Below, piece after piece: positions 1 to 64,000 of a stretch of 64,000 nucleotides of DNA. The position numbers and the translations under genes were made by a program. The notes under the pieces are model-generated. The model searched no databases, was not told the DNA's origin, and saw nothing but the letters and a program-made list of their open reading frames with translations. Positions within the stretch are counted from its first letter, which is position 1, and every line of letters starts with the position of its first letter. The DNA comes from Heliocidaris erythrogramma. Lineage: Eukaryota > Echinodermata > Echinoidea > Camarodonta > Echinometridae. The DNA is taken from positions 59,910,085-59,974,084 of the forward strand of contig CM046863.1 of NCBI GenBank assembly GCA_025617745.1, given 5' to 3'.

Positions 1-155
1 CATTGCTGGAATACTCCCCAGGGAGCGGAGAATGTGCATACATTGTGTGTGGCCATGCCAGAATCCGATGACCGGGGTGATATTTTTTCTGTAAAGCGCT
101 TAGAGACATCACCGATGTATTAGGCGCTATATAAGAACGGAATATTATTATTATT
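1..155 (+). mobile_element. SINE 3' end (left-truncated by the window)
   Basis: The sequence carries AAAGCGCTTAGAGACATC, then GCGCTATATAAGAACGGAAT and a run of ATT trinucleotides. This is the usual 3' end of tRNA-derived SINEs in marine deuterostomes. The tRNA-like head would lie before the window. The family is inferred from the tail only. Confidence 0.55.
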
Positions 156-159
156 ATTT

Positions 160-1255
160 GGGTCCAGTAAAGATGATTGTTTTGTTTGCAAAAACGGTGG
201 GAGCTCGGGGGACGGAGTTGGAAATGGTTTGTCTGTCTAGTTGGGTAGGAATGTACAGCATAAATGTTGGGTTGAAAAATAGGGGAGCAATCATCCGGTA
301 AATTACTTTTCGAAAGTTTGTATATATAAATATTCCAAGATTCCAAGAAAGTACTACAAGTCAGATATATCAAGGATATTACAGTTATAGAAAAGTTCAT
401 ATGTTTGTGCACGAAATCCAATATTCTGTACAATTCTTACAACCCATTTTTAGCCAAGAGGGTTATGGAGCTATTTCACCATACAAGGACAATAGTTAAG
501 ATATCAGGCAAGATTAAGACAGAATAGAACTTGTTCATTACACCTGAGTTACATGACAACAGTTTACATAAACAATAAATTTGAACTTTCCACGTAAGTT
601 TCCTGTTTATATAAATACCCAAAAATCTGATAGACTCAACTAGGAAAATAATTGATTGTTTATTTGTATATGACCTGATAAGGATGATATAAAATTACAA
701 ATAGCAAGAAATTTGTTTCATTTATGATGAGCGACAATTTGTTTGTCTTTAATCCAGTCAAAAGCGCAATTTAATTCAGTGGTTACAATGGTCAGAAGTG
801 TAACAGGGTTATGGTGAGAGCAAAAAATATTGGAGTCATCGGCAAAGAGACGAGACTGCAGATGAGTTTCGGAGATCGTTAGTGTACATAATATAAACAG
901 GAGCAGGCCTAACAGAGAGCCTTGAGGGATACCACAAGTAATTGACTGAAGGGTCGATTCAAACCATTCTTGTTTCCTATCACTAAGGTAGTTCCTGAAC
1001 CACTCCAGGGCCTTCCCCTATATACCATAGTGAGATAACTTATACAACAATATAAGATTTATAGTATCGACGGCCTTGGAGAATATTAGAATCCCGTGCG
1101 TGAATAGTTAAGACCCGGAGAGGACATGTTTATTATCTAAAAACGTATATAAAGTGTCCAGCATCAACATTTTTCTAGATTTTGAGAAGCTTGTTAGGAG
1201 TGATAAAGGGCTGTAATTACCTTGAATTGGCATTCTCAATGTACTCTCAACCACT
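160..1255 (-). pseudogene. CR1/L2-like LINE reverse transcriptase fragment
   Basis: Read on the minus strand, this stretch encodes reverse-transcriptase motifs in broken frames. In order from about 1,250 down to 160 they are a SLLTSFSK-like segment, a fingers/palm segment with ALEWFRNYLSDRKQ, the ITCGIPQGSLLG motif, the catalytic box LFADDSN, and the thumb-end motif around FWNTLKNELVD. Several stops and frameshifts make it a pseudogene. The C-terminal part lies at the left, abutting the SINE tail. It meets an oppositely oriented LINE fragment near 1,255. The whole composite recurs in direct orientation at 18.13-19.81 kb. Clade (CR1/L2/Rex1) is inferred from the motifs. Confidence 0.75.
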
Positions 1256-1905
1256 GAAAAAAGTAATTAATTATCAAGGCTTAGCTATAATGATTTATGC
1301 AGACGATATGCAGATAGATGTATTGCTTTGTTAAGCATTCATGTATTGAATCCTCACTATCGTCTGTGCAAAGATGACTTCATGACGTTAAAACTTGGTC
1401 TCACAACAACTTCTTACTCTTGAATGGAAAGAAAGCACAGATTATTCATGTATCCTCCGGGTTTCGTCAAACTGAATGTCCTCCGATATTACTTGAAAGC
1501 CTTGTTTTACAACGATTAGAAACTGTTGGAAATCTAGGTGTTGTATGTGACAAACGTTTATTACTGACTGATTAAGTACGATTTGCCATGCAGCCGCCTT
1601 CTCCTTATATAAAATAGGACAAAGTAGGCGTTACTTAGAGGAGAAACTAACAGAAAGACTAGTTCATAGCCTCGTAATGTGTCATATCGATATTTGTAAT
1701 ACTCCTCTCAACAATGTACCTGAAACTCAGCTAAACCAAATTCAAAGAATTCAAAATGCTGCTGCACGGCTTGTTACGCGGTCCCGTTCAAGTAAATCTA
1801 CCTCAGTCTCTTATTTGAAGAAACTAGACTGGTTACCTGTTCGTGCTAGAATCGTGTATAAGATCATTGTCTTAACCCCGGGGGGTTATGTCTCATTGAG
1901 GTCTA
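1256..1905 (+). pseudogene. LINE reverse transcriptase C-terminal fragment
   Basis: On the plus strand a degraded frame shows the catalytic IYADDMQI near 1,290, then, after a break, the connection-domain pattern CHIDICNTPLNN, NQIQRIQNAAARLVTR and LDWLPVRARIVYKI (1,677-1,890). These are typical of CR1/L2-type LINEs in marine invertebrates. The frame is broken by stops and at least one frameshift. This is a different LINE from its left neighbour, which runs the other way. Confidence 0.75.
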
Positions 1906-2235
1906 CACGGCATCCGCGTCCATGACTTTCTGAAAGCACCCTAAACGAGGATTTCGGTCGAGAGGTTTCTGATACCTTATTCAGGGAAACCTGCCAAAAT
2001 GTCTGAAGTTTATATCCTTAACAGGGATTTGTTTTAGATTTTGCATAGTATTGTACACCCAGTATTCTAGGATTGGATCTTCTTGGCCTTTTTTGGCCAA
2101 AAAGGAAGAATTAAATACAAATATTTACTTTCGAACACATTACAGAATTACGTTTTCATTGAAAGAATAGGAAAGAACTTCAGTCTTTGGATTCATGAAA
2201 TAATATCCACAGGAAGATTTTCAGATGAGCTGCTC
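1906..2235. other. No gene seen
   Basis: This is AT-rich sequence after the LINE fragment, possibly the decayed LINE 3' UTR. It includes a small palindrome, TTGGCCTTTTTTGGCCAA, near 2,085. No coding signal is visible. Confidence 0.4.
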
Positions 2236-2860
2236 CTGACCGGCTCCTGACTGCTCCTGCACAATTTCCTATCCTTTTCGAGGATCTTTTAACACCACTT
2301 CTAGTGAATTTGATAACCTTTTTGGAATTGGTTTTAAAAAATACCCTTCATAACGGAATTCACTTCATTTCCGACAACCCGTTCACTGTCAGTTAAAGGG
2401 ATACCCAACCGCAGATTGTGGACGTTTATATGCCGCGAGAGGGCACCGTGATCATTACCTGATCATGCCGTTGCCCCGTGTGGCGCAAACTTCGCACAGG
2501 CTAGTCGCTGCGCAACATGCACGCTCCGCCTGAGCTCGAGCTCTCGTGCGAGATTCGGTCAGCTTCGTGCAGTCCGAAATATAATCCCAGTAGTCCAACG
2601 GATGCGTTCGACGCACAAACTTTGTGTACAAGTGAACGGGGCTTACGCAATCCTGACTTTCCCCACGGCCGCCTGGTGGCGTATCCCTTTAAGTCTACAG
2701 CATCAATACATTCATTCTTTTCATCAAGATAAAGTTTACAAGCTTTCAATAACGTATGTACCTTTTTTAACTAGCATGCACTAGCATCTTACCATTTCTC
2801 TATTCATTTCATACGCATGGTATAACAGGGAATTACAATCAATATCTTTCATCTGTGACC
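2236..2860 (-). pseudogene. LINE C-terminal fragment, copy 1, with MITE inside
   Basis: The minus strand encodes pieces such as ACKLYLDEKNECIDAVDL and, beyond the inserted MITE, SERVVGNEVNSVMKG. The same LINE is better preserved at 24.11-25.06 kb, where the frame continues into an FRISCTILAIETGRHR segment typical of some LINE C-termini. This copy holds a 292-bp insertion (2,397-2,688) that the other copy lacks, and lacks the 273-bp insertion the other copy carries at 24,687. Confidence 0.6.
2397..2688. mobile_element. MITE with TTAA target duplication
   Basis: The ends AGGGATAC and GTATCCCT are inverted, and TTAA flanks both sides (2,393-2,396 and 2,689-2,692). The homologous LINE segment near 24,615 runs through without the insert (TTAG there), so it serves as an empty site. 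TTAA duplications are typical of piggyBac-type elements; the family call is inference. Confidence 0.8.
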
Positions 2861-2868
2861 AACTATCT

Positions 2869-3262
2869 ATAGTTTTTCCCGGTCACTTAAATTCGTTTTT
2901 CGTCCATTCAAATTAACCCAGAAGTTGCTCTTGGACGAATTCGGTAATTCAAATTAAGATTCCAAGCATTCAAATACAACATTAGCAAAACAATTCTACT
3001 TACTGTATGTCCATTCAGTTTGCAAATGCTTTTTAAAAATTATCATTATTTTTTTTTTTTTATATCCGCGCATTACTTGAATGCACTGATCTCAAAACGT
3101 TCACAAATGTTCAAACTAAATTGGGTTGAATGATGTAGAATATCAATGCTTAGATTCTTAATTTGAATTATGGAATTCGTCCGAGAACGACAATTGTGTT
3201 AATTTAAAGCATGGAATATGAATTTGAGTGACCAAATTATCTAATTGACCAGAAAAAGCTAT
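2869..3262. mobile_element. Foldback/MITE element with long inverted arms
   Basis: The left arm contains TATAGTTTTTCCCGGTCA, GGACGAATTC and TTCAAATTAAG. The right arm carries their reverse complements: CTTAATTTGAA, GAATTCGTCC and TGACCAGAAAAAGCTATA. The arms are about 130-150 bp and diverged, with an AT-rich loop. No coding sequence is present. Confidence 0.55.
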
Positions 3263-3309
3263 AATTGTGTGGGGGTGCAGTATGGGGGCTATATGATTTA
3301 CCTATCAGT

Positions 3310-3835
3310 TTGATATCTACAGAGGGTACACCGTCGCTTGGTCTACCACCGCTTGGTCTAATTACCAGTTCGTCGAACTCCAAGTGGTCTAACTTCATTT
3401 TGTCTACAACCAGTTTGTCTACTTACCATTTCGTCTAATTTCCATTTGGCCTAATAACCAATTCGTCTAACACCCAGTTTGGCTAACCCCATTTAGTCTA
3501 AAACCCATTAGGGCTAATTTTCACTTCGGCTAATTTTCACTTCGTCTAATTCCGAATAGTCTAACCGTCATTTTGTCTACAAGCCACATAGTCTAATATC
3601 TATTTGGGCTACACCTACTTTGGCTAATACCATATGGTCTACCTATCATTTGGTCCAATTCCATTTAGTCTAATAACCAGTTGGGCTACTTATCATTTAG
3701 TCTAACTGTCATATGGTCTAATGACCATTTGGCCTAATATCCAATTCGTCTAATAACCAGTTAGGCTACTAATCTTTTGGTCTAATATCATATAGACCAT
3801 TTGGTCTAATTACTATTTATTCTTCTGGCCATTTA
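3310..3835 (+). repeat. Degenerate ~17-22 bp minisatellite (GTCTAAT family)
   Basis: About 28 imperfect units follow the pattern (A)CCATTTGGTCTAAT, with variable spacers and endings such as CGTCTAAC, GGGCTACT and GGCCTAAT. The reverse-complement version of the same array lies at 7,290-7,795, so the two form an inverted pair. Confidence 0.8.
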
Positions 3836-3989
3836 GTAGCAAGTTGAGAAAGGAAATTTTAAAACAAATCTACGTAAATGTGCATTAAAAGAGTTATTCA
3901 CCTTGCTGTTGCTTATATCAAGATCAATATCCCTACATTTTATATATTAATTATTTAATTTATTAAAATCAATTATTTAGTATTATTTT

Positions 3990-4555
3990 TTAGTAATCAA
4001 AACATTCATAGGTCCCCTCTTCCTTTCATGACTTAAGTAGAAGAACGGATGCTTCTTCCCTGAGCATCTATAGCGGCAGACTATGCATTCACCTGCTTTC
4101 GGATAATGGACTTGAAAAGTCAGAATGCATGCTGCATATATTATGTTCTGCTCTGTTTGACAAACCCATGAAAATAGATATTTGTTAAGCAAAACCAGAC
4201 AATTTAAAAGTATCATTATAAAGATTTAATTTTTATAATACATGTAAACACCCACTTTATATTTTGCGTCACATATGGGATTTTAGGTAATGAAGAAAAT
4301 CAATTTAGGATTTGGATGCAAAATATCATCCTGACTGGAACATTTCTCAATGGTTCATGTACAACTCCAAATCAGGAAGAAAATGGCAGCCCCCATGTAA
4401 ATGAGTAGGAGACGATACCGGGTGTTGGAATATCTTTATTTATACCCTTTTCTGATATCTTATTAGAAAATGATTTAGGCCAATAAGTAGGAATATATTA
4501 CACCTTCCAATATAAGTAAATTTGTAATCAGGGCTTAATTCTCATTTAAACCATT
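3990..4555 (-). mobile_element. Partial inverted copy of the 9.66-10.57 kb TTAA element
   Basis: Read on the minus strand, 4,555 to about 4,050 matches 9,660-10,170 nearly base for base. Shared segments include CAACACCCGGTATCGTCT, GGCAGCCCCCATG (read opposite) and AAGTCAGAATGCATGC (read opposite). The outer end TTTAAATGAGAATTAAG corresponds to the TTAAAGGAGAATTAAC terminus. The other end is missing, so the copy is truncated. The gap 3,836-3,990 is AT-rich with nothing recognisable. Confidence 0.7.
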
Positions 4556-4782
4556 TTAATCTTCTTTAAGATTTAGCTTTGATATATACTTTTCCATATC
4601 ATAATATGTTTTGATAGCTGTCTAAACTTTTTCAAACCTTGGTAATTGACTTTTACATTTAGCTGAAAATAATTATTTCTTTTTTTACAACGATTGAGAT
4701 ACAGTTAAAAGCGTTATTATGACTTCCATTCAATCCAAACAATTTATTTTGGTGTGTGAGTTTAACTTTTATATTGGTTTTC

Positions 4783-4905
4783 AGGGGCGGATCTAGCTTT
4801 TTTCCAAGGGGGGGGGGGGGGGGGGTTATGGGGGTTTCCCTCCATAATTCCCTGACAAGCAAAACAAAAGTCCACAAGCCGGCGATGTCCGCGAGCCGCG
4901 TAGCG
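4783..4905. mobile_element. Fragment of GGGGCGGATC-type MITE with a poly-G run
   Basis: The terminus CAGGGGCGGATCTAG is followed by a run of about 18 G (from 4,809), then a TCCCTCCATAATTC segment that recurs at 55,050 and 57,335 in the same element family. Only one terminus is clear. The segment 4,556-4,782 to its left is AT-rich and unassigned. Confidence 0.5.
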
Positions 4906-4964
4906 GCGAGCCGATTGTTTTAGCTATTTTGAATCCCCGTAAGTGATGTTTTCCTGGCATAGAT

Positions 4965-5315
4965 CGGGGTCATCCCTATAGCTAGAAGGTCCGATAGTTA
5001 GCGGGTCCGTTAGACCGACACCCAATAGATAGAAGGTTCGATAGACCGAATGTGCGAGAGGGTCCAGTAGACAGAAGGTTCTATAGACCGAATCGGCAGG
5101 AGGGTCCGATAGTCCGAAGGTTCTATAGATCGAATGACCAACGGGTCCGATAGTCAGAAGGTCCGATAGATAGAAGGTTCGATAGACCGAATGTACGAGA
5201 GGGTCCAATAGACAGAAGGTTCTATAGACCGAATTTGCAAAAGGGACCGATAGTCCGAAGGTTCAGTAGGGGTCCGATAGTTAGAAGGTCCGATAGACCG
5301 ACAATAAATACGTTA
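4965..5315 (-). repeat. Degenerate minisatellite (GTCCGATAG family)
   Basis: Units of about 17-21 bp with alternating endings are present: GGTCCGATAG, TTAGAAGGTCCGATAG, GGTTCTATAGACCGAAT. The reverse-complement array is at 6,716-7,005 and includes the same order of variant units at several points. Together with the GTCTAAT arrays this makes two nested inverted array pairs. Confidence 0.8.
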
Positions 5316-6715
5316 AAGGTTAAAATAGTGGATAAAATGATAAAAGTGGGTAAAAAATAAGTGGTTAAAATAAGTTGCGGCGTTCCAACCAAAGAAAAAG
5401 CAAAAAAGAAAGAGTTTGAAAAGGAAAGAAGAAAAGAAAAGAAATGAAAAGAAGAGAAAAGAAAAGAAATCGGAAAGGAAAGAGAAGAAAGCAAAAATTC
5501 AAAAACTTCGCTCACTAGCATTATTAGGGTTATTTTCCAATGCCCATTATAGGCCTATTTTCACTATTGATATTAATTAGTTATTAATATAATCGCCATA
5601 TTTATGTATATAAACCAATGCCAATTATATTAATAAGTCATATTCTTATGGTTATTTGGTTTGCATCTTGAATCTCTAGCTAATGTTATGCTATTTTTCT
5701 AATCAAAAAATGTTAGCAACATAACTGAAAAGAATCGAGCGGCAAATTGACCTAAAGGCGCTAAAGAGATGAATTTTCAGAAATAATGGCCTGTGACCAA
5801 TAGTTTCTTCCCAATATGAGAACGGAAGATGCCGATAACATGTTACACAGATTGTGAGAACGGAATAACAATACGATAGAACCTATTCGCAGGATACAAA
5901 ATTCTTCTTTTTTTTTTCTCTCTCTCTCTCTCGTTCGCTCGCTTTGCTCGCTCATACAATCAAGAAACTAGGCCTAGATTGTTTATTGCAGCAAGCACCT
6001 CTTATCGTCCTGCAGCAACAAGAAGCCCGAATATCATAATATTCGGGCAGTGAGGTATCCGACTATTCTCGAATTCCCCCACCCCCCCCCCCCACCAAAA
6101 AAAAAATGGTATAATTTACCCGACAGAGTCCACAGACTAAAATTTGCCACAAGGTAGTAGTATGGATGTAGTCGGTGAACATTCCAAAAAGTTTAAAAGT
6201 TGACATCATAGTTGGTAGGAAAATATCATCTGACAACCCTAAAAAAAAATGGAAACGCCCCCCTCCCAAGAAGGTGGTAGGGCCTAATTGAAACAATTTC
6301 AGTTTTATCAGGCAGGATTTTTTGTTGTCAGAATCTTATCTTTTGTTACATTTAATGAAAATTCAACTATGAAGTTGGCCCCCATAAGATTTCTTTGTTT
6401 AAAAAATAACACTTGTGTTTGAAGGGGACGCCCTTTCCTCAGCTTGCTCCAGTAGAAAAAAATGCTTCGGGGCTTTAGTGTGCACCATATAATTAGATTT
6501 CCATGTTTCAAACAATGGTCAGAGTTCCCCAATGCCAATACATCGGTTTAGTGGCAAACTTAACCCGGGGGGGGGGGGGGGGTGGGCTTACAGACCTAGT
6601 GCATCGGTTTATTACAATACACATAGAAAAAGATAAGGCATTACCCTTTTCCTTTTATGAGATAAAACTATTAAAAACATATTGTATTCACTTATTTTAC
6701 CGTTTTTACGTTATT
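5316..6715. other. No gene seen; purine tract and simple repeats between the inner arrays
   Basis: The stretch 5,390-5,510 is almost pure purine (AAGAAAAG-like). A (TC)n run lies at 5,918-5,932, a poly-C run near 6,075 and a poly-G run at 6,568-6,582. A short hairpin, AATATCATAATATT, sits near 6,031. Open frames here cross low-complexity sequence and look non-coding. Confidence 0.5.
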
Positions 6716-7005
6716 GTCGGTCTATCGGACCTTCTAACTATCGGACCCCGACTGAACCTTCGGACTATCGGACCATTTTGCCGATTCGGTCTATAGAACC
6801 TTCTGTCTATCGGACCTTCTGACTATCGGACCCCGTTGGACATTCGATCTATAGAACCTTCGGACTATCGGACCCTCCGCCGATTCGGTCTATAGAACCG
6901 TCTGTCTATTGGACCCTCTCGTACATTCGGTCTATCGAACCTTCTACCTATTGGGTGTCGGTCTATCGGACCCGCTAACTATCGGACCTTCTAGCTATAG
7001 GGCTG
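6716..7005 (+). repeat. Degenerate minisatellite, inverted partner of 4,965-5,315
   Basis: Units such as GGTCTATCGGACCTTCTAAC, CTATCGGACC and TTCGGTCTATAGAACCTTCT are reverse complements of the 5-kb array units. The stretch 7,006-7,289 after it is unassigned, apart from a poly-C run near 7,207. Confidence 0.8.
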
Positions 7006-7289
7006 TAACCCATAGATCTACTAACGCAATGGAGACCATAAAAAGCAGTCCTGTGATATAGGAACATACTGTGTGGGTCTGGACATATTATGATGGCGTT
7101 TTTCTATGCACATTAAATTTTTACTTATACATATTTTACATATTACAGATATCGGTATTTTTTTAAAAATTCAGTTCAGGAAAGAGTCGAGTCAGGACAG
7201 CTAGCACCCCCCCCCCCGGCCCCAGGCCCTTTCAAAAAGCTCTGGCCACAATTAACCTGTCTAGGGATGGCCAACAAAATGACGCATAG

Positions 7290-7795
7290 TGTTGTTGGTA
7301 GGTGCGTAGACGAAAAGGGAATAGCCCAACAGGCAATTAGCCTTAGTGATAATTAGACAAAGTGATGTTTAGACAAATTGGCATTTAGACCAACTGACAA
7401 TTAGACTAAATGGGAAATGGACTAAATGAAAGTTAGACCAACTGCACATTAGACCATATAAATGCCATGTAGACCCAATGGATACTAGACCAAGTGGATT
7501 TTAGACAAAATGCATGTGGACCAACTAGTTTTAGACTGTCTGGGAATTAGACAAACTGACATTAGACGAACTGGTAGTAGACCAAGTGACAACAAAATAA
7601 AGTAGACGAAATGGTAATTAGACCAAATGATAATTAGACCAAGTGATAATTAGCCCAAGTGGCGATTAGACCTTCTGGTTATTAGACCAAGTGCAAATTA
7701 GACCAAATGAAGAGTGGACTAAAAGGGTTTAGCCCGAATGAAGGTAGCCCATCTGGAAATTAGACCAAGTGGTTTTAGCCCAATCGTGCATAAAC
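7290..7795 (-). repeat. Degenerate minisatellite, inverted partner of 3,310-3,835
   Basis: Units such as ATTAGACCAAGTGG, TTAGACAAACTG and GGTAATTAGACCAAATG are the reverse complement of the GTCTAAT array. Copy number and spacing are similar to the partner array. Confidence 0.8.
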
Positions 7796-8690
7796 CCTAC
7801 AGAGCACACATTTTCTGATGACATTTCTTTATTCATCCCTCATCTCTCTCTCTCTCTCTCTTAAAGTAAACGAATAACTGAATAACAGATAAATAACTAA
7901 ACGAACTAATAAGTAAGCAAAGATATAGAGATTTTGAAGAAAAAACAAACAATTAGTAGATATACCTTTTTGGATGCACGTATATAGAGAATATTTTTGG
8001 TTGAATGAATTATTATTAAATTACTATATATTTTAAAAATCTTCATTTAGATGTGTCATGTTTAAATGGCAGTGTAACTGTGGTCCTTTGACTCCTGTCA
8101 CCATTTTTTCTACAGACTCACCCTTCTCTGGGGCAAAATAATTTGTCCAACATATTTACTGGAAACACGTAAATGCAAAATTATAGTGGAAGAAATTTCC
8201 CAAGAGCAAAACACTGGCGGTCACTCATAGTTGTGGAATGGAATGCAGCGAAAGAAATGGACTATGAAATGGCCGTAGCTTCTATACTTCTCTTTTATTC
8301 AATCAAGCTTTCGATCTAAAGATCTTCATCAGGACGACTGTGTAAACAAAATACATAAGTACAATATGATGGCTGAAATAAAAAAATAAATTTTAACTCT
8401 TGATTACTTATAATTTGGTTATCATTAATATTAAAATTAAAATTAAATCGTGATGAACTACTTCTCGTTCTCTACTGCTAAACACATTATTCTAGTTAAA
8501 CTGCTATTACCCGGCACGTATCTGATCATTATTCCAAATATATCTTTATAATAACTATTAGCACCATAATTGCTTATTACATATTTAAAATCAGCATAAA
8601 AGTGTGATAACAATTCATTTATACATTTATATTTGTTCAAACTGAGAGTATAGAGTAATTTTCATTTATACATGTATATGTGTTCAAACT
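7796..8690. other. No gene seen
   Basis: A (TC)n tract lies at 7,843-7,861 and the rest is AT-rich. The segment near 8,310, TCTAAAGATCTTCATCAGG, resembles dispersed repeat sequence. No coding or splice signal stands out. Confidence 0.4.
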
Positions 8691-8691
8691 G

Positions 8692-9575
8692 AGACCATCA
8701 GCCTGCGAAAGACAGAAGTGATGCTTCAGCCTGCACCTGGCTTGATGCGTCCTGAGCCTCAGACTGAGATTGAGGGCACAACAATGAACAACGTGGAGAG
8801 CTTTACATACCTTAGAAGCTGCCTGACTTCAAACTGCAGCATGGACAAAGATGTTTCCAACAGGCTTGCAAAAGCAGGAGGTTCCTTCGGCAGGCTATGG
8901 ACACGTGTGTGGGGTGAACGAGGCATTAGACTTTCCACCAAGTAGGCAGTCTACAAGGCAGTTGTCATCACCTCTCTGCTCTACGGATGTGAGACGTGGA
9001 CGCTGTACAAGAAGCAAGTCCGCACACTCGACCAGTTCCACCTCCGCTGCTTGCAACGAATCATGGGAATTTCCTGTGAGGACAGAGTAGCAAACACTGA
9101 AGTGCTTCACAAAGCCTAAATACCCGGGATCGAAGCTCTCACCATGAAAGCCCAGCGCCGGTGGGTCGGACATGTAGTGCAAATGGACGACACGCGTCTA
9201 CCAAAGATGGTCTTCTTCTCTGAGCTGGCATCTGGAGCAAGAAACCTTGGGAGGCCACTGAAGCGATACAAGGACTGCCTGAAAGCCTCCCTCGAGGCCT
9301 GCGGCATTTCAGCCCTTGGATGGGAATCGCTTGCCTCTGACCGCAGTGCCTGGCGCCCCGCTGTCCACAAGGGTGTTAGGCTGTTCGAGGAAAAGCGCCT
9401 CGTGAGCCTGGACCAGAAGCGACAAGCCCGCAAAGAGTGGATCCCCGACCCTACTTCAGCTGTTGCATGCTCAATATGCGGCCTCGTCTGCGCGTCCGCC
9501 TTTGGGCTCCGCTCCCACCTTCGGCAGGCACTGACGTCATTGTCGATTCCGACAGACTTCCGTTATTATTATATA
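8692..9575 (+). pseudogene. 5'-truncated LINE: RT C-terminus plus zinc finger
   Basis: A single frame reads from SLRKTEVM through TYLRSCLTSNCSMDKDV, LLYGCETWTLYKKQ, FHLRCLQRIMGI, RRWVGHVVQMDDTRLPK and GRPLKRYKDCLKASL to a terminal Cys-x2-Cys finger, CSICGLVCASAFGLRSHLRQ. The pattern is the well-known RT connection region and C-terminal finger of metazoan non-LTR elements. Two stops interrupt the same frame, TAG at 8,943 and TAA at 9,117, with no frameshift, so decay is recent. The N-terminal endonuclease and the RT core are absent. The AT-rich tail begins near 9,565. Confidence 0.85.
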
Positions 9576-9663
9576 TGTATGTATATATTTAATTTCATGA
9601 CTCCAGAAATGCTGAAATACTATGATTATTATCTGAACTAGATCCTGTACTGATATGTCTTAA

Positions 9664-10567
9664 AGGAGAATTAACCCCTGAGTACAAATTTACTTATATT
9701 GAAAGGTGTAGTATATTCCTACTTATTGGCCTAAATCATTTTCCAATAAGATATCAGAAAAGGGTATAATAAAGATATTCCAACACCCGGTATCGTCTAC
9801 TACTCATTTACATGGGGGCTGCCATTTTCTTGCTGATTTGGATTTGTACATGAACCATTGAGAAATGTTCCGGTCAGGAAGATATTTTGAATCCAAGACC
9901 TAAATTGATTTTCTTCATTACCTAAAATCCCATATGTGACGAAAAATATAAAGTGGGTGTTTACATGATTTATAAAAATTAAATCTTTATAATGATACTT
10001 TTAAATTGTCTGGTTTTGCTTAACAAAAATCTATTTTCTTGGGTTTGCCAAACAGAGCAGAGCATAATATATGCAGCATGCATTCTGACTTTTCAAGTCC
10101 CATTATCCGAAAGCAGGTGAATGCATAGTTTGCCGCTATAGATGCTCAGGGAAGAAGCATCCATAAAATTTGAATTAATTTGCTCCGTCCATTGCGTCAC
10201 AGTATCTAGAAAATAGATTTATATTAAGCGAATATCGATTTTCAACAGAAATATATAAGGAAATCTTCAGTTTAAAAATAAATTGACATATCTATTCTAT
10301 ATTTTAAATCTCAAATGGGTTTTTAATTTTGAAAAAGGCAATTGGTCATTTGGATTAAGAAAATCTTCTTGTACACATAAAAAAAATGGCAGCCCCCATG
10401 TATTGCTAGCAGACGATACATATTGCTAGCAGATGATAAATTTTGCTCAGAAAATCTTGATTCGTATCGATCTCGTATATTTTGACGCGAAGCCATATAG
10501 TCTAACAAGTAGGAATAAATAACACCTTTGAACACTATCGTCTTTATTGTTTGAGGTTAATTCTCCT
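9664..10567. mobile_element. 904-bp TTAA-flanked inverted-repeat element next to the DEATH exon
   Basis: The termini AGGAGAATTAACC and GGTTAATTCTCCT are perfect inverted repeats flanked by TTAA at 9,660-9,663 and 10,568-10,571. A partial inverted copy lies at 3,990-4,555. No transposase frame is visible, so it is non-autonomous. Its right end lies about 20 bp before the splice acceptor of the NLR DEATH exon. Confidence 0.8.
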
Positions 10568-10571
10568 TTAA

Positions 10572-10589
10572 TATTTTTTCTCCATAGTA
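10572..10589 (+). promoter_or_regulatory. Splice acceptor before the NLR start codon
   Basis: The pyrimidine tract ATTTTTTCTCCATAG ends at 10,587, giving TAATGG with the start codon at 10,590. This implies an upstream non-coding 5' UTR exon, which I cannot locate. Confidence 0.6.
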
Positions 10590-10893
10590 ATGGCGACACA
10601 GGGAGGTATTGCCGATGATCGTCTTGTTAACCTAGCTGAAGACATCGAGACGGGTGAGCAGATGGAGGCTTTAGGACGAGCTCTAGGATTCAAAACAGCA
10701 GCGATCAATAGATACACAGAGACCAATAGGATAGAAGGACGGGTGACGTGTAAGGGAACACGTGACATGCTGTTTGACTGGAGACAGACAGTGGATCCCT
10801 CCTACCAACATTCCAAGCTGAAACAAGCTCTAGAAGAGGCCAACCTTGTCATGCTGTCTCGGAACCATCTCAAGGACACACCAAAACTACCAG
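10590..10893 (+). CDS. NLR gene, coding exon 1: DEATH domain
   Basis: This exon encodes the N-terminal adaptor-binding domain of an NLR-like immune receptor. Residues about 10-94 form a six-helix DEATH fold by pattern: RLVNLAEDI, MEALGRALGF, INRY, the GTRDMLFDWRQ core with W64, then LKQALEEANLVML. DEATH domains mediate homotypic interactions with signalling adaptors in the cytosol. The start MATQ follows directly on a splice acceptor. The exon is 304 nt and ends ACCAG before GTGGGC, leaving one base of a glycine codon (phase 1). That matches the phase of all four downstream linker exons. The next coding sequence is about 14.6 kb away. The donor is weak but is the only nearby GT with the correct phase. 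DEATH assignment is from pattern, not a search. Confidence 0.85.
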
Positions 10894-12321
10894 GTGGGCC
10901 TATAAGTTCTATTTGGTAGGCCTACTCGCAAATCATTAACTTTACTTATAAATTGTTTTAAGAACGTGGAATTAGAAGAGTTTTATGCAAACCGTTTCCC
11001 GGTGGTGTAGCGAGGGTGCAAGAACAGAGAGGGCACTGACATCATGGGAGCGCGCGCGGGGTGACAAATTTTAGTGTATGGATGAAATGGCAATTAACAA
11101 TGCCAATCTGTATGGGCAGAGTATAAGAGTATAGGAGGGGATAATATTTGTCATGTTCTTTTCCCTTCTCCCTTACTTTCTCCCATTCTCTCTCAATTTC
11201 TTTCTGTTTTATTATAATTTATTTCTATTAGTGCTCTAAAATGAAAATTTTCAGCATCTCCCACGGGAACTGGATGGTCCCTGTGTAAAGCCTATGTGTA
11301 TTAGAAAACTCAGTAGTCAATGGGTTACCAATAAGAATTTTATCACTCGGTCACTACGCTCCCTCGTATCCCTCGTATATTAATAGTCGATTTGTTTCTC
11401 AATATTTAGAAATCCTGTTTATTATAGGCGCCAGGAGAAAGGGGGGCAGACGCTTTCCTCCAACTGTCGGGGGAGGGGGGGGGGGGGGATTAGTTTTACC
11501 CCTGCCCCCTGACGACTATACTTCTAAAAAGCGAAGTTTTACCGTTCCCTTTCATAATAACGCTCCCTTTCACGATATACAATCAGTCTGATAAGATCAG
11601 TGTATCTTACGATTGTAAAAACCCCGTCTGCTACTCGCGCCAAGAGCGAGGTGGCAGGTTTTCCCCTCTGCAAAATTTTGCAGTATAACAACTTGCTTCT
11701 AGTTCCGTAAAATGTAAGTTTTCAACCCCGCTATAATCATGTTCTTATTTGAAATAATCTATTTTGCCCCCTCAGCTCATAGAGGCCCCTCGCAAGACAA
11801 GATTTTAATGCAAAATGATGTATAATTAGCTTTCCTTTCGCTGCGCTCTTCCACAGATTAGGAAATATTTTCTTGGATATTACAAACTTTTCTAATACAA
11901 GGCCACGGAGCGCGGGGGAGGGCATGTAATTGTCCTCCTCACAAGCCAGCAAAAATATTACAGTATGAAATCAATCATATTGCCGTTTAACAATGGAAAA
12001 AGCAGGGGGCAGACAGCGGGGAGGGGGGATGGTGTGTACAAAATTAGATTATATATTGTACATAAATATGAATATGTATTCACGATTATGATTATGGTGA
12101 TGATGATGATGATTATTATTCTTCTTCTTATTATTATTATCATTATTGTTGTGGTTTTGAAAATATAAGATCCAATATTAGAATTCAGTTAATTAGTCTC
12201 CTATATATATTTTTTTCTTTGTAGGTCATTCAGGATAACATTTTAACATCATTATGTCATTGGAAAGTATAATAACCATGATTTTAATAATATTAAACAC
12301 AATGACTGTTTCTTATAAACA
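10894..12321. other. Intron 1, first part: no gene seen
   Basis: This is AT-rich intronic sequence with repeat debris. A poly-G run lies near 11,471 beside CAGACGCTTTCCTCC, and an alternating ATT/ATG microsatellite lies at 12,085-12,160. Open frames in the microsatellite (poly-Ile, poly-Met) are artefacts. Confidence 0.45.
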
Positions 12322-12618
12322 GGGGCGTACATAGGGGGATGGGGGTATGCATTTCCGAACTTTTCAGGTGGGGGGGGGGGGGGATGGTGTGTACAAACAC
12401 CCCCCCCCCCCCCAGGTTTCACCCCCACAAAAAAAAATGTTGTAGATAAATATAAATTATTAACAAGTGTAAGGAAATAACATATACAACAGCTTTGGCA
12501 AATCTCGTGGAAATAAATACAAATGTGAAAGAAATTGCGAGAATAACGTTGCGTAGCTCAATCAAAGTTCCCCAGAGCTGTCCTCCCTTTTTGAAATTTT
12601 TGCAAAGGCTGAAAAAAT

Positions 12619-12689
12619 GTCTCCGCCGGGAATCGAACCCGGGTCGTTGGCTTAGAACGCCAATGCCTTAACCACTAGACCACGGAGAC
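12619..12689 (-). tRNA. tRNA-Arg(UCU)-like gene, left arm
   Basis: A complete 71-nt cloverleaf can be drawn. The acceptor GTCTCCG pairs with CGGAGAC. The D stem GTCT pairs with AGGC, including one G-U. The anticodon stem TTGGC pairs with GCCAA around the loop GTTCTAA, giving UCU with U33 and A37. The T arm CCGGG pairs with CCCGG around TTCGATT. A and B box promoter elements are intact. Identical to the right-arm copy. It may be a real tRNA captured by a foldback or a mobile tRNA-like sequence. Confidence 0.7.
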
Positions 12690-12955
12690 GGGTTAGTGGT
12701 TTCGGCGACACCAGATTCAATTGTATTTATTTCCACGAGATTTGCCAAAGCTGTTGTATATGTTATTTCCTTACACTTGTTAATAATTATTCTAATGTAT
12801 ACATGTATTCAAAGCATTCGCTTGGATCCAGCTGAGGCACGCGGCTTGTCTTTGTTCAAAACTCACCTGCCCCCGACAAAGGAATTAATTAATAAGGCTG
12901 AGGATTTGTCAATCTGTCGGTCAATTGAATCTGGTGTCGCCGAAACCACTAACCC

Positions 12956-13026
12956 GTCTCCGTGGTCTAGTGGTTAAGGCATTGGCGTTCTAAGCCAACG
13001 ACCCGGGTTCGATTCCCGGCGGAGAC
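12956..13026 (+). tRNA. tRNA-Arg(UCU)-like gene, right arm
   Basis: The sequence is identical to the left-arm copy over all 71 nt and lies in the opposite orientation, 266 bp away. The same complete cloverleaf and anticodon UCU are present. Downstream is ATTTTTTCAGC, whose T run could act as a Pol III terminator. Perfect identity suggests a recent origin or gene conversion between the arms. Confidence 0.7.
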
Positions 13027-13333
13027 ATTTTTTCAGCCTTTGCAAAAATTTCAAAAAGGGAGGACAGCTCTGGGGAACTTTGATTGAGCTACGCAACGTT
13101 ATTCTCGCAATTTCTTTCACATTTGTATTTATTTCCACGAGATTTGCCAAAGCTGTTGTATATGTTATTTCCTTACACTTATATATATATATATATATAT
13201 ATGGCCCTTAAGGGAAATCATACCCCCACTTATGAGAGGACCTGTTTACGCCAATGGTATATGGACCGCAAATCATCCCCCCCCCCCCCCAGGTTTCAGG
13301 ACCTGTCTACGCCACTGGGAAAAAATAAATGTG

Positions 13334-14030
13334 CTTTAGAATGCTCATTATCAACATGGACTAAACAAATACAAAAATAAATGAATTAGTTTTTTTTAAC
13401 GTCGTACTAAAGGAACCCAGTCAATAGGGGCTTCTCTCTATAAAGGGATACGGGACAAACCCGTTTTGTTCCTGCCCCTCGCAAGATTATTACTTATCTC
13501 TGAAACATGGCCTATAATCAGTCTGGTAACTCAACCTAAATTAACATTTCTCTATCAATTCACTCATAATAATCCCACAAAAGACAGTCATGAACCAGAA
13601 AATTTCACTGGATGGTACATCTCAGGCTATACATGTACTTTTAAATTAATAAACAATATCAAAGAGAAAATGGATTTTAGAAAGAAATGATAAGATATAA
13701 TGCAGCCTACCTTCAAAGACTAGGAGGGTGGACATGTAGTGCTTCCTTCGTAAGTAGAAGCAATGGAATGCCGTTCCCTCAAAAGATGGCGCAGGTTTGA
13801 AAAGTGGGACTCAACCATTTGTACTAGGGTTCAAAGCACATGGGGGTTTGGGAGGTGCATTCATTTTCTCTTAAGCACTACTCACATTATTTAGGTCTAC
13901 ATAGATTAATTACCGTTTGATAAGTTAGGCCAGTATAATGACAACAAAATATGAATTCAGTTCGCAAATGTGTACAATGTAGATCTGTAATAGTATGCTG
14001 ATCAGTTTTTGTCAGAAGTATGTACCCCTC
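13334..14030. other. Intron 1: no gene seen
   Basis: AT-rich sequence without splice-flanked open frames or recognisable repeats. Confidence 0.4.
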
Positions 14031-14735
14031 AAGAATATGGGTTTACCCAGCTTGGTTAGGTGATTTACACATCTTACCCACATGGGTTCTCCCAGATCAT
14101 TCCAATAATGATACCCACATTGGGGTTTACATATTTTAACATATGGGGTTTGCCCATGTCATTTCAAAATGACGCCCATTTGGACTTTGGAATATCATAC
14201 ACAGATGGATTTGCCCAGCTTACTCCCATATAAAACCAATATGGGCATTAACTTTTGTTTCCCAGACGGGTTTGCCCAGCTTATTCCCATATGATACCCA
14301 TATAGATATTGACATATGTTTCCCCAGATGGGGTTGCCCACCTTATTCCCCATGTGATATCAATGTGGGCATTCATATGTCTTTCCCATATGGGTTTGGC
14401 CAGCTTACTCCCATTTATTACCCATATGGGTATTGACATATATGTCCCATATGGTTTGCCCAGCTTATTTCCACATGATACCCATATGGGCATTTACATG
14501 TTTCCCAGATGGGTTTGCCCAGCTTATTCCCATATACCCATATGGCCATTTGAACATATTTCCCATATGGGTTTTCCCAGTCTTTTCCAATATGGGCTGC
14601 CCCAAGTAGATTTCAAAATGGGTTAACCCATATGGGTCCCACAAGGGATACATATTGGATTTATATGGGTTCCCTTTTGCCCGGATGGCCCGGATGATGC
14701 CAATATGGGCCCACATGGGCCTGTTCTTTGATTAT
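14031..14735. repeat. ~60-65 bp tandem repeat rich in CCCATATGGG
   Basis: About ten diverged units share TTTGCCCAGCTTATTCCCATAT, broken here as TTTGCCCAGC and TTATTCCCATAT, followed by TGATACCCATATGGG and GCATTNACAT. The palindromic CCCATATGGG core recurs throughout, which is why frames are open on both strands. No coding function is inferred. Confidence 0.8.
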
Positions 14736-15010
14736 GAATAGCGACCCTCTTCTTTGATTATGAATAGCGACCCTCTTCTCCGATTATGAATAGCGACCCT
14801 CTTCTTTGATTATGAATAGCCACCCTTTTCTCCGATTATGAATAGCGACCCTCTTCTCCGAATATGAATAGCGACTCTCTTCTTTGATTATGAATAGCGA
14901 TCCTCTTCTCCGATTATGAATAGCGACCGTCTTCTTTGATTATGAATAGCGACACTCTTCTACAATTATGAATAGCGACCCTCTTCTTTGATTATGAATA
15001 GCAACCCTTA
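14736..15010 (+). repeat. 26-bp tandem repeat, about 11 copies
   Basis: The unit is TTCTTTGATTATGAATAGCG plus ACCCTC, with a TTCTCCGA variant alternating irregularly. It directly follows the CCCATATGGG array. The TATGAATAGCG core recurs in an inverted-repeat region at 53,220-53,400. Confidence 0.9.
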
Positions 15011-15440
15011 TGAATATTGACCTTCATGATTTTGATACCCTAAACAGGGAAACCCGTCTATCCCCAATTTTTATACCATTAACGGAGCTTTTATATCTTG
15101 CTTGATATTTAAATCCTATTTAGGCCTACATCATCAAAATAGACTTCTATTTAGCCAAACAAGAACCGTAAAAGATATTTAACCTAATTTGGAACACATT
15201 ACCAAACTATTCACCCCCCCCCCCCCCCCCCTTCCACGGATCTTCTTCTTATGAGTCTCTGAACTTGATACCGTTTTTCTGGATTTTTTGGATACCCTAA
15301 ACGCGTAACCCGGGTTAATGCGCCTATTGCTGAAAAGGTACACTATTTATCCGTTTTCACGTGGATGATGTACCGTACTGGTCTCAATGAGACATCACCC
15401 CCACCCCCCCCCCCCCCCCCCCCTGCTACCGCCGTGAAAC
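15011..15440. other. No gene seen; poly-C runs
   Basis: Poly-C runs lie near 15,213 and 15,405. A motif TTTGATACCCTAAACRSG occurs twice (about 15,035 and 15,288). No coding signal. Confidence 0.4.
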
Positions 15441-15974
15441 CATAGAGTTACATACACACTATTTATGTGTATGTAACCATGAAGCTACAAATGACGTAAC
15501 TCTATGCGTTTTTGCGAACTCTATGCGTTGTGCGAACGAATAACACGTGTGTTGCATGGTATACAGTAAAGTCATACATGCGGATATGGCCTTGGAGTAT
15601 ACACGTCACGCTGTGTTTTGGCAGTACACCAATTGAGGTTTCTCCCCTTCACAGGTAAAGGGTATGGGTTGGGCATGAAGCTACAAACCAGCTTCATGGG
15701 TTGGCAGAATTATTACTCCCTCCGGAAATTCAATGTTTAGAAATGAATTTATGAAATATGCACGGCACGTCAACCCTTAAAAAGTGCCTCTCAACCCTCT
15801 AAGAACCATTCCCCGCCCGTGGGTACCAAAAGGTGGGGACTGAAAGAGCCAGGGGAGGCGCCTATTCGAACCAACAAAAAAAAAACCCAAATCCTTAGCG
15901 TAATACATTATATAGATATAGATGTACAGTGCACTACACTTATCAAGGAAAAATGAATTTGTACATACATTTTT
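15441..15974. other. No gene seen
   Basis: Moderate-GC intronic sequence. A repeated ATGAAGCTACAAA motif occurs at about 15,479 and 15,676. No supported feature. Confidence 0.35.
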
Positions 15975-16060
15975 TTTCATAATTTCTGTATCAATATCTG
16001 TAATGCCTAGTCTTTTCTTTCTGTTGGAAATGAAATAAATACGTATTTGAATTTGAATTT
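15975..16060 (+). mobile_element. LINE 3' tail fragment
   Basis: GGAAATGAAATAAATACG followed by TATTTGAATTTGAATTTGG resembles the 3' ends of CR1/RTE-type LINEs (ATGAAATAAA plus short tandem tail). No coding part is recognisable upstream. Confidence 0.35.
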
Positions 16061-16539
16061 GGAAGTGTCGTTTGATAGTCTCATGTAATCAGACCCTAAC
16101 AAATTTGATAGTCTTATACAATTGGACCATACATAATTAGATGATAATGATAAATCCAAAAAGTAATTATTATTAATATGTAACACTAGTTCAAATAGAC
16201 CCCTATTTAAAGGTAGAATTAAATATTGTTTTAGTTGTGAATTAATACAAACTTTTAAGAAAACAGCAACAAAACCATGGATAGGAACTATAAAAGGGTG
16301 TTTTAAAGTAAATTATGGCATTTTGAAACAAAAATGTGCGTAAAGCTGCGAAGCACTTAGAAAACAAAGGAATAAAAAAATAACGATAACATTTTTGCTT
16401 GAAACTTGTCAACCTTTATAAAATTTATTTTGTCGGCAAAAAATCATCGTTTGACGTGGGCGCGCGCTCTTATTAACTATACTACATACACAGACTGTAC
16501 TGTGCATGCTTCCAGTTTTCCGTGTTAATTTTAATCAGA

Positions 16540-17110
16540 TTCAGGACAGTGATGGACGACGAATTGTCCTTACCGAAGGATTTCATAAGTGGTCGGGGAT
16601 TCCCTGAAGTAATCCCCACAATGTTTATGTGAGTGCTTGCACGTGGCAGTGTGGATGTTATGAGTCTGTATTATGGGTGGACATGATTTTACTTCCTTGG
16701 ATACACAAATGGCCACTGCCAGACGAGTGATTGCCAGACGCACCTAAAGTACCCCAACCTCCACTATTGAGCTAGATCGGCTTGAAAGGAAACTCTAAGA
16801 AACCTATCAAAAGATTCGCCATAGTCCAAAGATACACGAATGACCACTTCCAGACGATTCAAGTGGTGGCGAGTGCCTGTTAGACGCCCCTATGGTAATA
16901 CACCCACCATTATTTAGTTAGATCATCTACAAAGGTTAGTTTATGAAACCTGTAAGAAATATTTTTCGGATTCCAAAGATGCGCAAATGACCACTACCAG
17001 ACTATTCAAGTAGTGGAGAGTGAGTGTTAGACGTTACTAATATACACCCCCTGTATTTTAAGCGAGATCAGGTGCATCCCATAAAGTACGGCACTCAAAA
17101 TTTGCAAATC
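16540..17110 (+). repeat. ~150-bp imperfect repeat (GAAAGGAAAC / CCAGACG family)
   Basis: Two to three units share GAGCTAGATC, GAAAGGAAACTCTAAGAAAC, CAAATGACCACT and TTCAAGTGGTGG. The same family reappears at 34,960-35,790. The function is unknown and the units are non-coding. The segments 16,061-16,539 and 17,111-18,130 around it are AT-rich with nothing supported. Confidence 0.65.
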
Positions 17111-18130
17111 AACAGTAATGATTATTGTTCTTATTCCCCCCCTTTTTTTTTACATATAAATTGGATTCTAGACGTCAGACAAACGCTGTTAAACCAGCAA
17201 AATATGGTTGCTTTAACACAAGTTTACTCCTATTAGTACCTTTTAACAATGTGGATTATGGTTTGTTGTGATTGTTAATAATGATGGTATGTTTAATAAT
17301 TGACATTAGTTCTTGACTGCAATGGAAAAAACTCCGTTAGGCCAAGTATTGTCATTGTAAATCTATAATGAATAATAGATTTATAATTATTTTATATGTT
17401 TATAGCAAGCAACAGCAAAAGCGGTGAATTATAAGATTCATTCAAACAATTTCTGACCTTTTTTAAATCAAATTTGGGCCGGCTCACTGATTACCCTATA
17501 TCTGTATTCTGTGATTTTTTTGTGCGAATGGAGAGAGGAGTTTTATTTTAACGCAGTATAATTTTTGTATGACATATTAGTAAAGTTTGAAGTTTGAAGT
17601 TTTATTTGTTCCACTTTCACATAAAAAACAATTCAGTTATTACTATCATATATGCGTCAATTTCAAAACTTACGAATAACAGACTCAAATCAAGAACAAT
17701 GTGCAGTAAATTGGTGAAACGTTTAGAGACATATAGGAACGACTGGGAAAAAAGCAGATATTTGTAAAGTGAGAGGAGCCTAAATAAAAAGCATAATAGC
17801 TTGTGAATTATTAGGTTCCCGTTTAGAGTACTTAACATTATAAGTAAATGTGATTATTGTGATAAATATGTAATGAAAAGCGAAACGGAATAGAAATATC
17901 AGATTTACTAAACAAACAAGGAGAACAAATCTCATAATGTGCAGTAATTAAAAGAAAACGACGAAAAAGAGACTAAAGAAATGAAGAAAAAGAAGCAGAA
18001 GAGGAAGAAGAAAGAAGCGAAAGAAAAATTGTAAAGGCAGGACAGTGTAAAAAGAACAAAGTCTATGTGACCACCTGTACGATCTAGCATGAAGTGAATA
18101 TTTATACATACTTACTTAAAAGGTAACATC

Positions 18131-19250
18131 TTAGCTTCCAAAATAATTGTTGGAGGAGCTATCAACCAGTTCGTTTTTCAGGGTATTCCAGAATTTTGGT
18201 CGAGTAAAGATGATTGTTTTGTTTGCAAAAACGATGGGAGCTCGGAGATGGAAATGGTTTGTCTGTCTAGTTGGGTAGGAATGTACATCATAATGTTCGG
18301 TTGAAAAATAGGGAGGAATCATCCGGTAAATTACTTTTCGAAAGTTCGTATATAATATTCCAAGATTCCAAGAAAGTACAAGTCAGATATCTCAAGGATA
18401 TTACAGTTACAGAAAAGCTCATTTGTATGTGCACGAAATCCAACATTCTTTACAATTCTTACAACCCATTTTGTCCATGAGGGTTATGGAGCTATTTACC
18501 CATGCAGGTACAATAGTTAAGATATAAGGCAAGATTAAGACAGAATAGAACTTGTTCATTACACCTGAGTTACATATGACAACAGTTTACATAAACAATA
18601 AATTTGAACTTTCCACGTTAGTTTACTGTTTATATAAACACCCCAAAAACTGATAGACTCAACTAGGGGAATAATTTATTGTTTATTTGTATAGATAAGG
18701 ATGATAATATAGATTTCCTAAATAGCAAGAAATTTGTTTCATTTATGGTGAGCGACAATTTGGCTTTAATCCAGTCAAAAGCGCACTTTAATTCAGTGTT
18801 TACAATGTTCAGAAGTGTAAAAGGCTCATGGTGAGAGCAACAAATATTGGAGTCATCGGCAAAGAGGATATATGACAAGACTGCAGATGGTTTTGGAGAT
18901 CGTTAGTGTACATAAAATAAACTGGAGCGGGCAAACAGAGAGCCTTGAGGGATACCACAAGTAATTGACTAAAGGGTCGATTCAAAGCCATTAATGTATA
19001 CGTATTGTTTCCTATCACTAAGGAAGTTCCTGAACCACTCCAGGGCCTTCCCCTCTATAACATAGTGAGATAACTTATATAACAATAATGATTTATAGTA
19101 TCGACGGACTTGGAGAATATTAGAATCCCGTGCGTGAATAGTTAAGACCCGGAGAGGACATGCTTATTATCTAAAAACGTATATAATGAGTCCACAATAA
19201 ACATTTTTTCTAGATTTTTGAGAAGCTTGTTAGGAATGATAAAGGGAATT
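18131..19250 (-). pseudogene. CR1/L2-like LINE RT fragment, second copy of 160-1,255
   Basis: The minus strand reads YPTRQTNHFHLRAP, FTRPKFWNTLKNELVDSSS and YILFADDSNICCSHHE followed by FDWIKAKLSLTINETNFLLF, i.e. catalytic box, palm and thumb in pieces. It aligns base for base with 160-1,255, with small indels. It ends at the same junction with an opposing LINE fragment. Confidence 0.8.
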
Positions 19251-19815
19251 GGCATTCTCAATGTACTCTCAACCACTGGAAAAAGTAATTAATTATCAAG
19301 GCTTAGCTGTAATGATTTATGCAGACGATATGCAGATAGATATATTGCTTGTTTAAACATTCATGTATTGAATCTTCCCTATCGTCTGTGCAAAGATGAC
19401 TTCATGACGTTAAAACTTGGTCTCACAACAACTTCTTACTCTTGAATGAAAAGAAAGCACAAATTATTCATGTATCCTCCCGGTTTCTTCAAACTGAATG
19501 TCCTCCGATATTACTTGAAAGCCATGTTTTACAACCATTAAAAACTGTTTGAAATATAGGTGTTGTATATGTGACAAACATTTATTAATAACTGATCAAG
19601 TAAGATTTGCCGTGCAGCCTCCTTCTCCTAAATAGGACAAATTAGGCGTTACTTAGATGAGAAACTGACAGAAAGACTAGTTCATAGCCTCGTAATATGT
19701 CATATCGATAATTGTAATATTCTTCTCTACAATCTACCTGAAACTCGGCTGAACCGAATCCAAAGAATCCAAAATTCTGCTGCACGGCTTTTACGCGATC
19801 CCGTTCAAGATCCTT
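19251..19815 (+). pseudogene. LINE RT fragment, second copy of 1,256-1,800
   Basis: The sequence shows ATGATTTATGCAGACGATAT (catalytic IYADD) and then CATATCGATAATTGTAATAT with QIQRIQN-like sequence, broken by frameshifts. Homology to the first copy stops after CCCGTTCAAG near 19,808, which marks the edge of the duplicated block. Confidence 0.75.
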
Positions 19816-20739
19816 AGGATTGACTCCTACTTAACTGACTGAATTAGTTATCCAATATGTACCAAACAGAAACATCAGATCTTCCCAAAAGTCCCTTCTC
19901 ACAATTCCACAAAATGTTATGGGCCAAGCTCTTTTCAGGTTGCATCAGCGAAAATCAAGAGGGTCCTATTGTACCTTTTTAACATGTTCAGATGTAACTT
20001 TAAGTATGAATATTATATTTCATTGAAACTTGGTCATCGTATTAAGAATCATATTCCGCATATTTTAACACCGACCAATTAGGCACCCCACTGACTGTTG
20101 TCATAACAACCGTTCAATGCAAACCGATAGGTAAAAAAAAAAGTTTTGGGTATTTGGGCGTGAAAATTGATTCGTATTTTATATTCAAGGTTTTGATATG
20201 GGCTTCAAACAATATTCAGACAGTGAATTTATATTGTGTATTTATTTTATGTATGTAAACAACATTACTGTCTGGACCATCTTATCATACGGTGGTGTAA
20301 AACTAAAGGTCTGCGTTTTGCACATGTTTGGGGGACACCTTTTGGGGCTGGCCCTGTTGCCGGCATCAAACACCCTTTTTAGTGTAACATGGGTCTTAGT
20401 TACAAACCTGTTTAGTGATTTTTCATAATTTTCCACGACGATTTTTGTCATTCAAGAATTCATCTTTTCTTATTAGTTATCGCATTTCCTCAAATCGGAT
20501 GACAGGTTTTAAATAGTTATAATACAATCTGTTAGACTGATTTCTGTCATCTACTCGCTTCTTGCGAAATATTCTTTTTTGTACATGCGACCGGACTTGG
20601 TTTAAAATTTTTCACTGTTTCAAACATTAATATAATACTGAAAGAAAATAATTAATACTTTTACCAACCCCTCGCTATCCATACTTTATCATACAAATAT
20701 ATTCCTCGTCGTGCAACTGAAATTATCTCTTTAGTTCCC
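19816..20739. other. No gene seen
   Basis: AT-rich intronic sequence. Overlapping open frames at 20,198-20,451 on both strands have no motif and no splice context and are taken as chance. Confidence 0.4.
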
Positions 20740-20975
20740 ATAATTCTCTTTATATCTTATCTTGTATTTTCGGTGGAGATGTACACGTTTTTCCGAAGGT
20801 TCATATAAAGTCCGAAACACAATTTTTCCATACCTGCAAGGGGTACATAATTCCGAAAATGAAATAGTGTTAATAATTCCGAACATTTGATGCATAGGCC
20901 TAAGTCCTACTGCACGCCGATTTCTTGTCACAGTTGCAATAAGTGAGCCTAGTATATTTCAATAAATGTTGAATT
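20740..20975 (-). repeat. Inverted fragment of the linker-exon intron repeat
   Basis: Read on the minus strand, it contains TTCGGAATTATG and GGCTCACTTATTGCAACTGT with GACAAGAA, matching the region just upstream of the first linker exon (25,235-25,275). It indicates that duplication debris from the linker block spread at least 4 kb upstream. Confidence 0.55.
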
Positions 20976-21221
20976 TCCCGGAGCAACTAATGATAAAGGC
21001 TAGTCGGGTCCTCCACCACCCCCCCCCCCCCCCGATCGCCGTCCATGGTTTCAACATTTATTGAATTTTACTGAATTGACTTTATTAAACACCATTGACA
21101 TAGTGCATCAATATTTTGTTTCAACAAGAAAATGAGAGAGAAAAGATAACAACTTATATGTACATTTCAAGTAACAAAATAAACTAGAAATGTGCATTGC
21201 TGATGCCGCGCAATGCGAAAT

Positions 21222-23595
21222 GTATCCCCCGGCACTGGCAAAGACCCTCCCCCATCCCCTCCCACAAACAAAAGGATGGTGTAGAAATTGCCGCCAGTGG
21301 CCCGGAATATTGTCAACACTAGGAGCAGCATTACCAAAACGATTTGTGTAGATTAGAGTATAATGCATTTTTATAGAAAATTCGGAAGAAATATGACCTC
21401 AGAGCGCACATAAGACATCCACTAAAATATGACCTTTGATCCTATGAAAGACGGAACACTAGAGGCAGCATCACCAAAAATTAAATATGTGTAGATTATA
21501 CCAAATACATCTCCATACAAAATTCGAATGAAATCCGTCAAGAAATGCAGAAGTAAGAGTGCACAAAAGGGACAAATGAGCTTTGACCCCATAAAGGACG
21601 GAACAATGAGGGCAGCATCACCAAACAGTAAAGATGTGTAGATTATACCAAGATACATCTCCATACAAAATTTGAATGAAATCCGTCAAGAAATGCAGAA
21701 GTAAGAGTGCACAAAAGGGACAAATGAGCTTTGACCCTATAAAGGACGGAACAATGAGGGCAGCATCACCAAACAGTAAAGATGTGTAGATTATACCAAG
21801 ATACATCTCACGCCATCCCTTGAAGTATGACCTTTGACCCTATAAAAGACGGGACACTGGTGGCAGCATCACCAAAAAGTACAGGTTTTTAGATTACACC
21901 AAGAGACACCTTCATGCAAAATTGGAACGAAATCCGTCAAGAAATGCAGAAGTAAGAGTGCAAGAAATGGAAAAATGACCTTTGACCCTATAAAGGACGG
22001 AACAATGAGGGCAGCATCACCAAAAATTAAATATATGTAGATTCTACCAAGATACATCTCCATACAAAATTTGAATGAAATCCGTCAAGAAATGCAGAAG
22101 TAAGAGTGCACAAAAGGGACAAATGAGCTTTGACCCTATAAAGGACGGAACAATGAGGGCAGCATCACCAAACAGTAAAGATGTGTAGATTATACCAAGA
22201 TACATCTCCACACAAAATTTGAAAGAAATCCATCAAGAAATGTGGCCTGCAGAGTGAACTCACGCCATCCCTTGAAGTATGACCTTTGACCCTATAAAAG
22301 ACGGGACACTGGTGGCAGCATCACCAAAAACTACAGGTTTTTAGATTACACCAAGGGACACCTTCATGCAAAATTTGAACGAAATCCGTCAAGAAATGCA
22401 GAAGTAAGAGTGTAAGAAATGGAAAAATGACCTTTGACCCTATAAAGGACGGAACAATGAGGGTAGCATCACGAAAAATTAAACATGTGTAGATTATACC
22501 AAGATACATCTCCATACAAACTTTGAACAAAATCCATTGAGAAATGTGGCCTGCAGAGTGCACTCACGACATGTCCTGAAGTATGACCTTTGACCCTATA
22601 AAAGACGGAACACTGGCGGCAGCATCACCAAACACTATAGGTTTTTAAATTACACCAAGAGACACCTTCATGTAAAATTTGAACGAAATCCGTTGAGAAA
22701 TGTGACCGCCAGAGCGCACACAAGAGTACACATAAGACATCTATCAAAATATGACCTTTGACCCTATGAAAGACGGAACACTGGGGGCAGCATCACCAAA
22801 ATCTATAGGGTTCCAGATTTTACCAAGAGACACCTTCATACAAAATTTGAACAAAATCCGTTGAGAAATGTGACCGCTAGAGCGCACACAAACTATCCCC
22901 CAAAATATGGCCTTTTACCCTATAAAAGACGGAACACTGGGGGCAGCATCACCAGAAACTATAGGGCACACATAAGTAATTCATCCGCTCGCAATGCATG
23001 CCGGTGAGGCGGAGCAAAGATTATTTGAAATTAATTGATTAGAAATATTCATATAAAATCGATTGATTGTCCTCAGTAAATTTAAAAAGCGTAAATGGTG
23101 TTTAATAGACATACTCTTTTCAATTTGACACCTTAGCCGAAGTTGGCTAGCTTTTTATTATTTTTAAAGGATTTATTTTATCACTGGTGCACTTCCACTG
23201 TTTCTATGTGCAAATGGGCTGAAATTTCGGCTAGCCTTGTTTCAGCCTAAATATCTTTTTTTAACGCCGGGAAAGTGCCTAAATTAGGTACTTTATTTAA
23301 GAGATATTGATATTTTGTCTCTATTCTGTGAATTTAAACGATTTCTACCGAGGGGTGTTCAAAATATGATTTATAGACAACCTTCGTTATAACACGTGAG
23401 TGAATGGGGCCGTGAATTACTTATGTGAGCCCTATAGGGGTCCAGATTTTACCAAGATACACGTCCATAGGAAGTCTGAAAGAAATTCGTCGAGAAATGT
23501 GACCGCTAGAGCGCACACAAGAATGTGACGCGGCGGCGGCGGCGGCGAAACGCTGCTGAATCCAAAGTATCCTCCGGCATACTGCCGGGGGATAC
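21222..23595 (-). mobile_element. 2.4-kb terminal-inverted-repeat element filled with a tandem array
   Basis: The left end GTATCCCCCGGCA is matched by the right end TGCCGGGGGATAC. Between them lie about fifteen ~150-bp subunits with the core GGTCAAAGGTCAT and GGTGATGCTGCC on the minus strand. Subunit variants alternate in a higher-order pattern. The right end includes a (CGG)n tract at 23,530-23,546 and a hairpin CCGGCATACTGCCGG. Each subunit contains an open frame of about 64 codons that is a by-product of the repeat. A second copy in the opposite orientation starts at 61,882. Confidence 0.7.
22966..23430. mobile_element. hAT-like MITE inserted in the tandem array
   Basis: The inverted ends GCACACATAAGTAATTCA and TGAATTACTTATGTGAGC differ at one base. 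They are flanked by ACTATAGG (22,958-22,965) and CCTATAGG (23,431-23,438), an 8-bp target duplication with one mismatch. Eight-bp duplications are typical of hAT elements. No transposase is present. Confidence 0.8.
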
Positions 23596-23687
23596 AATAA
23601 ACATATTATCACAGTAGTTTAATAATATTTGATTCTACATGTACACAGATTGATATGATATAAATCATTTTAGAATTCACCCCTTAA

Positions 23688-24103
23688 TGGTAATGTACTA
23701 CATTTTCATCCTAAAATCTGACTTTCCAAGATTGTTGTGTTATGCTGAAGATTACTAAATGTGAGAAGTTATCACCAATCAATTAAGCAAAAAGATTGGT
23801 AATTATATGCGTATTTTTAATTATTCTAATAATAATTCTTTTATTCGCGGCCTCGAATTGAATCAGCGAAATTCAAAATCATTTTCGGCCGTTAGCTAAC
23901 GGCCGAAAATAATTTTGAATTTCGCTGATTCAATTCGAGGCCGCGAATAAAAGAATTATTATTAGAATAATTAAAAATACGCATATAATTACCAATCTTT
24001 TTGCTTAATTGATTGGTGATAACTTCTCACATTTAGTAATCTTCAGCATAACACAACAATCTTGGAAAGTCAGATTTTAGGATGAAAATGTAGTACATTA
24101 CCT
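23688..24103. mobile_element. 416-bp near-perfect palindrome flanked by TTAA
   Basis: Arms of 207 bp (23,689-23,895 and 23,896-24,102) are reverse complements, with only one mismatch found near the centre (AATCATTTT versus AATTATTTT). There is no spacer; the centre is GTTAGCTAAC. TTAA lies on both sides (23,684 and 24,104). It is non-coding. A hairpin-type TTAA MITE is the simplest reading. Confidence 0.85.
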
Positions 24104-24109
24104 TTAATG

Positions 24110-25060
24110 GTATGATTTCCTTAATGTGATTTATTAGACTTAGTTTGATATATTCGTTATCTTATTTCATTAAGAATATGAACCTTTCTCCTGCTCTAAG
24201 AAAAGCGATATTAGGGTATTTTAATGATAAAGCATCTAAGAGTTTTTTTCTTTGTTCATTGAATTTAGGGCAAAATATCAGTGTGTGTAGTTCGTCACCA
24301 ATCTCTCCTCCTCACAGGTGCATATAATCTAAGATGTATTGGGGTTTTCTCAGGCCATCTGTGCCTTCCTGTTTCTATTGCTAAAATAGTACAGCTTATT
24401 CTGAAGCGGCATATATTTCTTCGGAGTCGAAAACTTTTGATAACATGAAGATACTGTTCCAGCATAATATCTGACTTAAATTTACTGTATGTTCGCAGTT
24501 CGTACCCCTTCCCACTATTCCCTACATTACTGTGCAGATCAGTGGTGTAATGATTTTGCAAAATATCCTTCATAACGGAATTCACTTCATTTCCGACAAC
24601 CCGTTCACTGTCAGTTAGGTCTACAACATCAATACATTCATTATTTTTATCAGGATATAGTTTACAAGCTTTCAATAACGTATGTACACTGTAAAAAATG
24701 ACTGTAAAACTGCAGGTTTTTGGGCCCTTGAAATTACAAGTTATTGCCGTTATTTCAATTTTATAGTGCCTCCCTATAACACAACATCAAGTTTGCTGGT
24801 TTACCGGAAATCAGCATTTACAATCGCCCGACATAAAGCACTGATAAAAGAAAAATCTTCTCATATTTAAACCGCGGTCTATGTACAGTGAAAAACGGGC
24901 ATTCCCAGCATCCTGACTGCCAGGAATTTCCCGCAAAAAACGGTATTTTTGTTACAGTGTACAATAAACCAGCATGCAGTGTTTTTTTTTTCTTTTCTTG
25001 TCATTTTCATACGCATGCTATAACAGGGAATTACAATCAATATCTTTCATCCGTGACCAA
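24110..25060 (-). pseudogene. LINE C-terminal fragment, copy 2, with MITE inside
   Basis: On the minus strand from 24,675 the frame reads ACKLYPDKNNECIDVVDL, SERVVGNEVNSVMKDI, LRTYSKFKSDIMLEQYL, RRNICRFRISCTILAIETGR, then, after a frameshift, FNEQRKKLLDALSLKYPNIA and FLRAGERFIFLM. This matches the C-terminal region of LINEs that carry an FR-S-H-L-IE-GR motif before a Cys-rich segment. The right part (24,962-25,060) continues the same repeat after a 273-bp insertion. The homologous copy is at 2,236-2,860. Confidence 0.7.
24687..24959. mobile_element. MITE with TA target duplication
   Basis: CACTGTAAAAAATG at the left and TTTTTGTTACAGTG at the right are inverted ends flanked by TA (24,685 and 24,960). 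The homologous LINE copy near 2,757 lacks the insert. TA duplication suggests a Tc1/mariner-type element; this is inference. Confidence 0.7.
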
Positions 25061-25491
25061 TACTTAGCTACACAATAACATAAATTATATCAATTAATAA
25101 TGGGTATTCTCCCATCTCAGCCAAAGTGGCTATATTATTACTTTTCTTATTTACACCAAGAGCATATCTGTGCCACTGTAAGTGAACAGGTTCCAAAACA
25201 TTTTCAAAGAATATTTCTCAGACTTTTTATTGAAATATACTAGGCTCACGTATTGTAACTGTGACAAGAACTCCGAGCGCTTATGGCTGAAAAATACACG
25301 TATTGCATTTTTCTATCGTAGGTTGGAATTTTTTAGTTTCCATTACTTTGAGAAAACAATTATTGCAAATGGGAAACGTACCGTTTAGATGAGAAATGTT
25401 GCTTGTAATATGCCTCTCGCTCGTTTTAAAGATGTACTTTGATGTAATGAGAAGAAGAACAAAAAGTGAATTATTTCATAATCTTTTGCAG

Positions 25492-25557
25492 GTGCGTATC
25501 TACCAAAGGAGCAGGAACCATGCGATGAGAACAAGACTGCTCTGCAAGCTAACCCAG
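25492..25557 (+). CDS. NLR gene, linker exon copy 1
   Basis: This 66-nt exon follows a consensus acceptor (ATCTTTTGCAG) and precedes donor GTATGA. It is phase 1-1, so it can be skipped or repeated without shifting frame. Its 22 residues begin GAYLPKEQEP and continue CDENKTALQANP: polar, acidic and proline-containing, with no fold. It would join the DEATH domain to the next linker or to NACHT. Three homologous exons follow. The function is presumably a flexible spacer. Confidence 0.75.
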
Positions 25558-25872
25558 GTATGATTGAAACATAAGACTGATTGAAACATAAGGCAACGGA
25601 GGACATCAGACTTGTTTTTTTTTAATTTTAAGTCCCTCAACATTCATTTCATTTGAATTATGATGCAGTAAATCTTAATTCGAATATCCCTTTCGGAAAT
25701 ATGGACCTTAAGAATAATTAATTCTTCTCTTTTTATGAATTATGAATCCTTTTCCATTTTTGGAATTAGGAAGCTTCAGAATTACGAACTGTTCAAAATT
25801 ATGAACTTTTGGAGGAAAAAAAAATTACATGTAACAAATTTTTCTAAAACTATGTATAGCCTTTCCACCTTA

Positions 25873-26610
25873 GGGGCCGTCAAATATAAAAAAAAGAATC
25901 AGCCAGTCCGACTTCTCTGCGAGCTCAAAACGGCATTTTCGCCCGGAATACGGCCGAATGCGGCCGGTGTCTGCTCGATCACTGCGAGCTCCGTCGTTTG
26001 TTTTTTTAGGGGTCGGCCTCAGGGCACCGAAATCTGCTCCCAAATCAGCGAATAACGTAAACAGATCGCCCGGAAATCTCTCAGGCATCGGAAAACATTA
26101 CATCGACATTCGGGCGGGAATCCGACGATTTTAGACCTTTTGTAGGTTTTAAAATTAGAGCGGAGCTCGGTAGACCTGCGTGGCTGCCGCACGGGCTCCC
26201 TACGATATTCGAACGACCCCCTTCCGTATCCCGCCAGACTTTTACAAAATCGGGTGTGCTTCAAGCGCGCTCAGTGGTGATGTCGTGTCGGCGTACGTCG
26301 GGCGGCTCAGGAATTTTACCCCGTGGGTATAATCATATACTTCAACATAGAATTAGCGCCCTTCTGGCTCGCTAGGAAATCGGGCGGAACTGGCCTGGGC
26401 GTCGCCCTTAAGTCGAGCGGACTTCGCCGGACTCCCGTTTGATCCTGACGGGCACTGCGCGACTTCTGACAACTATTTTTTTTTAATGGCTCGGCCCAAG
26501 CCCCGTCCAGTATGTGACAAGGTAGATTTAAAGCGAAAAATACGCTCGACTCCCTGGCCGATTTGAAATTCGGCGATTTGTGGCGATCTTTAAATTCGTC
26601 CGACGATCGT
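25873..26610. other. CpG-rich insertion in unit 1, identity unknown
   Basis: This block starts at GGGGCCGTCAAATATAA and is absent from the equivalent intron position of the other units. It is much richer in CG dinucleotides (CGCCCGGAATACGGCCG-like stretches) than its surroundings. Open frames on both strands have no motif. No clear terminal inverted repeat was found. Confidence 0.4.
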
Positions 26611-27422
26611 TGGATATGTGACGCAGGCATAACGTCACATACTTTACCAAACCCAGTGAAATACTTCTTTCGACTTTTCACCAGCTCCATATCTCTAGAT
26701 TCTAAGCGAGCCTCCTGGTTGTCAACGGGAACATACTCGATGAAAATTTCAAAAAAATACATTAAATTTTTTTTTAAAATAAAAGCGTGGTTAACTACAA
26801 TGATTACAGGTTGGGCAGTCTATGTTTTTTAATCCTCATTGCCCTTTTGCATTGTCACCTCACAATTATTATCTAAGATTGGCTTTCCCACCAAGCTGGC
26901 GCAATAATTGTTTTTGTTTTAATTCCATATTTGTTTAATCGTTCTTCCATTCAGGGAAATTAGAACTAGATGACAAACACTGGAGAAAAATCTTAGCAGG
27001 GGTGCCGGAAATAATCATATTTTATCGCCCATATGAGGGCAGTTCATCAGTACGAAGCTCCAAACCCTCTGTGGGTGCTCTGTTGTCTTTGGCTTTAAAT
27101 GAACAGTGAAGCTAGGGATAGAGCTTTAGTTGCTTGAGTAAAGTGACGATGTAAAGTCATGAATATGAGTTAATTCAAGCTTCCAACACTTACAATACGC
27201 CAGCCTAGGCCTATTTCAATAAATTTTGAAACAATATTTCTTTGTCTATTGTAGGTTCAACAGTTTTATTTTTCATTACTCTGAAAAAAAATATTTCACA
27301 TTGCAAAAATTATGTTTACTGTCCATTTATATGAAGTATGTTGCTTGTATTATGCCTCTCGATTGAAAATGTATAGTAATGTGAAGGGGGAAAAGGGAAA
27401 TTAAATTCTTGATCTCTTGCAG

Positions 27423-27485
27423 GTGCATACTTACCAAAGCAGCAGGAACCGTGTGACGATAACACTCCACTGCAAACTAACCCTG
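27423..27485 (+). CDS. NLR gene, linker exon copy 2 (weak donor)
   Basis: This 63-nt exon is one codon shorter than the others, lacking the Lys after DDN. It starts GAYLPKQQEPCDDN and ends PLQTNP, phase 1-1, with acceptor GATCTCTTGCAG. The donor reads CTG before GTTGTA. Compared with the GTATGGTTGT of its sisters it has lost about five bases, giving a poor site. It may be skipped or dying. The reading frame itself is intact. Confidence 0.6.
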
Positions 27486-28215
27486 GTTGTAACATAATGA
27501 AACAAATCACATGAGTTTTTTAAAGTGTTGTTTATCTCCCTTAACGCACATTTATGGTGTGGAAATATGAATTCTGGTGCAGTGTATATGAATTCGGATA
27601 TTATTTTCGGAAATATGAAACCTTTGGAATAATTAGCTCTTTTTCATTTTCACTTCATTTTAAGAATTATGAATCCTTTTCTTTTTCCTGAATTATAAAT
27701 CTTTCTTTTTTTTTTTTTTTTGGAATTACGAACCCTATTTCAATTATGAACCATCGTTTGCTTGCGTATTACACTGTCATGTCTTTACTTTTTACATTTA
27801 AAATTGGATTCATGATTCATCCTACCTTGTGGAGAACATTCTGAAGATTACATCACTAGCACATGGATTTCAAAAACTAATTTGTGGATTTATCAGCTAT
27901 CTGAAGACCTATTTGTTGAGTTCTACATCTATTTCTTTCTCGAAGAGGACACGAGATTTCAACAAATTTTAGCTTCAGTCCCACGTATGTATTTATCTGA
28001 TGCAAACTATTATTTTTGCTTCAGTCCCATGTACGTACTTACTTGGTGCTAACTGTCAATTTAAATTGGCAGATGACAATTAACTAAACTCGCCTTGTTA
28101 GCTCTTAAAGGAAGTCATTTCGTAACTGGTATTTTATTGAGATCTACAATAATTTTCCGTGTGAAATAAGCCAAGTGATAATTTCCTTCCTCGTTCTGTC
28201 TATACAATGTAAAAT

Positions 28216-29016
28216 ATGGCAGTACCGACAGAAGGTGACCTTGATTTGGATGACCTAGTTAACAAAGTGAAAGCGAGTAATGATTTCAAAGGAGCAATTG
28301 AAAGATTAGTGAGAGAAGTAGTACAAAAAGAACTTATCGACATGGTTAATAAAATTGAAAGTCAAGAAGGAAGAATTTTGGAATTAGAAGTGAATAATGA
28401 AAGGAAGACAAAAGAAATCTCAAAGCTGTCAGCTGAGCTGGAGCAACAAAAGTCGGCAACAACTGAATTATACAATTCTTGCAACGATCTTGAGCAATAT
28501 TCAAGACGTAATAGTGTTAGATTCTTTGGTATTCCTGAAAGCAATGATGAAGATGTGGTAGAAAAGGTCTGTAAAGTAGCCAAAGAAAAATTAGGAATCA
28601 ACCTTCCGAAAACAGCAATTGATCGTGCTCATCGAGTTGGTTTAAGGAAACAACGGAATGTCAATGATAACAAGGGAACGCTCAAAACAAATCACGAGAG
28701 AGGGTCTGGAGGGTCTGGAGGAACACAGTACCACAAAACATCGGAGCAAAAACCTCGACCGATCATCATTAAAATAATATCATATCAAATGAGAAAATTT
28801 CTCATCACTCAACGAAGAAAACTGAAAAATACTGGAATGTCAATACAGGAAGATCTAACTAAAAGAAACCAAAAACTTCTCCATGACACAGGTAAACACA
28901 GCAAAGTGATATCTGCATGGTCATCTAATGGAAGAGCAGTAGCTCTTCTACCAGCCACAGGTGGCAAAACAATCACAAAAGGGATCAGGGATCTCAATGA
29001 CCTGAAACTATTGTAG
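28216..29016 (+). CDS. LINE ORF1 protein (coiled coil plus RRM-like domain)
   Basis: This intact 266-residue ORF has an ATG start. Residues about 35-90 form a heptad-rich coiled coil (IESQEGRILELEVNNE, EISKLSAELEQQ). These precede the LEQYSRRNSVRFFGIPE motif (residues 92-108), which is the start of the RRM-like RNA-binding domain in L1/CR1-type ORF1 proteins. RAHRVG follows at about 139. A C-terminal segment with MRKFLITQRRKLKNTG, SIQEDLTKRN and NGRAVAL resembles the ORF1 C-terminal domain. These proteins coat LINE RNA and act as nucleic-acid chaperones. A short Gly/Ser/Thr-rich insertion lies at 155-175. It is intact while ORF2 is broken. Confidence 0.85.
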   Translation: MAVPTEGDLDLDDLVNKVKASNDFKGAIERLVREVVQKELIDMVNKIESQEGRILELEVNNERKTKEISKLSAELEQQKSATTELYNSCNDLEQYSRRNSVRFFGIPESNDEDVVEKVCKVAKEKLGINLPKTAIDRAHRVGLRKQRNVNDNKGTLKTNHERGSGGSGGTQYHKTSEQKPRPIIIKIISYQMRKFLITQRRKLKNTGMSIQEDLTKRNQKLLHDTGKHSKVISAWSSNGRAVALLPATGGKTITKGIRDLNDLKLL

Positions 29017-29113
29017 ACACTCTTAGATCTCGTTGATGTTCTAGTTACTATTTTTTGGGGGGTTTTTTTCCCCCCCACCTTCCATATGTAAATGCTGATT
29101 TTCATATTTCAAT

Positions 29114-29287
29114 ATGGGAGTTAAGTATCCATGTGTATGCTGTAGTAAGCCAGTGAAACGAAATCAAAAAGCACTCGCATGTACAAAGTGTAGGGAATGG
29201 GTTCACATTGTTTGTGGCAGAATTCCTTTATGTAAATATAATGATCCACTAGAAACATTTGATAACTGGCAATGCCGTAAATGTTAA
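29114..29287 (+). CDS. LINE PHD-finger ORF
   Basis: A 57-residue frame beginning MGVKYPCVCC contains spaced metal ligands CxxC, LACTKCREWVHIVC and NWQCRKC: the C4HC3 pattern of a PHD finger with the usual Trp two residues before the last Cys pair. PHD fingers bind histone tails, and CR1-like elements are known to carry them. The stop TAA at 29,285 is in the same frame as the endonuclease that follows. The finger may therefore be the N-terminus of ORF2 cut off by a nonsense change, or be expressed separately. Confidence 0.8.
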   Translation: MGVKYPCVCCSKPVKRNQKALACTKCREWVHIVCGRIPLCKYNDPLETFDNWQCRKC

Positions 29288-32200
29288 TTGCAGGTATTAC
29301 CCTTTTGGGATATTGCTGGTGAAGAAAATAATAAGTCCTGTACGTCAGAAAATATAAGTAATTGTGATGATGCTGACCCTGATAATAATACAGGGGAAAC
29401 AAGCGATGATGCATTTCCGTATGGAAAAGGAATTAGAATTGCCCATGTAAATATCAGAAGTATAAGAAATAAGGTGATTGATGTTCAGCAATATTTGACA
29501 AATAATAAATATGATTTGTTTAGTTTGTCCGAAACATGGTTAAATGATGAAGTATGTATGAATGAAATCAATTGTGTGCCAGGGTATAAATTCGAGGGTA
29601 AACATAGAGGGTCAGCTGGAGGAGGAGTAGGTTGCTACACAAAGGAAAATATTTCTTACTTAAGAAGAGAAGACTTTGAATGTGACAACATAGAATTGAT
29701 GTGGTTAGAAATCAAAAGACATCAGAGCAGTTCCTATTTTGTGGGAGTTTTGTATAGAAAACCATCTGGTGATGCAACTTCTTTTTTTAATACACTTGAA
29801 GAAAATATGTGAGCCAACGCCTCAAAACCTACAATAAGTCGCCAAAATTATTTTTTTTGTTTTATACATTTTCTGAAAGTAGAGATTCTCAGCTTTTCAA
29901 TGGTATATCACTTGCCGAGTTTACTCAATGATAACACCTTTAAATATCACATTTAGAATCAGTATGTAACCAGCAATCAATAACTCCTATTCAGAGAAAA
30001 TGGCCATTTTAATAATAAGTTCGGAACAAAAGAGTGCTAAACCTTCGCTCTCTGTGTGCGCCCAAGTAAAACTGGGTATTCAAAATTAATGGCCATAGCA
30101 ACCAGTATGAAGGGATTATCAGATTAGTCTGTTTTTTGGCAGGCTGCTCCAGGAGGACCTATTCATTACTCACTCCAAAAATCAATTTAATACCTTTAGA
30201 TGTAAAGTAGTATTTTGGCATTGAATGAAAGTATTACAAAAGCTCTTCAAACACTCATTAGCTCGAAAGATGAAAGAAGGAGTCATTTTAAAATGCCCCC
30301 AAAACATATTTCTAAGTCGTATTACGACTCACAAACTTGAGACATGATAGAATGATAATGAAACTACCCATTTCTATCAAAAACAGAAAATCCACTGATC
30401 CAAGCAAGTTTACTATTTTGGGCTGTTTGCTACGTTGTGGTCCGTGCGACTTATTGTAGGTTTTGAGGCGGCGGGTCACATATTGATAATGTATTCTGTG
30501 TCACAAACAATATTATTATTTTGGGTGACTTCAATTGTAATATGATGATCAGCAATCATTTATCTGATCAAGTGAATGAATTATGTAGAAATTTTAATAT
30601 GCGTCAGATGATCAATGATCATACCCGTATAACTCCCCATAGTAAAACACTTATTGATTTGATACTGGTTTCAGATGTAATTACTTGTTTTAAATCAGGT
30701 GTTCAAATAATCGGATTAAGTGATCACTCGTTGATCTATTTAGTAGTAAATGGGAGCATTTCATTATTAAAACCCAAAATTTGCAAGTTCAGATCATTCA
30801 GAACATTTGATGAACAAAATTTTCAGGAAGATTTGAGTAAAGTAGATTGGTGTGAATCTGGAATAGAAAAGGACGTTGAGCAGCTTTGGCAGAACTTTAA
30901 AACTACGTTTCAGAAATAAGTGATAAACATGCCCCGTATGTCACGGTTCGCCGGAAACAAACAGGGGTACCGTGGATTAATGATGAATACATTCAGATAG
31001 CCAGACAGCGGGATTATTTTCACAAGATATTTTATAAAACAAACGAGTCTGAATACTGGGATAAGTTTAAGCATTTTCGTAACAAGGCAAATAATCTAAA
31101 TAAAAGGTTAAAGAAAAGGTTTTATGAGAAGGAACTGGAAAACTGTGGAAATGACATTGGTCAAAACTGGCGTATACTAAAAAACTTATTGCCTAGCAAA
31201 AAAGGTGTTAGTGAAACGAAAATAATTATAAATGGTGAATTTATTACAGACAAAAATATTATTGCTGAAATCTTGAATAAGACTTTTAACGAATTTGCAG
31301 AGAATCTAGCACAAGATGCTCAAAATTTGGTTGAGGATGTAAATAGCATGAATACTTTGTTTTTGGCAGATAAGAATTTTGTGTTTGAAGAAATAAAAGA
31401 AAAGTTTGTTCTGAAAGAATTGCAGAATCTTAATACTAAAAAAGCAGGTGGTGTCGATGGACTACATCTTAAATTATTGAAAAGGTCTGCCTCTTCTATT
31501 ATTAAACCTCTTACAAAATTGTTTAATAAATCACTTGAAACAGGAAAAATCCCTCAATAATTTAAAAAAGCTAAGATTATTCCAATAAATAAAGGTGGTT
31601 CCTATGAACCACAAAATTTTAGACCTATTTCGCTTCTGCCAGTGGTCTCAAAAATATTAGAAAAGGCAGTACATCAACAGCTTTACACTTATTTAAATAA
31701 TAATGGTCTTTTATGTGATCGACAGTCTGGGTTCAGACCTCTCCACTCGACGACAACCTGTTTGACAGAAATTGTTGATTTTATCTTTGATAATATGGAC
31801 TCTGGTCAAATCACTGGGGGTCTATTTTTAGACCTCCAGAAAGCATTTGACGTTATTCCTATTGATTTAATTCTTGAAAAAATGTATTAATATGGCATTA
31901 AAGATTCTGAGTTGCAGTGGTTTAAAATGTATTTAACTGAAAGGCAACAGTGTGTCTCAATAGAAGGTACAACAAGTTCTTTTTTAAATGTCAAGACTGG
32001 TGTCCCTCAGGGGTCCATACTTGGGCCCCTGATATTATTTTGGTTTATACGTTAATGATATAGGTAATCTACGTTTTCATAGTAAAACAAAGGTGTGTTT
32101 ATATGCAGATGACACTGCACTTTTTAACTCAAATAAAGATATAACGACAATTCAAGAAAATTTGCAATTTGATGGCTTAGACTTAATCGCATGTACTTAC

Positions 32201-32886
32201 ATCCTCAAAAAACTAAGGTAATGGCCTTTGGTAATAAGCGTAAATTAAACAATAGGAAAGTAACCATTAAATTTCAGAATACTGTACTAAAGCATGTTGA
32301 TAATATTAAATATATTGGGGTGATTTTTGATTCTCAGTTAAATTGGACATTACATATTCAGTATATATCAAGTAAAATATCACGGTCTATTGCTTGTATT
32401 AGGAGAATCAAACATCTTACCAACACGAAACAGTTGAAACATTTATATTTTGCATTGATATTGTCATACATTGATTACTGTTGTACGGTCTGGGGTAATT
32501 GTTCCAAAACTAACTTAACTCGGTTACAGAAACTACAGAATAGATATGCCCGTCTAGTTTTGAATACAGACTATTCAACTTCACAATGTTCTTTATTAAC
32601 TACCCTGAATTGGCAGTCTGTCGATCAAAGAATTAAATATCAAAAATGTCTGTTAGTGTATAAGATTTGGAATGATTCTGTACCAAATTATTTGAAACCT
32701 TTGTCTGTTATGCGATCTATTACCTATAATACACGTTATGCCACAAGCAGTCGTCTACAAATACCCCACCCTAAAACAGAATATAAAAAACGATCTTTTT
32801 CATTTTCTGGAAATTCTTTATTTAATAAATTACCACTATTTGTTCAAAACTGTAAGACAATAAGTAATTTCAAAAAAAAAATGTAA
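29288..32886 (+). pseudogene. LINE ORF2: endonuclease and reverse transcriptase, broken
   Basis: Order of domains: the AP-type endonuclease begins with IAHVNIRSIRNK and LSETWLND (29,440-29,560), is split by the 671-bp insert, then continues ILGDFNCN (30,513) and LSDHSLIY (30,716). The reverse transcriptase shows FRPISLLPVVSKILEKAVH (31,620), LDLQKAFD (31,831), GVPQGSILGP (32,000) and catalytic YADDTAL (32,102). The thumb and C-terminus follow (32,191-32,886). There is a frameshift near 30,916, in-frame stops at 31,558 and 31,888, a frameshift near 32,035 and another near 32,170. It is dead for retrotransposition. Confidence 0.9.
29809..30479. mobile_element. 671-bp inverted-repeat element inside the LINE endonuclease
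   Basis: The ends GTGAGCC..CGCCTCAAAACC and GGTTTTGAGGCG..GGGTCAC are inverted over about 34 bp (CGCCTCAAAACCTACAATAA is fully shared). ATAT flanks both ends (29,805 and 30,480), a likely 4-bp target duplication. Joining across the element with one ATAT restores the endonuclease frame exactly. No transposase frame is present. Confidence 0.85.
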
Positions 32887-33375
32887 AAATGTTTGTAACA
32901 TGCTTTGAAGAACTAACTGGCTTTTAAAGATTTTTAATGTATTTACTTGTTTGTGTATGTATACCGTCGAGCGCCGACTAATTGGCAAACGAGGGCCTTG
33001 TGCTTTTCGGCATGTTTCTTGTGGGTTGCCGCCCGATTCGGCATGGACTGCTGTCGAAGGAATACTTATTAATAGTGTCTTTGAAATGCTGCATTGTGCT
33101 GTTTCCTTTTGTGGTTTCGGATAGATGCTCTCTTTTGGGGGGAGGGGGATGGAGTGGCGGACTTTGCTGGGCACCGGGCCCGTGTGGTCTGTTGGTTGGC
33201 TCTCTACGGTATCTTGTGAATTTAATGTTTCCATGTTTGATATTTTGTTGATATTACATTTTTGTGGAGGGCTCCGTTGTAAAGCAGTTGCATAACTGAA
33301 TCGGACTACCCTCCACCGTTTTACTTGTCATAAATAAAACATGAATAAATAAATAAATAAATAAATAAATAAATT

Positions 33376-34045
33376 ACAAAGCTTCGGAATAACGAACTTT
33401 TCGTAATTTTGAACCATCGGGAAAAAAACATGTAACCATGTTTTCAGCAACTACATGTATGCTTAGCTTTTCCCCCTTTAAAGGGACAAATAATTGATCA
33501 CATATAGGGGAGATTGAAAGGTATGGAATTTGCAAAATTCTCGGTTACGTGTACACATAGCACGCCTCTTTAATATGCGTGTTTGTCGGCCTAAGTAACG
33601 CAATAAAAGTTTAGACGGCACGTACTTCACCAAACGAAGGGTAATGCTTCGTTAAAATTTATACCAGTTCAATATCTATATATCCTCATGGAGCTTCCAA
33701 GTTGTCAATCGGAACAAAGTCGATGCAACTTACAAAAGATAAAGACATGGTTAACTACCATGACTGCTTGTTGGCTAGTCTTTGCTCCTCATTACCCCGC
33801 TGCATCGTCACCCACTCAGCTGGCACAATAATTGTTTTCTATATTTATAAAACTGTTTTTCCATTCTGTAAAATTAGACTGAGAGGAATATTACCAGTAA
33901 AAATCAACAAAACAAATTATAGCAAGAGTCGAGGAAATAAACAAAATTCATCGCACGTTTGTTATATTCGAAGCTCCGAATGTGTAGTCTTCTATCATCT
34001 CAAACCGCCCATGTGTGCTCAGTTGTCTTTGGCTTTAAATGCATT
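33376..34045 (+). repeat. Remainder of linker unit 2 after the LINE
   Basis: Resumes with CTTCGGAATAACGAAC, then GTATGGAATTTGC, ACTTCACCAAACGAAGG, TCGATGCAACTTAC and GTTGTCTTTGGCTTTAAATG, in the same order as the other units. Open frames here are not supported as coding. Confidence 0.65.
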
Positions 34046-34330
34046 GCAAAAGGGGCGCAAAACACAACAGAGAGAAAGAAAAAAGAGAAAATGCAGAAAA
34101 TTATGATCATTCAGGATTATGCGTCCATGTCCGCAGCGTAATTTTTTTCGGGGGGGGGGGGGTAAAAATTAAAAAAAGAATAATCTAAAGCTCGGTCGCT
34201 TTGCTCCCTCCCATAATTTAAAAGGGTTCAATCAGCCTCTGGAAGAAATATTTTGCCACCAATTTAGGATAAAATGTTTAAATTGCATTTGCAAAGGTTC
34301 ACCATTTGAAAGAACTCTAGCCTGTCAATT
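34046..34330. repeat. Dispersed GGGGCGCAAAA repeat, copy 1
   Basis: The block contains GGGGCGCAAAACACAACA, a poly-G run near 34,150, AAAGCTCGGTCGCTTTGCTC and GCATTTGCAAAGGTTCA. These markers recur in the same order at 45,440-46,130 and 48,220-48,830. It breaks into the linker duplication. Confidence 0.6.
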
Positions 34331-35040
34331 CCCTTGCTAAATAAACACAACACAACACAAAAAATAAGTTCCCCCTAAAAAAAATCTCTGTAATTCCTGA
34401 ATCAGAAACCTGAAGATACCTGAATACAGAAACATATAGCTGTACTTCTTCGTTACCTTTAATGTAAAATTCAGGGGAAATCATTTGGTCACGCCTCAGT
34501 GAGCACGTACCCCTAAAGCAAAATGGCCACTTTTTAAAGTTCCCAAGCCCAATTTCATAACTTTGATTCAATGATATCGGAATAAATTTCATTTTTTTAG
34601 TATCAAAAGGCATGCAACATACGTTTCATGTGCTTTGTAAGATACCAGATGACTTGTGCGCAAAGTTTAAGAGTAAGTTTCTACAAAAAGAAAGAGGGTC
34701 GTGTTCTAGCATTAATTGTAACTTTGTAAGCAGTGTCGATTTCGTGTGAGACGGATGCTTCTTGTTGAATTTTATCATAAGGAAATAATGAAAATTTATG
34801 TTTCATAAGATATACGAGAAAAATTGACTTAATATAGTCCGGGAGTCACGGGGGTCAACCTAGCTGGAAAAGAAACCAAATTTCATGTGCATGAATGTAA
34901 AGATCGCATCGTCCGATATAACGAATTGACTGTCTGGCATGTTCTATGTGGTGGGTGTGGCCAGGGGGAGGTCACAAAGTGGTCAAAAAATGAGTTTGAT
35001 CAGCTGGAAAGGAAACCCTAAGAAACCTATATGACAAGGT
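34331..35040. other. No gene seen; partial GAAAGGAAAC repeat
   Basis: AT-rich sequence. TAGCTGGAAAAGAAACC near 34,860 and AGCTGGAAAGGAAACCCTAA near 35,003 belong to the ~150-bp repeat family of 16.6-17.1 kb. Confidence 0.45.
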
Positions 35041-35044
35041 TTGC

Positions 35045-35280
35045 CAATTCTTTGGAATGCCTTACCCATTTCTCTTAAATCCATAGATTCTCTTGAAAAG
35101 CTCAAAACACATCTTTAAACACATTTATTCAATACCGCCTTCTCTGATTGACTTCTCTAAGCTTAAGTTTATAGTCTTCATCTATGTATTTCCTCTCTTC
35201 CGCGCCTCGGAATAGGCTACCTAGATAGATGGCACATTATGAATACTATTATTATTATTATGATTATTATTATGTATTCC
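35045..35280 (+). pseudogene. LINE RT 3' end fragment
   Basis: TTTGGAATGCCTTACCCATT encodes FWNALP, followed by SLKSIDSLEKLKTHL, the conserved C-terminus of CR1/L2 RT. The 3' UTR ends in AATACTATTATTATTATTAT. Only the last about 35 codons remain. Confidence 0.7.
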
Positions 35281-35800
35281 CAAGGTACATGAATGGGTGC
35301 TGCCAGACGTTTTAAGTGGTGAGGTGCCCGCCAGACGGCCCAAAGTTGTCCGAAAAATTGAGCTAGATCACCTGGAAGGGAAACCCGATGAAACAAATTT
35401 TGTAAATTGTTCGGCAGAGTCCAAATATACAAAAAATGACCACTGCCAGACACTCCTAATGTTACCCCCCCCCCCCCCCCCAATTATCAAGCTTGGTCAG
35501 CTAGAAAGGAAACCTTATGAAACCGTTGGAAAGTAATCGCCAGAGTATAAACGTACGCAATGATGACCACTACCAGGCGATTTAAGTGGGGGGGGGGGGG
35601 GGGGGGGATACGCCCAAGATCCCCTCCCCCCCCCCATACACTGAGCGAGATCAGGTGGACTCGAAAATTCGTGAGAACAAACCGAAAAAACAACAAACAA
35701 ATAAAAAACGTATCGTCTTTGTTCAGACCTACATAGATACTGCCAGACATTGTATGTTGTGGGATCTGCCCCCTCCCCATCCAGTAAGCACGCCCTTAAG
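35281..35800 (+). repeat. ~150-bp GAAAGGAAAC / CCAGACG repeat, further copies
   Basis: Three diverged units contain GACCACTGCCAGACACTC, GAAAGGAAACCTTATGAAAC and GCCAGACGTTTTAAGTGG. They are interrupted by poly-C (35,467), poly-G (35,588) and poly-C (35,627) runs. Same family as 16.54-17.11 kb. Confidence 0.65.
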
Positions 35801-36589
35801 GTAGTTTCCAGGCACAAACCCGTCAGTCGTAAAAGAGTGTATGTACTGTAAGACTACCATTGGCCCTGAACTATAGCTTTGCTGCTTCTCAATTACTATT
35901 TTGATTTCCATGTATTAAAAAAAGAGAAAACTCTCTTGCATCTATTTGTAAAACAACCAGATGCTAATTTGTAACTACATTCAGTGAGGAAATCGGCTGC
36001 GTATATGTTGTAATAGATGTCTAGGTTTGTTTCCTTTCGGAACCAATTATTATTCCGATTTTTTTGTGAGTTTGACAATAATGTCCTGAGAAATACACAA
36101 TTCAATGATCTTACTAGTGCATTGTTTAATATCTTCCCAAAAGTAACGATAGAATGCTACAGTAAAACCATGTTGTTGGGATTATTGTTTTTCATGAGTT
36201 TTAAAGTAGGATAGACCTTGTCAGCGCTGAGTTGACATTCTAGTATTGTGAGGACAACTTATAGGCAGTGTTTGGAATGTCAGGGTAATTGAATGTAACT
36301 GAAGTTTATTCCATCAGTTTCTTTTTCCGTATAAAGATTTGATTAAAATCAAACACTTCTCTGAGTATGTCATTTTGCCTTTCAAATATATTACCATTTT
36401 CAGTCGATTTTCAATACGATAACTGACGTATTTCTCTATTGATATTATTTTGTTTTTTCCAAATTTAAAAAGAATTTAAAAGGTTTTGTCTCCAACCTGC
36501 ACCCTCTTTATCCGAGATCTGATTGATATTCTTTCTTTTGTTTTTAAACGGAAACCTTCCAATTCAAGAAATTCAATTCTCATTTATTT
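35801..36589. other. No gene seen
   Basis: AT-rich intronic sequence. Opposite-strand open frames around 35,896-36,214 have no motif. Confidence 0.35.
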
Positions 36590-36835
36590 AATTTCCAATT
36601 AAAAAGTACATTCAAAACAAATACAAAATATGTCATAAACGGAATTAGAAAATGGGGCAGAAGGGGCACGATAGGGACATCCCATGCATATGCGAAGGGC
36701 CTTTTTCTGTAATTTAAATAATTTATCTAATTTAGTTCGACTACAATTGCCCCAAACAGCAACACATTAATTTAGGTATGAGAGCATAAATGAATTGTAT
36801 AATAGTATTAAAGCAGAAGGCGGAAGCGAGTCTTT
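36590..36835 (-). pseudogene. LINE RT connection-domain fragment
   Basis: The minus strand reads FMLSYLN, a stop, then CVAVWGNCSRTKLDKLFKLQ and KKALRICMG, the conserved segment after the RT core in CR1-like elements. Short and decayed. Confidence 0.65.
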
Positions 36836-37264
36836 TAATCTATACAAAATACCAATACAAAATATGTCTTAACATGGTTCTAGATAAAAACTACTTCGCA
36901 GTTGAGTGTAATGGTTTGATTATTCATTTGCGAGGGAGCAAAATATTGAAGATATTTTGAATAGCAGCGATTTTCCTAATATGATAAGAAGACAATGGTA
37001 AATGCGAGCGAGCGTAGGGGGAAAGCTTTGGAAAATTTTAGAAAAATTTGTCCTCCTTCCTGTTATGATTTAGGGGGATTGCTCATTCTTGTATAACATA
37101 GGGAATTGTGCCCCTCCTGCCCCCTGCTCCACTGCCTCTCATTGTGCTGATATCAGTAGGGAATCTATTATTATGAAACCTCTCTGATTATTTGGATCTA
37201 CATGTAGGTAGGCCTATGTGGCTTTTAGGGCACAGTTTGTAGCGACATCGGAGTATAGAGGTAA
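36836..37264. other. No gene seen
   Basis: AT-rich sequence with no recognisable repeat or coding signal. Confidence 0.35.
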
Positions 37265-38135
37265 AATAATATTAAATATATATAGGTATCAGAAGACAAA
37301 AGGGGCACTTATCAAAAGGGAAAATAATACTATTAGAAAGAAAAAAGAGCGCTGATCAAAAGTAAAAGGGGCACTTACAAAGAGGCATTTATCAGAGGTG
37401 GAAAGGACACTTATCATAAGGAAAAATTGAACTATTACAACGGAAAATTGGCACCAATCAGACGAAAACGGGGACACTTGTCGGATTTCAAAGGGGCACT
37501 TGTCTTATCTGAGCTTAAAAGGGGCACTTATCAGAAGGTGAAAACAGCACTTATTAGAAAGAAAAAGGTGCAGTCATAAGGAGAAAAAGGGTCACTTATC
37601 ATAAGGAAAAATTGCACGAAAACAGGGACACTTGTCTTATCTGAGCTTAAAAGGGACACTTATCAGAAGGTGAAAAGGGAACTTATTAGAAAGAAGAAGG
37701 GGCAGTCATTCAAAGAAAAACAGTCACTTATCAGAGGTGAAAAAGGGCACTTATGAAATGAAAATTGTACTATTAGAACAGAAAATGGGCACTTATCAGA
37801 CGAAAAACAAAGGCACAAATTTAAAAAGGGGCAGTAATATTTGAAGTTAAATGGGCACTTATCAGAAGGGGAAAAGGGCATTTATCAGGGAGAAGAAGGG
37901 GCGCAGTTATACAAAGGAAAAGGGGCACTTATTAGAAGTGAAAAAAGGGCACTCAGAAAGAAAAAATGTACTATTAGAACGGGAAATGGGCACCGATTAG
38001 ACAAAATAAAGGGCAATTATTAGATTTTATAAGGGGCAGTAATGTCTGAGGTTAAAGGGGGCATATATTAGAAGGTAAAAGGGCACTTATTTGAAAGAAA
38101 ATTGGGGCCACTTATCAGCTATGAAAGGGGGCACT
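37265..38135 (+). repeat. Degenerate minisatellite (GGGGCACTTATCAGA family)
   Basis: About 25-30 units of 28-38 bp are built from AAAGGGGCACTTATCAGAAGG with alternating GGGGCAGTCAT and ACTATTAGAACGGAAAATGG variants. The open frames inside it are by-products. A poly-C run ends it near 38,171. Confidence 0.8.
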
Positions 38136-38289
38136 TTTGGGGTACTTGAAAAAGTGGGGGTGGCACGTGCCCCCCCCCCCCCCGGGAGCGCCACCTCTGA
38201 GAGGCAGTCATGATGATAGAGAAATGCAAGGATACAATAAAGAAAATGCTATTACAGATACAGGGTACGAATCGACATAAGATTGGGTT

Positions 38290-38995
38290 GCGTACATTTA
38301 GATGGAATTCATATTAAATATAGGGGAGATGGAATTTGTGACATGCTCGTTTATTTGTATACATAGCACGCCTGTTATCCTTAACCGTCGGCTTAACGCA
38401 CGGACTTCACCGAATCCAGTGGTATACTTCGACGTGTTACCAGTTCACTATCTGTAAATTCTAAGTGAGCCTCCTAGTTGTCAACTGGAACATACTCGAT
38501 GAAAAATTCAAAGAAAAATAAAAACATGGTTAACTACAATGATTACTGGTTGGGTGGACTATTTTCTTTTTATTTTTCATTTTTATTTCTTGGTTTCTCC
38601 TTTTGTACTGTTGCCCCACAATTATCTAAGATTGGCTTTCCCACCGAGCTGGCAAAATATATATTTTTTAAATTCCATATTTTCTTTTTAATTACATATT
38701 TTTTTAAAATTGTTCTTTCATTGAGTGAATTTAGATCTAGATGACAAACACCGCATCTTAGCAGGGGTTCCGGAAATAATAATATTTCAACGCCCATATG
38801 AGGGCACCTCATAACTCCCGAATGAATACTTGATATACGAAGCTGCAATGGAGTTGTCCTCTCTCACCCGAACCCTCTATGGGTGCTCTGTTGTCTTTGG
38901 CTTTAAATAAACAGTGAAGGGAATACAGCTTTAGTTGCTTGAGTAAAGTTTGTAATATCATAAATTGGAGTTAATTCAAGCCTTCAAAAGTTACA
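38290..38995 (+). repeat. Exon-less linker unit remnant
   Basis: Contains ATAGGGGAGATGGAATTTG, GGACTTCACCGAATCCAG, CATACTCGATGAAAAATTC, GGTTAACTACAATGATTAC and TTGTCTTTGGCTTTAAAT in unit order, ahead of linker exon 3. It is a second post-exon segment without its own exon, so one linker exon has been lost or displaced between 34.0 and 38.3 kb. Confidence 0.65.
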
Positions 38996-39245
38996 ATAGG
39001 TGAGCCTATATAGGATATATTTCAGTAAAGTTTGAAACATCATTTCTTTGTCTATTGTAGTAGATTCAACAGTTTTACTTTTCATTACCGGAACTCTGAA
39101 AAAATTGCACATTGGAGAAAATTATGTTTGCAGTCCATTTAGATGAGATATGTTGTTTGTAATATGCCTCTCGCTTGTTTTAAAGATGTATTTCATGTAA
39201 TGAGAAGAAGAACAAAAAAGTGAATGAATTCTTCATCTCTTGCAG

Positions 39246-39311
39246 GTGCATATCTACCAAACCAGCAGGAACCATATGACGAGATCAAGACTCCACTGCA
39301 AACTAACCAAG
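39246..39311 (+). CDS. NLR gene, linker exon copy 3
   Basis: A 66-nt exon, phase 1-1, with acceptor CTTCATCTCTTGCAG and donor GTATGG. The peptide starts GAYLPNQQEPYDEI and ends KTPLQTNQ. Copies 3 and 4 have Tyr where copies 1 and 2 have Cys (PYDE versus PCDE). They end TNQ rather than ANP or TNP, so 3/4 are the closest pair. Flanking intron sequence is shared with copies 1, 2 and 4. Confidence 0.8.
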
Positions 39312-40297
39312 GTATGGTTATGATAATTTGTGATATAATGCAACATAAGCTCACATATTTTAGGTCTTTGCTTATCTCCCTTAACACTCATACCATAGTG
39401 TGGAAATATGAGTACCGATGCAGTGAGTATGAATTAAAAAAAATAGATACAGGGCTCAATTCCATTTTCAGAAATATGAGCCTTCGGAATTATGAACTCT
39501 TTTGCATTTTAGGAATTATGAACCCTTTTCAATTTCCTGAATTATGAACCCTTTTTCATTTTCGGAATATACAAACCCTATATTATTTTCCGCATTATCA
39601 ACCTTCGGAATAATGAACCTTCAGAAAAAAAAAACGACTGGAACGGCGTATTTTGGACGCCTATGTTAATAGCCTTTCTTCCTTCGAAGGGACAACTAAA
39701 TGATTATATTGACAGGTGAGTTGGAAGCGTATGGAATTTATGAAATGCTTTGCTTGTACACAAACCACGCCCGATATGTGTGTCAGTCGGCCTAATTAAC
39801 GCCATAAAAGTTTGGACGGCATGGACTTCACTGAACCCAGCGGAATGCTTTCATCAGTTCCATTACTATCTTGTCAATAGATTCTACAAGCGAGTTTCCT
39901 AGTTGACAACCGGAAAAAACTCGATGCAAATTTCAAAAAATAAAAACATCGTTAACTCCCTTGACTACTGGTATGACTGGTTGGTTAGTCTATACTTTGC
40001 TCCTCATCAATCCCATTGCATCAACGCCTACATTGATCTAAGACTGGCTTTACCACCGAGCCGAAACAATGATTGTTTTTTCCATTTTCGTATATTAGAA
40101 CTAGATGACAAACGCCAGAAAGAGGACGATCATCAAGGCGCTACAAACAACACTGATAATTGCTCATGAGAAACAATATGTTTACGGTCTATTTAGATGG
40201 GAAATGTTAATAAGTCTCTTGCTTGTTTATGGATGTGATGTAATGAGTCATAAGTGGGGGGAAATAATTATGTTAATGGATTCTTAATCTCTTGCAG

Positions 40298-40363
40298 GTG
40301 AATATCTACCAAACCAGCAGGACCCATATGAAGAGAACAAGACTCCACTGCAAACTAACCAAG
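40298..40363 (+). CDS. NLR gene, linker exon copy 4
   Basis: A 66-nt exon, phase 1-1, with acceptor TTAATCTCTTGCAG and donor GTATGG. The peptide starts GEYLPNQQDPYEEN and ends KTPLQTNQ. It lies 376 bp before the NACHT exon and is the most likely constitutive linker. The last base is the G of a codon completed by AT at the start of the NACHT exon. Confidence 0.8.
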
Positions 40364-40739
40364 GTATGGTTGTGACATAAGGCAACAAAGCACATGCGAC
40401 ATTATGTATAAATGTGTTATATTATGTTGTATTTCATAGTGTGGATATAAGGAGTATTACATTCAGTCAGTATGATTTCTGTTTTTATTTATGATTTTCA
40501 GTAAGGTTTAATATTATTGTTTGTTCATATTTTGTTAATCTGAAAACTCGTTTTACTATAATTATAAGAGAGAGGGAGAGAGAAAGAGGGGTGGCATTTA
40601 GTCAGGCAAACATGATAAGAGAGCAATGATACATGGGGGGGGGGGGGGTGATGCCCAACTTCTTCACACAATATACTGTGACACAACATGAGTTAAGATG
40701 AAGGTGAATGGTTTGTGTTTTGTGATTGGATCGTTTCAG

Positions 40740-42325
40740 ATATCTACAATATGAAGATCTCAGAGTCCTTGACTGTCATGCGATGTCGTGACAAATTGGT
40801 GAATAAATACCTCAATTCATACTGCAAAATCCAGATGGCTCCATGGGATCCAAAGAAATTTGCTGAGATCGAAGACATGCACACATTGGTCACTATGGTG
40901 AAGAAGGACGCACATGGAAAAGACACTTGGAAGAAGGAGATACTCCAGGGGTCTGTTGCTGAAATATTTTCAACGAAAGTAAACGGCAGGCTACCAGTTC
41001 GAATCCTCATTTCGGCCCCCGCTGGGCGAGGGAAGACAACAGCTGTCGCTAAAATGGCTTACGACTGGGCTAACAGAGTGCAAGGATCGACCCTTGAAAA
41101 CTTGCCTCTTCTCTTTGTTGTTAAGCTACGAAACACCAGCCAACAGACATCAATCGCAGAAGCAATCAGATCTCAGCTATTGAATGACGTTGCAGATCTA
41201 ACCCAAGATGGACTACACGGATTTATCAGTGAAAATCAAGGCATTTGTCACATCATACTAGACGGGCTAGATGAGTATGCCGGTATTACCGCAAACAAAG
41301 GTTTGAGAAGCAACATTGTCGATGTGATGGAGTGGGAGGAATATCCAGAGTGTCGAGTCCTGGTAACAACACGCCCCCACCTCGAGAACTTCTTCAGTCA
41401 GGGAGAACTTCCAAGGGTATACACACATATGTGGATCGAAGGATTCTCTCGTGATAGCTCAAGAGAGTACATCGACAAGTTTTTCGACTCGACTTTGAAC
41501 CCCTCTAACGGACAAGGTCTCAAGGTGTACCTCGATGGTCAACCACTGATTAATGAACTTGTTATAACTCCACTGTTTTGTCTCATGGTTTGTCACTTAT
41601 GGAGCGGGGACATGCTGGGGAGTGATACTACAACCCAAACACAACTGCTGGACAGGGTGAATGTATTTTTGATGCACCATGCCAATGCCAAATCAAAGTC
41701 AAAAGACAAGATTACAGAGAAAAAACTAGGTGAAATCATTTGTAAACTTGGTAAGGTTGCCCTTGTTGGTCTGCTTGACGATGCCAAAAAGCTAGTTTTC
41801 ACACCTCATGATTTCCGAAAGGTTCCTGCTATCCTTGACAAGGCATGTAAGCTTGGGATAATATCTCAGGTGACAGTTACATCAGCAGGCTTTCCACAAT
41901 CCAACAAGACCACTTCTACTACCATCGAATTTTACCACAAACTCGCGCAGGAACACTCGGCTGGGAAACATCTCGCAGCCAAGTCGAATACATTTTTAAT
42001 GCGAATGAAGATTTCTAAGTTGGACAGAGTCCTGCGCAACATCACAGGAAACATCGGCGACTACGAAAATCTCATCCGATTCGCTGCTGGCACGGACAAC
42101 GGCCTCTGTATTAGAATAATGGAGGCCATCCTTGCCAACGGCAATCTGGATGAGAGCGAGCGATATCGCATTCTCCTTGACTGCTCATCAGAGACCACGG
42201 GTACTGAAGGAAAGGTGTCTTCGTTGGTTCAAGAATGCGTAGCTGCACAGAGTATTGTACTTAAGTCACCGACTGTCTACACCGTTGTTGGAATGCAAAA
42301 TCTTCCAAAGCAGCTGAAACATACG
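40740..42325 (+). CDS. NLR gene, NACHT ATPase exon
   Basis: This 1,586-nt exon (about 528 codons) has acceptor GGATCGTTTCAG and donor ACG before GTACGC; it enters in phase 1 and exits in phase 0. The P-loop APAGRGKTT lies at 41,015-41,041. The Walker B motif ILDGLDEY at 41,255-41,278 has the extended acidic D-E pair. The sensor-like VLVTTRPH follows at about 41,357. After these come a PLFCLMVCHLW segment typical of the NACHT-associated helices and a FYHKLAQEHSAGKHLA helix. The P-loop has Ala-Pro-Ala where the usual consensus is Gly-x-Pro-Gly, but keeps Gly-Lys-Thr. NACHT binds ATP/dATP and drives oligomerisation of NLR sensors. There are no stops or frameshifts and the exon is probably functional. 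Base composition is clearly more GC-rich than the introns. Confidence 0.95.
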
Positions 42326-43000
42326 GTACGCAGACTTCCATCTCATTTTTTATCTGTTTACAATAATTTGAGAAATGTTTTTAAAGCTGATTTATCTCTT
42401 ATGGAAATCCTCTTTTAAATCGTTCATTTTCTTCAGGATTTTTTACAGCCTCACGAATAAAAAAAAAAAAATTGGATAAATGAAAAGTAGTCCGAAATCA
42501 TACAACACAGATTCCGTGCAATATAGAGTATTTTTGAAATCTTGTTTTTATAATTATGACTTTATGGAGGGATGCACTTGATAGTCTCATGTTTAGTTTC
42601 AATGTGTTTTAATTCCTGTTTGTCAGACTTACATGTTCAATTTGCAACTTACCTTCGAAGCAAGAAAGAGCGAGAGAGAGAGATCACATTTTAAACCCTG
42701 TAAATTTACGGGGTTTTTTTCCCAATTTCATTTCGTTTATTTATTTCTGATCCCTTTTTTCCAACATACTGGTTACAACTCAATAACAAAAATAATATTT
42801 ATCAAAATAATAAACAAATATTTAAATTAATAATATATATGTGCAGTATATAATTACACCATAGGGCCTATAGTTAACGCAAATGAATCATGAAGGATTG
42901 TCACATGTGCCTCTAAGTTTTCACTGTATACGTTCGGTTGCATTATATCCCTTCCGAATAAGACTCATATAGGCCTAATATCATTTAAGGCCCGTTCTCA
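42326..43000. other. Intron after NACHT: no gene seen
   Basis: AT-rich sequence after the NACHT donor, with an A-rich run at 42,461. No LRR-like exon is recognisable here. Confidence 0.4.
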
Positions 43001-43190
43001 CACGCCGCGGTAAAACGCAGCGTTTCTTTTTTCTTTCTGGTACTAAACAAAATAATTGGCAAGTCGGATTGACAAAATGTAACTGGCGCAACAAAGGTCC
43101 CGTATACGCATCCTGACTTGTCTGTTGTAACACATATACAGTTGTGTAAAACCCCGCGGTAAACCGCATCTATTTATGTGTAACAAGCCT
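43000..43190. mobile_element. Possible short MITE (GGCCCGTTCTCACAC ends)
   Basis: GGCCCGTTCTCACACGCCGC at the left and GTGTAACAAGCC at the right are imperfect inverted ends. CCGCGGTAAA also occurs near each end in opposite orientation. The target duplication is not clear. Confidence 0.4.
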
Positions 43191-43329
43191 TCAGCAGTAA
43201 CTTAAAGTAAATTTCTACGCTGATATCAAGTTCGTTTTAAATTAAAGAGAAAAATTCCATAAATTTGGTTTTAAAATCAAGAGAAAATATAAAAAACAGA
43301 TCAATGAAAGTTTGAAAAAATCCGGTCAG

Positions 43330-43765
43330 AAATAATAGGCCAGGAGCCTGTCCCGAAATAGTCACCCCCATATTACATATGAGATTTGACCCCTTAAATT
43401 TACTTAGATCATCCATATCATATTTTATAAAAAGCTTGTCAGGCCGAACGAAGCCGCCGGGTTCGGCCCCCAGAGCCCCCCCCCCCCCCGAAAAGAAAAG
43501 GGCCCCCGGCCAAGTCGGGTCGATTTCAACCCGTCTAACATATACGCCAGACTTTGTCAGAAGGAAGTTGTATGACTATACATTACATTACCAAAAATAC
43601 TGACCAAATTTTCCGTCGGGATGGGTTGTCAGACGGCCCCTAAAAATTGGGGCATATTTTTCCAAGGACCACATTTTGTCAGAAGGAAGAAATATGGGTG
43701 TACATCACAAAAATATTAAAACTGACAAAAGGTTCCATCGGGAAGGTGGTGTAACATGCCCCTGA
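43330..43765. repeat. Dispersed repeat (CAGGAGCCTGTCCCGAAAT)
   Basis: CCAGGAGCCTGTCCCGAAAT recurs as its reverse complement at about 57,635. GGTTGTCAGACGGCCCCTAA near 43,625 recurs as its reverse complement near 49,155. These look like ends of a dispersed element. A poly-C run lies at 43,481. Confidence 0.5.
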
Positions 43766-44063
43766 AAAAACACACCAACCTGCCTCAAATGCTCTGGATA
43801 GAGAGAAAACATTTTTTTTTTGCATTACAACCATAATACCTGGAAAATGTCACATTCAATTCAGCATGAATTTATAAAGTACAATCTCGAGTATTTTAGC
43901 ATTCTGTGGATGCATTTGTGTCAAAATCATTTCAATAATAAGTATGTTATTATTAGTATAATGGCAAAATTGTATATACCTTTCTCAAAAGTAGTCGAAT
44001 GGTTATGAATATGTAAACACACCGATTGTCCATCTGTGCCTGTGTGACAAACATAATATACAG

Positions 44064-44717
44064 TGTGAGTCAGAAAAAAAATGTTACACTTGTTTTAATT
44101 GAGTACTTTTAAAAAAAATGTGGGATTAACAGAGTATTTTTTAACATGTATAAATAGAGTTTAGTTATCTTCCTTCGTTGTTTTGTAACAATGAGCGTAA
44201 AGTTTATGCATATGTTCAATCAAGACAAATAAACATGAGAACTAATAAATAAATAAAGCCAGAAATCATAACATTCAGTAATCTTCACTGAAAAGTCCCT
44301 TTTCATAGTCAATTTGGGCAATTGGACATAGCTTTCAATCTTCCACATGGCGTATTTCTGACCTCGATGGAGCATCGCTGCCATGGCCCTACGAAGTGTC
44401 TGCCTGTCTTATCGCAGATTGGTTGCTTCTCTGATGATTCATTGCTGCAAGTCATCCAGGTCTGCAGGTGGGCTGCTGTACACCTTGGACTTCAGGAACC
44501 CCTAGACGAAATAGTCCATGGGTGTTAGGTCTGAAGATCTTGGGACCATTCCACAGGTTCGCCTAATGAGCGCTACGACTCAATTGTTATTACAAAAGGC
44601 TTCCTTGCTAATTGTACTTGCTAATTGTTATTTCAGCTATGGTACAAAAATTATGTTTTCTATCATATTTGTAATATAAGCATTTTAAAAGTGTAACTGT
44701 TTTTTCTGACTCGCACG
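44064..44717 (-). mobile_element. Tc1/mariner-like element, internally deleted
   Basis: The ends GTGTGAGTCAGAAAAAAAATG and TTTTTTCTGACTCGCAC, the latter preceded by AAAGTGTAACTG, are inverted repeats. The minus strand between 44,560 and 44,330 carries a broken transposase C-terminal segment in which pieces resembling SSDLTPMDYF, LKSKVYSSPPADLDDL and AMLHRGQKYAMW appear in shifting frames. That is the region around the last catalytic acidic residue in Tc1/mariner proteins. It is non-functional. Confidence 0.7.
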
Positions 44718-44799
44718 AAAACTTGCAAGGTGTTTGTGTAAGAATCCATTATTACCCTCTGAAGTTCATAACGAGGTAGAAAATGAACGTTGCCGGTCA

Positions 44800-45120
44800 T
44801 ATGTGTTCACTGGCGGAGACAGGGGGGCACCGGGGGCCATGGCCAATCTATTCAGCCACTGGAAGAAAAAAAAAGCGAGAGCGACATGCAGCGAAAAAGC
44901 GGGGGAAATGAGAGAAAAGAGCCTAAAAGGGGCTACAAGCGTCAAACGTCAAATTTTTTTGAAGGGGGAAATAACTCTCTTCTCCCTGCACCCACACCTG
45001 TTACCATGGGTGTCGATCCCAGTGGGATGGGGGTATATATCAAAAAAAAAATTGAGGTGGGGGATGGCCTGTATTATTACCCCCCCCCCCCCCCCAGTAT
45101 TTTTGGATCATGATATACAT
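44800..45120. repeat. TGGCGGAGAC / poly-C repeat
   Basis: It contains CACTGGCGGAGACAGGGG, CTCCCTGCACCCACACCTG and a run of about 16 C at 45,080. The CTCCCTGCACCCACC module recurs at 46,460, 46,615 and 46,800. Confidence 0.5.
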
Positions 45121-45124
45121 TGAC

Positions 45125-46130
45125 TTAAATCTAATAATTATCCAAACTCATGATGTTTGATCTTGAAATACCATCACATTCTTTAATGATTAAATGTAAG
45201 GAAATAAGAAATGCCATAATTTCAATGCGAAAATATCGTTCGCTCGAATTGTTATTCTCATTTAAGGGTTAAGGGGTTCCGTCCATTGGCGTAGATCCGT
45301 GCATTTCTTCTTTTCATTAAAAACCATTTTGGGATGCTCTAAAGTTTTATCGACAGATTTTTGAAAAATTCCCTGATGTAGGAGGGGGATAACCCCTCCT
45401 ACCACCGCTCGGTCTCTTCGCTCAGTGGTGTATGTAGGGGACAGGGGGCACGTTCCCCGTGCAGCACTTGGAGGGGGCGCAAAAAACGCAAAGGAGAGAA
45501 AGAAAAATAGGGGGAAATGAATAAAAATCATAATCTTTACGGATCACCGCCCTAAATCCGCAAGGTAAATGCACTAGAATTTTTTTTTTGACGGTTTTGA
45601 AATGCGAACATTTTCCAAAGCTCGGTCGCTTTGCTCCGGGTCCCTCGCATAATAATTTTCTTTCAGGATCTCGTAATTTCGCTCCCCCAGTATATAGTTC
45701 TTAAACCATTGGCTACTGAATTCTTTAACTCTCATAGGCTTAATACAGGAGACCCCCGGTTCCCGTAGTCTAGGGGTTAAATAGCATAAAGGCTTCAAAA
45801 GGTTTGAAAAAAAGATGTAATTGATTTGCTCGCTGTATTATGTAAGTTTCATATGACTCCTGCTAAATATTGCGCTCCCAACATAGGATAAAGTGTATAA
45901 AACAGCATTTGCAAAGGTTCAACTTTTGATAGAAATCTCAACTTCAGGTCGCCTTGATGAATTCATCGACTCGTTCTCAAGCCTATAGGGTTTTGTTAGT
46001 TCTGCTCCCGATTGTAGAAGTTAGTGAATAGAAAACCGTTTATCAATGTATAAAATTCGAGCTTCTCTACCGCTCTATTGCGGTGGTCAAGTGCAAAATT
46101 CCTTGGGTAAAATGCACAAGAAAGAAAAGA
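45125..46130 (+). repeat. 1-kb dispersed repeat, copy shared with 47.9-48.8 kb
   Basis: Shared markers in order include GTTTGATCTTGAAATACCAT, AAGGGGTTCCGTCC, CATTTCTTCTTTTCATTAAA (or TTCCTTCTTTTCATTAAA), GGAGGGGGCGCAAAA, AAAGCTCGGTCGCTTTGCTC, GCATTTGCAAAGGTTCAAC and GAAAACCGTTTATCAATG. Both copies are in direct orientation, 2.7 kb apart. An internal boundary, CAGTGGTGTATGTAGGGG, marks a nested CAGTGGCG-type element. Confidence 0.7.
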
Positions 46131-46189
46131 AATGTTGCGTCCAAATAACAATATTGAAAAGCGGTCCGGGCGTCGAACTATAACTTTCC

Positions 46190-46830
46190 GCCTAAAAAAA
46201 ATTGTTTGTTGTAGGCTACAAGCCGTTATTTTTCTCTCAAATTTGCTAAAACGTCAAAGCTTTCGCACTTCGCGGTAGAAGGGGTTAACTCCCCTTCCCT
46301 TCACCCATTGGCGGATCCAGGGGGGGGGGGCACTTCCGGCACGTGCCCCCCCCCTTTAGACGATCCGCCATTTTCTCGAGTGTGCCCCCTTTTTTTCTCA
46401 AATTTGCTTAAAACGTCAGAGCTTTCACGCTTCGCGCGGGAAGGATAAACTCCCCCTCCCTGCACCCACCCATGTTACATACAGTGCAGTATTGCGTCCA
46501 AATAACTGAAAAGCGGCCAGGTCGTCGAACAAACTTTCTGCCTTAAAAAGTGCTACGAGTCGTTATCTTTCTCTGAGATTTGCTGTAAAACGTAAGAGCG
46601 TTCGCGCTACTCCCCCTCCCTGCACCCACCCCTGTTAAATACAGTGCAGTATTACGTCTAAATAACTGAAAAGCAGACAAGGCGTCGAACTATTACTTTC
46701 CGCCTAAAAAAAAGGTGCTACGAGCCGTTATCTTTCTCTCAGATTTGCTGTAAAACGTAAGAGCTTTCGCGCTACGCGCGGGAGGGAGGAAACTGCCCCT
46801 CCCTGCACCCACCCCCTGGGGTGCACGCTT
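46190..46830 (+). repeat. ~190-bp tandem repeat, about 3.5 units
   Basis: Units share CGTCGAACTATTACTTTCCG, GTTATCTTTCTCTCAGATTT, AAAACGTAAGAGCTTTCGCG and CTCCCTGCACCCACCC. A 66-bp GGCGGATCCAGG..GATCCGCCA mini-element with a G run sits at 46,314-46,373. Confidence 0.7.
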
Positions 46831-46874
46831 TGCGAGCTCATCACCAATTTCGCACAACCGCCCACTGTCTTCTG

Positions 46875-47000
46875 TGGTTGATTGATTGAATTGGTTTATT
46901 GTCATAAAAATCATTAAGCATGCAGCTAAAAGCTGACATTGTTCAATTGACAAGATAAAATACATTAAAGTAAAATATTATAAAGTTAAAATATATAAGG
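46875..47000 (-). mobile_element. LINE 3' tail-like fragment
   Basis: GATTGATTGAATTGGTTTAT followed by TGTCATAAAAATCAT resembles the reverse complement of a LINE tail (short tandem repeat plus polyA-like signal). Weak. Confidence 0.3.
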
Positions 47001-47017
47001 ATATATATAGTACTATG

Positions 47018-47703
47018 AAAATACTCCGATCAGAGTTATGATGAGTTTCAAATTGTTGGACCTTTTATTTCAGATCATCTTCAGGAACTAAAAATATAAG
47101 TGAGCATGAGCTGTTTGTATAGTCTGAAAGTTGACATCAAGTAAATTCAGTCATATAAATTACAAACAGAAAAGGAACAAGATTAAAAGTTACAAAGGAG
47201 AGTGACTGAGAAGTATACCAACAAATTGAATGTTAAATGGGATCAAGAAATTGAATACAGTAAGAATGTTGATTAGGGGATAATATATATTGTATAGCCT
47301 ACAAAGGGAAAGTAACAGACAATCTAATTGTAGAGGGTATACTAGTCAAGAGTAGGTTACAGGAGTTCAAGTGATTGAACAATTAATTATTAAAGGGAGG
47401 ACAACATTATATAGAATGTAACTGAATGAGGGAGACATAACGATAGAACAATAAACACTACTTGTTATAAAAGGCTGATGACTTGTCATGAACTTGAACT
47501 CATGTAACCTACTCTTCACTATATAGTATACCCTTTACAATTATATTGTCTGTTTGTAATATATCTGACTGAGTTCATTTGATGTCAAGCTTTCAGACTA
47601 TATATAAACAGCTAATGCTCACTTATATTTTAGTTCCTGAAGATGATCTGAAATAAAAAACTCGAAAAAATTTGAAACTCATGACTCTGATCGGAGTATT
47701 TTT
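47018..47703. mobile_element. 686-bp foldback element
   Basis: The left arm AAAATACTCCGATCAGAGT, CAGATCATCTTCAGGAAC, ATATAAGTGAGCATGAGC is matched on the right by GCTCACTTATATTTTAG, GTTCCTGAAGATGATCTG and ACTCTGATCGGAGTATTTTT. Pairing extends inward through GTAGGTTACAGGAGTTCAAG and its counterpart GAACTCATGTAACCTAC. The loop lies near 47,400. No coding sequence. Confidence 0.8.
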
Positions 47704-47814
47704 CTAGCAATGTATTTGTGTCATGAATGGTATAGATTTCAGCATGCAGCCACATAGGCCAGATACTTGGCAAGCTCCTCTCTTATGTCTGACAGCATTT
47801 GGTCCATGGGTATG

Positions 47815-48830
47815 GTTGTCGATCCCCGGGGGGGGGGGGGGGGTATATATCAAAAAATAAAATGAAGTGGGGGAGGGGTGGCTTGTATTATCACCCCCCG
47901 ATATTTGTTGATATAATAAATAAGAATTATGATATATTAACTTAAAACAAATAATTATCCCAACTCATTATGTTTGATCTTGAAATACCATTACGTTAGA
48001 AAAAAGGAAATAAGAAATGCCATAATGTCAAGGCAAAAATATCGAAGAATTTTTTTTTCGCTCGCATTGTTATTCTCAACTAAGGGGTTCCGTCCGCCCA
48101 TTGTCGTAGATTCCTTCTTTTCATTAAAAACCATTTGGGATGCTCTTAAATGCAAGTTTTCCAGACAGACTTTTGAAAAAGTCCCTGGTATGGGAGGGGC
48201 ATTCAGTGGCGTATCTAGGGCAGGGGGTTGGGGGCAGGGGCACGTCCCCAGGTGGTACTTGGAGGGGGCGCAAAATACGCAAAGGAGAGGGGGAAAAAAG
48301 AGAGGGAAATTAAGAAAAATTAAAATCTTGCGCCCGGATTGTGCGTCCCAAAATCAGCAAGGTAAATGCACTAGAAATCTAGTTTCTGGAGGTTTGAAAT
48401 GCAAAATTTTTCCAAAGCTCGGTCGCTTTGCTCCCTCGCATAATTATTTTCTTTCAGGATCTATAATTTTGCGCCCCAGTATATATTTCTTAAATAGCAT
48501 AAAGGGTTCAAAATGTGAAAAATAAAGGTGTAATTGCTTTGCTCGCTTTATCATGTAAGTTCATATAACTCCTGCTAAATATTGCAATAGAGTATAAAAC
48601 AGCATTTGCAAAGGTTCAACTTTTGAAAGAAATCTCAACTTCAGGTAGCCTTACTGAATTTCTCGATTTTGTCTCAAGCCTACAGGGTTTTTGTTAGTTT
48701 TGCTCCCGATTGTAGAAGGGAGTGAATAGAAAACCGTTATCAATGTACGTATAGAATTTGAGCTTTTCTACCGCTCAATTGCGGTGGTCAAGTGCAAAAT
48801 TCCTTGGGTAAAATGCACAAGAAATTGCGT
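47815..48830 (+). repeat. 1-kb dispersed repeat, second copy
   Basis: Direct-orientation homologue of 45,000-46,130, sharing GTGTCGATCCC/TGTCGATCCCC, a poly-G run here at 47,828, TTTGATCTTGAAATACCATT and the GCTCGGTCGCTTTGCTCCCT module. It includes a CAGTGGCGTATCTAGGG terminus at 48,204. Confidence 0.7.
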
Positions 48831-48913
48831 TTTCAGGGTTAAAAATTGAAAATTTTGCCGCTCGGTCGCGTTGCTCCCTCTCTTACACAATACCGTAGAT
48901 AGGTTTGGGCACT

Positions 48914-48914
<1 letters not shown>

Positions 48915-48986
<72 letters not shown>

Positions 48987-49056
48987 GGTAACTTCACTTT
49001 TTTGCCGCAGGCGCCATAATCCCTAGATACGCCACTGGCTTCGCTCCCTCCGGTCC

Positions 49057-49095
<39 letters not shown>
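48915..49095. repeat. 71-nt poly-G and 38-nt poly-C facing each other
   Basis: An uninterrupted G run lies at 48,915-48,985 and an uninterrupted C run at 49,058-49,095, separated by 72 bp that include CTAGATACGCCACTGG. Lengths are as given in this assembly and may be inexact. The open frame of polyproline/polyglycine across them is not a gene. Confidence 0.85.
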
Positions 49096-49098
<3 letters not shown>

Positions 49099-49556
49099 CA
49101 TGAACATGGATCGACACCCCTCTCCATGGGCCTTAAGGAAAGAAATTTTTAGGGGCCGTCTGACAACCCATCCAGACGGAAAATGTTATCAATTGTTTGT
49201 GTTTTGGTAATGTATACCAAAAAAAAAAAAACACGGAAAGAAAACGACATCAACGGTGCATGACAGTTGATAAAAAAGAATAATCGGTAGTGATGTTGTT
49301 TTTGTTTCACTTTCAAGTCATTATCTTGATTTTTTTAAAGCTATTGTTTCCTTACTGTATTACAATGGCCGAACTTCTGAACTTCAGTGATTTAGCATTT
49401 GCCTTTTTTTTTCTTCACTTGACCAATTTTGTAAATTGGTATATGTTACAAAACATTGAAATCATAGTAAGTGGTCATATCAAAATCAACCTTAATGATT
49501 TCACTTCACGCCCCCCTCTTGAATCAATCCATCTTTCACAACCATTACTACAACAG

Positions 49557-50035
49557 GTTAGAGAAGTTAAATTTGAGGGATCTTCTATTACTATCGACGT
49601 GACGAATGGGTTATGGTCCTGCCTGGGATCATTTTCGATGCTACATACTCTCATCATCTCAGACTCCTCTCTGAGTTTCCCGTCATCTTCACCTAAGCTT
49701 CCAGTCGTCACAAAGCTTATAGCAAAGGGGGTGACGGCACAAAGCTACGAAGGTCTGCTCTCATCGCTCCCAGGCTTGAAAGAGATCGATATCACTATCG
49801 ATGATGCAGAGAGGAACATTACGGCCAGCTCTAGGCCTATGCGTCATCAGACCGGGGATCACGTCTCATCCTCACTTTCAACAGAAGAGATGACTGGCTC
49901 GAAAGACACGATTGCAGGACTAGGCCTTCTGATCAGCGAACAAACCCCAAACCAACAATGGCTACATTTGTTCGGGCAGAAGGGCAGAGATGAGGAATCC
50001 TTGGTTGACCTCTTTGGCAAGTCATTGCAGTTAAA
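49557..50035 (+). CDS. NLR gene, LRR-like exon A
   Basis: Starting VREVKFEG after CTACAACAG and ending TTAAA before GTGAGT, this 479-nt exon enters in phase 0 and exits in phase 2. It aligns without gaps over its first ~75 residues with exon B: LWSCLGSFSMLHTLIISDSS, LPVVTKLIAKGVT, SYEGLLSSLPGLKEIDITID. The LxxLxIS and LPxLxEIDI spacing is leucine-rich-repeat-like. The second half has GLGLLISEQ, also shared. The start is set by equal length to exon B. The polypyrimidine tract is modest and an upstream extension of the open frame cannot be excluded. It follows the phase-0 end of NACHT. Confidence 0.7.
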
Positions 50036-51900
50036 GTGAGTAGGCCCTAGGCTAGATCTAACGTTAAATCTAAACTAGTAACTGCCTATGCTATAGCCTA
50101 GCCCTACGCCTAAGTTCTAACACAGCTGCTGTTACTGTTAGTGTTAGTTAATGTCAATAATGCACGTTTTCAGGTCGATATCAATGCCGGCGCCGATGTC
50201 AAATTTTGTTCTTAAAAATGAAGGGGTCCTAAAGCTACGCACATGCAATAAATGAATGCAAATTGATATTGAAATTGACTGTGTGTATCGCGTGTGTGTT
50301 TTAGCCTTATTTGAACGCGTTGCATTGTGCGTGTATGTGTTTTGTATGGTGCGTAGCAACGAACGTAGAGGGCGGCAACACTTTGCAGTCTTGCTATGAG
50401 GAAGGTTCACTTCGCTAAATTTCTGTGACCATCGTTTTCTCTCAGAGAGGTTTTTAGGTAGATTGTAGATTTGATTTTTTTTTCAATTTATACTTTCAAA
50501 AACATTTGAATTAAAATGTTAAAATCAGATGTTATGTTCAATAATATTTGTCAATGATTTTTATAATTTTCAAGAGAAAAAAGATTAAAATAGTTATAAA
50601 TTTATCATTTCACTTTACGATACAATAATATGTATTTGTGAGGTTGCTAACGTTTTCCTGCTATATTTCGCTGCTACTGCTGTATTTCGATTTCGATCCA
50701 TGTCCATACAGTGTATGTGCATATATACCGTGTACATTATTGCTACACAAATACAGTTCTCTCTCTCTCGATCTGACCGCCTATAGACTCAGAGTCAGAG
50801 TCAGAGCTCGACGATGGATCAATCAAGGTTTGATTTTAGTTATAAATTTAGATTAACTTATTTGAAATGATGATGAAACAAATTTGGCAATCCAGGGTAA
50901 TAAAATAGTGTTAGCATGCATGTCGTTAATATGTTAAATTTAAAAAAAATGTTCGGATGCTGGATGGAGCGATGATGATCATGATGATGGATGGGGGATC
51001 AGATTCGGATGACCGGACACTTAACAAAAATGAAAAAATAAGGTGGCTGGGACATAAGGAATTCTTGCCGTGATAATCATCATCGATATATTTTTCTATT
51101 TAATATCGGGCAAACCCACAAAATAGGGGCAGGTCGGCGTGCGCGTGCCATGTTTTACAATTACAGTGCGGAGAGGCGGCAGAGGCAAAAATGAACACAT
51201 GTAACAAGTTCATAATCAAGTTCAAAACAACTTCCAAATATATTTTAAATCAAGTAATTAATGCTGTGATAATCATATTGGCCTCTTGGCTTTCAGATTT
51301 GTAATTGTTTGATGAAAATCATAACGATTTTGGCCAGAAATGGAGTCAAACTCGCAAATGTTTCATCGCTGAATCTGGTACAAGATCGTCGCCGCCGCCG
51401 CCGCTGGGCTACATTTGCTTGCACACAAATGAATACAGCACGCGCAGACCGGCCCCTATTCTCCGGGTTTGCCTAATATCGTCTAAGTTAGATCAAAATA
51501 GGTCTAACTTAGGCCTAACATTAACAAAGTTAACGTTAACCATAATGATAATTGTATTTGTAACTTGTAACTTTTCACAAACTTGAGACAAGGTCAAACT
51601 CAAAGGCAAGCATCATGATGTTTTTATTTTTTTTTTAATTTCAAGATAGAGAGAGGGAGAGGGGTTCATATTTAGTCTTGGTTCTACTATTTGTAGACCA
51701 GAATCAAAGCACTTTTAATGAGAGGTAATAATACATCTCCACAGAGTAATCATATGGATGGCCTTTGTTGTTTCACTCAGTGACTTTCAGTAATCACATT
51801 CATTAGTCTCATGTTGACTTTGATTGCCCTCAGATAAACATGGCAAGGAACTAACTTGTGGCTGATCCACTTGAAGAGCCTAATGTTAGAGGTCTACATA
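50036..51900. other. Intron: no secure gene
   Basis: A 65-bp segment (50,350-50,415: GTAGAGGGCGGCAACACTTT and flanks) is repeated in inverted orientation at 56,232-56,297. A short ATGGATCAATCAAG before GTTTGA (50,813-50,826), downstream of an ATATATACC box, could be a first exon but has little support. Confidence 0.4.
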
Positions 51901-52645
51901 ACTCAACAACTGTTGGAGGTGCCGGATGAAGCGGAAAGTCTTACTATAAAAGACTTTGATGAGACGTGAGAAATAAACAGGTAGGTCTAGACCTAACTAG
52001 TTGGACCTAGACTTAATACCAAGGAGTTACCACAGGGTCTTACAGCTAAAAATTATATGTCTGGTAATGGTAGTGGATCCAGAATCGGTTTACTTGGGGG
52101 GGGGGGGGGGGGGGGGGGTTTAGGTTACATTGTCCAACCAAAACAGCAACAACAACAAAAGAATTCTGAGAGAATGGACATTTCATTTGTCCTTTTCCTT
52201 TATCCACTACTGAGATCTGTTTTCTTCAGTGTAATATTAAATTAGCTGTTTTAGTGTCTTTAAAAAAATCAATTATGAGATCTTTAGGGAATGTTCAGAG
52301 TGATGTCAGTATAAATAGAATTTTTTGTCCCCCTTAATTATTATATTAAACATTTCATTAATTAATGCAAACAGAAACAAAACAAAATAAGATGTGTGAA
52401 TACATTACACTTTTATTAAAATCCACAAATATTTCAGGATGGATTGTACATGCAGTTAGTATTTATCCTCTTTGAAAAGATACATAATAATGCTTCTCTA
52501 CACGACTCTCCATCTATTTTATAGATGATGATGAAGATGATGGCTTACCGCTGAGAATGAAGACAAATTCTGAGAGGAACAAATAAATACTTAGCTGCTC
52601 CAGTTTTGCATGGTAGGTCTATGCTGTAAGAGTAAGATTGCTATC
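51901..52645. other. No gene seen; poly-G tract at 52,097
   Basis: AT-rich intronic sequence with a run of about 21 G. Nothing coding. Confidence 0.4.
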
Positions 52646-52646
52646 A

Positions 52647-52832
52647 GGGGTGTCGATCCGTTTTTGGATTGGGGGGGGGGGGGGGGCAAAACACCCTAAT
52701 AGTACTTTACATGATTTTTTTCAACACCTCTTAATTACCAGCTTATCCACGGTTACGGGGGGGAATGATTTATTTGCCCTCTCAATATTATCGGGGGGGG
52801 GGGGCAACTGCCATTGCATAATCGACGCCCCT
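52647..52832. mobile_element. 186-bp MITE with internal poly-G runs
   Basis: The inverted ends CAGGGGTGTCGATCC and ATCGACGCCCCTG are flanked by ATTGCTAT and GTTGTTAT, an approximate 8-bp duplication. Two G runs lie inside (52,671 and 52,794). hAT-like by duplication length; inference. Confidence 0.6.
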
Positions 52833-53153
52833 GGTTGTTATTAGTAGCTCAATACAATCTAGGTACACATATTTTTTTTCACATAAACATCCCAACTGAA
52901 TTTTCTTGAGACTTTACTAATTTGGTTGCTTTTGAATAGCCTTGAAAATTTTATGTGTCCAACTTTTTTCCTCTTTAAGTACTTTTGAGAATTCACACTT
53001 ATTATTCCGTTTCATATAAAGAGTTGATGCTAACTGTGTTAATAGGAAGCTTAAAGTTTCAGGGTTTTATTTTAATTCTAATTGTTGCTTGTTTAATTAT
53101 CAAATACACAATGGATGCTATTTTCTAAAATCTTTCCTCTTTTCTTTCAACAG

Positions 53154-53256
53154 ATATGGATTTCTACTTCAGCTCTACTGTGAAATAGCCCCCTGCTTTG
53201 ATCAACATGTATCTCTTCTGGGTCCGCTCGCTATTCAAAAGGACAGCTATTCATAG
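53154..53256 (+). CDS. Possible alternative terminal exon of the NLR gene
   Basis: A very good acceptor (TCTTTCCTCTTTTCTTTCAACAG, here cited as its last part TTTCTTTCAACAG) precedes a frame that, joined to exon A in phase 2, reads YGFLLQLYCEIAP, then FDQHVSLLGP to a stop at 53,254. The last part overlaps a GCTATTCAAAAGGACAGC repeat, which argues against coding. It could instead be a cryptic site. Confidence 0.2.
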
Positions 53257-53400
53257 AAAACCACTATATTCATTTAACAGACGTTATGAATAGCAGTTCT
53301 TATGAATAGTTATGAATAATGGTAATTTGTCTATTTAGAAGGACCGCTATTCATTTAGTCACGCATTATGAATAAGCGGTCCTTATGAATAGCGAGGTTA
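53220..53400. repeat. TATGAATAGC inverted-repeat cluster
   Basis: Several copies of GACCGCTATTCAT and TATGAATAGCGG occur in both orientations, related to the 26-bp repeat at 14.7 kb. The motif can form hairpins. Confidence 0.6.
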
Positions 53401-53455
53401 CCCCATATCTTCATATTAAAATCATATCTGGATTCAAGTATAATATGCATGTTTA

Positions 53456-53725
53456 GGTGTCGTGGTCTTGTGTATACGTCACCAGACTGTGGATCATATG
53501 GTTCACGGTTTGAATCCTGCCGCAGCGCTAATGGCAAAACAGTCATCTACATTTGTCACTCTCCACCCAGGTGAAGTAAATGGTACCGGTTGGGAGAAAT
53601 TGCTTAAATGCCTTAGCGCCTTGCATGGCGGCTCGGCTAAAGCTGCGGTATTTAAAGGGCAGAGAGTATATTTGTATTAGTAGTTGCGCTATATAAATGG
53701 ACGTACATGTATATTATTATAATTA
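53456..53725 (+). mobile_element. tRNA-derived SINE
   Basis: A degraded A box (TGGTCTTGTG) and B box (GGTTTGAATCC) are followed by a body with GTCACTCTCCACCCAGGTG and AAATGGTACCGGTTGGGA, and an end GCGCTATATAAATGGACG with ATTATTAT. This is the core-SINE-like plan known from many deuterostomes. Confidence 0.7.
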
Positions 53726-54920
53726 GAATGACTGAACAGCAGTTTAAAGTTCTTCAATTATATCTTGAGCATTTTACCCACCCCCTCCCCATTCAAATGT
53801 TGTAGTCACATGCAGCCATTTTGTTATAGTAGCTCGTTATTGTGAGGACGTCTTCCTGTTCTGTGTGGCCTATATAGTGAGATTACAGGGCCCCTAAATG
53901 ATATTAAGATAAGCACTGCTAGGGCCACTACTTTATTAAATCTGCCCGGAGTGTATCACAAACTAATAATAATCTTATCTGATTCTATGAATTTATAAAT
54001 TATTAAGTAAATTATTATTTTATTCATTATCTACTGAGAAAATCCATACTATTCAACACTTCATTTGACTTGAAACTATCTAATTAGATCTCTATGTGTG
54101 TTCCTCCTGCCCCTTTTTTATAGTTAGATTTATAATAATAGTAACATGCAATATACATGTACCAACCTAAAAGGAGATGGATCATTTAAAGAGTTCTTAC
54201 AACTGTCAAAATTATCTTTGTTTTTTAGGAGTAAAATTGTTGTCATTGGTGTGTGTTGAATAGAAATTAGATGGTCATTTATTTCTTATGTCATTTCTTC
54301 TTTGTAGGGGTGTAGTGGGTAAAAAATCTTTAAATTGTAATTCAAATAATTTACTTCTTGGAAAGGGATTGAAGTTAATAACGTATGATTCATTTAGATT
54401 GAAATTCTTTTTTTTTTTAATGCATGTACATGTACATAATTTGTACAGAATATTATTTGACCTTGACAAGTCGGCTGTGATGGAACTATATTGTATTGTA
54501 GTATATGAAAAAAGTGTATGACTGCAGATGAATTATATAAATTATGTTGGATTTTTTTAAAGGAGAAGATTACGTGTATTTAAGAAGTAAGACAATGTCT
54601 AAACTTCTCTGAAAACTGTCCTCATTTCTGCTTGCAAGAAAATATTCATTAAAAAGTAAAAAAATATAAACGTATTTCTGAATCGACGTGTATAAACTAT
54701 TGTACCTTAAATCTTGATTGTGAGAAAGATATACATGTAATTGAAAATTATTCTGTGAACATGATAAAGGTCCTTTCACATTATATCAATGAAATGAACC
54801 ATATAGGGGAGGGGTGAATGAACCAGGACGTGTGATCAAGGTGTATGTATGAGATAGAGAGGGAAGACAAAAAGGATGAGAAAAGGCGAAACTGAGAAGA
54901 TATGGTGAAAAGGAAAGAGA
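53726..54920. other. Intron: no gene seen
   Basis: AT-rich sequence. Open frames at 54,275-54,521 on both strands have no motif. Confidence 0.4.
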
Positions 54921-54921
54921 G

Positions 54922-55273
54922 AAGGGGCGGATCCAGGGGGCACTTCCGGCCCCTGCCCCCCCTTTGGAAGAAAAGTATGCATTTTGTGCCCCCTTTTAGA
55001 ATGAAGACCTTTTTTCTTTTTTCTTCTTTTTTTTTGTTGCTTGTAAGCAAATTATGGAGGGGAAACTGGACCCCCATAACGCCCCCCCCCCCACAACTGA
55101 GCAAATTTTGAAGGTCTGGCGAAATTTTGTTGTTGTTGATAAACGCCCCCCCCCCCCCCCCCCCCCCCCGAGCGACTTTTCGAGAAGCTGGCGAGACCAA
55201 CAAAATACGAGTCTACCTTGACAAACCTTCATTTGTGTGCCCCCTCTTATACCCAATCCTGGATCCGCCCCTG
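54922..55273. mobile_element. MITE with AGGGGCGGATCCAGG ends
   Basis: AGGGGCGGATCCAGGGGG at the left and CCTGGATCCGCCCCTG at the right are inverted. The interior holds CCCCTTTGGAAGAAAA, CAAATTATGGAGGGGAAACT and poly-C runs (55,082; 55,147). Related copies lie at 4,783, 46,314 and 57,164. Confidence 0.75.
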
Positions 55274-56220
55274 GGTGAGGTCTGAATAGAAGTTGTGGCG
55301 ATGTCCAATTAAATTTAGCTTAACCCCTCCTCTAAAAATAATAACAATGAAATGGGTCAATAAATTAATATATACATACATAAATACACACCTAATATTA
55401 ATAATATTGATTATTAATAAATTTAAAAAAAACTAAATATTCCAATAAATGAATAAAAAATAATACAAAAAATAAATCATGAATAACCAAAAATTAATTA
55501 ATAATAGAAAAACTTTTTAATAAAAGATAATATGAATTGAATTAATTCATGTCGAAATTTCCAATTTCCAATTAAATTCCCTGCAGCAAGAATCACTGGT
55601 TTGCTTTAACATTGTTGTTGTTGCTGGTATTTTTTATGGATGTGTTTAGCCGTTATCATAAATTATGAAATATTCATACCCTGACAGCACAGCTACGTCC
55701 TCGGGCACGTCCAGGGCAGCGAGATGGTATGACGCTCGGTACCTTTCCCTCGCCTTGCCCAGCCGCCTACGCTGACGCTAGCTAGACTGTATACCGTTAA
55801 CAAGCTCAGCAGACGACGCATTCATTCATACCGCATTTTGATGGATCAGCGAATGGATTTTATTTAATTTCAGCAGTACGCCCGCAGCGGGAGAGAGGTT
55901 ACCCTATCCCGAAATGCATTGCGAGTGGTCACAAAATCAGCTTGCCGAAAACGTCATGAATTTAGCACACTGGTACAATCACTGATCACAAAGGTGCCTA
56001 TTTACGATAAGATTATAGATTATAGAAATAAAATTTACACGGTATCATGAATAGAATAATGTTTTAAATAATGTATTCTTGCATTATATATATTTTTTGA
56101 AATCTGCATCTATTCATAGTATCTCCTTTTGTCTTCATGTTGCTATCAATCCGTCATTGTATTACTTCGATTCATGGTTTTGTTGGCATGCCTACCAAAA
56201 TGTGCGCGCACTTCAACTGC
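55274..56220. other. Intron: no gene seen; GC-rich patch
   Basis: 55,320-55,600 is strongly AT-rich. The stretch 55,690-55,950 is GC-richer (CGTCCTCGGGCACGTCC) with no motif or splice-flanked frame. Confidence 0.4.
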
Positions 56221-56224
56221 ATGC

Positions 56225-56440
56225 GCGTAAGAAGTGAACCTTCCTCATAGCAAGACTGCAAAGTGTTGCCGCCCTCTACGTTCGTTGGTGCGTAGCTTTA
56301 GGACCCCGACCATATGTGTTATTAAAAAAAAAAGAAGATACTAGGCCTATATTTGAGATGTGCGTAGCTTTAGGTCCCCCCATCATATGGTGCGTATAGC
56401 TTTAGGCCGGCGTAGCTTTAGGACCCCCGACCATACATGT
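56225..56440. repeat. Inverted partner of 50,350-50,415 plus a GCGTAGCTTTAGG repeat
   Basis: GAACCTTCCTCATAGCAAGA and AAGTGTTGCCGCCCTCTACG are the reverse complement of the 50.4-kb segment. GTGCGTAGCTTTAGG then repeats three to four times to 56,435. Confidence 0.7.
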
Positions 56441-57160
56441 TGTAGGCCCAAACGCAGTCTATGTCTATGTGGGACTATGTCGACCAATCGCTGCTGCACT
56501 AAGACCCTAAGTGTAAAATAAAACAGAACACCCAAAATGATTGCAAAATCAATGTAAGCAGGATATAATTTACTTTCATTTGCTAGATTACCTGGTTCAG
56601 GGACTCTTCAAATAGGCCTAATATATTTTTGCTCCAAGATGAAATTTAATAATTTAAATAGTTATTTCCCTCTTCTTCATGTAGGCCCTAGGCCTATATA
56701 AATCACATTATTATTATTATTATTATTATTATTTTCCTTTTGGTGAGGGGGTAATTTTGAGAAAATAGTACATATTTCATAACCATATAATTATAACTCA
56801 GTATTCAAATGATTAAAACCAAATGCACTTCACGAAAAAAAAATCAAAATTTATATGATATATAATTTTATGACAATACTTTATAATTTCATTACAATAC
56901 TCAAAATTATAGATAATAAATTTTGAGTATTGTTATCTTCTTGAATTGCATTGGGTGTCAATCCTTTGAATACTGGTATAATATTATATCATTGAACTGA
57001 ATTGAAGAAAACAATTTTTAACTGTTGAAGTCAAATGCTTTTCTATGTCAAAGGGCACTTTCTTCAAAGGGTCTGACACCCCTTCCTGATAAAAAATGTG
57101 GTCAGCCTTTTAGATTTGTGTAATGTCCGGTCATACTTCCTACTGGCAATGTTTGGTGCA
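56441..57160. other. Intron: no gene seen
   Basis: AT-rich, with an (ATT)n microsatellite at 56,708-56,734. Confidence 0.4.
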
Positions 57161-57163
57161 GCG

Positions 57164-57461
57164 GCGGATTTTTTTTTATTTTTATATTATTTTATTTTTA
57201 TTTATTTATTTTTTTTTTTGGGGGGGGGGGGGGCACATCCGGCCCGTACCCCTTTGGAAGAAAAATATGCACTGTGCCCCCCCCCCCCCGCCCATTTAGA
57301 ACGAAAATGTTTGTTTTTTTTTTTGCTTGTCAGAGAATTATGGAGGGAAGCTAAACCCCCATAACCCCGCGAGCGAATTTTGGAGGTCTGGCAATTTTTT
57401 TTTAGTTTCTTGCTACTCCCTCCCCCCCCCCCCCCCCGACAAAATCCTGGATCCGCCCTGA
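57164..57461. mobile_element. MITE with GGCGGAT / CCTGGATCCGCC ends
   Basis: Homologous to 54,922-55,273: GCAGCGGCGGAT at the left, CCTTTGGAAGAAAAATATGC and CAGAGAATTATGGAGGGAAG inside, and ATCCTGGATCCGCCCTG at the right. Poly-T, poly-G (57,221) and poly-C runs are expanded. Confidence 0.7.
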
Positions 57462-57843
57462 TTGTGTGCGTGGGGTAGGTGGGGTGAAATCGACGCGACT
57501 TCGTCGTCAGCTTTGGGGGTTTGAGGGGCTAAACACGACGGCTACGGTCAGACTGACAATGTCTTTGTCAATGACTAGTTAATCCAAGTAACTTTAAGGC
57601 GTCAAATCTTATTGGTGTAATTTCGGGACAGGCTCCTGGCTTATTACGTTACTTGTCCGTAGCAATATAAATCAAAGGATAAAGTGGGATAGCTCACTGA
57701 TGGCGAACTTCAACATACCATGTTAATAAATGAAGAAGCTTAATGGGAGGAATTTTAATTTGTAAACAAATTTTAGGCGTTACTCCCAGTGTTAAAGATC
57801 GTATGCTCGATTTGTAATGAAAATCACAAGTCAGAAAAAAATG

Positions 57844-57915
57844 GAACCAGCGGGATTCGAACCTGTCATCTACTGCTTGCCGGGCAGCGACTTAACCACC
57901 AGGCTATTCTGGTTC
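57844..57915 (-). tRNA. tRNA-like (Pol III promoter) sequence, left arm
   Basis: A 72-nt segment has acceptor pairing GAACCAG with CTGGTTC, an A box TAGCCTGGTGG, an anticodon-like stem GCTGC/GCAGT and a perfect B box GGTTCGAATCC. The D stem is poor, the T stem is imperfect and U33 is missing, so a functional tRNA is unlikely. Identical to the right-arm copy. Confidence 0.5.
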
Positions 57916-58148
57916 ACGGCCAAGTCACGATGAACTGGAATCAAATACCCAAGATCCTCTTCTTTCTGACTCATTAATATACAACGGTCCGCCGTGGACA
58001 ATAGTTAGTAAATGAAGAAGCTTAATGGGAGGAATTTTAACACTGGGAGTAACGCCTAAAATTTGTTTACAAATTAAAATTCCTCCCATTAAGCTTCTTC
58101 ATTTACTAACTATTGTCCACGGCGGACCGTTCATCGTGACTTGGCCGT

Positions 58149-58220
58149 GAACCAGAATAGCCTGGTGGTTAAGTCGCTGCCCGGCAAGCAGTAGATGACA
58201 GGTTCGAATCCCGCTGGTTC
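58149..58220 (+). tRNA. tRNA-like (Pol III promoter) sequence, right arm
   Basis: Same sequence as the left-arm copy, in opposite orientation. A T-rich stretch (AATTTTTTC) follows and could terminate Pol III. Best read as a SINE-like head rather than a decoding tRNA. Confidence 0.5.
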
Positions 58221-58462
58221 CAATTTTTTCTGACTTGTGATTTTCATTACGATCTTTAACACTGGGAGTAACGCCTAAAATTTGTTTACAAATACCATGT
58301 TAAGTGAAGTAAAACATATTAAATGTAGATGAAGTAATTTGTGTGTGTGTTTTTGTTTATTTTTTTGTCAGTGAAAGCAAACGTTAGACATGGAAAAAGT
58401 CATTTCCTAAAAATGAATAGAATCACATTCTTTCCCTCATTTCTTTTTCAAATATCATGTAG

Positions 58463-58505
58463 GAGTGAATGTGGTGCTCTAAATTACGAGAGTTATGTCG
58501 TTCAG
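58463..58505 (+). CDS. NLR gene, 43-nt micro-exon
   Basis: After a long pyrimidine tract (CCCTCATTTCTTTTTC) and TAG at 58,460-58,462, this exon encodes, with the two bases left by exon A, a residue then SECGALNYESYVVQ. It ends CAG before a consensus GTAAGT donor. It enters in phase 2 and leaves in phase 0, exactly what is needed to connect exon A to exon B. It is small and supported by splice sites and phase, not by homology. Confidence 0.55.
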
Positions 58506-59158
58506 GTAAGTATATATTTTGTAATACTGAAACGTGCACATATAGCTTTAAAATATGAAAGAAAGCGATATTCTCTACATGGTGGGAAATCACATCAAAA
58601 TGACACTGTTTGTTTAAAACAATTAAATATTTTAGCTGAATGTTATTAAAGTGATACTTTGGACTTTTTTTTAAATTCTCGCTACCTCAAATATGCAATT
58701 TTCGACGTAGAGGGCAATATTATGCATGGAAATGGTCCGCATCTTCGTCAACTTCACTTCCGGTCCGTATTGAAATACTACGGCTTATGAATAAAATGAG
58801 TGCTAAAATGCTTAATTTTTGGGATCGCATGACATAAACCACTCAAATTTTGAAAATGCAACCAATTGTCTCAATAAATCATGGTATCTTGTCAAACATG
58901 TCGGTTAATTTATACTCAAACTCGAGGATTTTTGTAATACCTGTGTATATTTTCAATGCAAAAAGACAAAGACTTGTCGACCCAATCGGGATATTGTCAG
59001 CACTGCGCATGCGTGGTTTGCATGACAAACGGCATCTGTTGGCGAAATTGCGTATTTGGGGTAGCGAGAATTGACATTTTCCACTCGTTCCCTATGTAGT
59101 GTCATGTATAGCCGATGCATGTGAATGTGACAAGTGTTCTGTTTGCATTTCATTGCAG
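58506..59158. other. Intron before exon B: no gene seen
   Basis: An AT-rich intron ending in the acceptor GTTTGCATTTCATTGCAG. Minus-strand frames are shadows. Confidence 0.5.
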
Positions 59159-59664
59159 AATTCGAGGCTTGAGATAAAGCACTGCCAACTATCTACTGAG
59201 ATGATCGACAAATTGTGGTCCTGCCTCAGATCCATCGCTTCTCTGAAGCATCTCTCCATCTCAGGCTCCTCTCTCAGTTTCCGGTCATCTCCTCCTGAGC
59301 TTCCATCCGTCACAAAGCTTATAGCCGAGAGAGTGACGTCACAAAGCTACAAAGGTCTGCTCTCTTCTTTACCTGGCGTGCGAGAGATCGATATCACTAT
59401 CGATGATGTAGGGAAAGAAGACGTATCTCAGATCCAGACTGGTCTTCGTCGACGTCTGACGGGACAGGAGCTCACACGCATCAGGCTTAAAGCACCCGAT
59501 ACACTCCGGTCAGAGAAGAAGAATGTAGAGACGATGAGAGGACTGGGTCTCATGATCGGGGACAAGGTGATATTGTCAGGTGTGGTATCCGGACCGGAGG
59601 AGGAAGTAATTGATCGCGTTGAGCCTTCGACACGTTTGATATCATCTAGTTTGTATATAGATCA
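59159..59664 (+). CDS. NLR gene, LRR-like exon B
   Basis: A 506-nt exon, phase 0 in and phase 2 out, with a consensus acceptor (CATTTCATTGCAG) and donor (ATCA before GTAAGT). It encodes NSRLEIKHCQLS, LWSCLRSIASLKHLSISGSS, LPSVTKLIAERVTSQSYKG, LLSSLPGVREIDITIDD and, in its second half, LRRRLTGQELTRIRLKAP and GLGLMIGDKV. Leucine spacing is LRR-like. It is homologous to exon A along its length, and nine codons longer, mostly in the middle. A C-terminal sensor role is inferred from position. The open frame stops at the donor, so at least one more exon is expected downstream. Confidence 0.8.
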
Positions 59665-60600
59665 GTAAGTATTAAATTACTACCGTACCTATTTTGTTTT
59701 AAGATCCTTTTATTACTTCCATTTTCAAAATAACATCTAACAATGAGTTAAACATTTTAACAGTTATAAGCACGTTCACTCATACACATGGTATTATTGG
59801 ATGATGACAATTTACATTTAAAACATTTTTTTTAAAGAGTGAACAAAGAAAACAGAATAAAGAAGAAAAAAGAAGATTCAAAATTTCTCGCATAGGCCTA
59901 TATCTATCGCGGGTTTCCTTTTAATCAGCGCGTTCTTGTTCATGTTTTTAATCCATACATTTGACATGAAATGGGCATAATTAACTTTTTTGGTCAGGTT
60001 AATATGTTGACTTTTAAAGTTAATTACCGAAATATCCACCTGGGGTCGTATTTTAGAAAATACTTAAGAATGATATTTATGAATTCTTTAACCCGTTGAC
60101 TCTACGGCATTATGTAACTCTCATAGGCTTAATACAGGAGCCATCCGGTTCCCGTAGTATATGGGTTAATTCTCATGTTTTTTAAACAAAAATCTTAATC
60201 AAAATGCGTATTCGATATAAAGATATTTGCTAAGAACTTTTTTCTAAACTTAAAGACTTTCATCTTATCCGATTTTTCAGAGTTAGGTATAAAATCTTTG
60301 ATTTTTTCCAAGTCAAAATTCTTAAATGGACATACGCATTCTAATGTACAATGATGATAGGTAAGAATTCTACCCTATATTTTAGCATATAGGGAGGATG
60401 CTTAAAATGGTCCGCTGGGCTGCAAAGATATACTAGTAGAATGAAAACCTATGGCTATGACTATGATGAAAAAATACGAATGGTGTTCCATTATTATGAA
60501 TGCACGTACTGCAGGTTTTAGACTTTTGACCTATTTATAGATAGATCTGCGCTGCGTGACGTGACGTGAGCTAGCTAGCTAGCCAGCTGTATTTATAGAA
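59665..60600. other. No secure gene
   Basis: AT-rich. An acceptor-like CCGATTTTTCAG at 60,281 could start a terminal exon (VRYKIFDFF...), but nothing else supports it. A tiny TTAACCC..GGGTTAA element lies at 60,088-60,169. Confidence 0.35.
60092..60165. mobile_element. 74-bp micro-MITE, TTAA-flanked with CCC/GGG ends
   Basis: TTAA on both sides with CCCGTTGACTCTACGG and CCGTAGTATATGGG ends fits the piggyBac pattern TTAA-CCC...GGG-TTAA. A shortened relative lies at 45,716-45,782, sharing CTCATAGGCTTAATACAGGA. Confidence 0.55.
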
Positions 60601-60835
60601 GCGCGCGCAGTCGACAGTGTTGTCGTCGGCGCGGCATATAGTACGCGCAGTGTGGAATTTTGTACACACAATTACAAGAAAAGAAAGAACCCGCGCGCCC
60701 AGGCCCACCACCGAAATTATAACACTGACTACAACTAGGCCTAGGCCTAGGCCTAGTTGGAAATTGTGAGTTAACAGCTCTCTTTAGTTTAATCAATAAT
60801 AATATGGAGACATTGATCCCGGGCATTGTTAAGAG
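60590..60835 (+). promoter_or_regulatory. CpG-rich stretch with possible first exon
   Basis: TATTTATAGAAGCGCGCGCA starts a GC- and CpG-rich patch (GTCGTCGGCGCGGCATATAG). It is followed by tandem GGCCTA and an ATG at 60,804 reading METLIPGIVKR up to a good donor (GAG before GTGAGG, exon end 60,835). The phase matches the acceptor at 61,322. It could be the promoter and first exon of another gene or isoform. Confidence 0.3.
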
Positions 60836-61881
60836 GTGAGGTAAAATGTGTTTAATATAATTATGACTGAGACCTGAGTAGAGTCATGTAACATATTTAA
60901 CGCCAACTTGTTTAGATCTAAGTAGAACTAGAAGCCCACTAGACCGTAGACGACTGGCAGTGGGCTAGCATGCAGGCCACCGATTAGCACTACTAGCCCT
61001 GGCAGGGCAACTGGACTATCTAGCTACGTGGAGACTTCTTCATTAGCAGTATAGCCTTGGACCAGGCTCTTCTAAATTGTTAGAAAGAGAAGTACAGTGG
61101 CCTAGACTAAACTCTAGACGGTTGATATATGGCCTAGGTCTAGGAGAAGAGGTCTTAACCGATCCGACCATGGCATAGGCATAGGCCTAGCGCTGGCCTA
61201 GGCCCTAACAACTAGGCTAAATCTAGTGCACAGTCGGTCAAGAAAAAAAAATTATGAGCATTAGACTAATCATCTCCCGATCCCATACGTTTTGTGTATA
61301 ATTTTCCTCTTTTTTTTAACAGGCAAAACGCAAGGGCAAATTTTGGCTGCAGTTGTGTTGCTCGACTTGGCTATGTGACTTTACATACGGTACATGTACA
61401 GTGTAATGACGTCACTGAATCTAAGACATTTGTTTAATCTGTCGGTGGTGAACGTTTTTAGAATACCATTACGCCTAGGGCATATTTCTTTAACTAGACA
61501 CATTCTTAGAACTTAAGAAAAATGTCTAAGAAGTTTATTCAATACGGCCCCTGAAATCAATAAACTTTGACATAACAGTTAAGGGCTTAACCTTAAGGCT
61601 CAATGATTATCAAAGATGTTTAATATTAGGTATGATTATGTCATGACAAATGACCAGTAAGGTACAAAAATATCCTACCATTTTTACAGAAAATATCGCA
61701 AGAAGAGGTATAAAAACACTTTTGTCAGAAAACTTGGTCATGTTTATGCTCATTTATTGCATATCACTCTCTCACATACATACTAACCTTCATCTCTCTC
61801 ATGACTGATTTTAATTCGTATTCTTTACTAAAAAGTGTTAGGCCTAGGGCCTATGTTCTTCTTCTTCTTCTTCTTATAATT
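60836..61881. other. Otherwise no gene seen
   Basis: Contains many CTAG/GGCCTA motifs (60,900-61,230), moderately AT-rich sequence after 61,440, and a (CTT)n run at 61,858-61,875 next to the start of the array-bearing element. Confidence 0.4.
61323..61437 (+). CDS. Possible terminal exon
   Basis: A strong acceptor (TTTTCCTCTTTTTTTTAACAG, last part TCTTTTTTTTAACAG) precedes a frame of 37 codons reading QNARANFGCSCVARLGYV and TLHTVHVQC to TAA at 61,435. The phase fits both exon B and the candidate first exon at 60,804. No family is recognised. Confidence 0.3.
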
Positions 61882-64000
61882 GTATCCCCCGGCAGTATGC
61901 CGGAGGATACTTTGGATTCAGCAGCGTTTCGCCGCCGCCGCCGCCGCCGCGTCACATTCTTGTGTGCGCTCTAGCGGTCACATTTCTCCACGAATTTCTT
62001 TCAGACTTCCTGTGGACGTGTATCTTGGTAAAATCTGGACCCCTATAGTTTCTGGTGATGCGGCCCCCAGTGTTCCGTCTTTAATAGGGTAAAAGGCCAT
62101 ATTTTTGGGGATAGTTTGTGTGCGCTCTAGCGGTCACATTTCTCAACGGATTTTGTTCAAATTTTGTATGAAGGTGTCTCTTGGTAAAATCTGGAACCCT
62201 ATAGATTTTGGTGATGCTGCCCCCAGTGTTCCGTCTTTTATAGGGTCAAAGGTCATATTTTGATAGATGTCTTGTGTGTACTCTTGTGTGCGCTCTGGCG
62301 GTCACATTTCTCAACGGATTTCGTTCAAATTTTGCATGAAGGTGTCTCTTGGTGTAATTTAAAAACCTATAGTGTTTGGTGATGCTGCCACCAGTGTTCC
62401 GTCTTTTATAGGGTCAAAGGTCATACTTCAGGGCATGGCGTAAGTGCACTCTGCAGGCCACATTTCTTGATGGATTTTGTTCAAATTTTGTATGGAGATG
62501 TATCTTGGTATAATCTACACATGTTTAATTTTTGGTGATGCTGCCCTCATTGTTCCGTCCTTTATAGGGTCAAAGGTCATTTTTCCATTTCTTGCACTCT
62601 TACTTCTGCATTTCTCAACGGATTTCGTTCAAATTTTGCATGAAGGTGTCCCTTGGTGTAATCTAAAAATCTGTACTTTTTGGTGATGCTGCCACCAGTG
62701 TCCCGTCTTTTATAGGGTCAAAGGTCATACTTCAAGGGATGGCTTGAGTTCACTCTGCAGGCCACATTTCTTGATGGATTTCTTTCAAATTTTGTATGGA
62801 CATGTATCTTGGTATAATCTACACATCTTTACTGTTTGGTGATGCTGCCCTCATTGTTCCGTCCTTAATAGGGTCAAAGCTCATTTGTCCATTTTGTGCA
62901 CTCTTACTTCTGCATTTCTTGACGGATTTCATTCAAATTTTGTATGGAGATGTATCTTGGTATAATCTACACATATTTAATTTTTGGTGATGCTGCCCTC
63001 ATTGTTCCGTCCTTTATATAGGGTCAAAGGTCATTTTTCCATTTCTTGCACTCTTACTTCTACATTTCTTGACGGATTTCGTTCAAATTTTGCATGAAGG
63101 TGTCTCTTGGTGTAATCTAAAAACCTATAGTTTTTGGTGATGCTGCCACCAGTGTTCCGTCTTTTATAGGGTCAAAGGTCATACTTCAGGGCATGGCGTG
63201 AGTGCACTCTGCAGGCCACATTTCTTGATGGATTTCTTTCAAATTTTGTATGGAGATGTATCTTGGTATAATCTACACATCTTTACTGTTTGGTGATGCT
63301 GCCCTCATTGTTGCGTCCTTTATAGGGTCAAAGCTCATTTGTCCATTTTGTGCACTCTTACTTTTGCATTTCTTGACGGATTTCTTTCAAATTTTGTATG
63401 GAGATGTATCTTGGTATAATCTACACATATTTAATTTTTGGTGATGCTGCCCTCATTGTTCCGTCCTTTATATAGGGTCAAAGGTCATTTTTCCATTTCT
63501 TGCACTCTTACTTCTACATTTCTTGACGGATTTCGTTCAAATTTTGCATGAAGGTGTCTCTTGGTGTAATCTAAAAACCTATAGTTTTTGGTGATGCTGC
63601 CACCAGTGTTCCGTCTTTTATAGGGTCAAAGGTCATACTTCAGGGCATGGCGTGAGTGCACTCTGCAGGCCACATTTCTTGATGGATTTCTTTCAAATTT
63701 TGTATGGAGATGTATCTTGGTATAATCTACACATCTTTACTGTTTGGTGATGCTGCCCTCATTGTTGCGTCCTTTATAGGGTCAAAGCTCATTTGTCCAT
63801 TTTGTGCACTCTTACTTTTGCATTTCTTGACGGATTTCTTTCAAATTTTGTATGGAGATGTATCTTGGTATAATCTACACATATTTAATTTTTGGTGATG
63901 CTGCCCTCATTGTTCCGTCCTTTATAGGGTCAAAGGTCATTTTTCCATTTCTTGCACTCTTACTTCTGCATTTCTTGACGGATTTCGTTCAAATTTTGCA
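61882..64000 (+). mobile_element. Array-bearing terminal-inverted-repeat element, second copy (runs off the window)
   Basis: Starts GTATCCCCCGGCAGTATGCC with the same hairpin and (CCG)n tract as the right end of 21,222-23,595, but in the opposite orientation. About 150-bp subunits (GGTGATGCTGCC, ATAGGGTCAAAGGTCAT, CATTTCTTGACGGATTTCG) follow. From 62,796 the array has a higher-order period of 454 bp, three subunits, seen at 62,796, 63,250 and 63,704. The far end is outside the window. Confidence 0.8.

Follow-up and report, generated by a model that had tools for sequence, protein, structure and literature searches.

Phase-symmetric linker exons form arrays of varying number between Death-type and NACHT exons in a Heliocidaris erythrogramma receptor gene family

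We analysed a window of 64,000 nt from Heliocidaris erythrogramma (GCA_025617745.1, CM046863.1:59,910,085-59,974,084, forward strand), and our results support the presence of a DEATH-NACHT receptor gene with real phase-symmetric linker exons at this locus. On balance, we favour reading its four linker exons as one instance of an array that belongs to a gene family, encoding a Death-to-NACHT tether whose length would evolve in steps of ~22 residues. Among sister genes, the spacer between Death and NACHT probably changes length in such fixed steps.

Results

Linker exons in the window

All features of the window gene described here lie on the + strand. Its DEATH-like exon, of a type termed DD1 (10588..10893, 306 nt), has an ATG at 10590, an acceptor ..CCATAG/TA and a donor CCAG/GTGGGC; it is in phase 1 at both ends, provided that the acceptor at 10588 is the one used, and scores 20.4 bits against Pfam Death (cut-off 22.6). 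Four linker exons follow, all in phase 1-1: copy 1 (type A, 25492..25557, 66 nt, GAYLPKEQEPCDENKTALQANP), copy 2 (type B, 27423..27485, 63 nt, GAYLPKQQEPCDDNTPLQTNP), copy 3 (type D, 39246..39311, 66 nt, GAYLPNQQEPYDEIKTPLQTNQ) and copy 4 (type E, 40298..40363, 66 nt, GEYLPNQQDPYEENKTPLQTNQ). The NACHT exon at 40740..42325 (acceptor TTTCAG/ATATC in phase 1, probable donor ACG/GTACGC) matches Pfam NACHT at 60.2 bits (cut-off 26.7); across 40697-42418, the only Pfam families detected at E <= 0.1 were NACHT, nSTAND_NTPase5 and NPHP3_N, with FISNA (PF14484) not among them. A probable LRR-region coding exon at 49554..50039 (QVREVKFEG..., 50039 being the open-frame end and the borders not fixed) resembles the post-NACHT sequence of the Strongylocentrotus purpuratus protein P0017, and the frame at 49284-50039 matched no Pfam family at E <= 0.1. 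Another open frame at 59075..59668, with borders not fixed, possibly represents a further LRR-region exon and matches LRR_14 weakly (15.4 bits, cut-off 40).

The initial annotation had placed the four exons upstream of NACHT with these positions, lengths and phases, and we recovered all of them, each bordered by an AG acceptor and a GT donor. Starting in the DEATH exon (10588/10590-10893), a phase-1 frame stays open through the linkers as far as the NACHT start at 40740. Also as proposed, one residue switches from Cys in copies 1-2 to Tyr in copies 3-4. Calling the peptides near-identical was an overstatement, as a direct count gives between 59% (copies 1 and 4) and 82% (copies 3 and 4) identity. 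Homology between the duplicated units is real, albeit broken up, whereas a regular 1-kb period does not hold, with successive spacings of 1931, 11823 and 1052 bases. Copies 2 and 3 are separated by a degenerate non-LTR, LINE-like retrotransposon (28213..32886), together with a repeat array; endonuclease-matching frames of this element reach 33.8 bits against Exo_endo_phos_2 (cut-off 27.4), and its reverse-transcriptase-like frames matched no RT family in Pfam. A piece of linker-unit intron lacking an exon, at 33372..34041, is a trace of unit rearrangement. A fuzzy scan of both strands for the 34-nt exon start, allowing up to 10 substitutions, recovered the four copies and no fifth. The encoded peptides are 21-22 residues long, rich in Pro, Gln, Asn and Glu, and follow the pattern G-x-Y-L-P-x-x-Q-x-P, a composition with which they are probably disordered.

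Any combination of copies is neutral with respect to frame, as the initial annotation had pointed out, and alternative inclusion could in principle let one gene produce receptors with different spacers; alleles might likewise differ in linker number. The copy 2 donor (CTG/GTTGTA) is weak, agreeing with consensus at 4/9 positions, and the S. purpuratus predictions described below carry 0, 1 and 2 linkers, though in different genes. Phase symmetry, however, is equally required of any tolerated tandem duplicate exon. Among 94 linker exons of 63/66 nt, the weak donor otherwise occurs only in the counterpart of copy 2 in a sister gene (L101), while the other donors score 6-8 of 9; 9/10 distinct donor sequences tallied fall in this range, which fits constitutive use. 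We consider an isoform generator unlikely.

Linker exons across the genome

A 34-nt pattern from the exon start found 170 matches in the 1.06-Gb genome, while a reversed-pattern control found 0, so the matches are not due to chance. Our list of 101 linkers comprises 100 of these 170 pattern matches and one from another search, with 23 further copies added later. For intactness 100 copies were assessed, leaving out L135. Among the matches listed, 94/100 are fully intact (AG, GT, open, 54/63/66 nt), five are broken, and L040 has lost its AG acceptor; where donor spacing was usable (95 copies), the exon measures 54, 63 or 66 nt, always a length divisible by three. The search pattern excludes both the last 38 nt of the exon and the donor.

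All 78 exons of 66 nt share G1, Y3, P5, Q8 and N21, with C at position 11 in 50 and Y in 28. This constancy would suit a short linear motif whose core is bound by a partner, with additional copies raising avidity and the Cys/Tyr switch separating two classes; two S. purpuratus predictions also preserve the core, and the NACHT-proximal copies, with YDEI/YEEN, would, we presume, suit a kinase/SH2 pair. On the other hand, the search pattern itself covers G1, Y3, P5 and Q8 and so partly dictates their constancy, leaving N21 alone independent of it; many of the 78 exons are recent copies (39 distinct DNA sequences), and a linker predicted in Lytechinus pictus retains little of the core. We hold a docking role to be rather improbable.

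Exons are better conserved than their flanks between copies 3 and 4 (62/66 versus 205/277, p = 2e-4) and between copies 2 and 4 (p = 0.004), marginally so between copies 1 and 4 (p = 0.048), and the difference is not significant in 3/6 window pairs. Over the 39 distinct exons, dN/dS is 0.52 (interval 0.27-0.99; 0.26-1.07 after thinning), a value partly forced by the search pattern, which contains codons 2-10; for codons 11-22 alone it is 0.55 (interval 0.23-1.31). A comparison of the three window copies of 66 nt yields pN 0.128 versus pS 0.165. These values do no more than hint at selection on the linker peptide.

Linkers could also be mostly idle relics that persist within copied introns and are rarely spliced. 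Outside the search pattern the dN/dS interval includes 1, and among the matches listed the damaged copies noted above, as well as zero linkers in 16/18 DD1-only and 14/49 DD2-only genes, point the same way, as do the 92/94 related predicted proteins without a YLP-type linker. Against this stand the 94 intact copies with lengths that are all multiples of three, as well as the linkers of two S. purpuratus predictions and the short linker of an L. pictus prediction; we hold idleness to be quite unlikely.

Linker number and Death type across the NACHT family

The genome contains at least 80 further matches to the window NACHT exon (73-98%). Our NACHT census scored 81 of 346 candidates, the window gene included, some near-identical genes among which could be unpurged alleles. 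The sister-gene search proposed in the initial annotation revealed the same exon next to NACHT in sister genes, so linkers are a trait of the gene family and not a peculiarity of the window gene. Linkers per gene range from at least 0 to 5, these counts being lower bounds that miss more diverged copies, with five found in one sister gene. The census omitted the five broken copies and included L040, and the 23 later copies were counted with frames unread. Linkers were assigned to genes within 50 kb in the final census, and within 45 kb (linkers)/60 kb (DD1), and 60 kb, in earlier passes; under the 60-kb limit, a linker lying 57-59 kb away is added to each of two further DD1 genes, and we take these linkers to belong to other genes.

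Genes with linkers usually possess a second Death-type exon, DD2, which the DD1 query does not pick up. An early reading that linkers replace the Death domain, based on 39 linker genes without a Death exon in the DD1 list, was wrong, as DD2 lies upstream of the arrays: it sits ~150 bases before a linker in 3/4 upstream 10-kb pieces, and 15 kb upstream in the fourth gene. The L136 copy of DD2 has no Pfam match and the P0017 copy scores 17.9 bits; a six-sequence profile including DD2 matches the death-domain chains 9tuf_A (PIDD-CC; E = 0.010) and 2of5_H (E = 0.011), and AlphaFold models of DD2 are all-helical but weak (pTM 0.49 and 0.36). Using the best 72 of 150 DD2 matches (>= 51% identity) and 28 of 150 DD1 matches, all linkers lie between Death and NACHT in 37/37 genes that have both a Death exon and linkers. 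Among the matches listed, linkers occur in 2/18 DD1-only versus 35/49 DD2-only genes (Fisher p = 1.3e-5), a negative association between DD1 and linkers; DD2 followed by DD1 is present in 3/81 genes. The DEATH exon at 10590 thus differs from the one that normally accompanies linkers, which is DD2. Since 14/49 DD2-only genes have no linker among the matches listed and the S. purpuratus prediction P0050 joins DD2 straight onto NACHT, with zero linkers, linkers are dispensable.

The window gene and its sister genes

Copy 1 is 98% identical in its exon and 99% in its flank to the same-position copy L102 (gene C21:1192176), the copy 3 exon matches the sister-gene copies L100 and L131 at 100%, and the copy 4 exon is 100% identical to the last linker in the best six sister genes listed. 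Flanks of same-position copies in near sister genes are mostly >=95% identical, compared with 65-93% between different positions within one gene. Because the best matches join same-position copies of different genes, the array predates these gene duplications. In a NACHT tree of 28 of 30 loci (L023 and L027 left out; linker labels from the 60-kb count), a 9-gene clade (support 100/99) carries 2, 2, 2, 3, 3, 3, 4, 4 and 5 linkers, and one set of seven genes consists of six with DD2 and one in which no Death exon was found.

The window gene has lost DD2, the region that bears this exon in a sister gene being missing here. Its DD1 exon sits 14.6 kb ahead of copy 1, and apart from small or repeated pieces the surrounding stretch has no equivalent in the sister gene. 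The DD1 exon is 96% identical to the DD1 upstream of the NACHT gene C21:5894986. We also weighed a recent transfer that would have brought DD1 into the window on a 20-kb segment; over the 5 kb compared, the DD1 gene L144 matches at 84% for about 0.6 kb surrounding the exon and shares one further piece of 85 bases. Missing DD2, a DD1 stretch foreign to the sister gene and the rarity of linkers in DD1 genes might mean that the window gene is damaged, with DD1 being a fragment of an unrelated neighbour and the linkers no longer joining a Death domain. We regard this as somewhat unlikely: the frame, start, acceptor and donor of DD1 are intact and in phase, the sister gene C11:59693309 shares the layout of DD1 plus linkers, and genes with DD2 then DD1 do exist.

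Predicted proteins of other sea urchins

S. purpuratus and Lytechinus DEATH-NACHT predictions belong to the same Death and NACHT sequence families, with NACHT identities of up to about 76% and of 60-68%, respectively; a motif scan of the first 94 related proteins (P0001-P0094), obtained by a full-length protein search, however, found a YLP-type linker in only two, both from S. purpuratus, and the listed source names are silent on a repeat. XP_011669151.1 consists of DD2, one linker and NACHT, and XP_011667271.1 of two linkers in tandem, then DD1, then NACHT, while the L. pictus prediction P0071 has DD2, a short GEYQAEEPIPRKS linker and NACHT. PF00531 is present in two of the related S. purpuratus proteins, P0001 and P0003. 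A protein search with the linkers only (joined-protein residues 98-194) returned one TPR-type protein at E = 1.2, not a relative, and the double linker of S. purpuratus, used as a query, retrieved nothing but itself.

Discussion

Arrays of this kind occur in a large subfamily of clustered, sea-urchin-like DEATH-NACHT receptor genes, in which each linker exon is a self-contained phase 1-1 module of 21-22 residues. Tandem duplication of the unit probably came first and gene multiplication after, with genes copied along with their arrays and units then gained or lost, such that receptors near-equal in their NACHT domain differ by whole linker steps. If spliced in, the linker copies may act as a flexible tether, with increments of ~22 residues governing how far the Death domain can reach from the NACHT oligomer. 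In the window gene, DD1 could be spliced onto the linkers, because it ends in the same phase.

More tentatively, and with somewhat less than even confidence, we propose that, in a large immune-receptor family of sea urchins, counting exons tunes the distance between the signalling and ATPase domains, with an old phase 1-1 array (0-5 units) varying between near-same NACHT domains and DD2 and DD1 exchanged through the same splice phase. If true, a combinatorial N-terminus of interchangeable phase-1 modules would set receptor output and assembly geometry.

We found no description of the urchin linker array in the literature searched, which did not extend to the original sea urchin NLR papers. The initial annotation knew of no described NLR with a repeated linker-exon cassette, yet according to two reports (PMC4852459; PMC11192531), the large clustered NLR-B30.2/NLR-C family of zebrafish has a ~30-residue peptide motif repeated N-terminal to the NACHT exon, one exon per copy and varying in number, with a death-fold domain in some members. 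These repeated exons would be the closest precedent, by likeness of design and with no homology claimed, for the four small exons of the window gene; the fish peptide is ~30 residues long compared with 21-22 in the urchin, and a FISNA extension marks the fish genes. In NLRP3, PMC13226650 describes exon 3 as a short exon encoding the whole 40-residue spacer from PYD to FISNA-NACHT, similarly linking a signalling domain to NACHT but as a single exon with no repeat; its deletion turns a decamer into smaller species, although inflammasome function is largely retained, and that study did not observe the exon being skipped naturally in human cells. Whole in-frame exon modules likewise make up the LRR region of NLRP3 and other NLRs, for which PMC6642158 reports alternative splicing, although these exons encode folded LRRs at the opposite end of the protein.

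The role of the spacer in NLR assembly has previously been probed by an engineered NLRP3 deletion (PMC13226650). Here, one genome offers a natural series of dozens of close receptor genes with 0 to 5 spacer exons of ~22 residues and two Death-type exons, and if transcripts agree, spacer length becomes a testable variable. The series also shows that phase-symmetric exons so small that domain scans readily overlook them can be a regular component of invertebrate NLR genes.

Results

An array of intact linker exons ahead of NACHT

In the window, which lies on contig C11 of the 1.06-Gb genome (26 contigs), the four linker exons described in the initial annotation (copies 1–4 at 25492–25557, 27423–27485, 39246–39311 and 40298–40363, plus strand) were all recovered, with lengths of 66, 63, 66 and 66 nt, an AG upstream, a GT downstream and both borders in phase 1. 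A search of both strands of the window gave no fifth copy. The Death exon, whose donor border at 10893 is in phase 1, is a phase-symmetric exon of 306 nt when read from the acceptor at 10588, while the NACHT exon (40740–42325) starts in phase 1; by protein similarity, the NACHT is about 76% identical to the best S. purpuratus proteins and about 60–68% identical to those of Lytechinus, making the source a sea urchin that is a relative of S. purpuratus and distinct from it. Self-comparison showed homologous intron blocks flanking the linker exons, homology between copies 2 and 3 being broken by a LINE-like element and a repeat array, and a piece of the linker unit lacking the exon at 33372–34041.

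Several repeats accompany the gene. A degenerate tandem array (37280–38160; units of 21–23, 68 and 132 bases; GGGGCACTTATCAGAAGG...) lies between copies 2 and 3, and a satellite-like repeat with periods of 148, 304 and 454 (ATGACCTTTGACCC...) forms two arrays that run in opposite directions, the first at 21429–22965, upstream of copy 1, and the second at the window's end (61960–64000). Downstream of the NACHT exon and ahead of the LRR-region frame, 71 consecutive G (48915–48985) are followed 72 bases on by 38 consecutive C (49058–49095), their unusual length possibly marking a trouble spot of assembly or polymorphism.

A 34-nt pattern covering the acceptor and exon start (at most three mismatches) matched the genome 170 times, against 0 for the reversed control, and the 100 matches listed of these 170 fall on contigs C10, C11, C15 and C21. 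Linker places were read with 180-base flanks at 97 sites (96 of the 100 listed and one from another search) in addition to the four window copies, and with one place (L135) excluded the integrity tally comprised 100 copies. Of these, 94 were intact: the acceptor was AG, the donor GT, and the 54, 63 or 66 nt between them formed an open frame; L040 was the sole copy without AG, and five were broken by a frameshift (L056), a stop (L051, L089) or a missing donor (L050, L088). Because the search pattern stopped short of the final 38 nt of each exon and of the donor, their integrity constitutes independent evidence. Window copy 2 and its sister counterpart L101 share a weak donor, matching 4 of 9 consensus positions compared to 6–8 in the other 92 tallied. 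At C11:53178718/53179011 (L050, L051) and C11:59259622/59259916 (L088, L089), a broken linker copy stands as an inverted pair beside two NACHT exons; the plus-strand pieces are the same DNA at both loci, and the minus-strand pieces encode the same peptide in different DNA.

Exons were more conserved than flanks for copies 3 and 4 (p = 2e-4) and 2 and 4 (p = 0.004) and marginally so for 1 and 4 (p = 0.048), with no significant excess in the other three of the six window pairs. dN/dS was 0.52 (interval 0.27–0.99) over 39 distinct 66-nt exons, codons 2–10 of which lie inside the search pattern, and 0.55 (0.23–1.31) for codons 11–22 alone. Since codons 2–10 belong to the pattern and the second interval reaches 1.31, purifying selection on the linker peptide, half of whose residues are P, Q, N or E, is at most suggested; the preserved reading frame is a stronger sign than dN/dS.

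Linkers mostly accompany one type of Death exon

Sequence upstream of the first linker in four sister genes revealed a second Death-type exon (DD2), distinct from the type in the window (DD1). In three of the four it begins with ATG, has a phase-1 donor and lies about 150 bases before the linker; in the fourth it lies 15 kb upstream. DD2 shares 52% identity with the N-terminal part of the S. purpuratus prediction XP_011669151.1; that part scores 17.9 bits against Pfam Death, a weak match below the cut-off of 22.6, and is followed by one linker and NACHT. A profile including DD2 matches two death-domain chains (E about 0.01).

We surveyed 81 NACHT genes (of 346 candidates, the window's included), 28 DD1-like and 72 DD2 exons (28 of 150 and the first 72 of 150 matches, respectively), and assigned 119 linkers to these genes. 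In sister genes, where the initial annotation had suggested looking for it as a check, the same exon occurs beside NACHT, at 0–5 linkers per gene. All per-gene counts are lower bounds, at most 46 of the 170 pattern matches being neither listed nor recovered by a second pattern. At least 0, 1, 2, 3, 4 and 5 linkers were found in 14, 11, 13, 8, 2 and 1 of the 49 DD2-only genes; at least 0, 2 and 4 in 16, 1 and 1 of the 18 DD1-only genes; and at least 0, 1 and 2 in 4, 3 and 4 of the 11 genes with neither type. Three genes with both types had none of the 119. Linkers associate with DD2 over DD1 (35/49 versus 2/18 genes, p = 1.3e-5). Of the genes carrying both linkers and a Death exon, all 37 have their linkers exclusively between that exon and NACHT.

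Other arrangements were also seen: two tandem DD1 exons or domains before one NACHT (S. purpuratus predictions P0001 and P0003; G000, a gene at C11:41976027), a third N-terminal domain type (M-x-DKxALFDELSKEFP...; S. purpuratus P0024, P0030, P0055) and another spacer of about 40 residues before NACHT (S. purpuratus P0024, P0055, P0041).

The array predates gene duplication

Across 13 genes, flanks of same-position linker copies in near sister genes are mostly 95–99% identical, compared to 65–93% for different-position copies inside one gene, so the array predates the duplication of these genes. A tree of 28 NACHT genes pairs the window gene with C11:59693309, also DD1 (support 98/92); their neighbours are seven genes (97/95), of which six have an upstream DD2 and one gave no Death exon. 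All nine form a clade with support of 100/99. The window gene has 4 linkers, C11:59693309 2, and the others 5, 4, 3, 2, 2, 3 and 3.

Comparison of the sister gene C21:1192176 with the window and its preceding 20 kb gave collinear blocks at about 91–97%. The DD2-bearing stretch of the sister gene is absent from the window gene's locus, and the window DD1 exon sits in about 20 kb that, small or repeated pieces excepted, has no counterpart in C21:1192176; the window gene is therefore an unusual member. It has kept the array and lost the usual Death-type exon, with another Death type upstream.

Discussion

Paralogues differ in linker copy number, and the most economical reading of the sequences is that the linker would be a flexible tether from Death domain to NACHT, its length shifting by whole exons. 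The initial annotation knew of no NLR with a repeated linker-exon cassette; for the design, zebrafish NLRs are a precedent, reported to have several peptides of ~30 residues ahead of NACHT, one exon each, in varying number (PMC4852459; PMC11192531). For the importance of such a spacer the precedent is NLRP3, whose single linker exon is reported to control oligomeric state (PMC13226650). Given these precedents, the urchin array is a variation on an already known NLR design. The boldest reading goes further: the S. purpuratus prediction XP_011667271.1, with two linkers ahead of DD1, together with the double-DD1 predictions, suggests that Death and linker exons may be interchangeable phase-1 modules.
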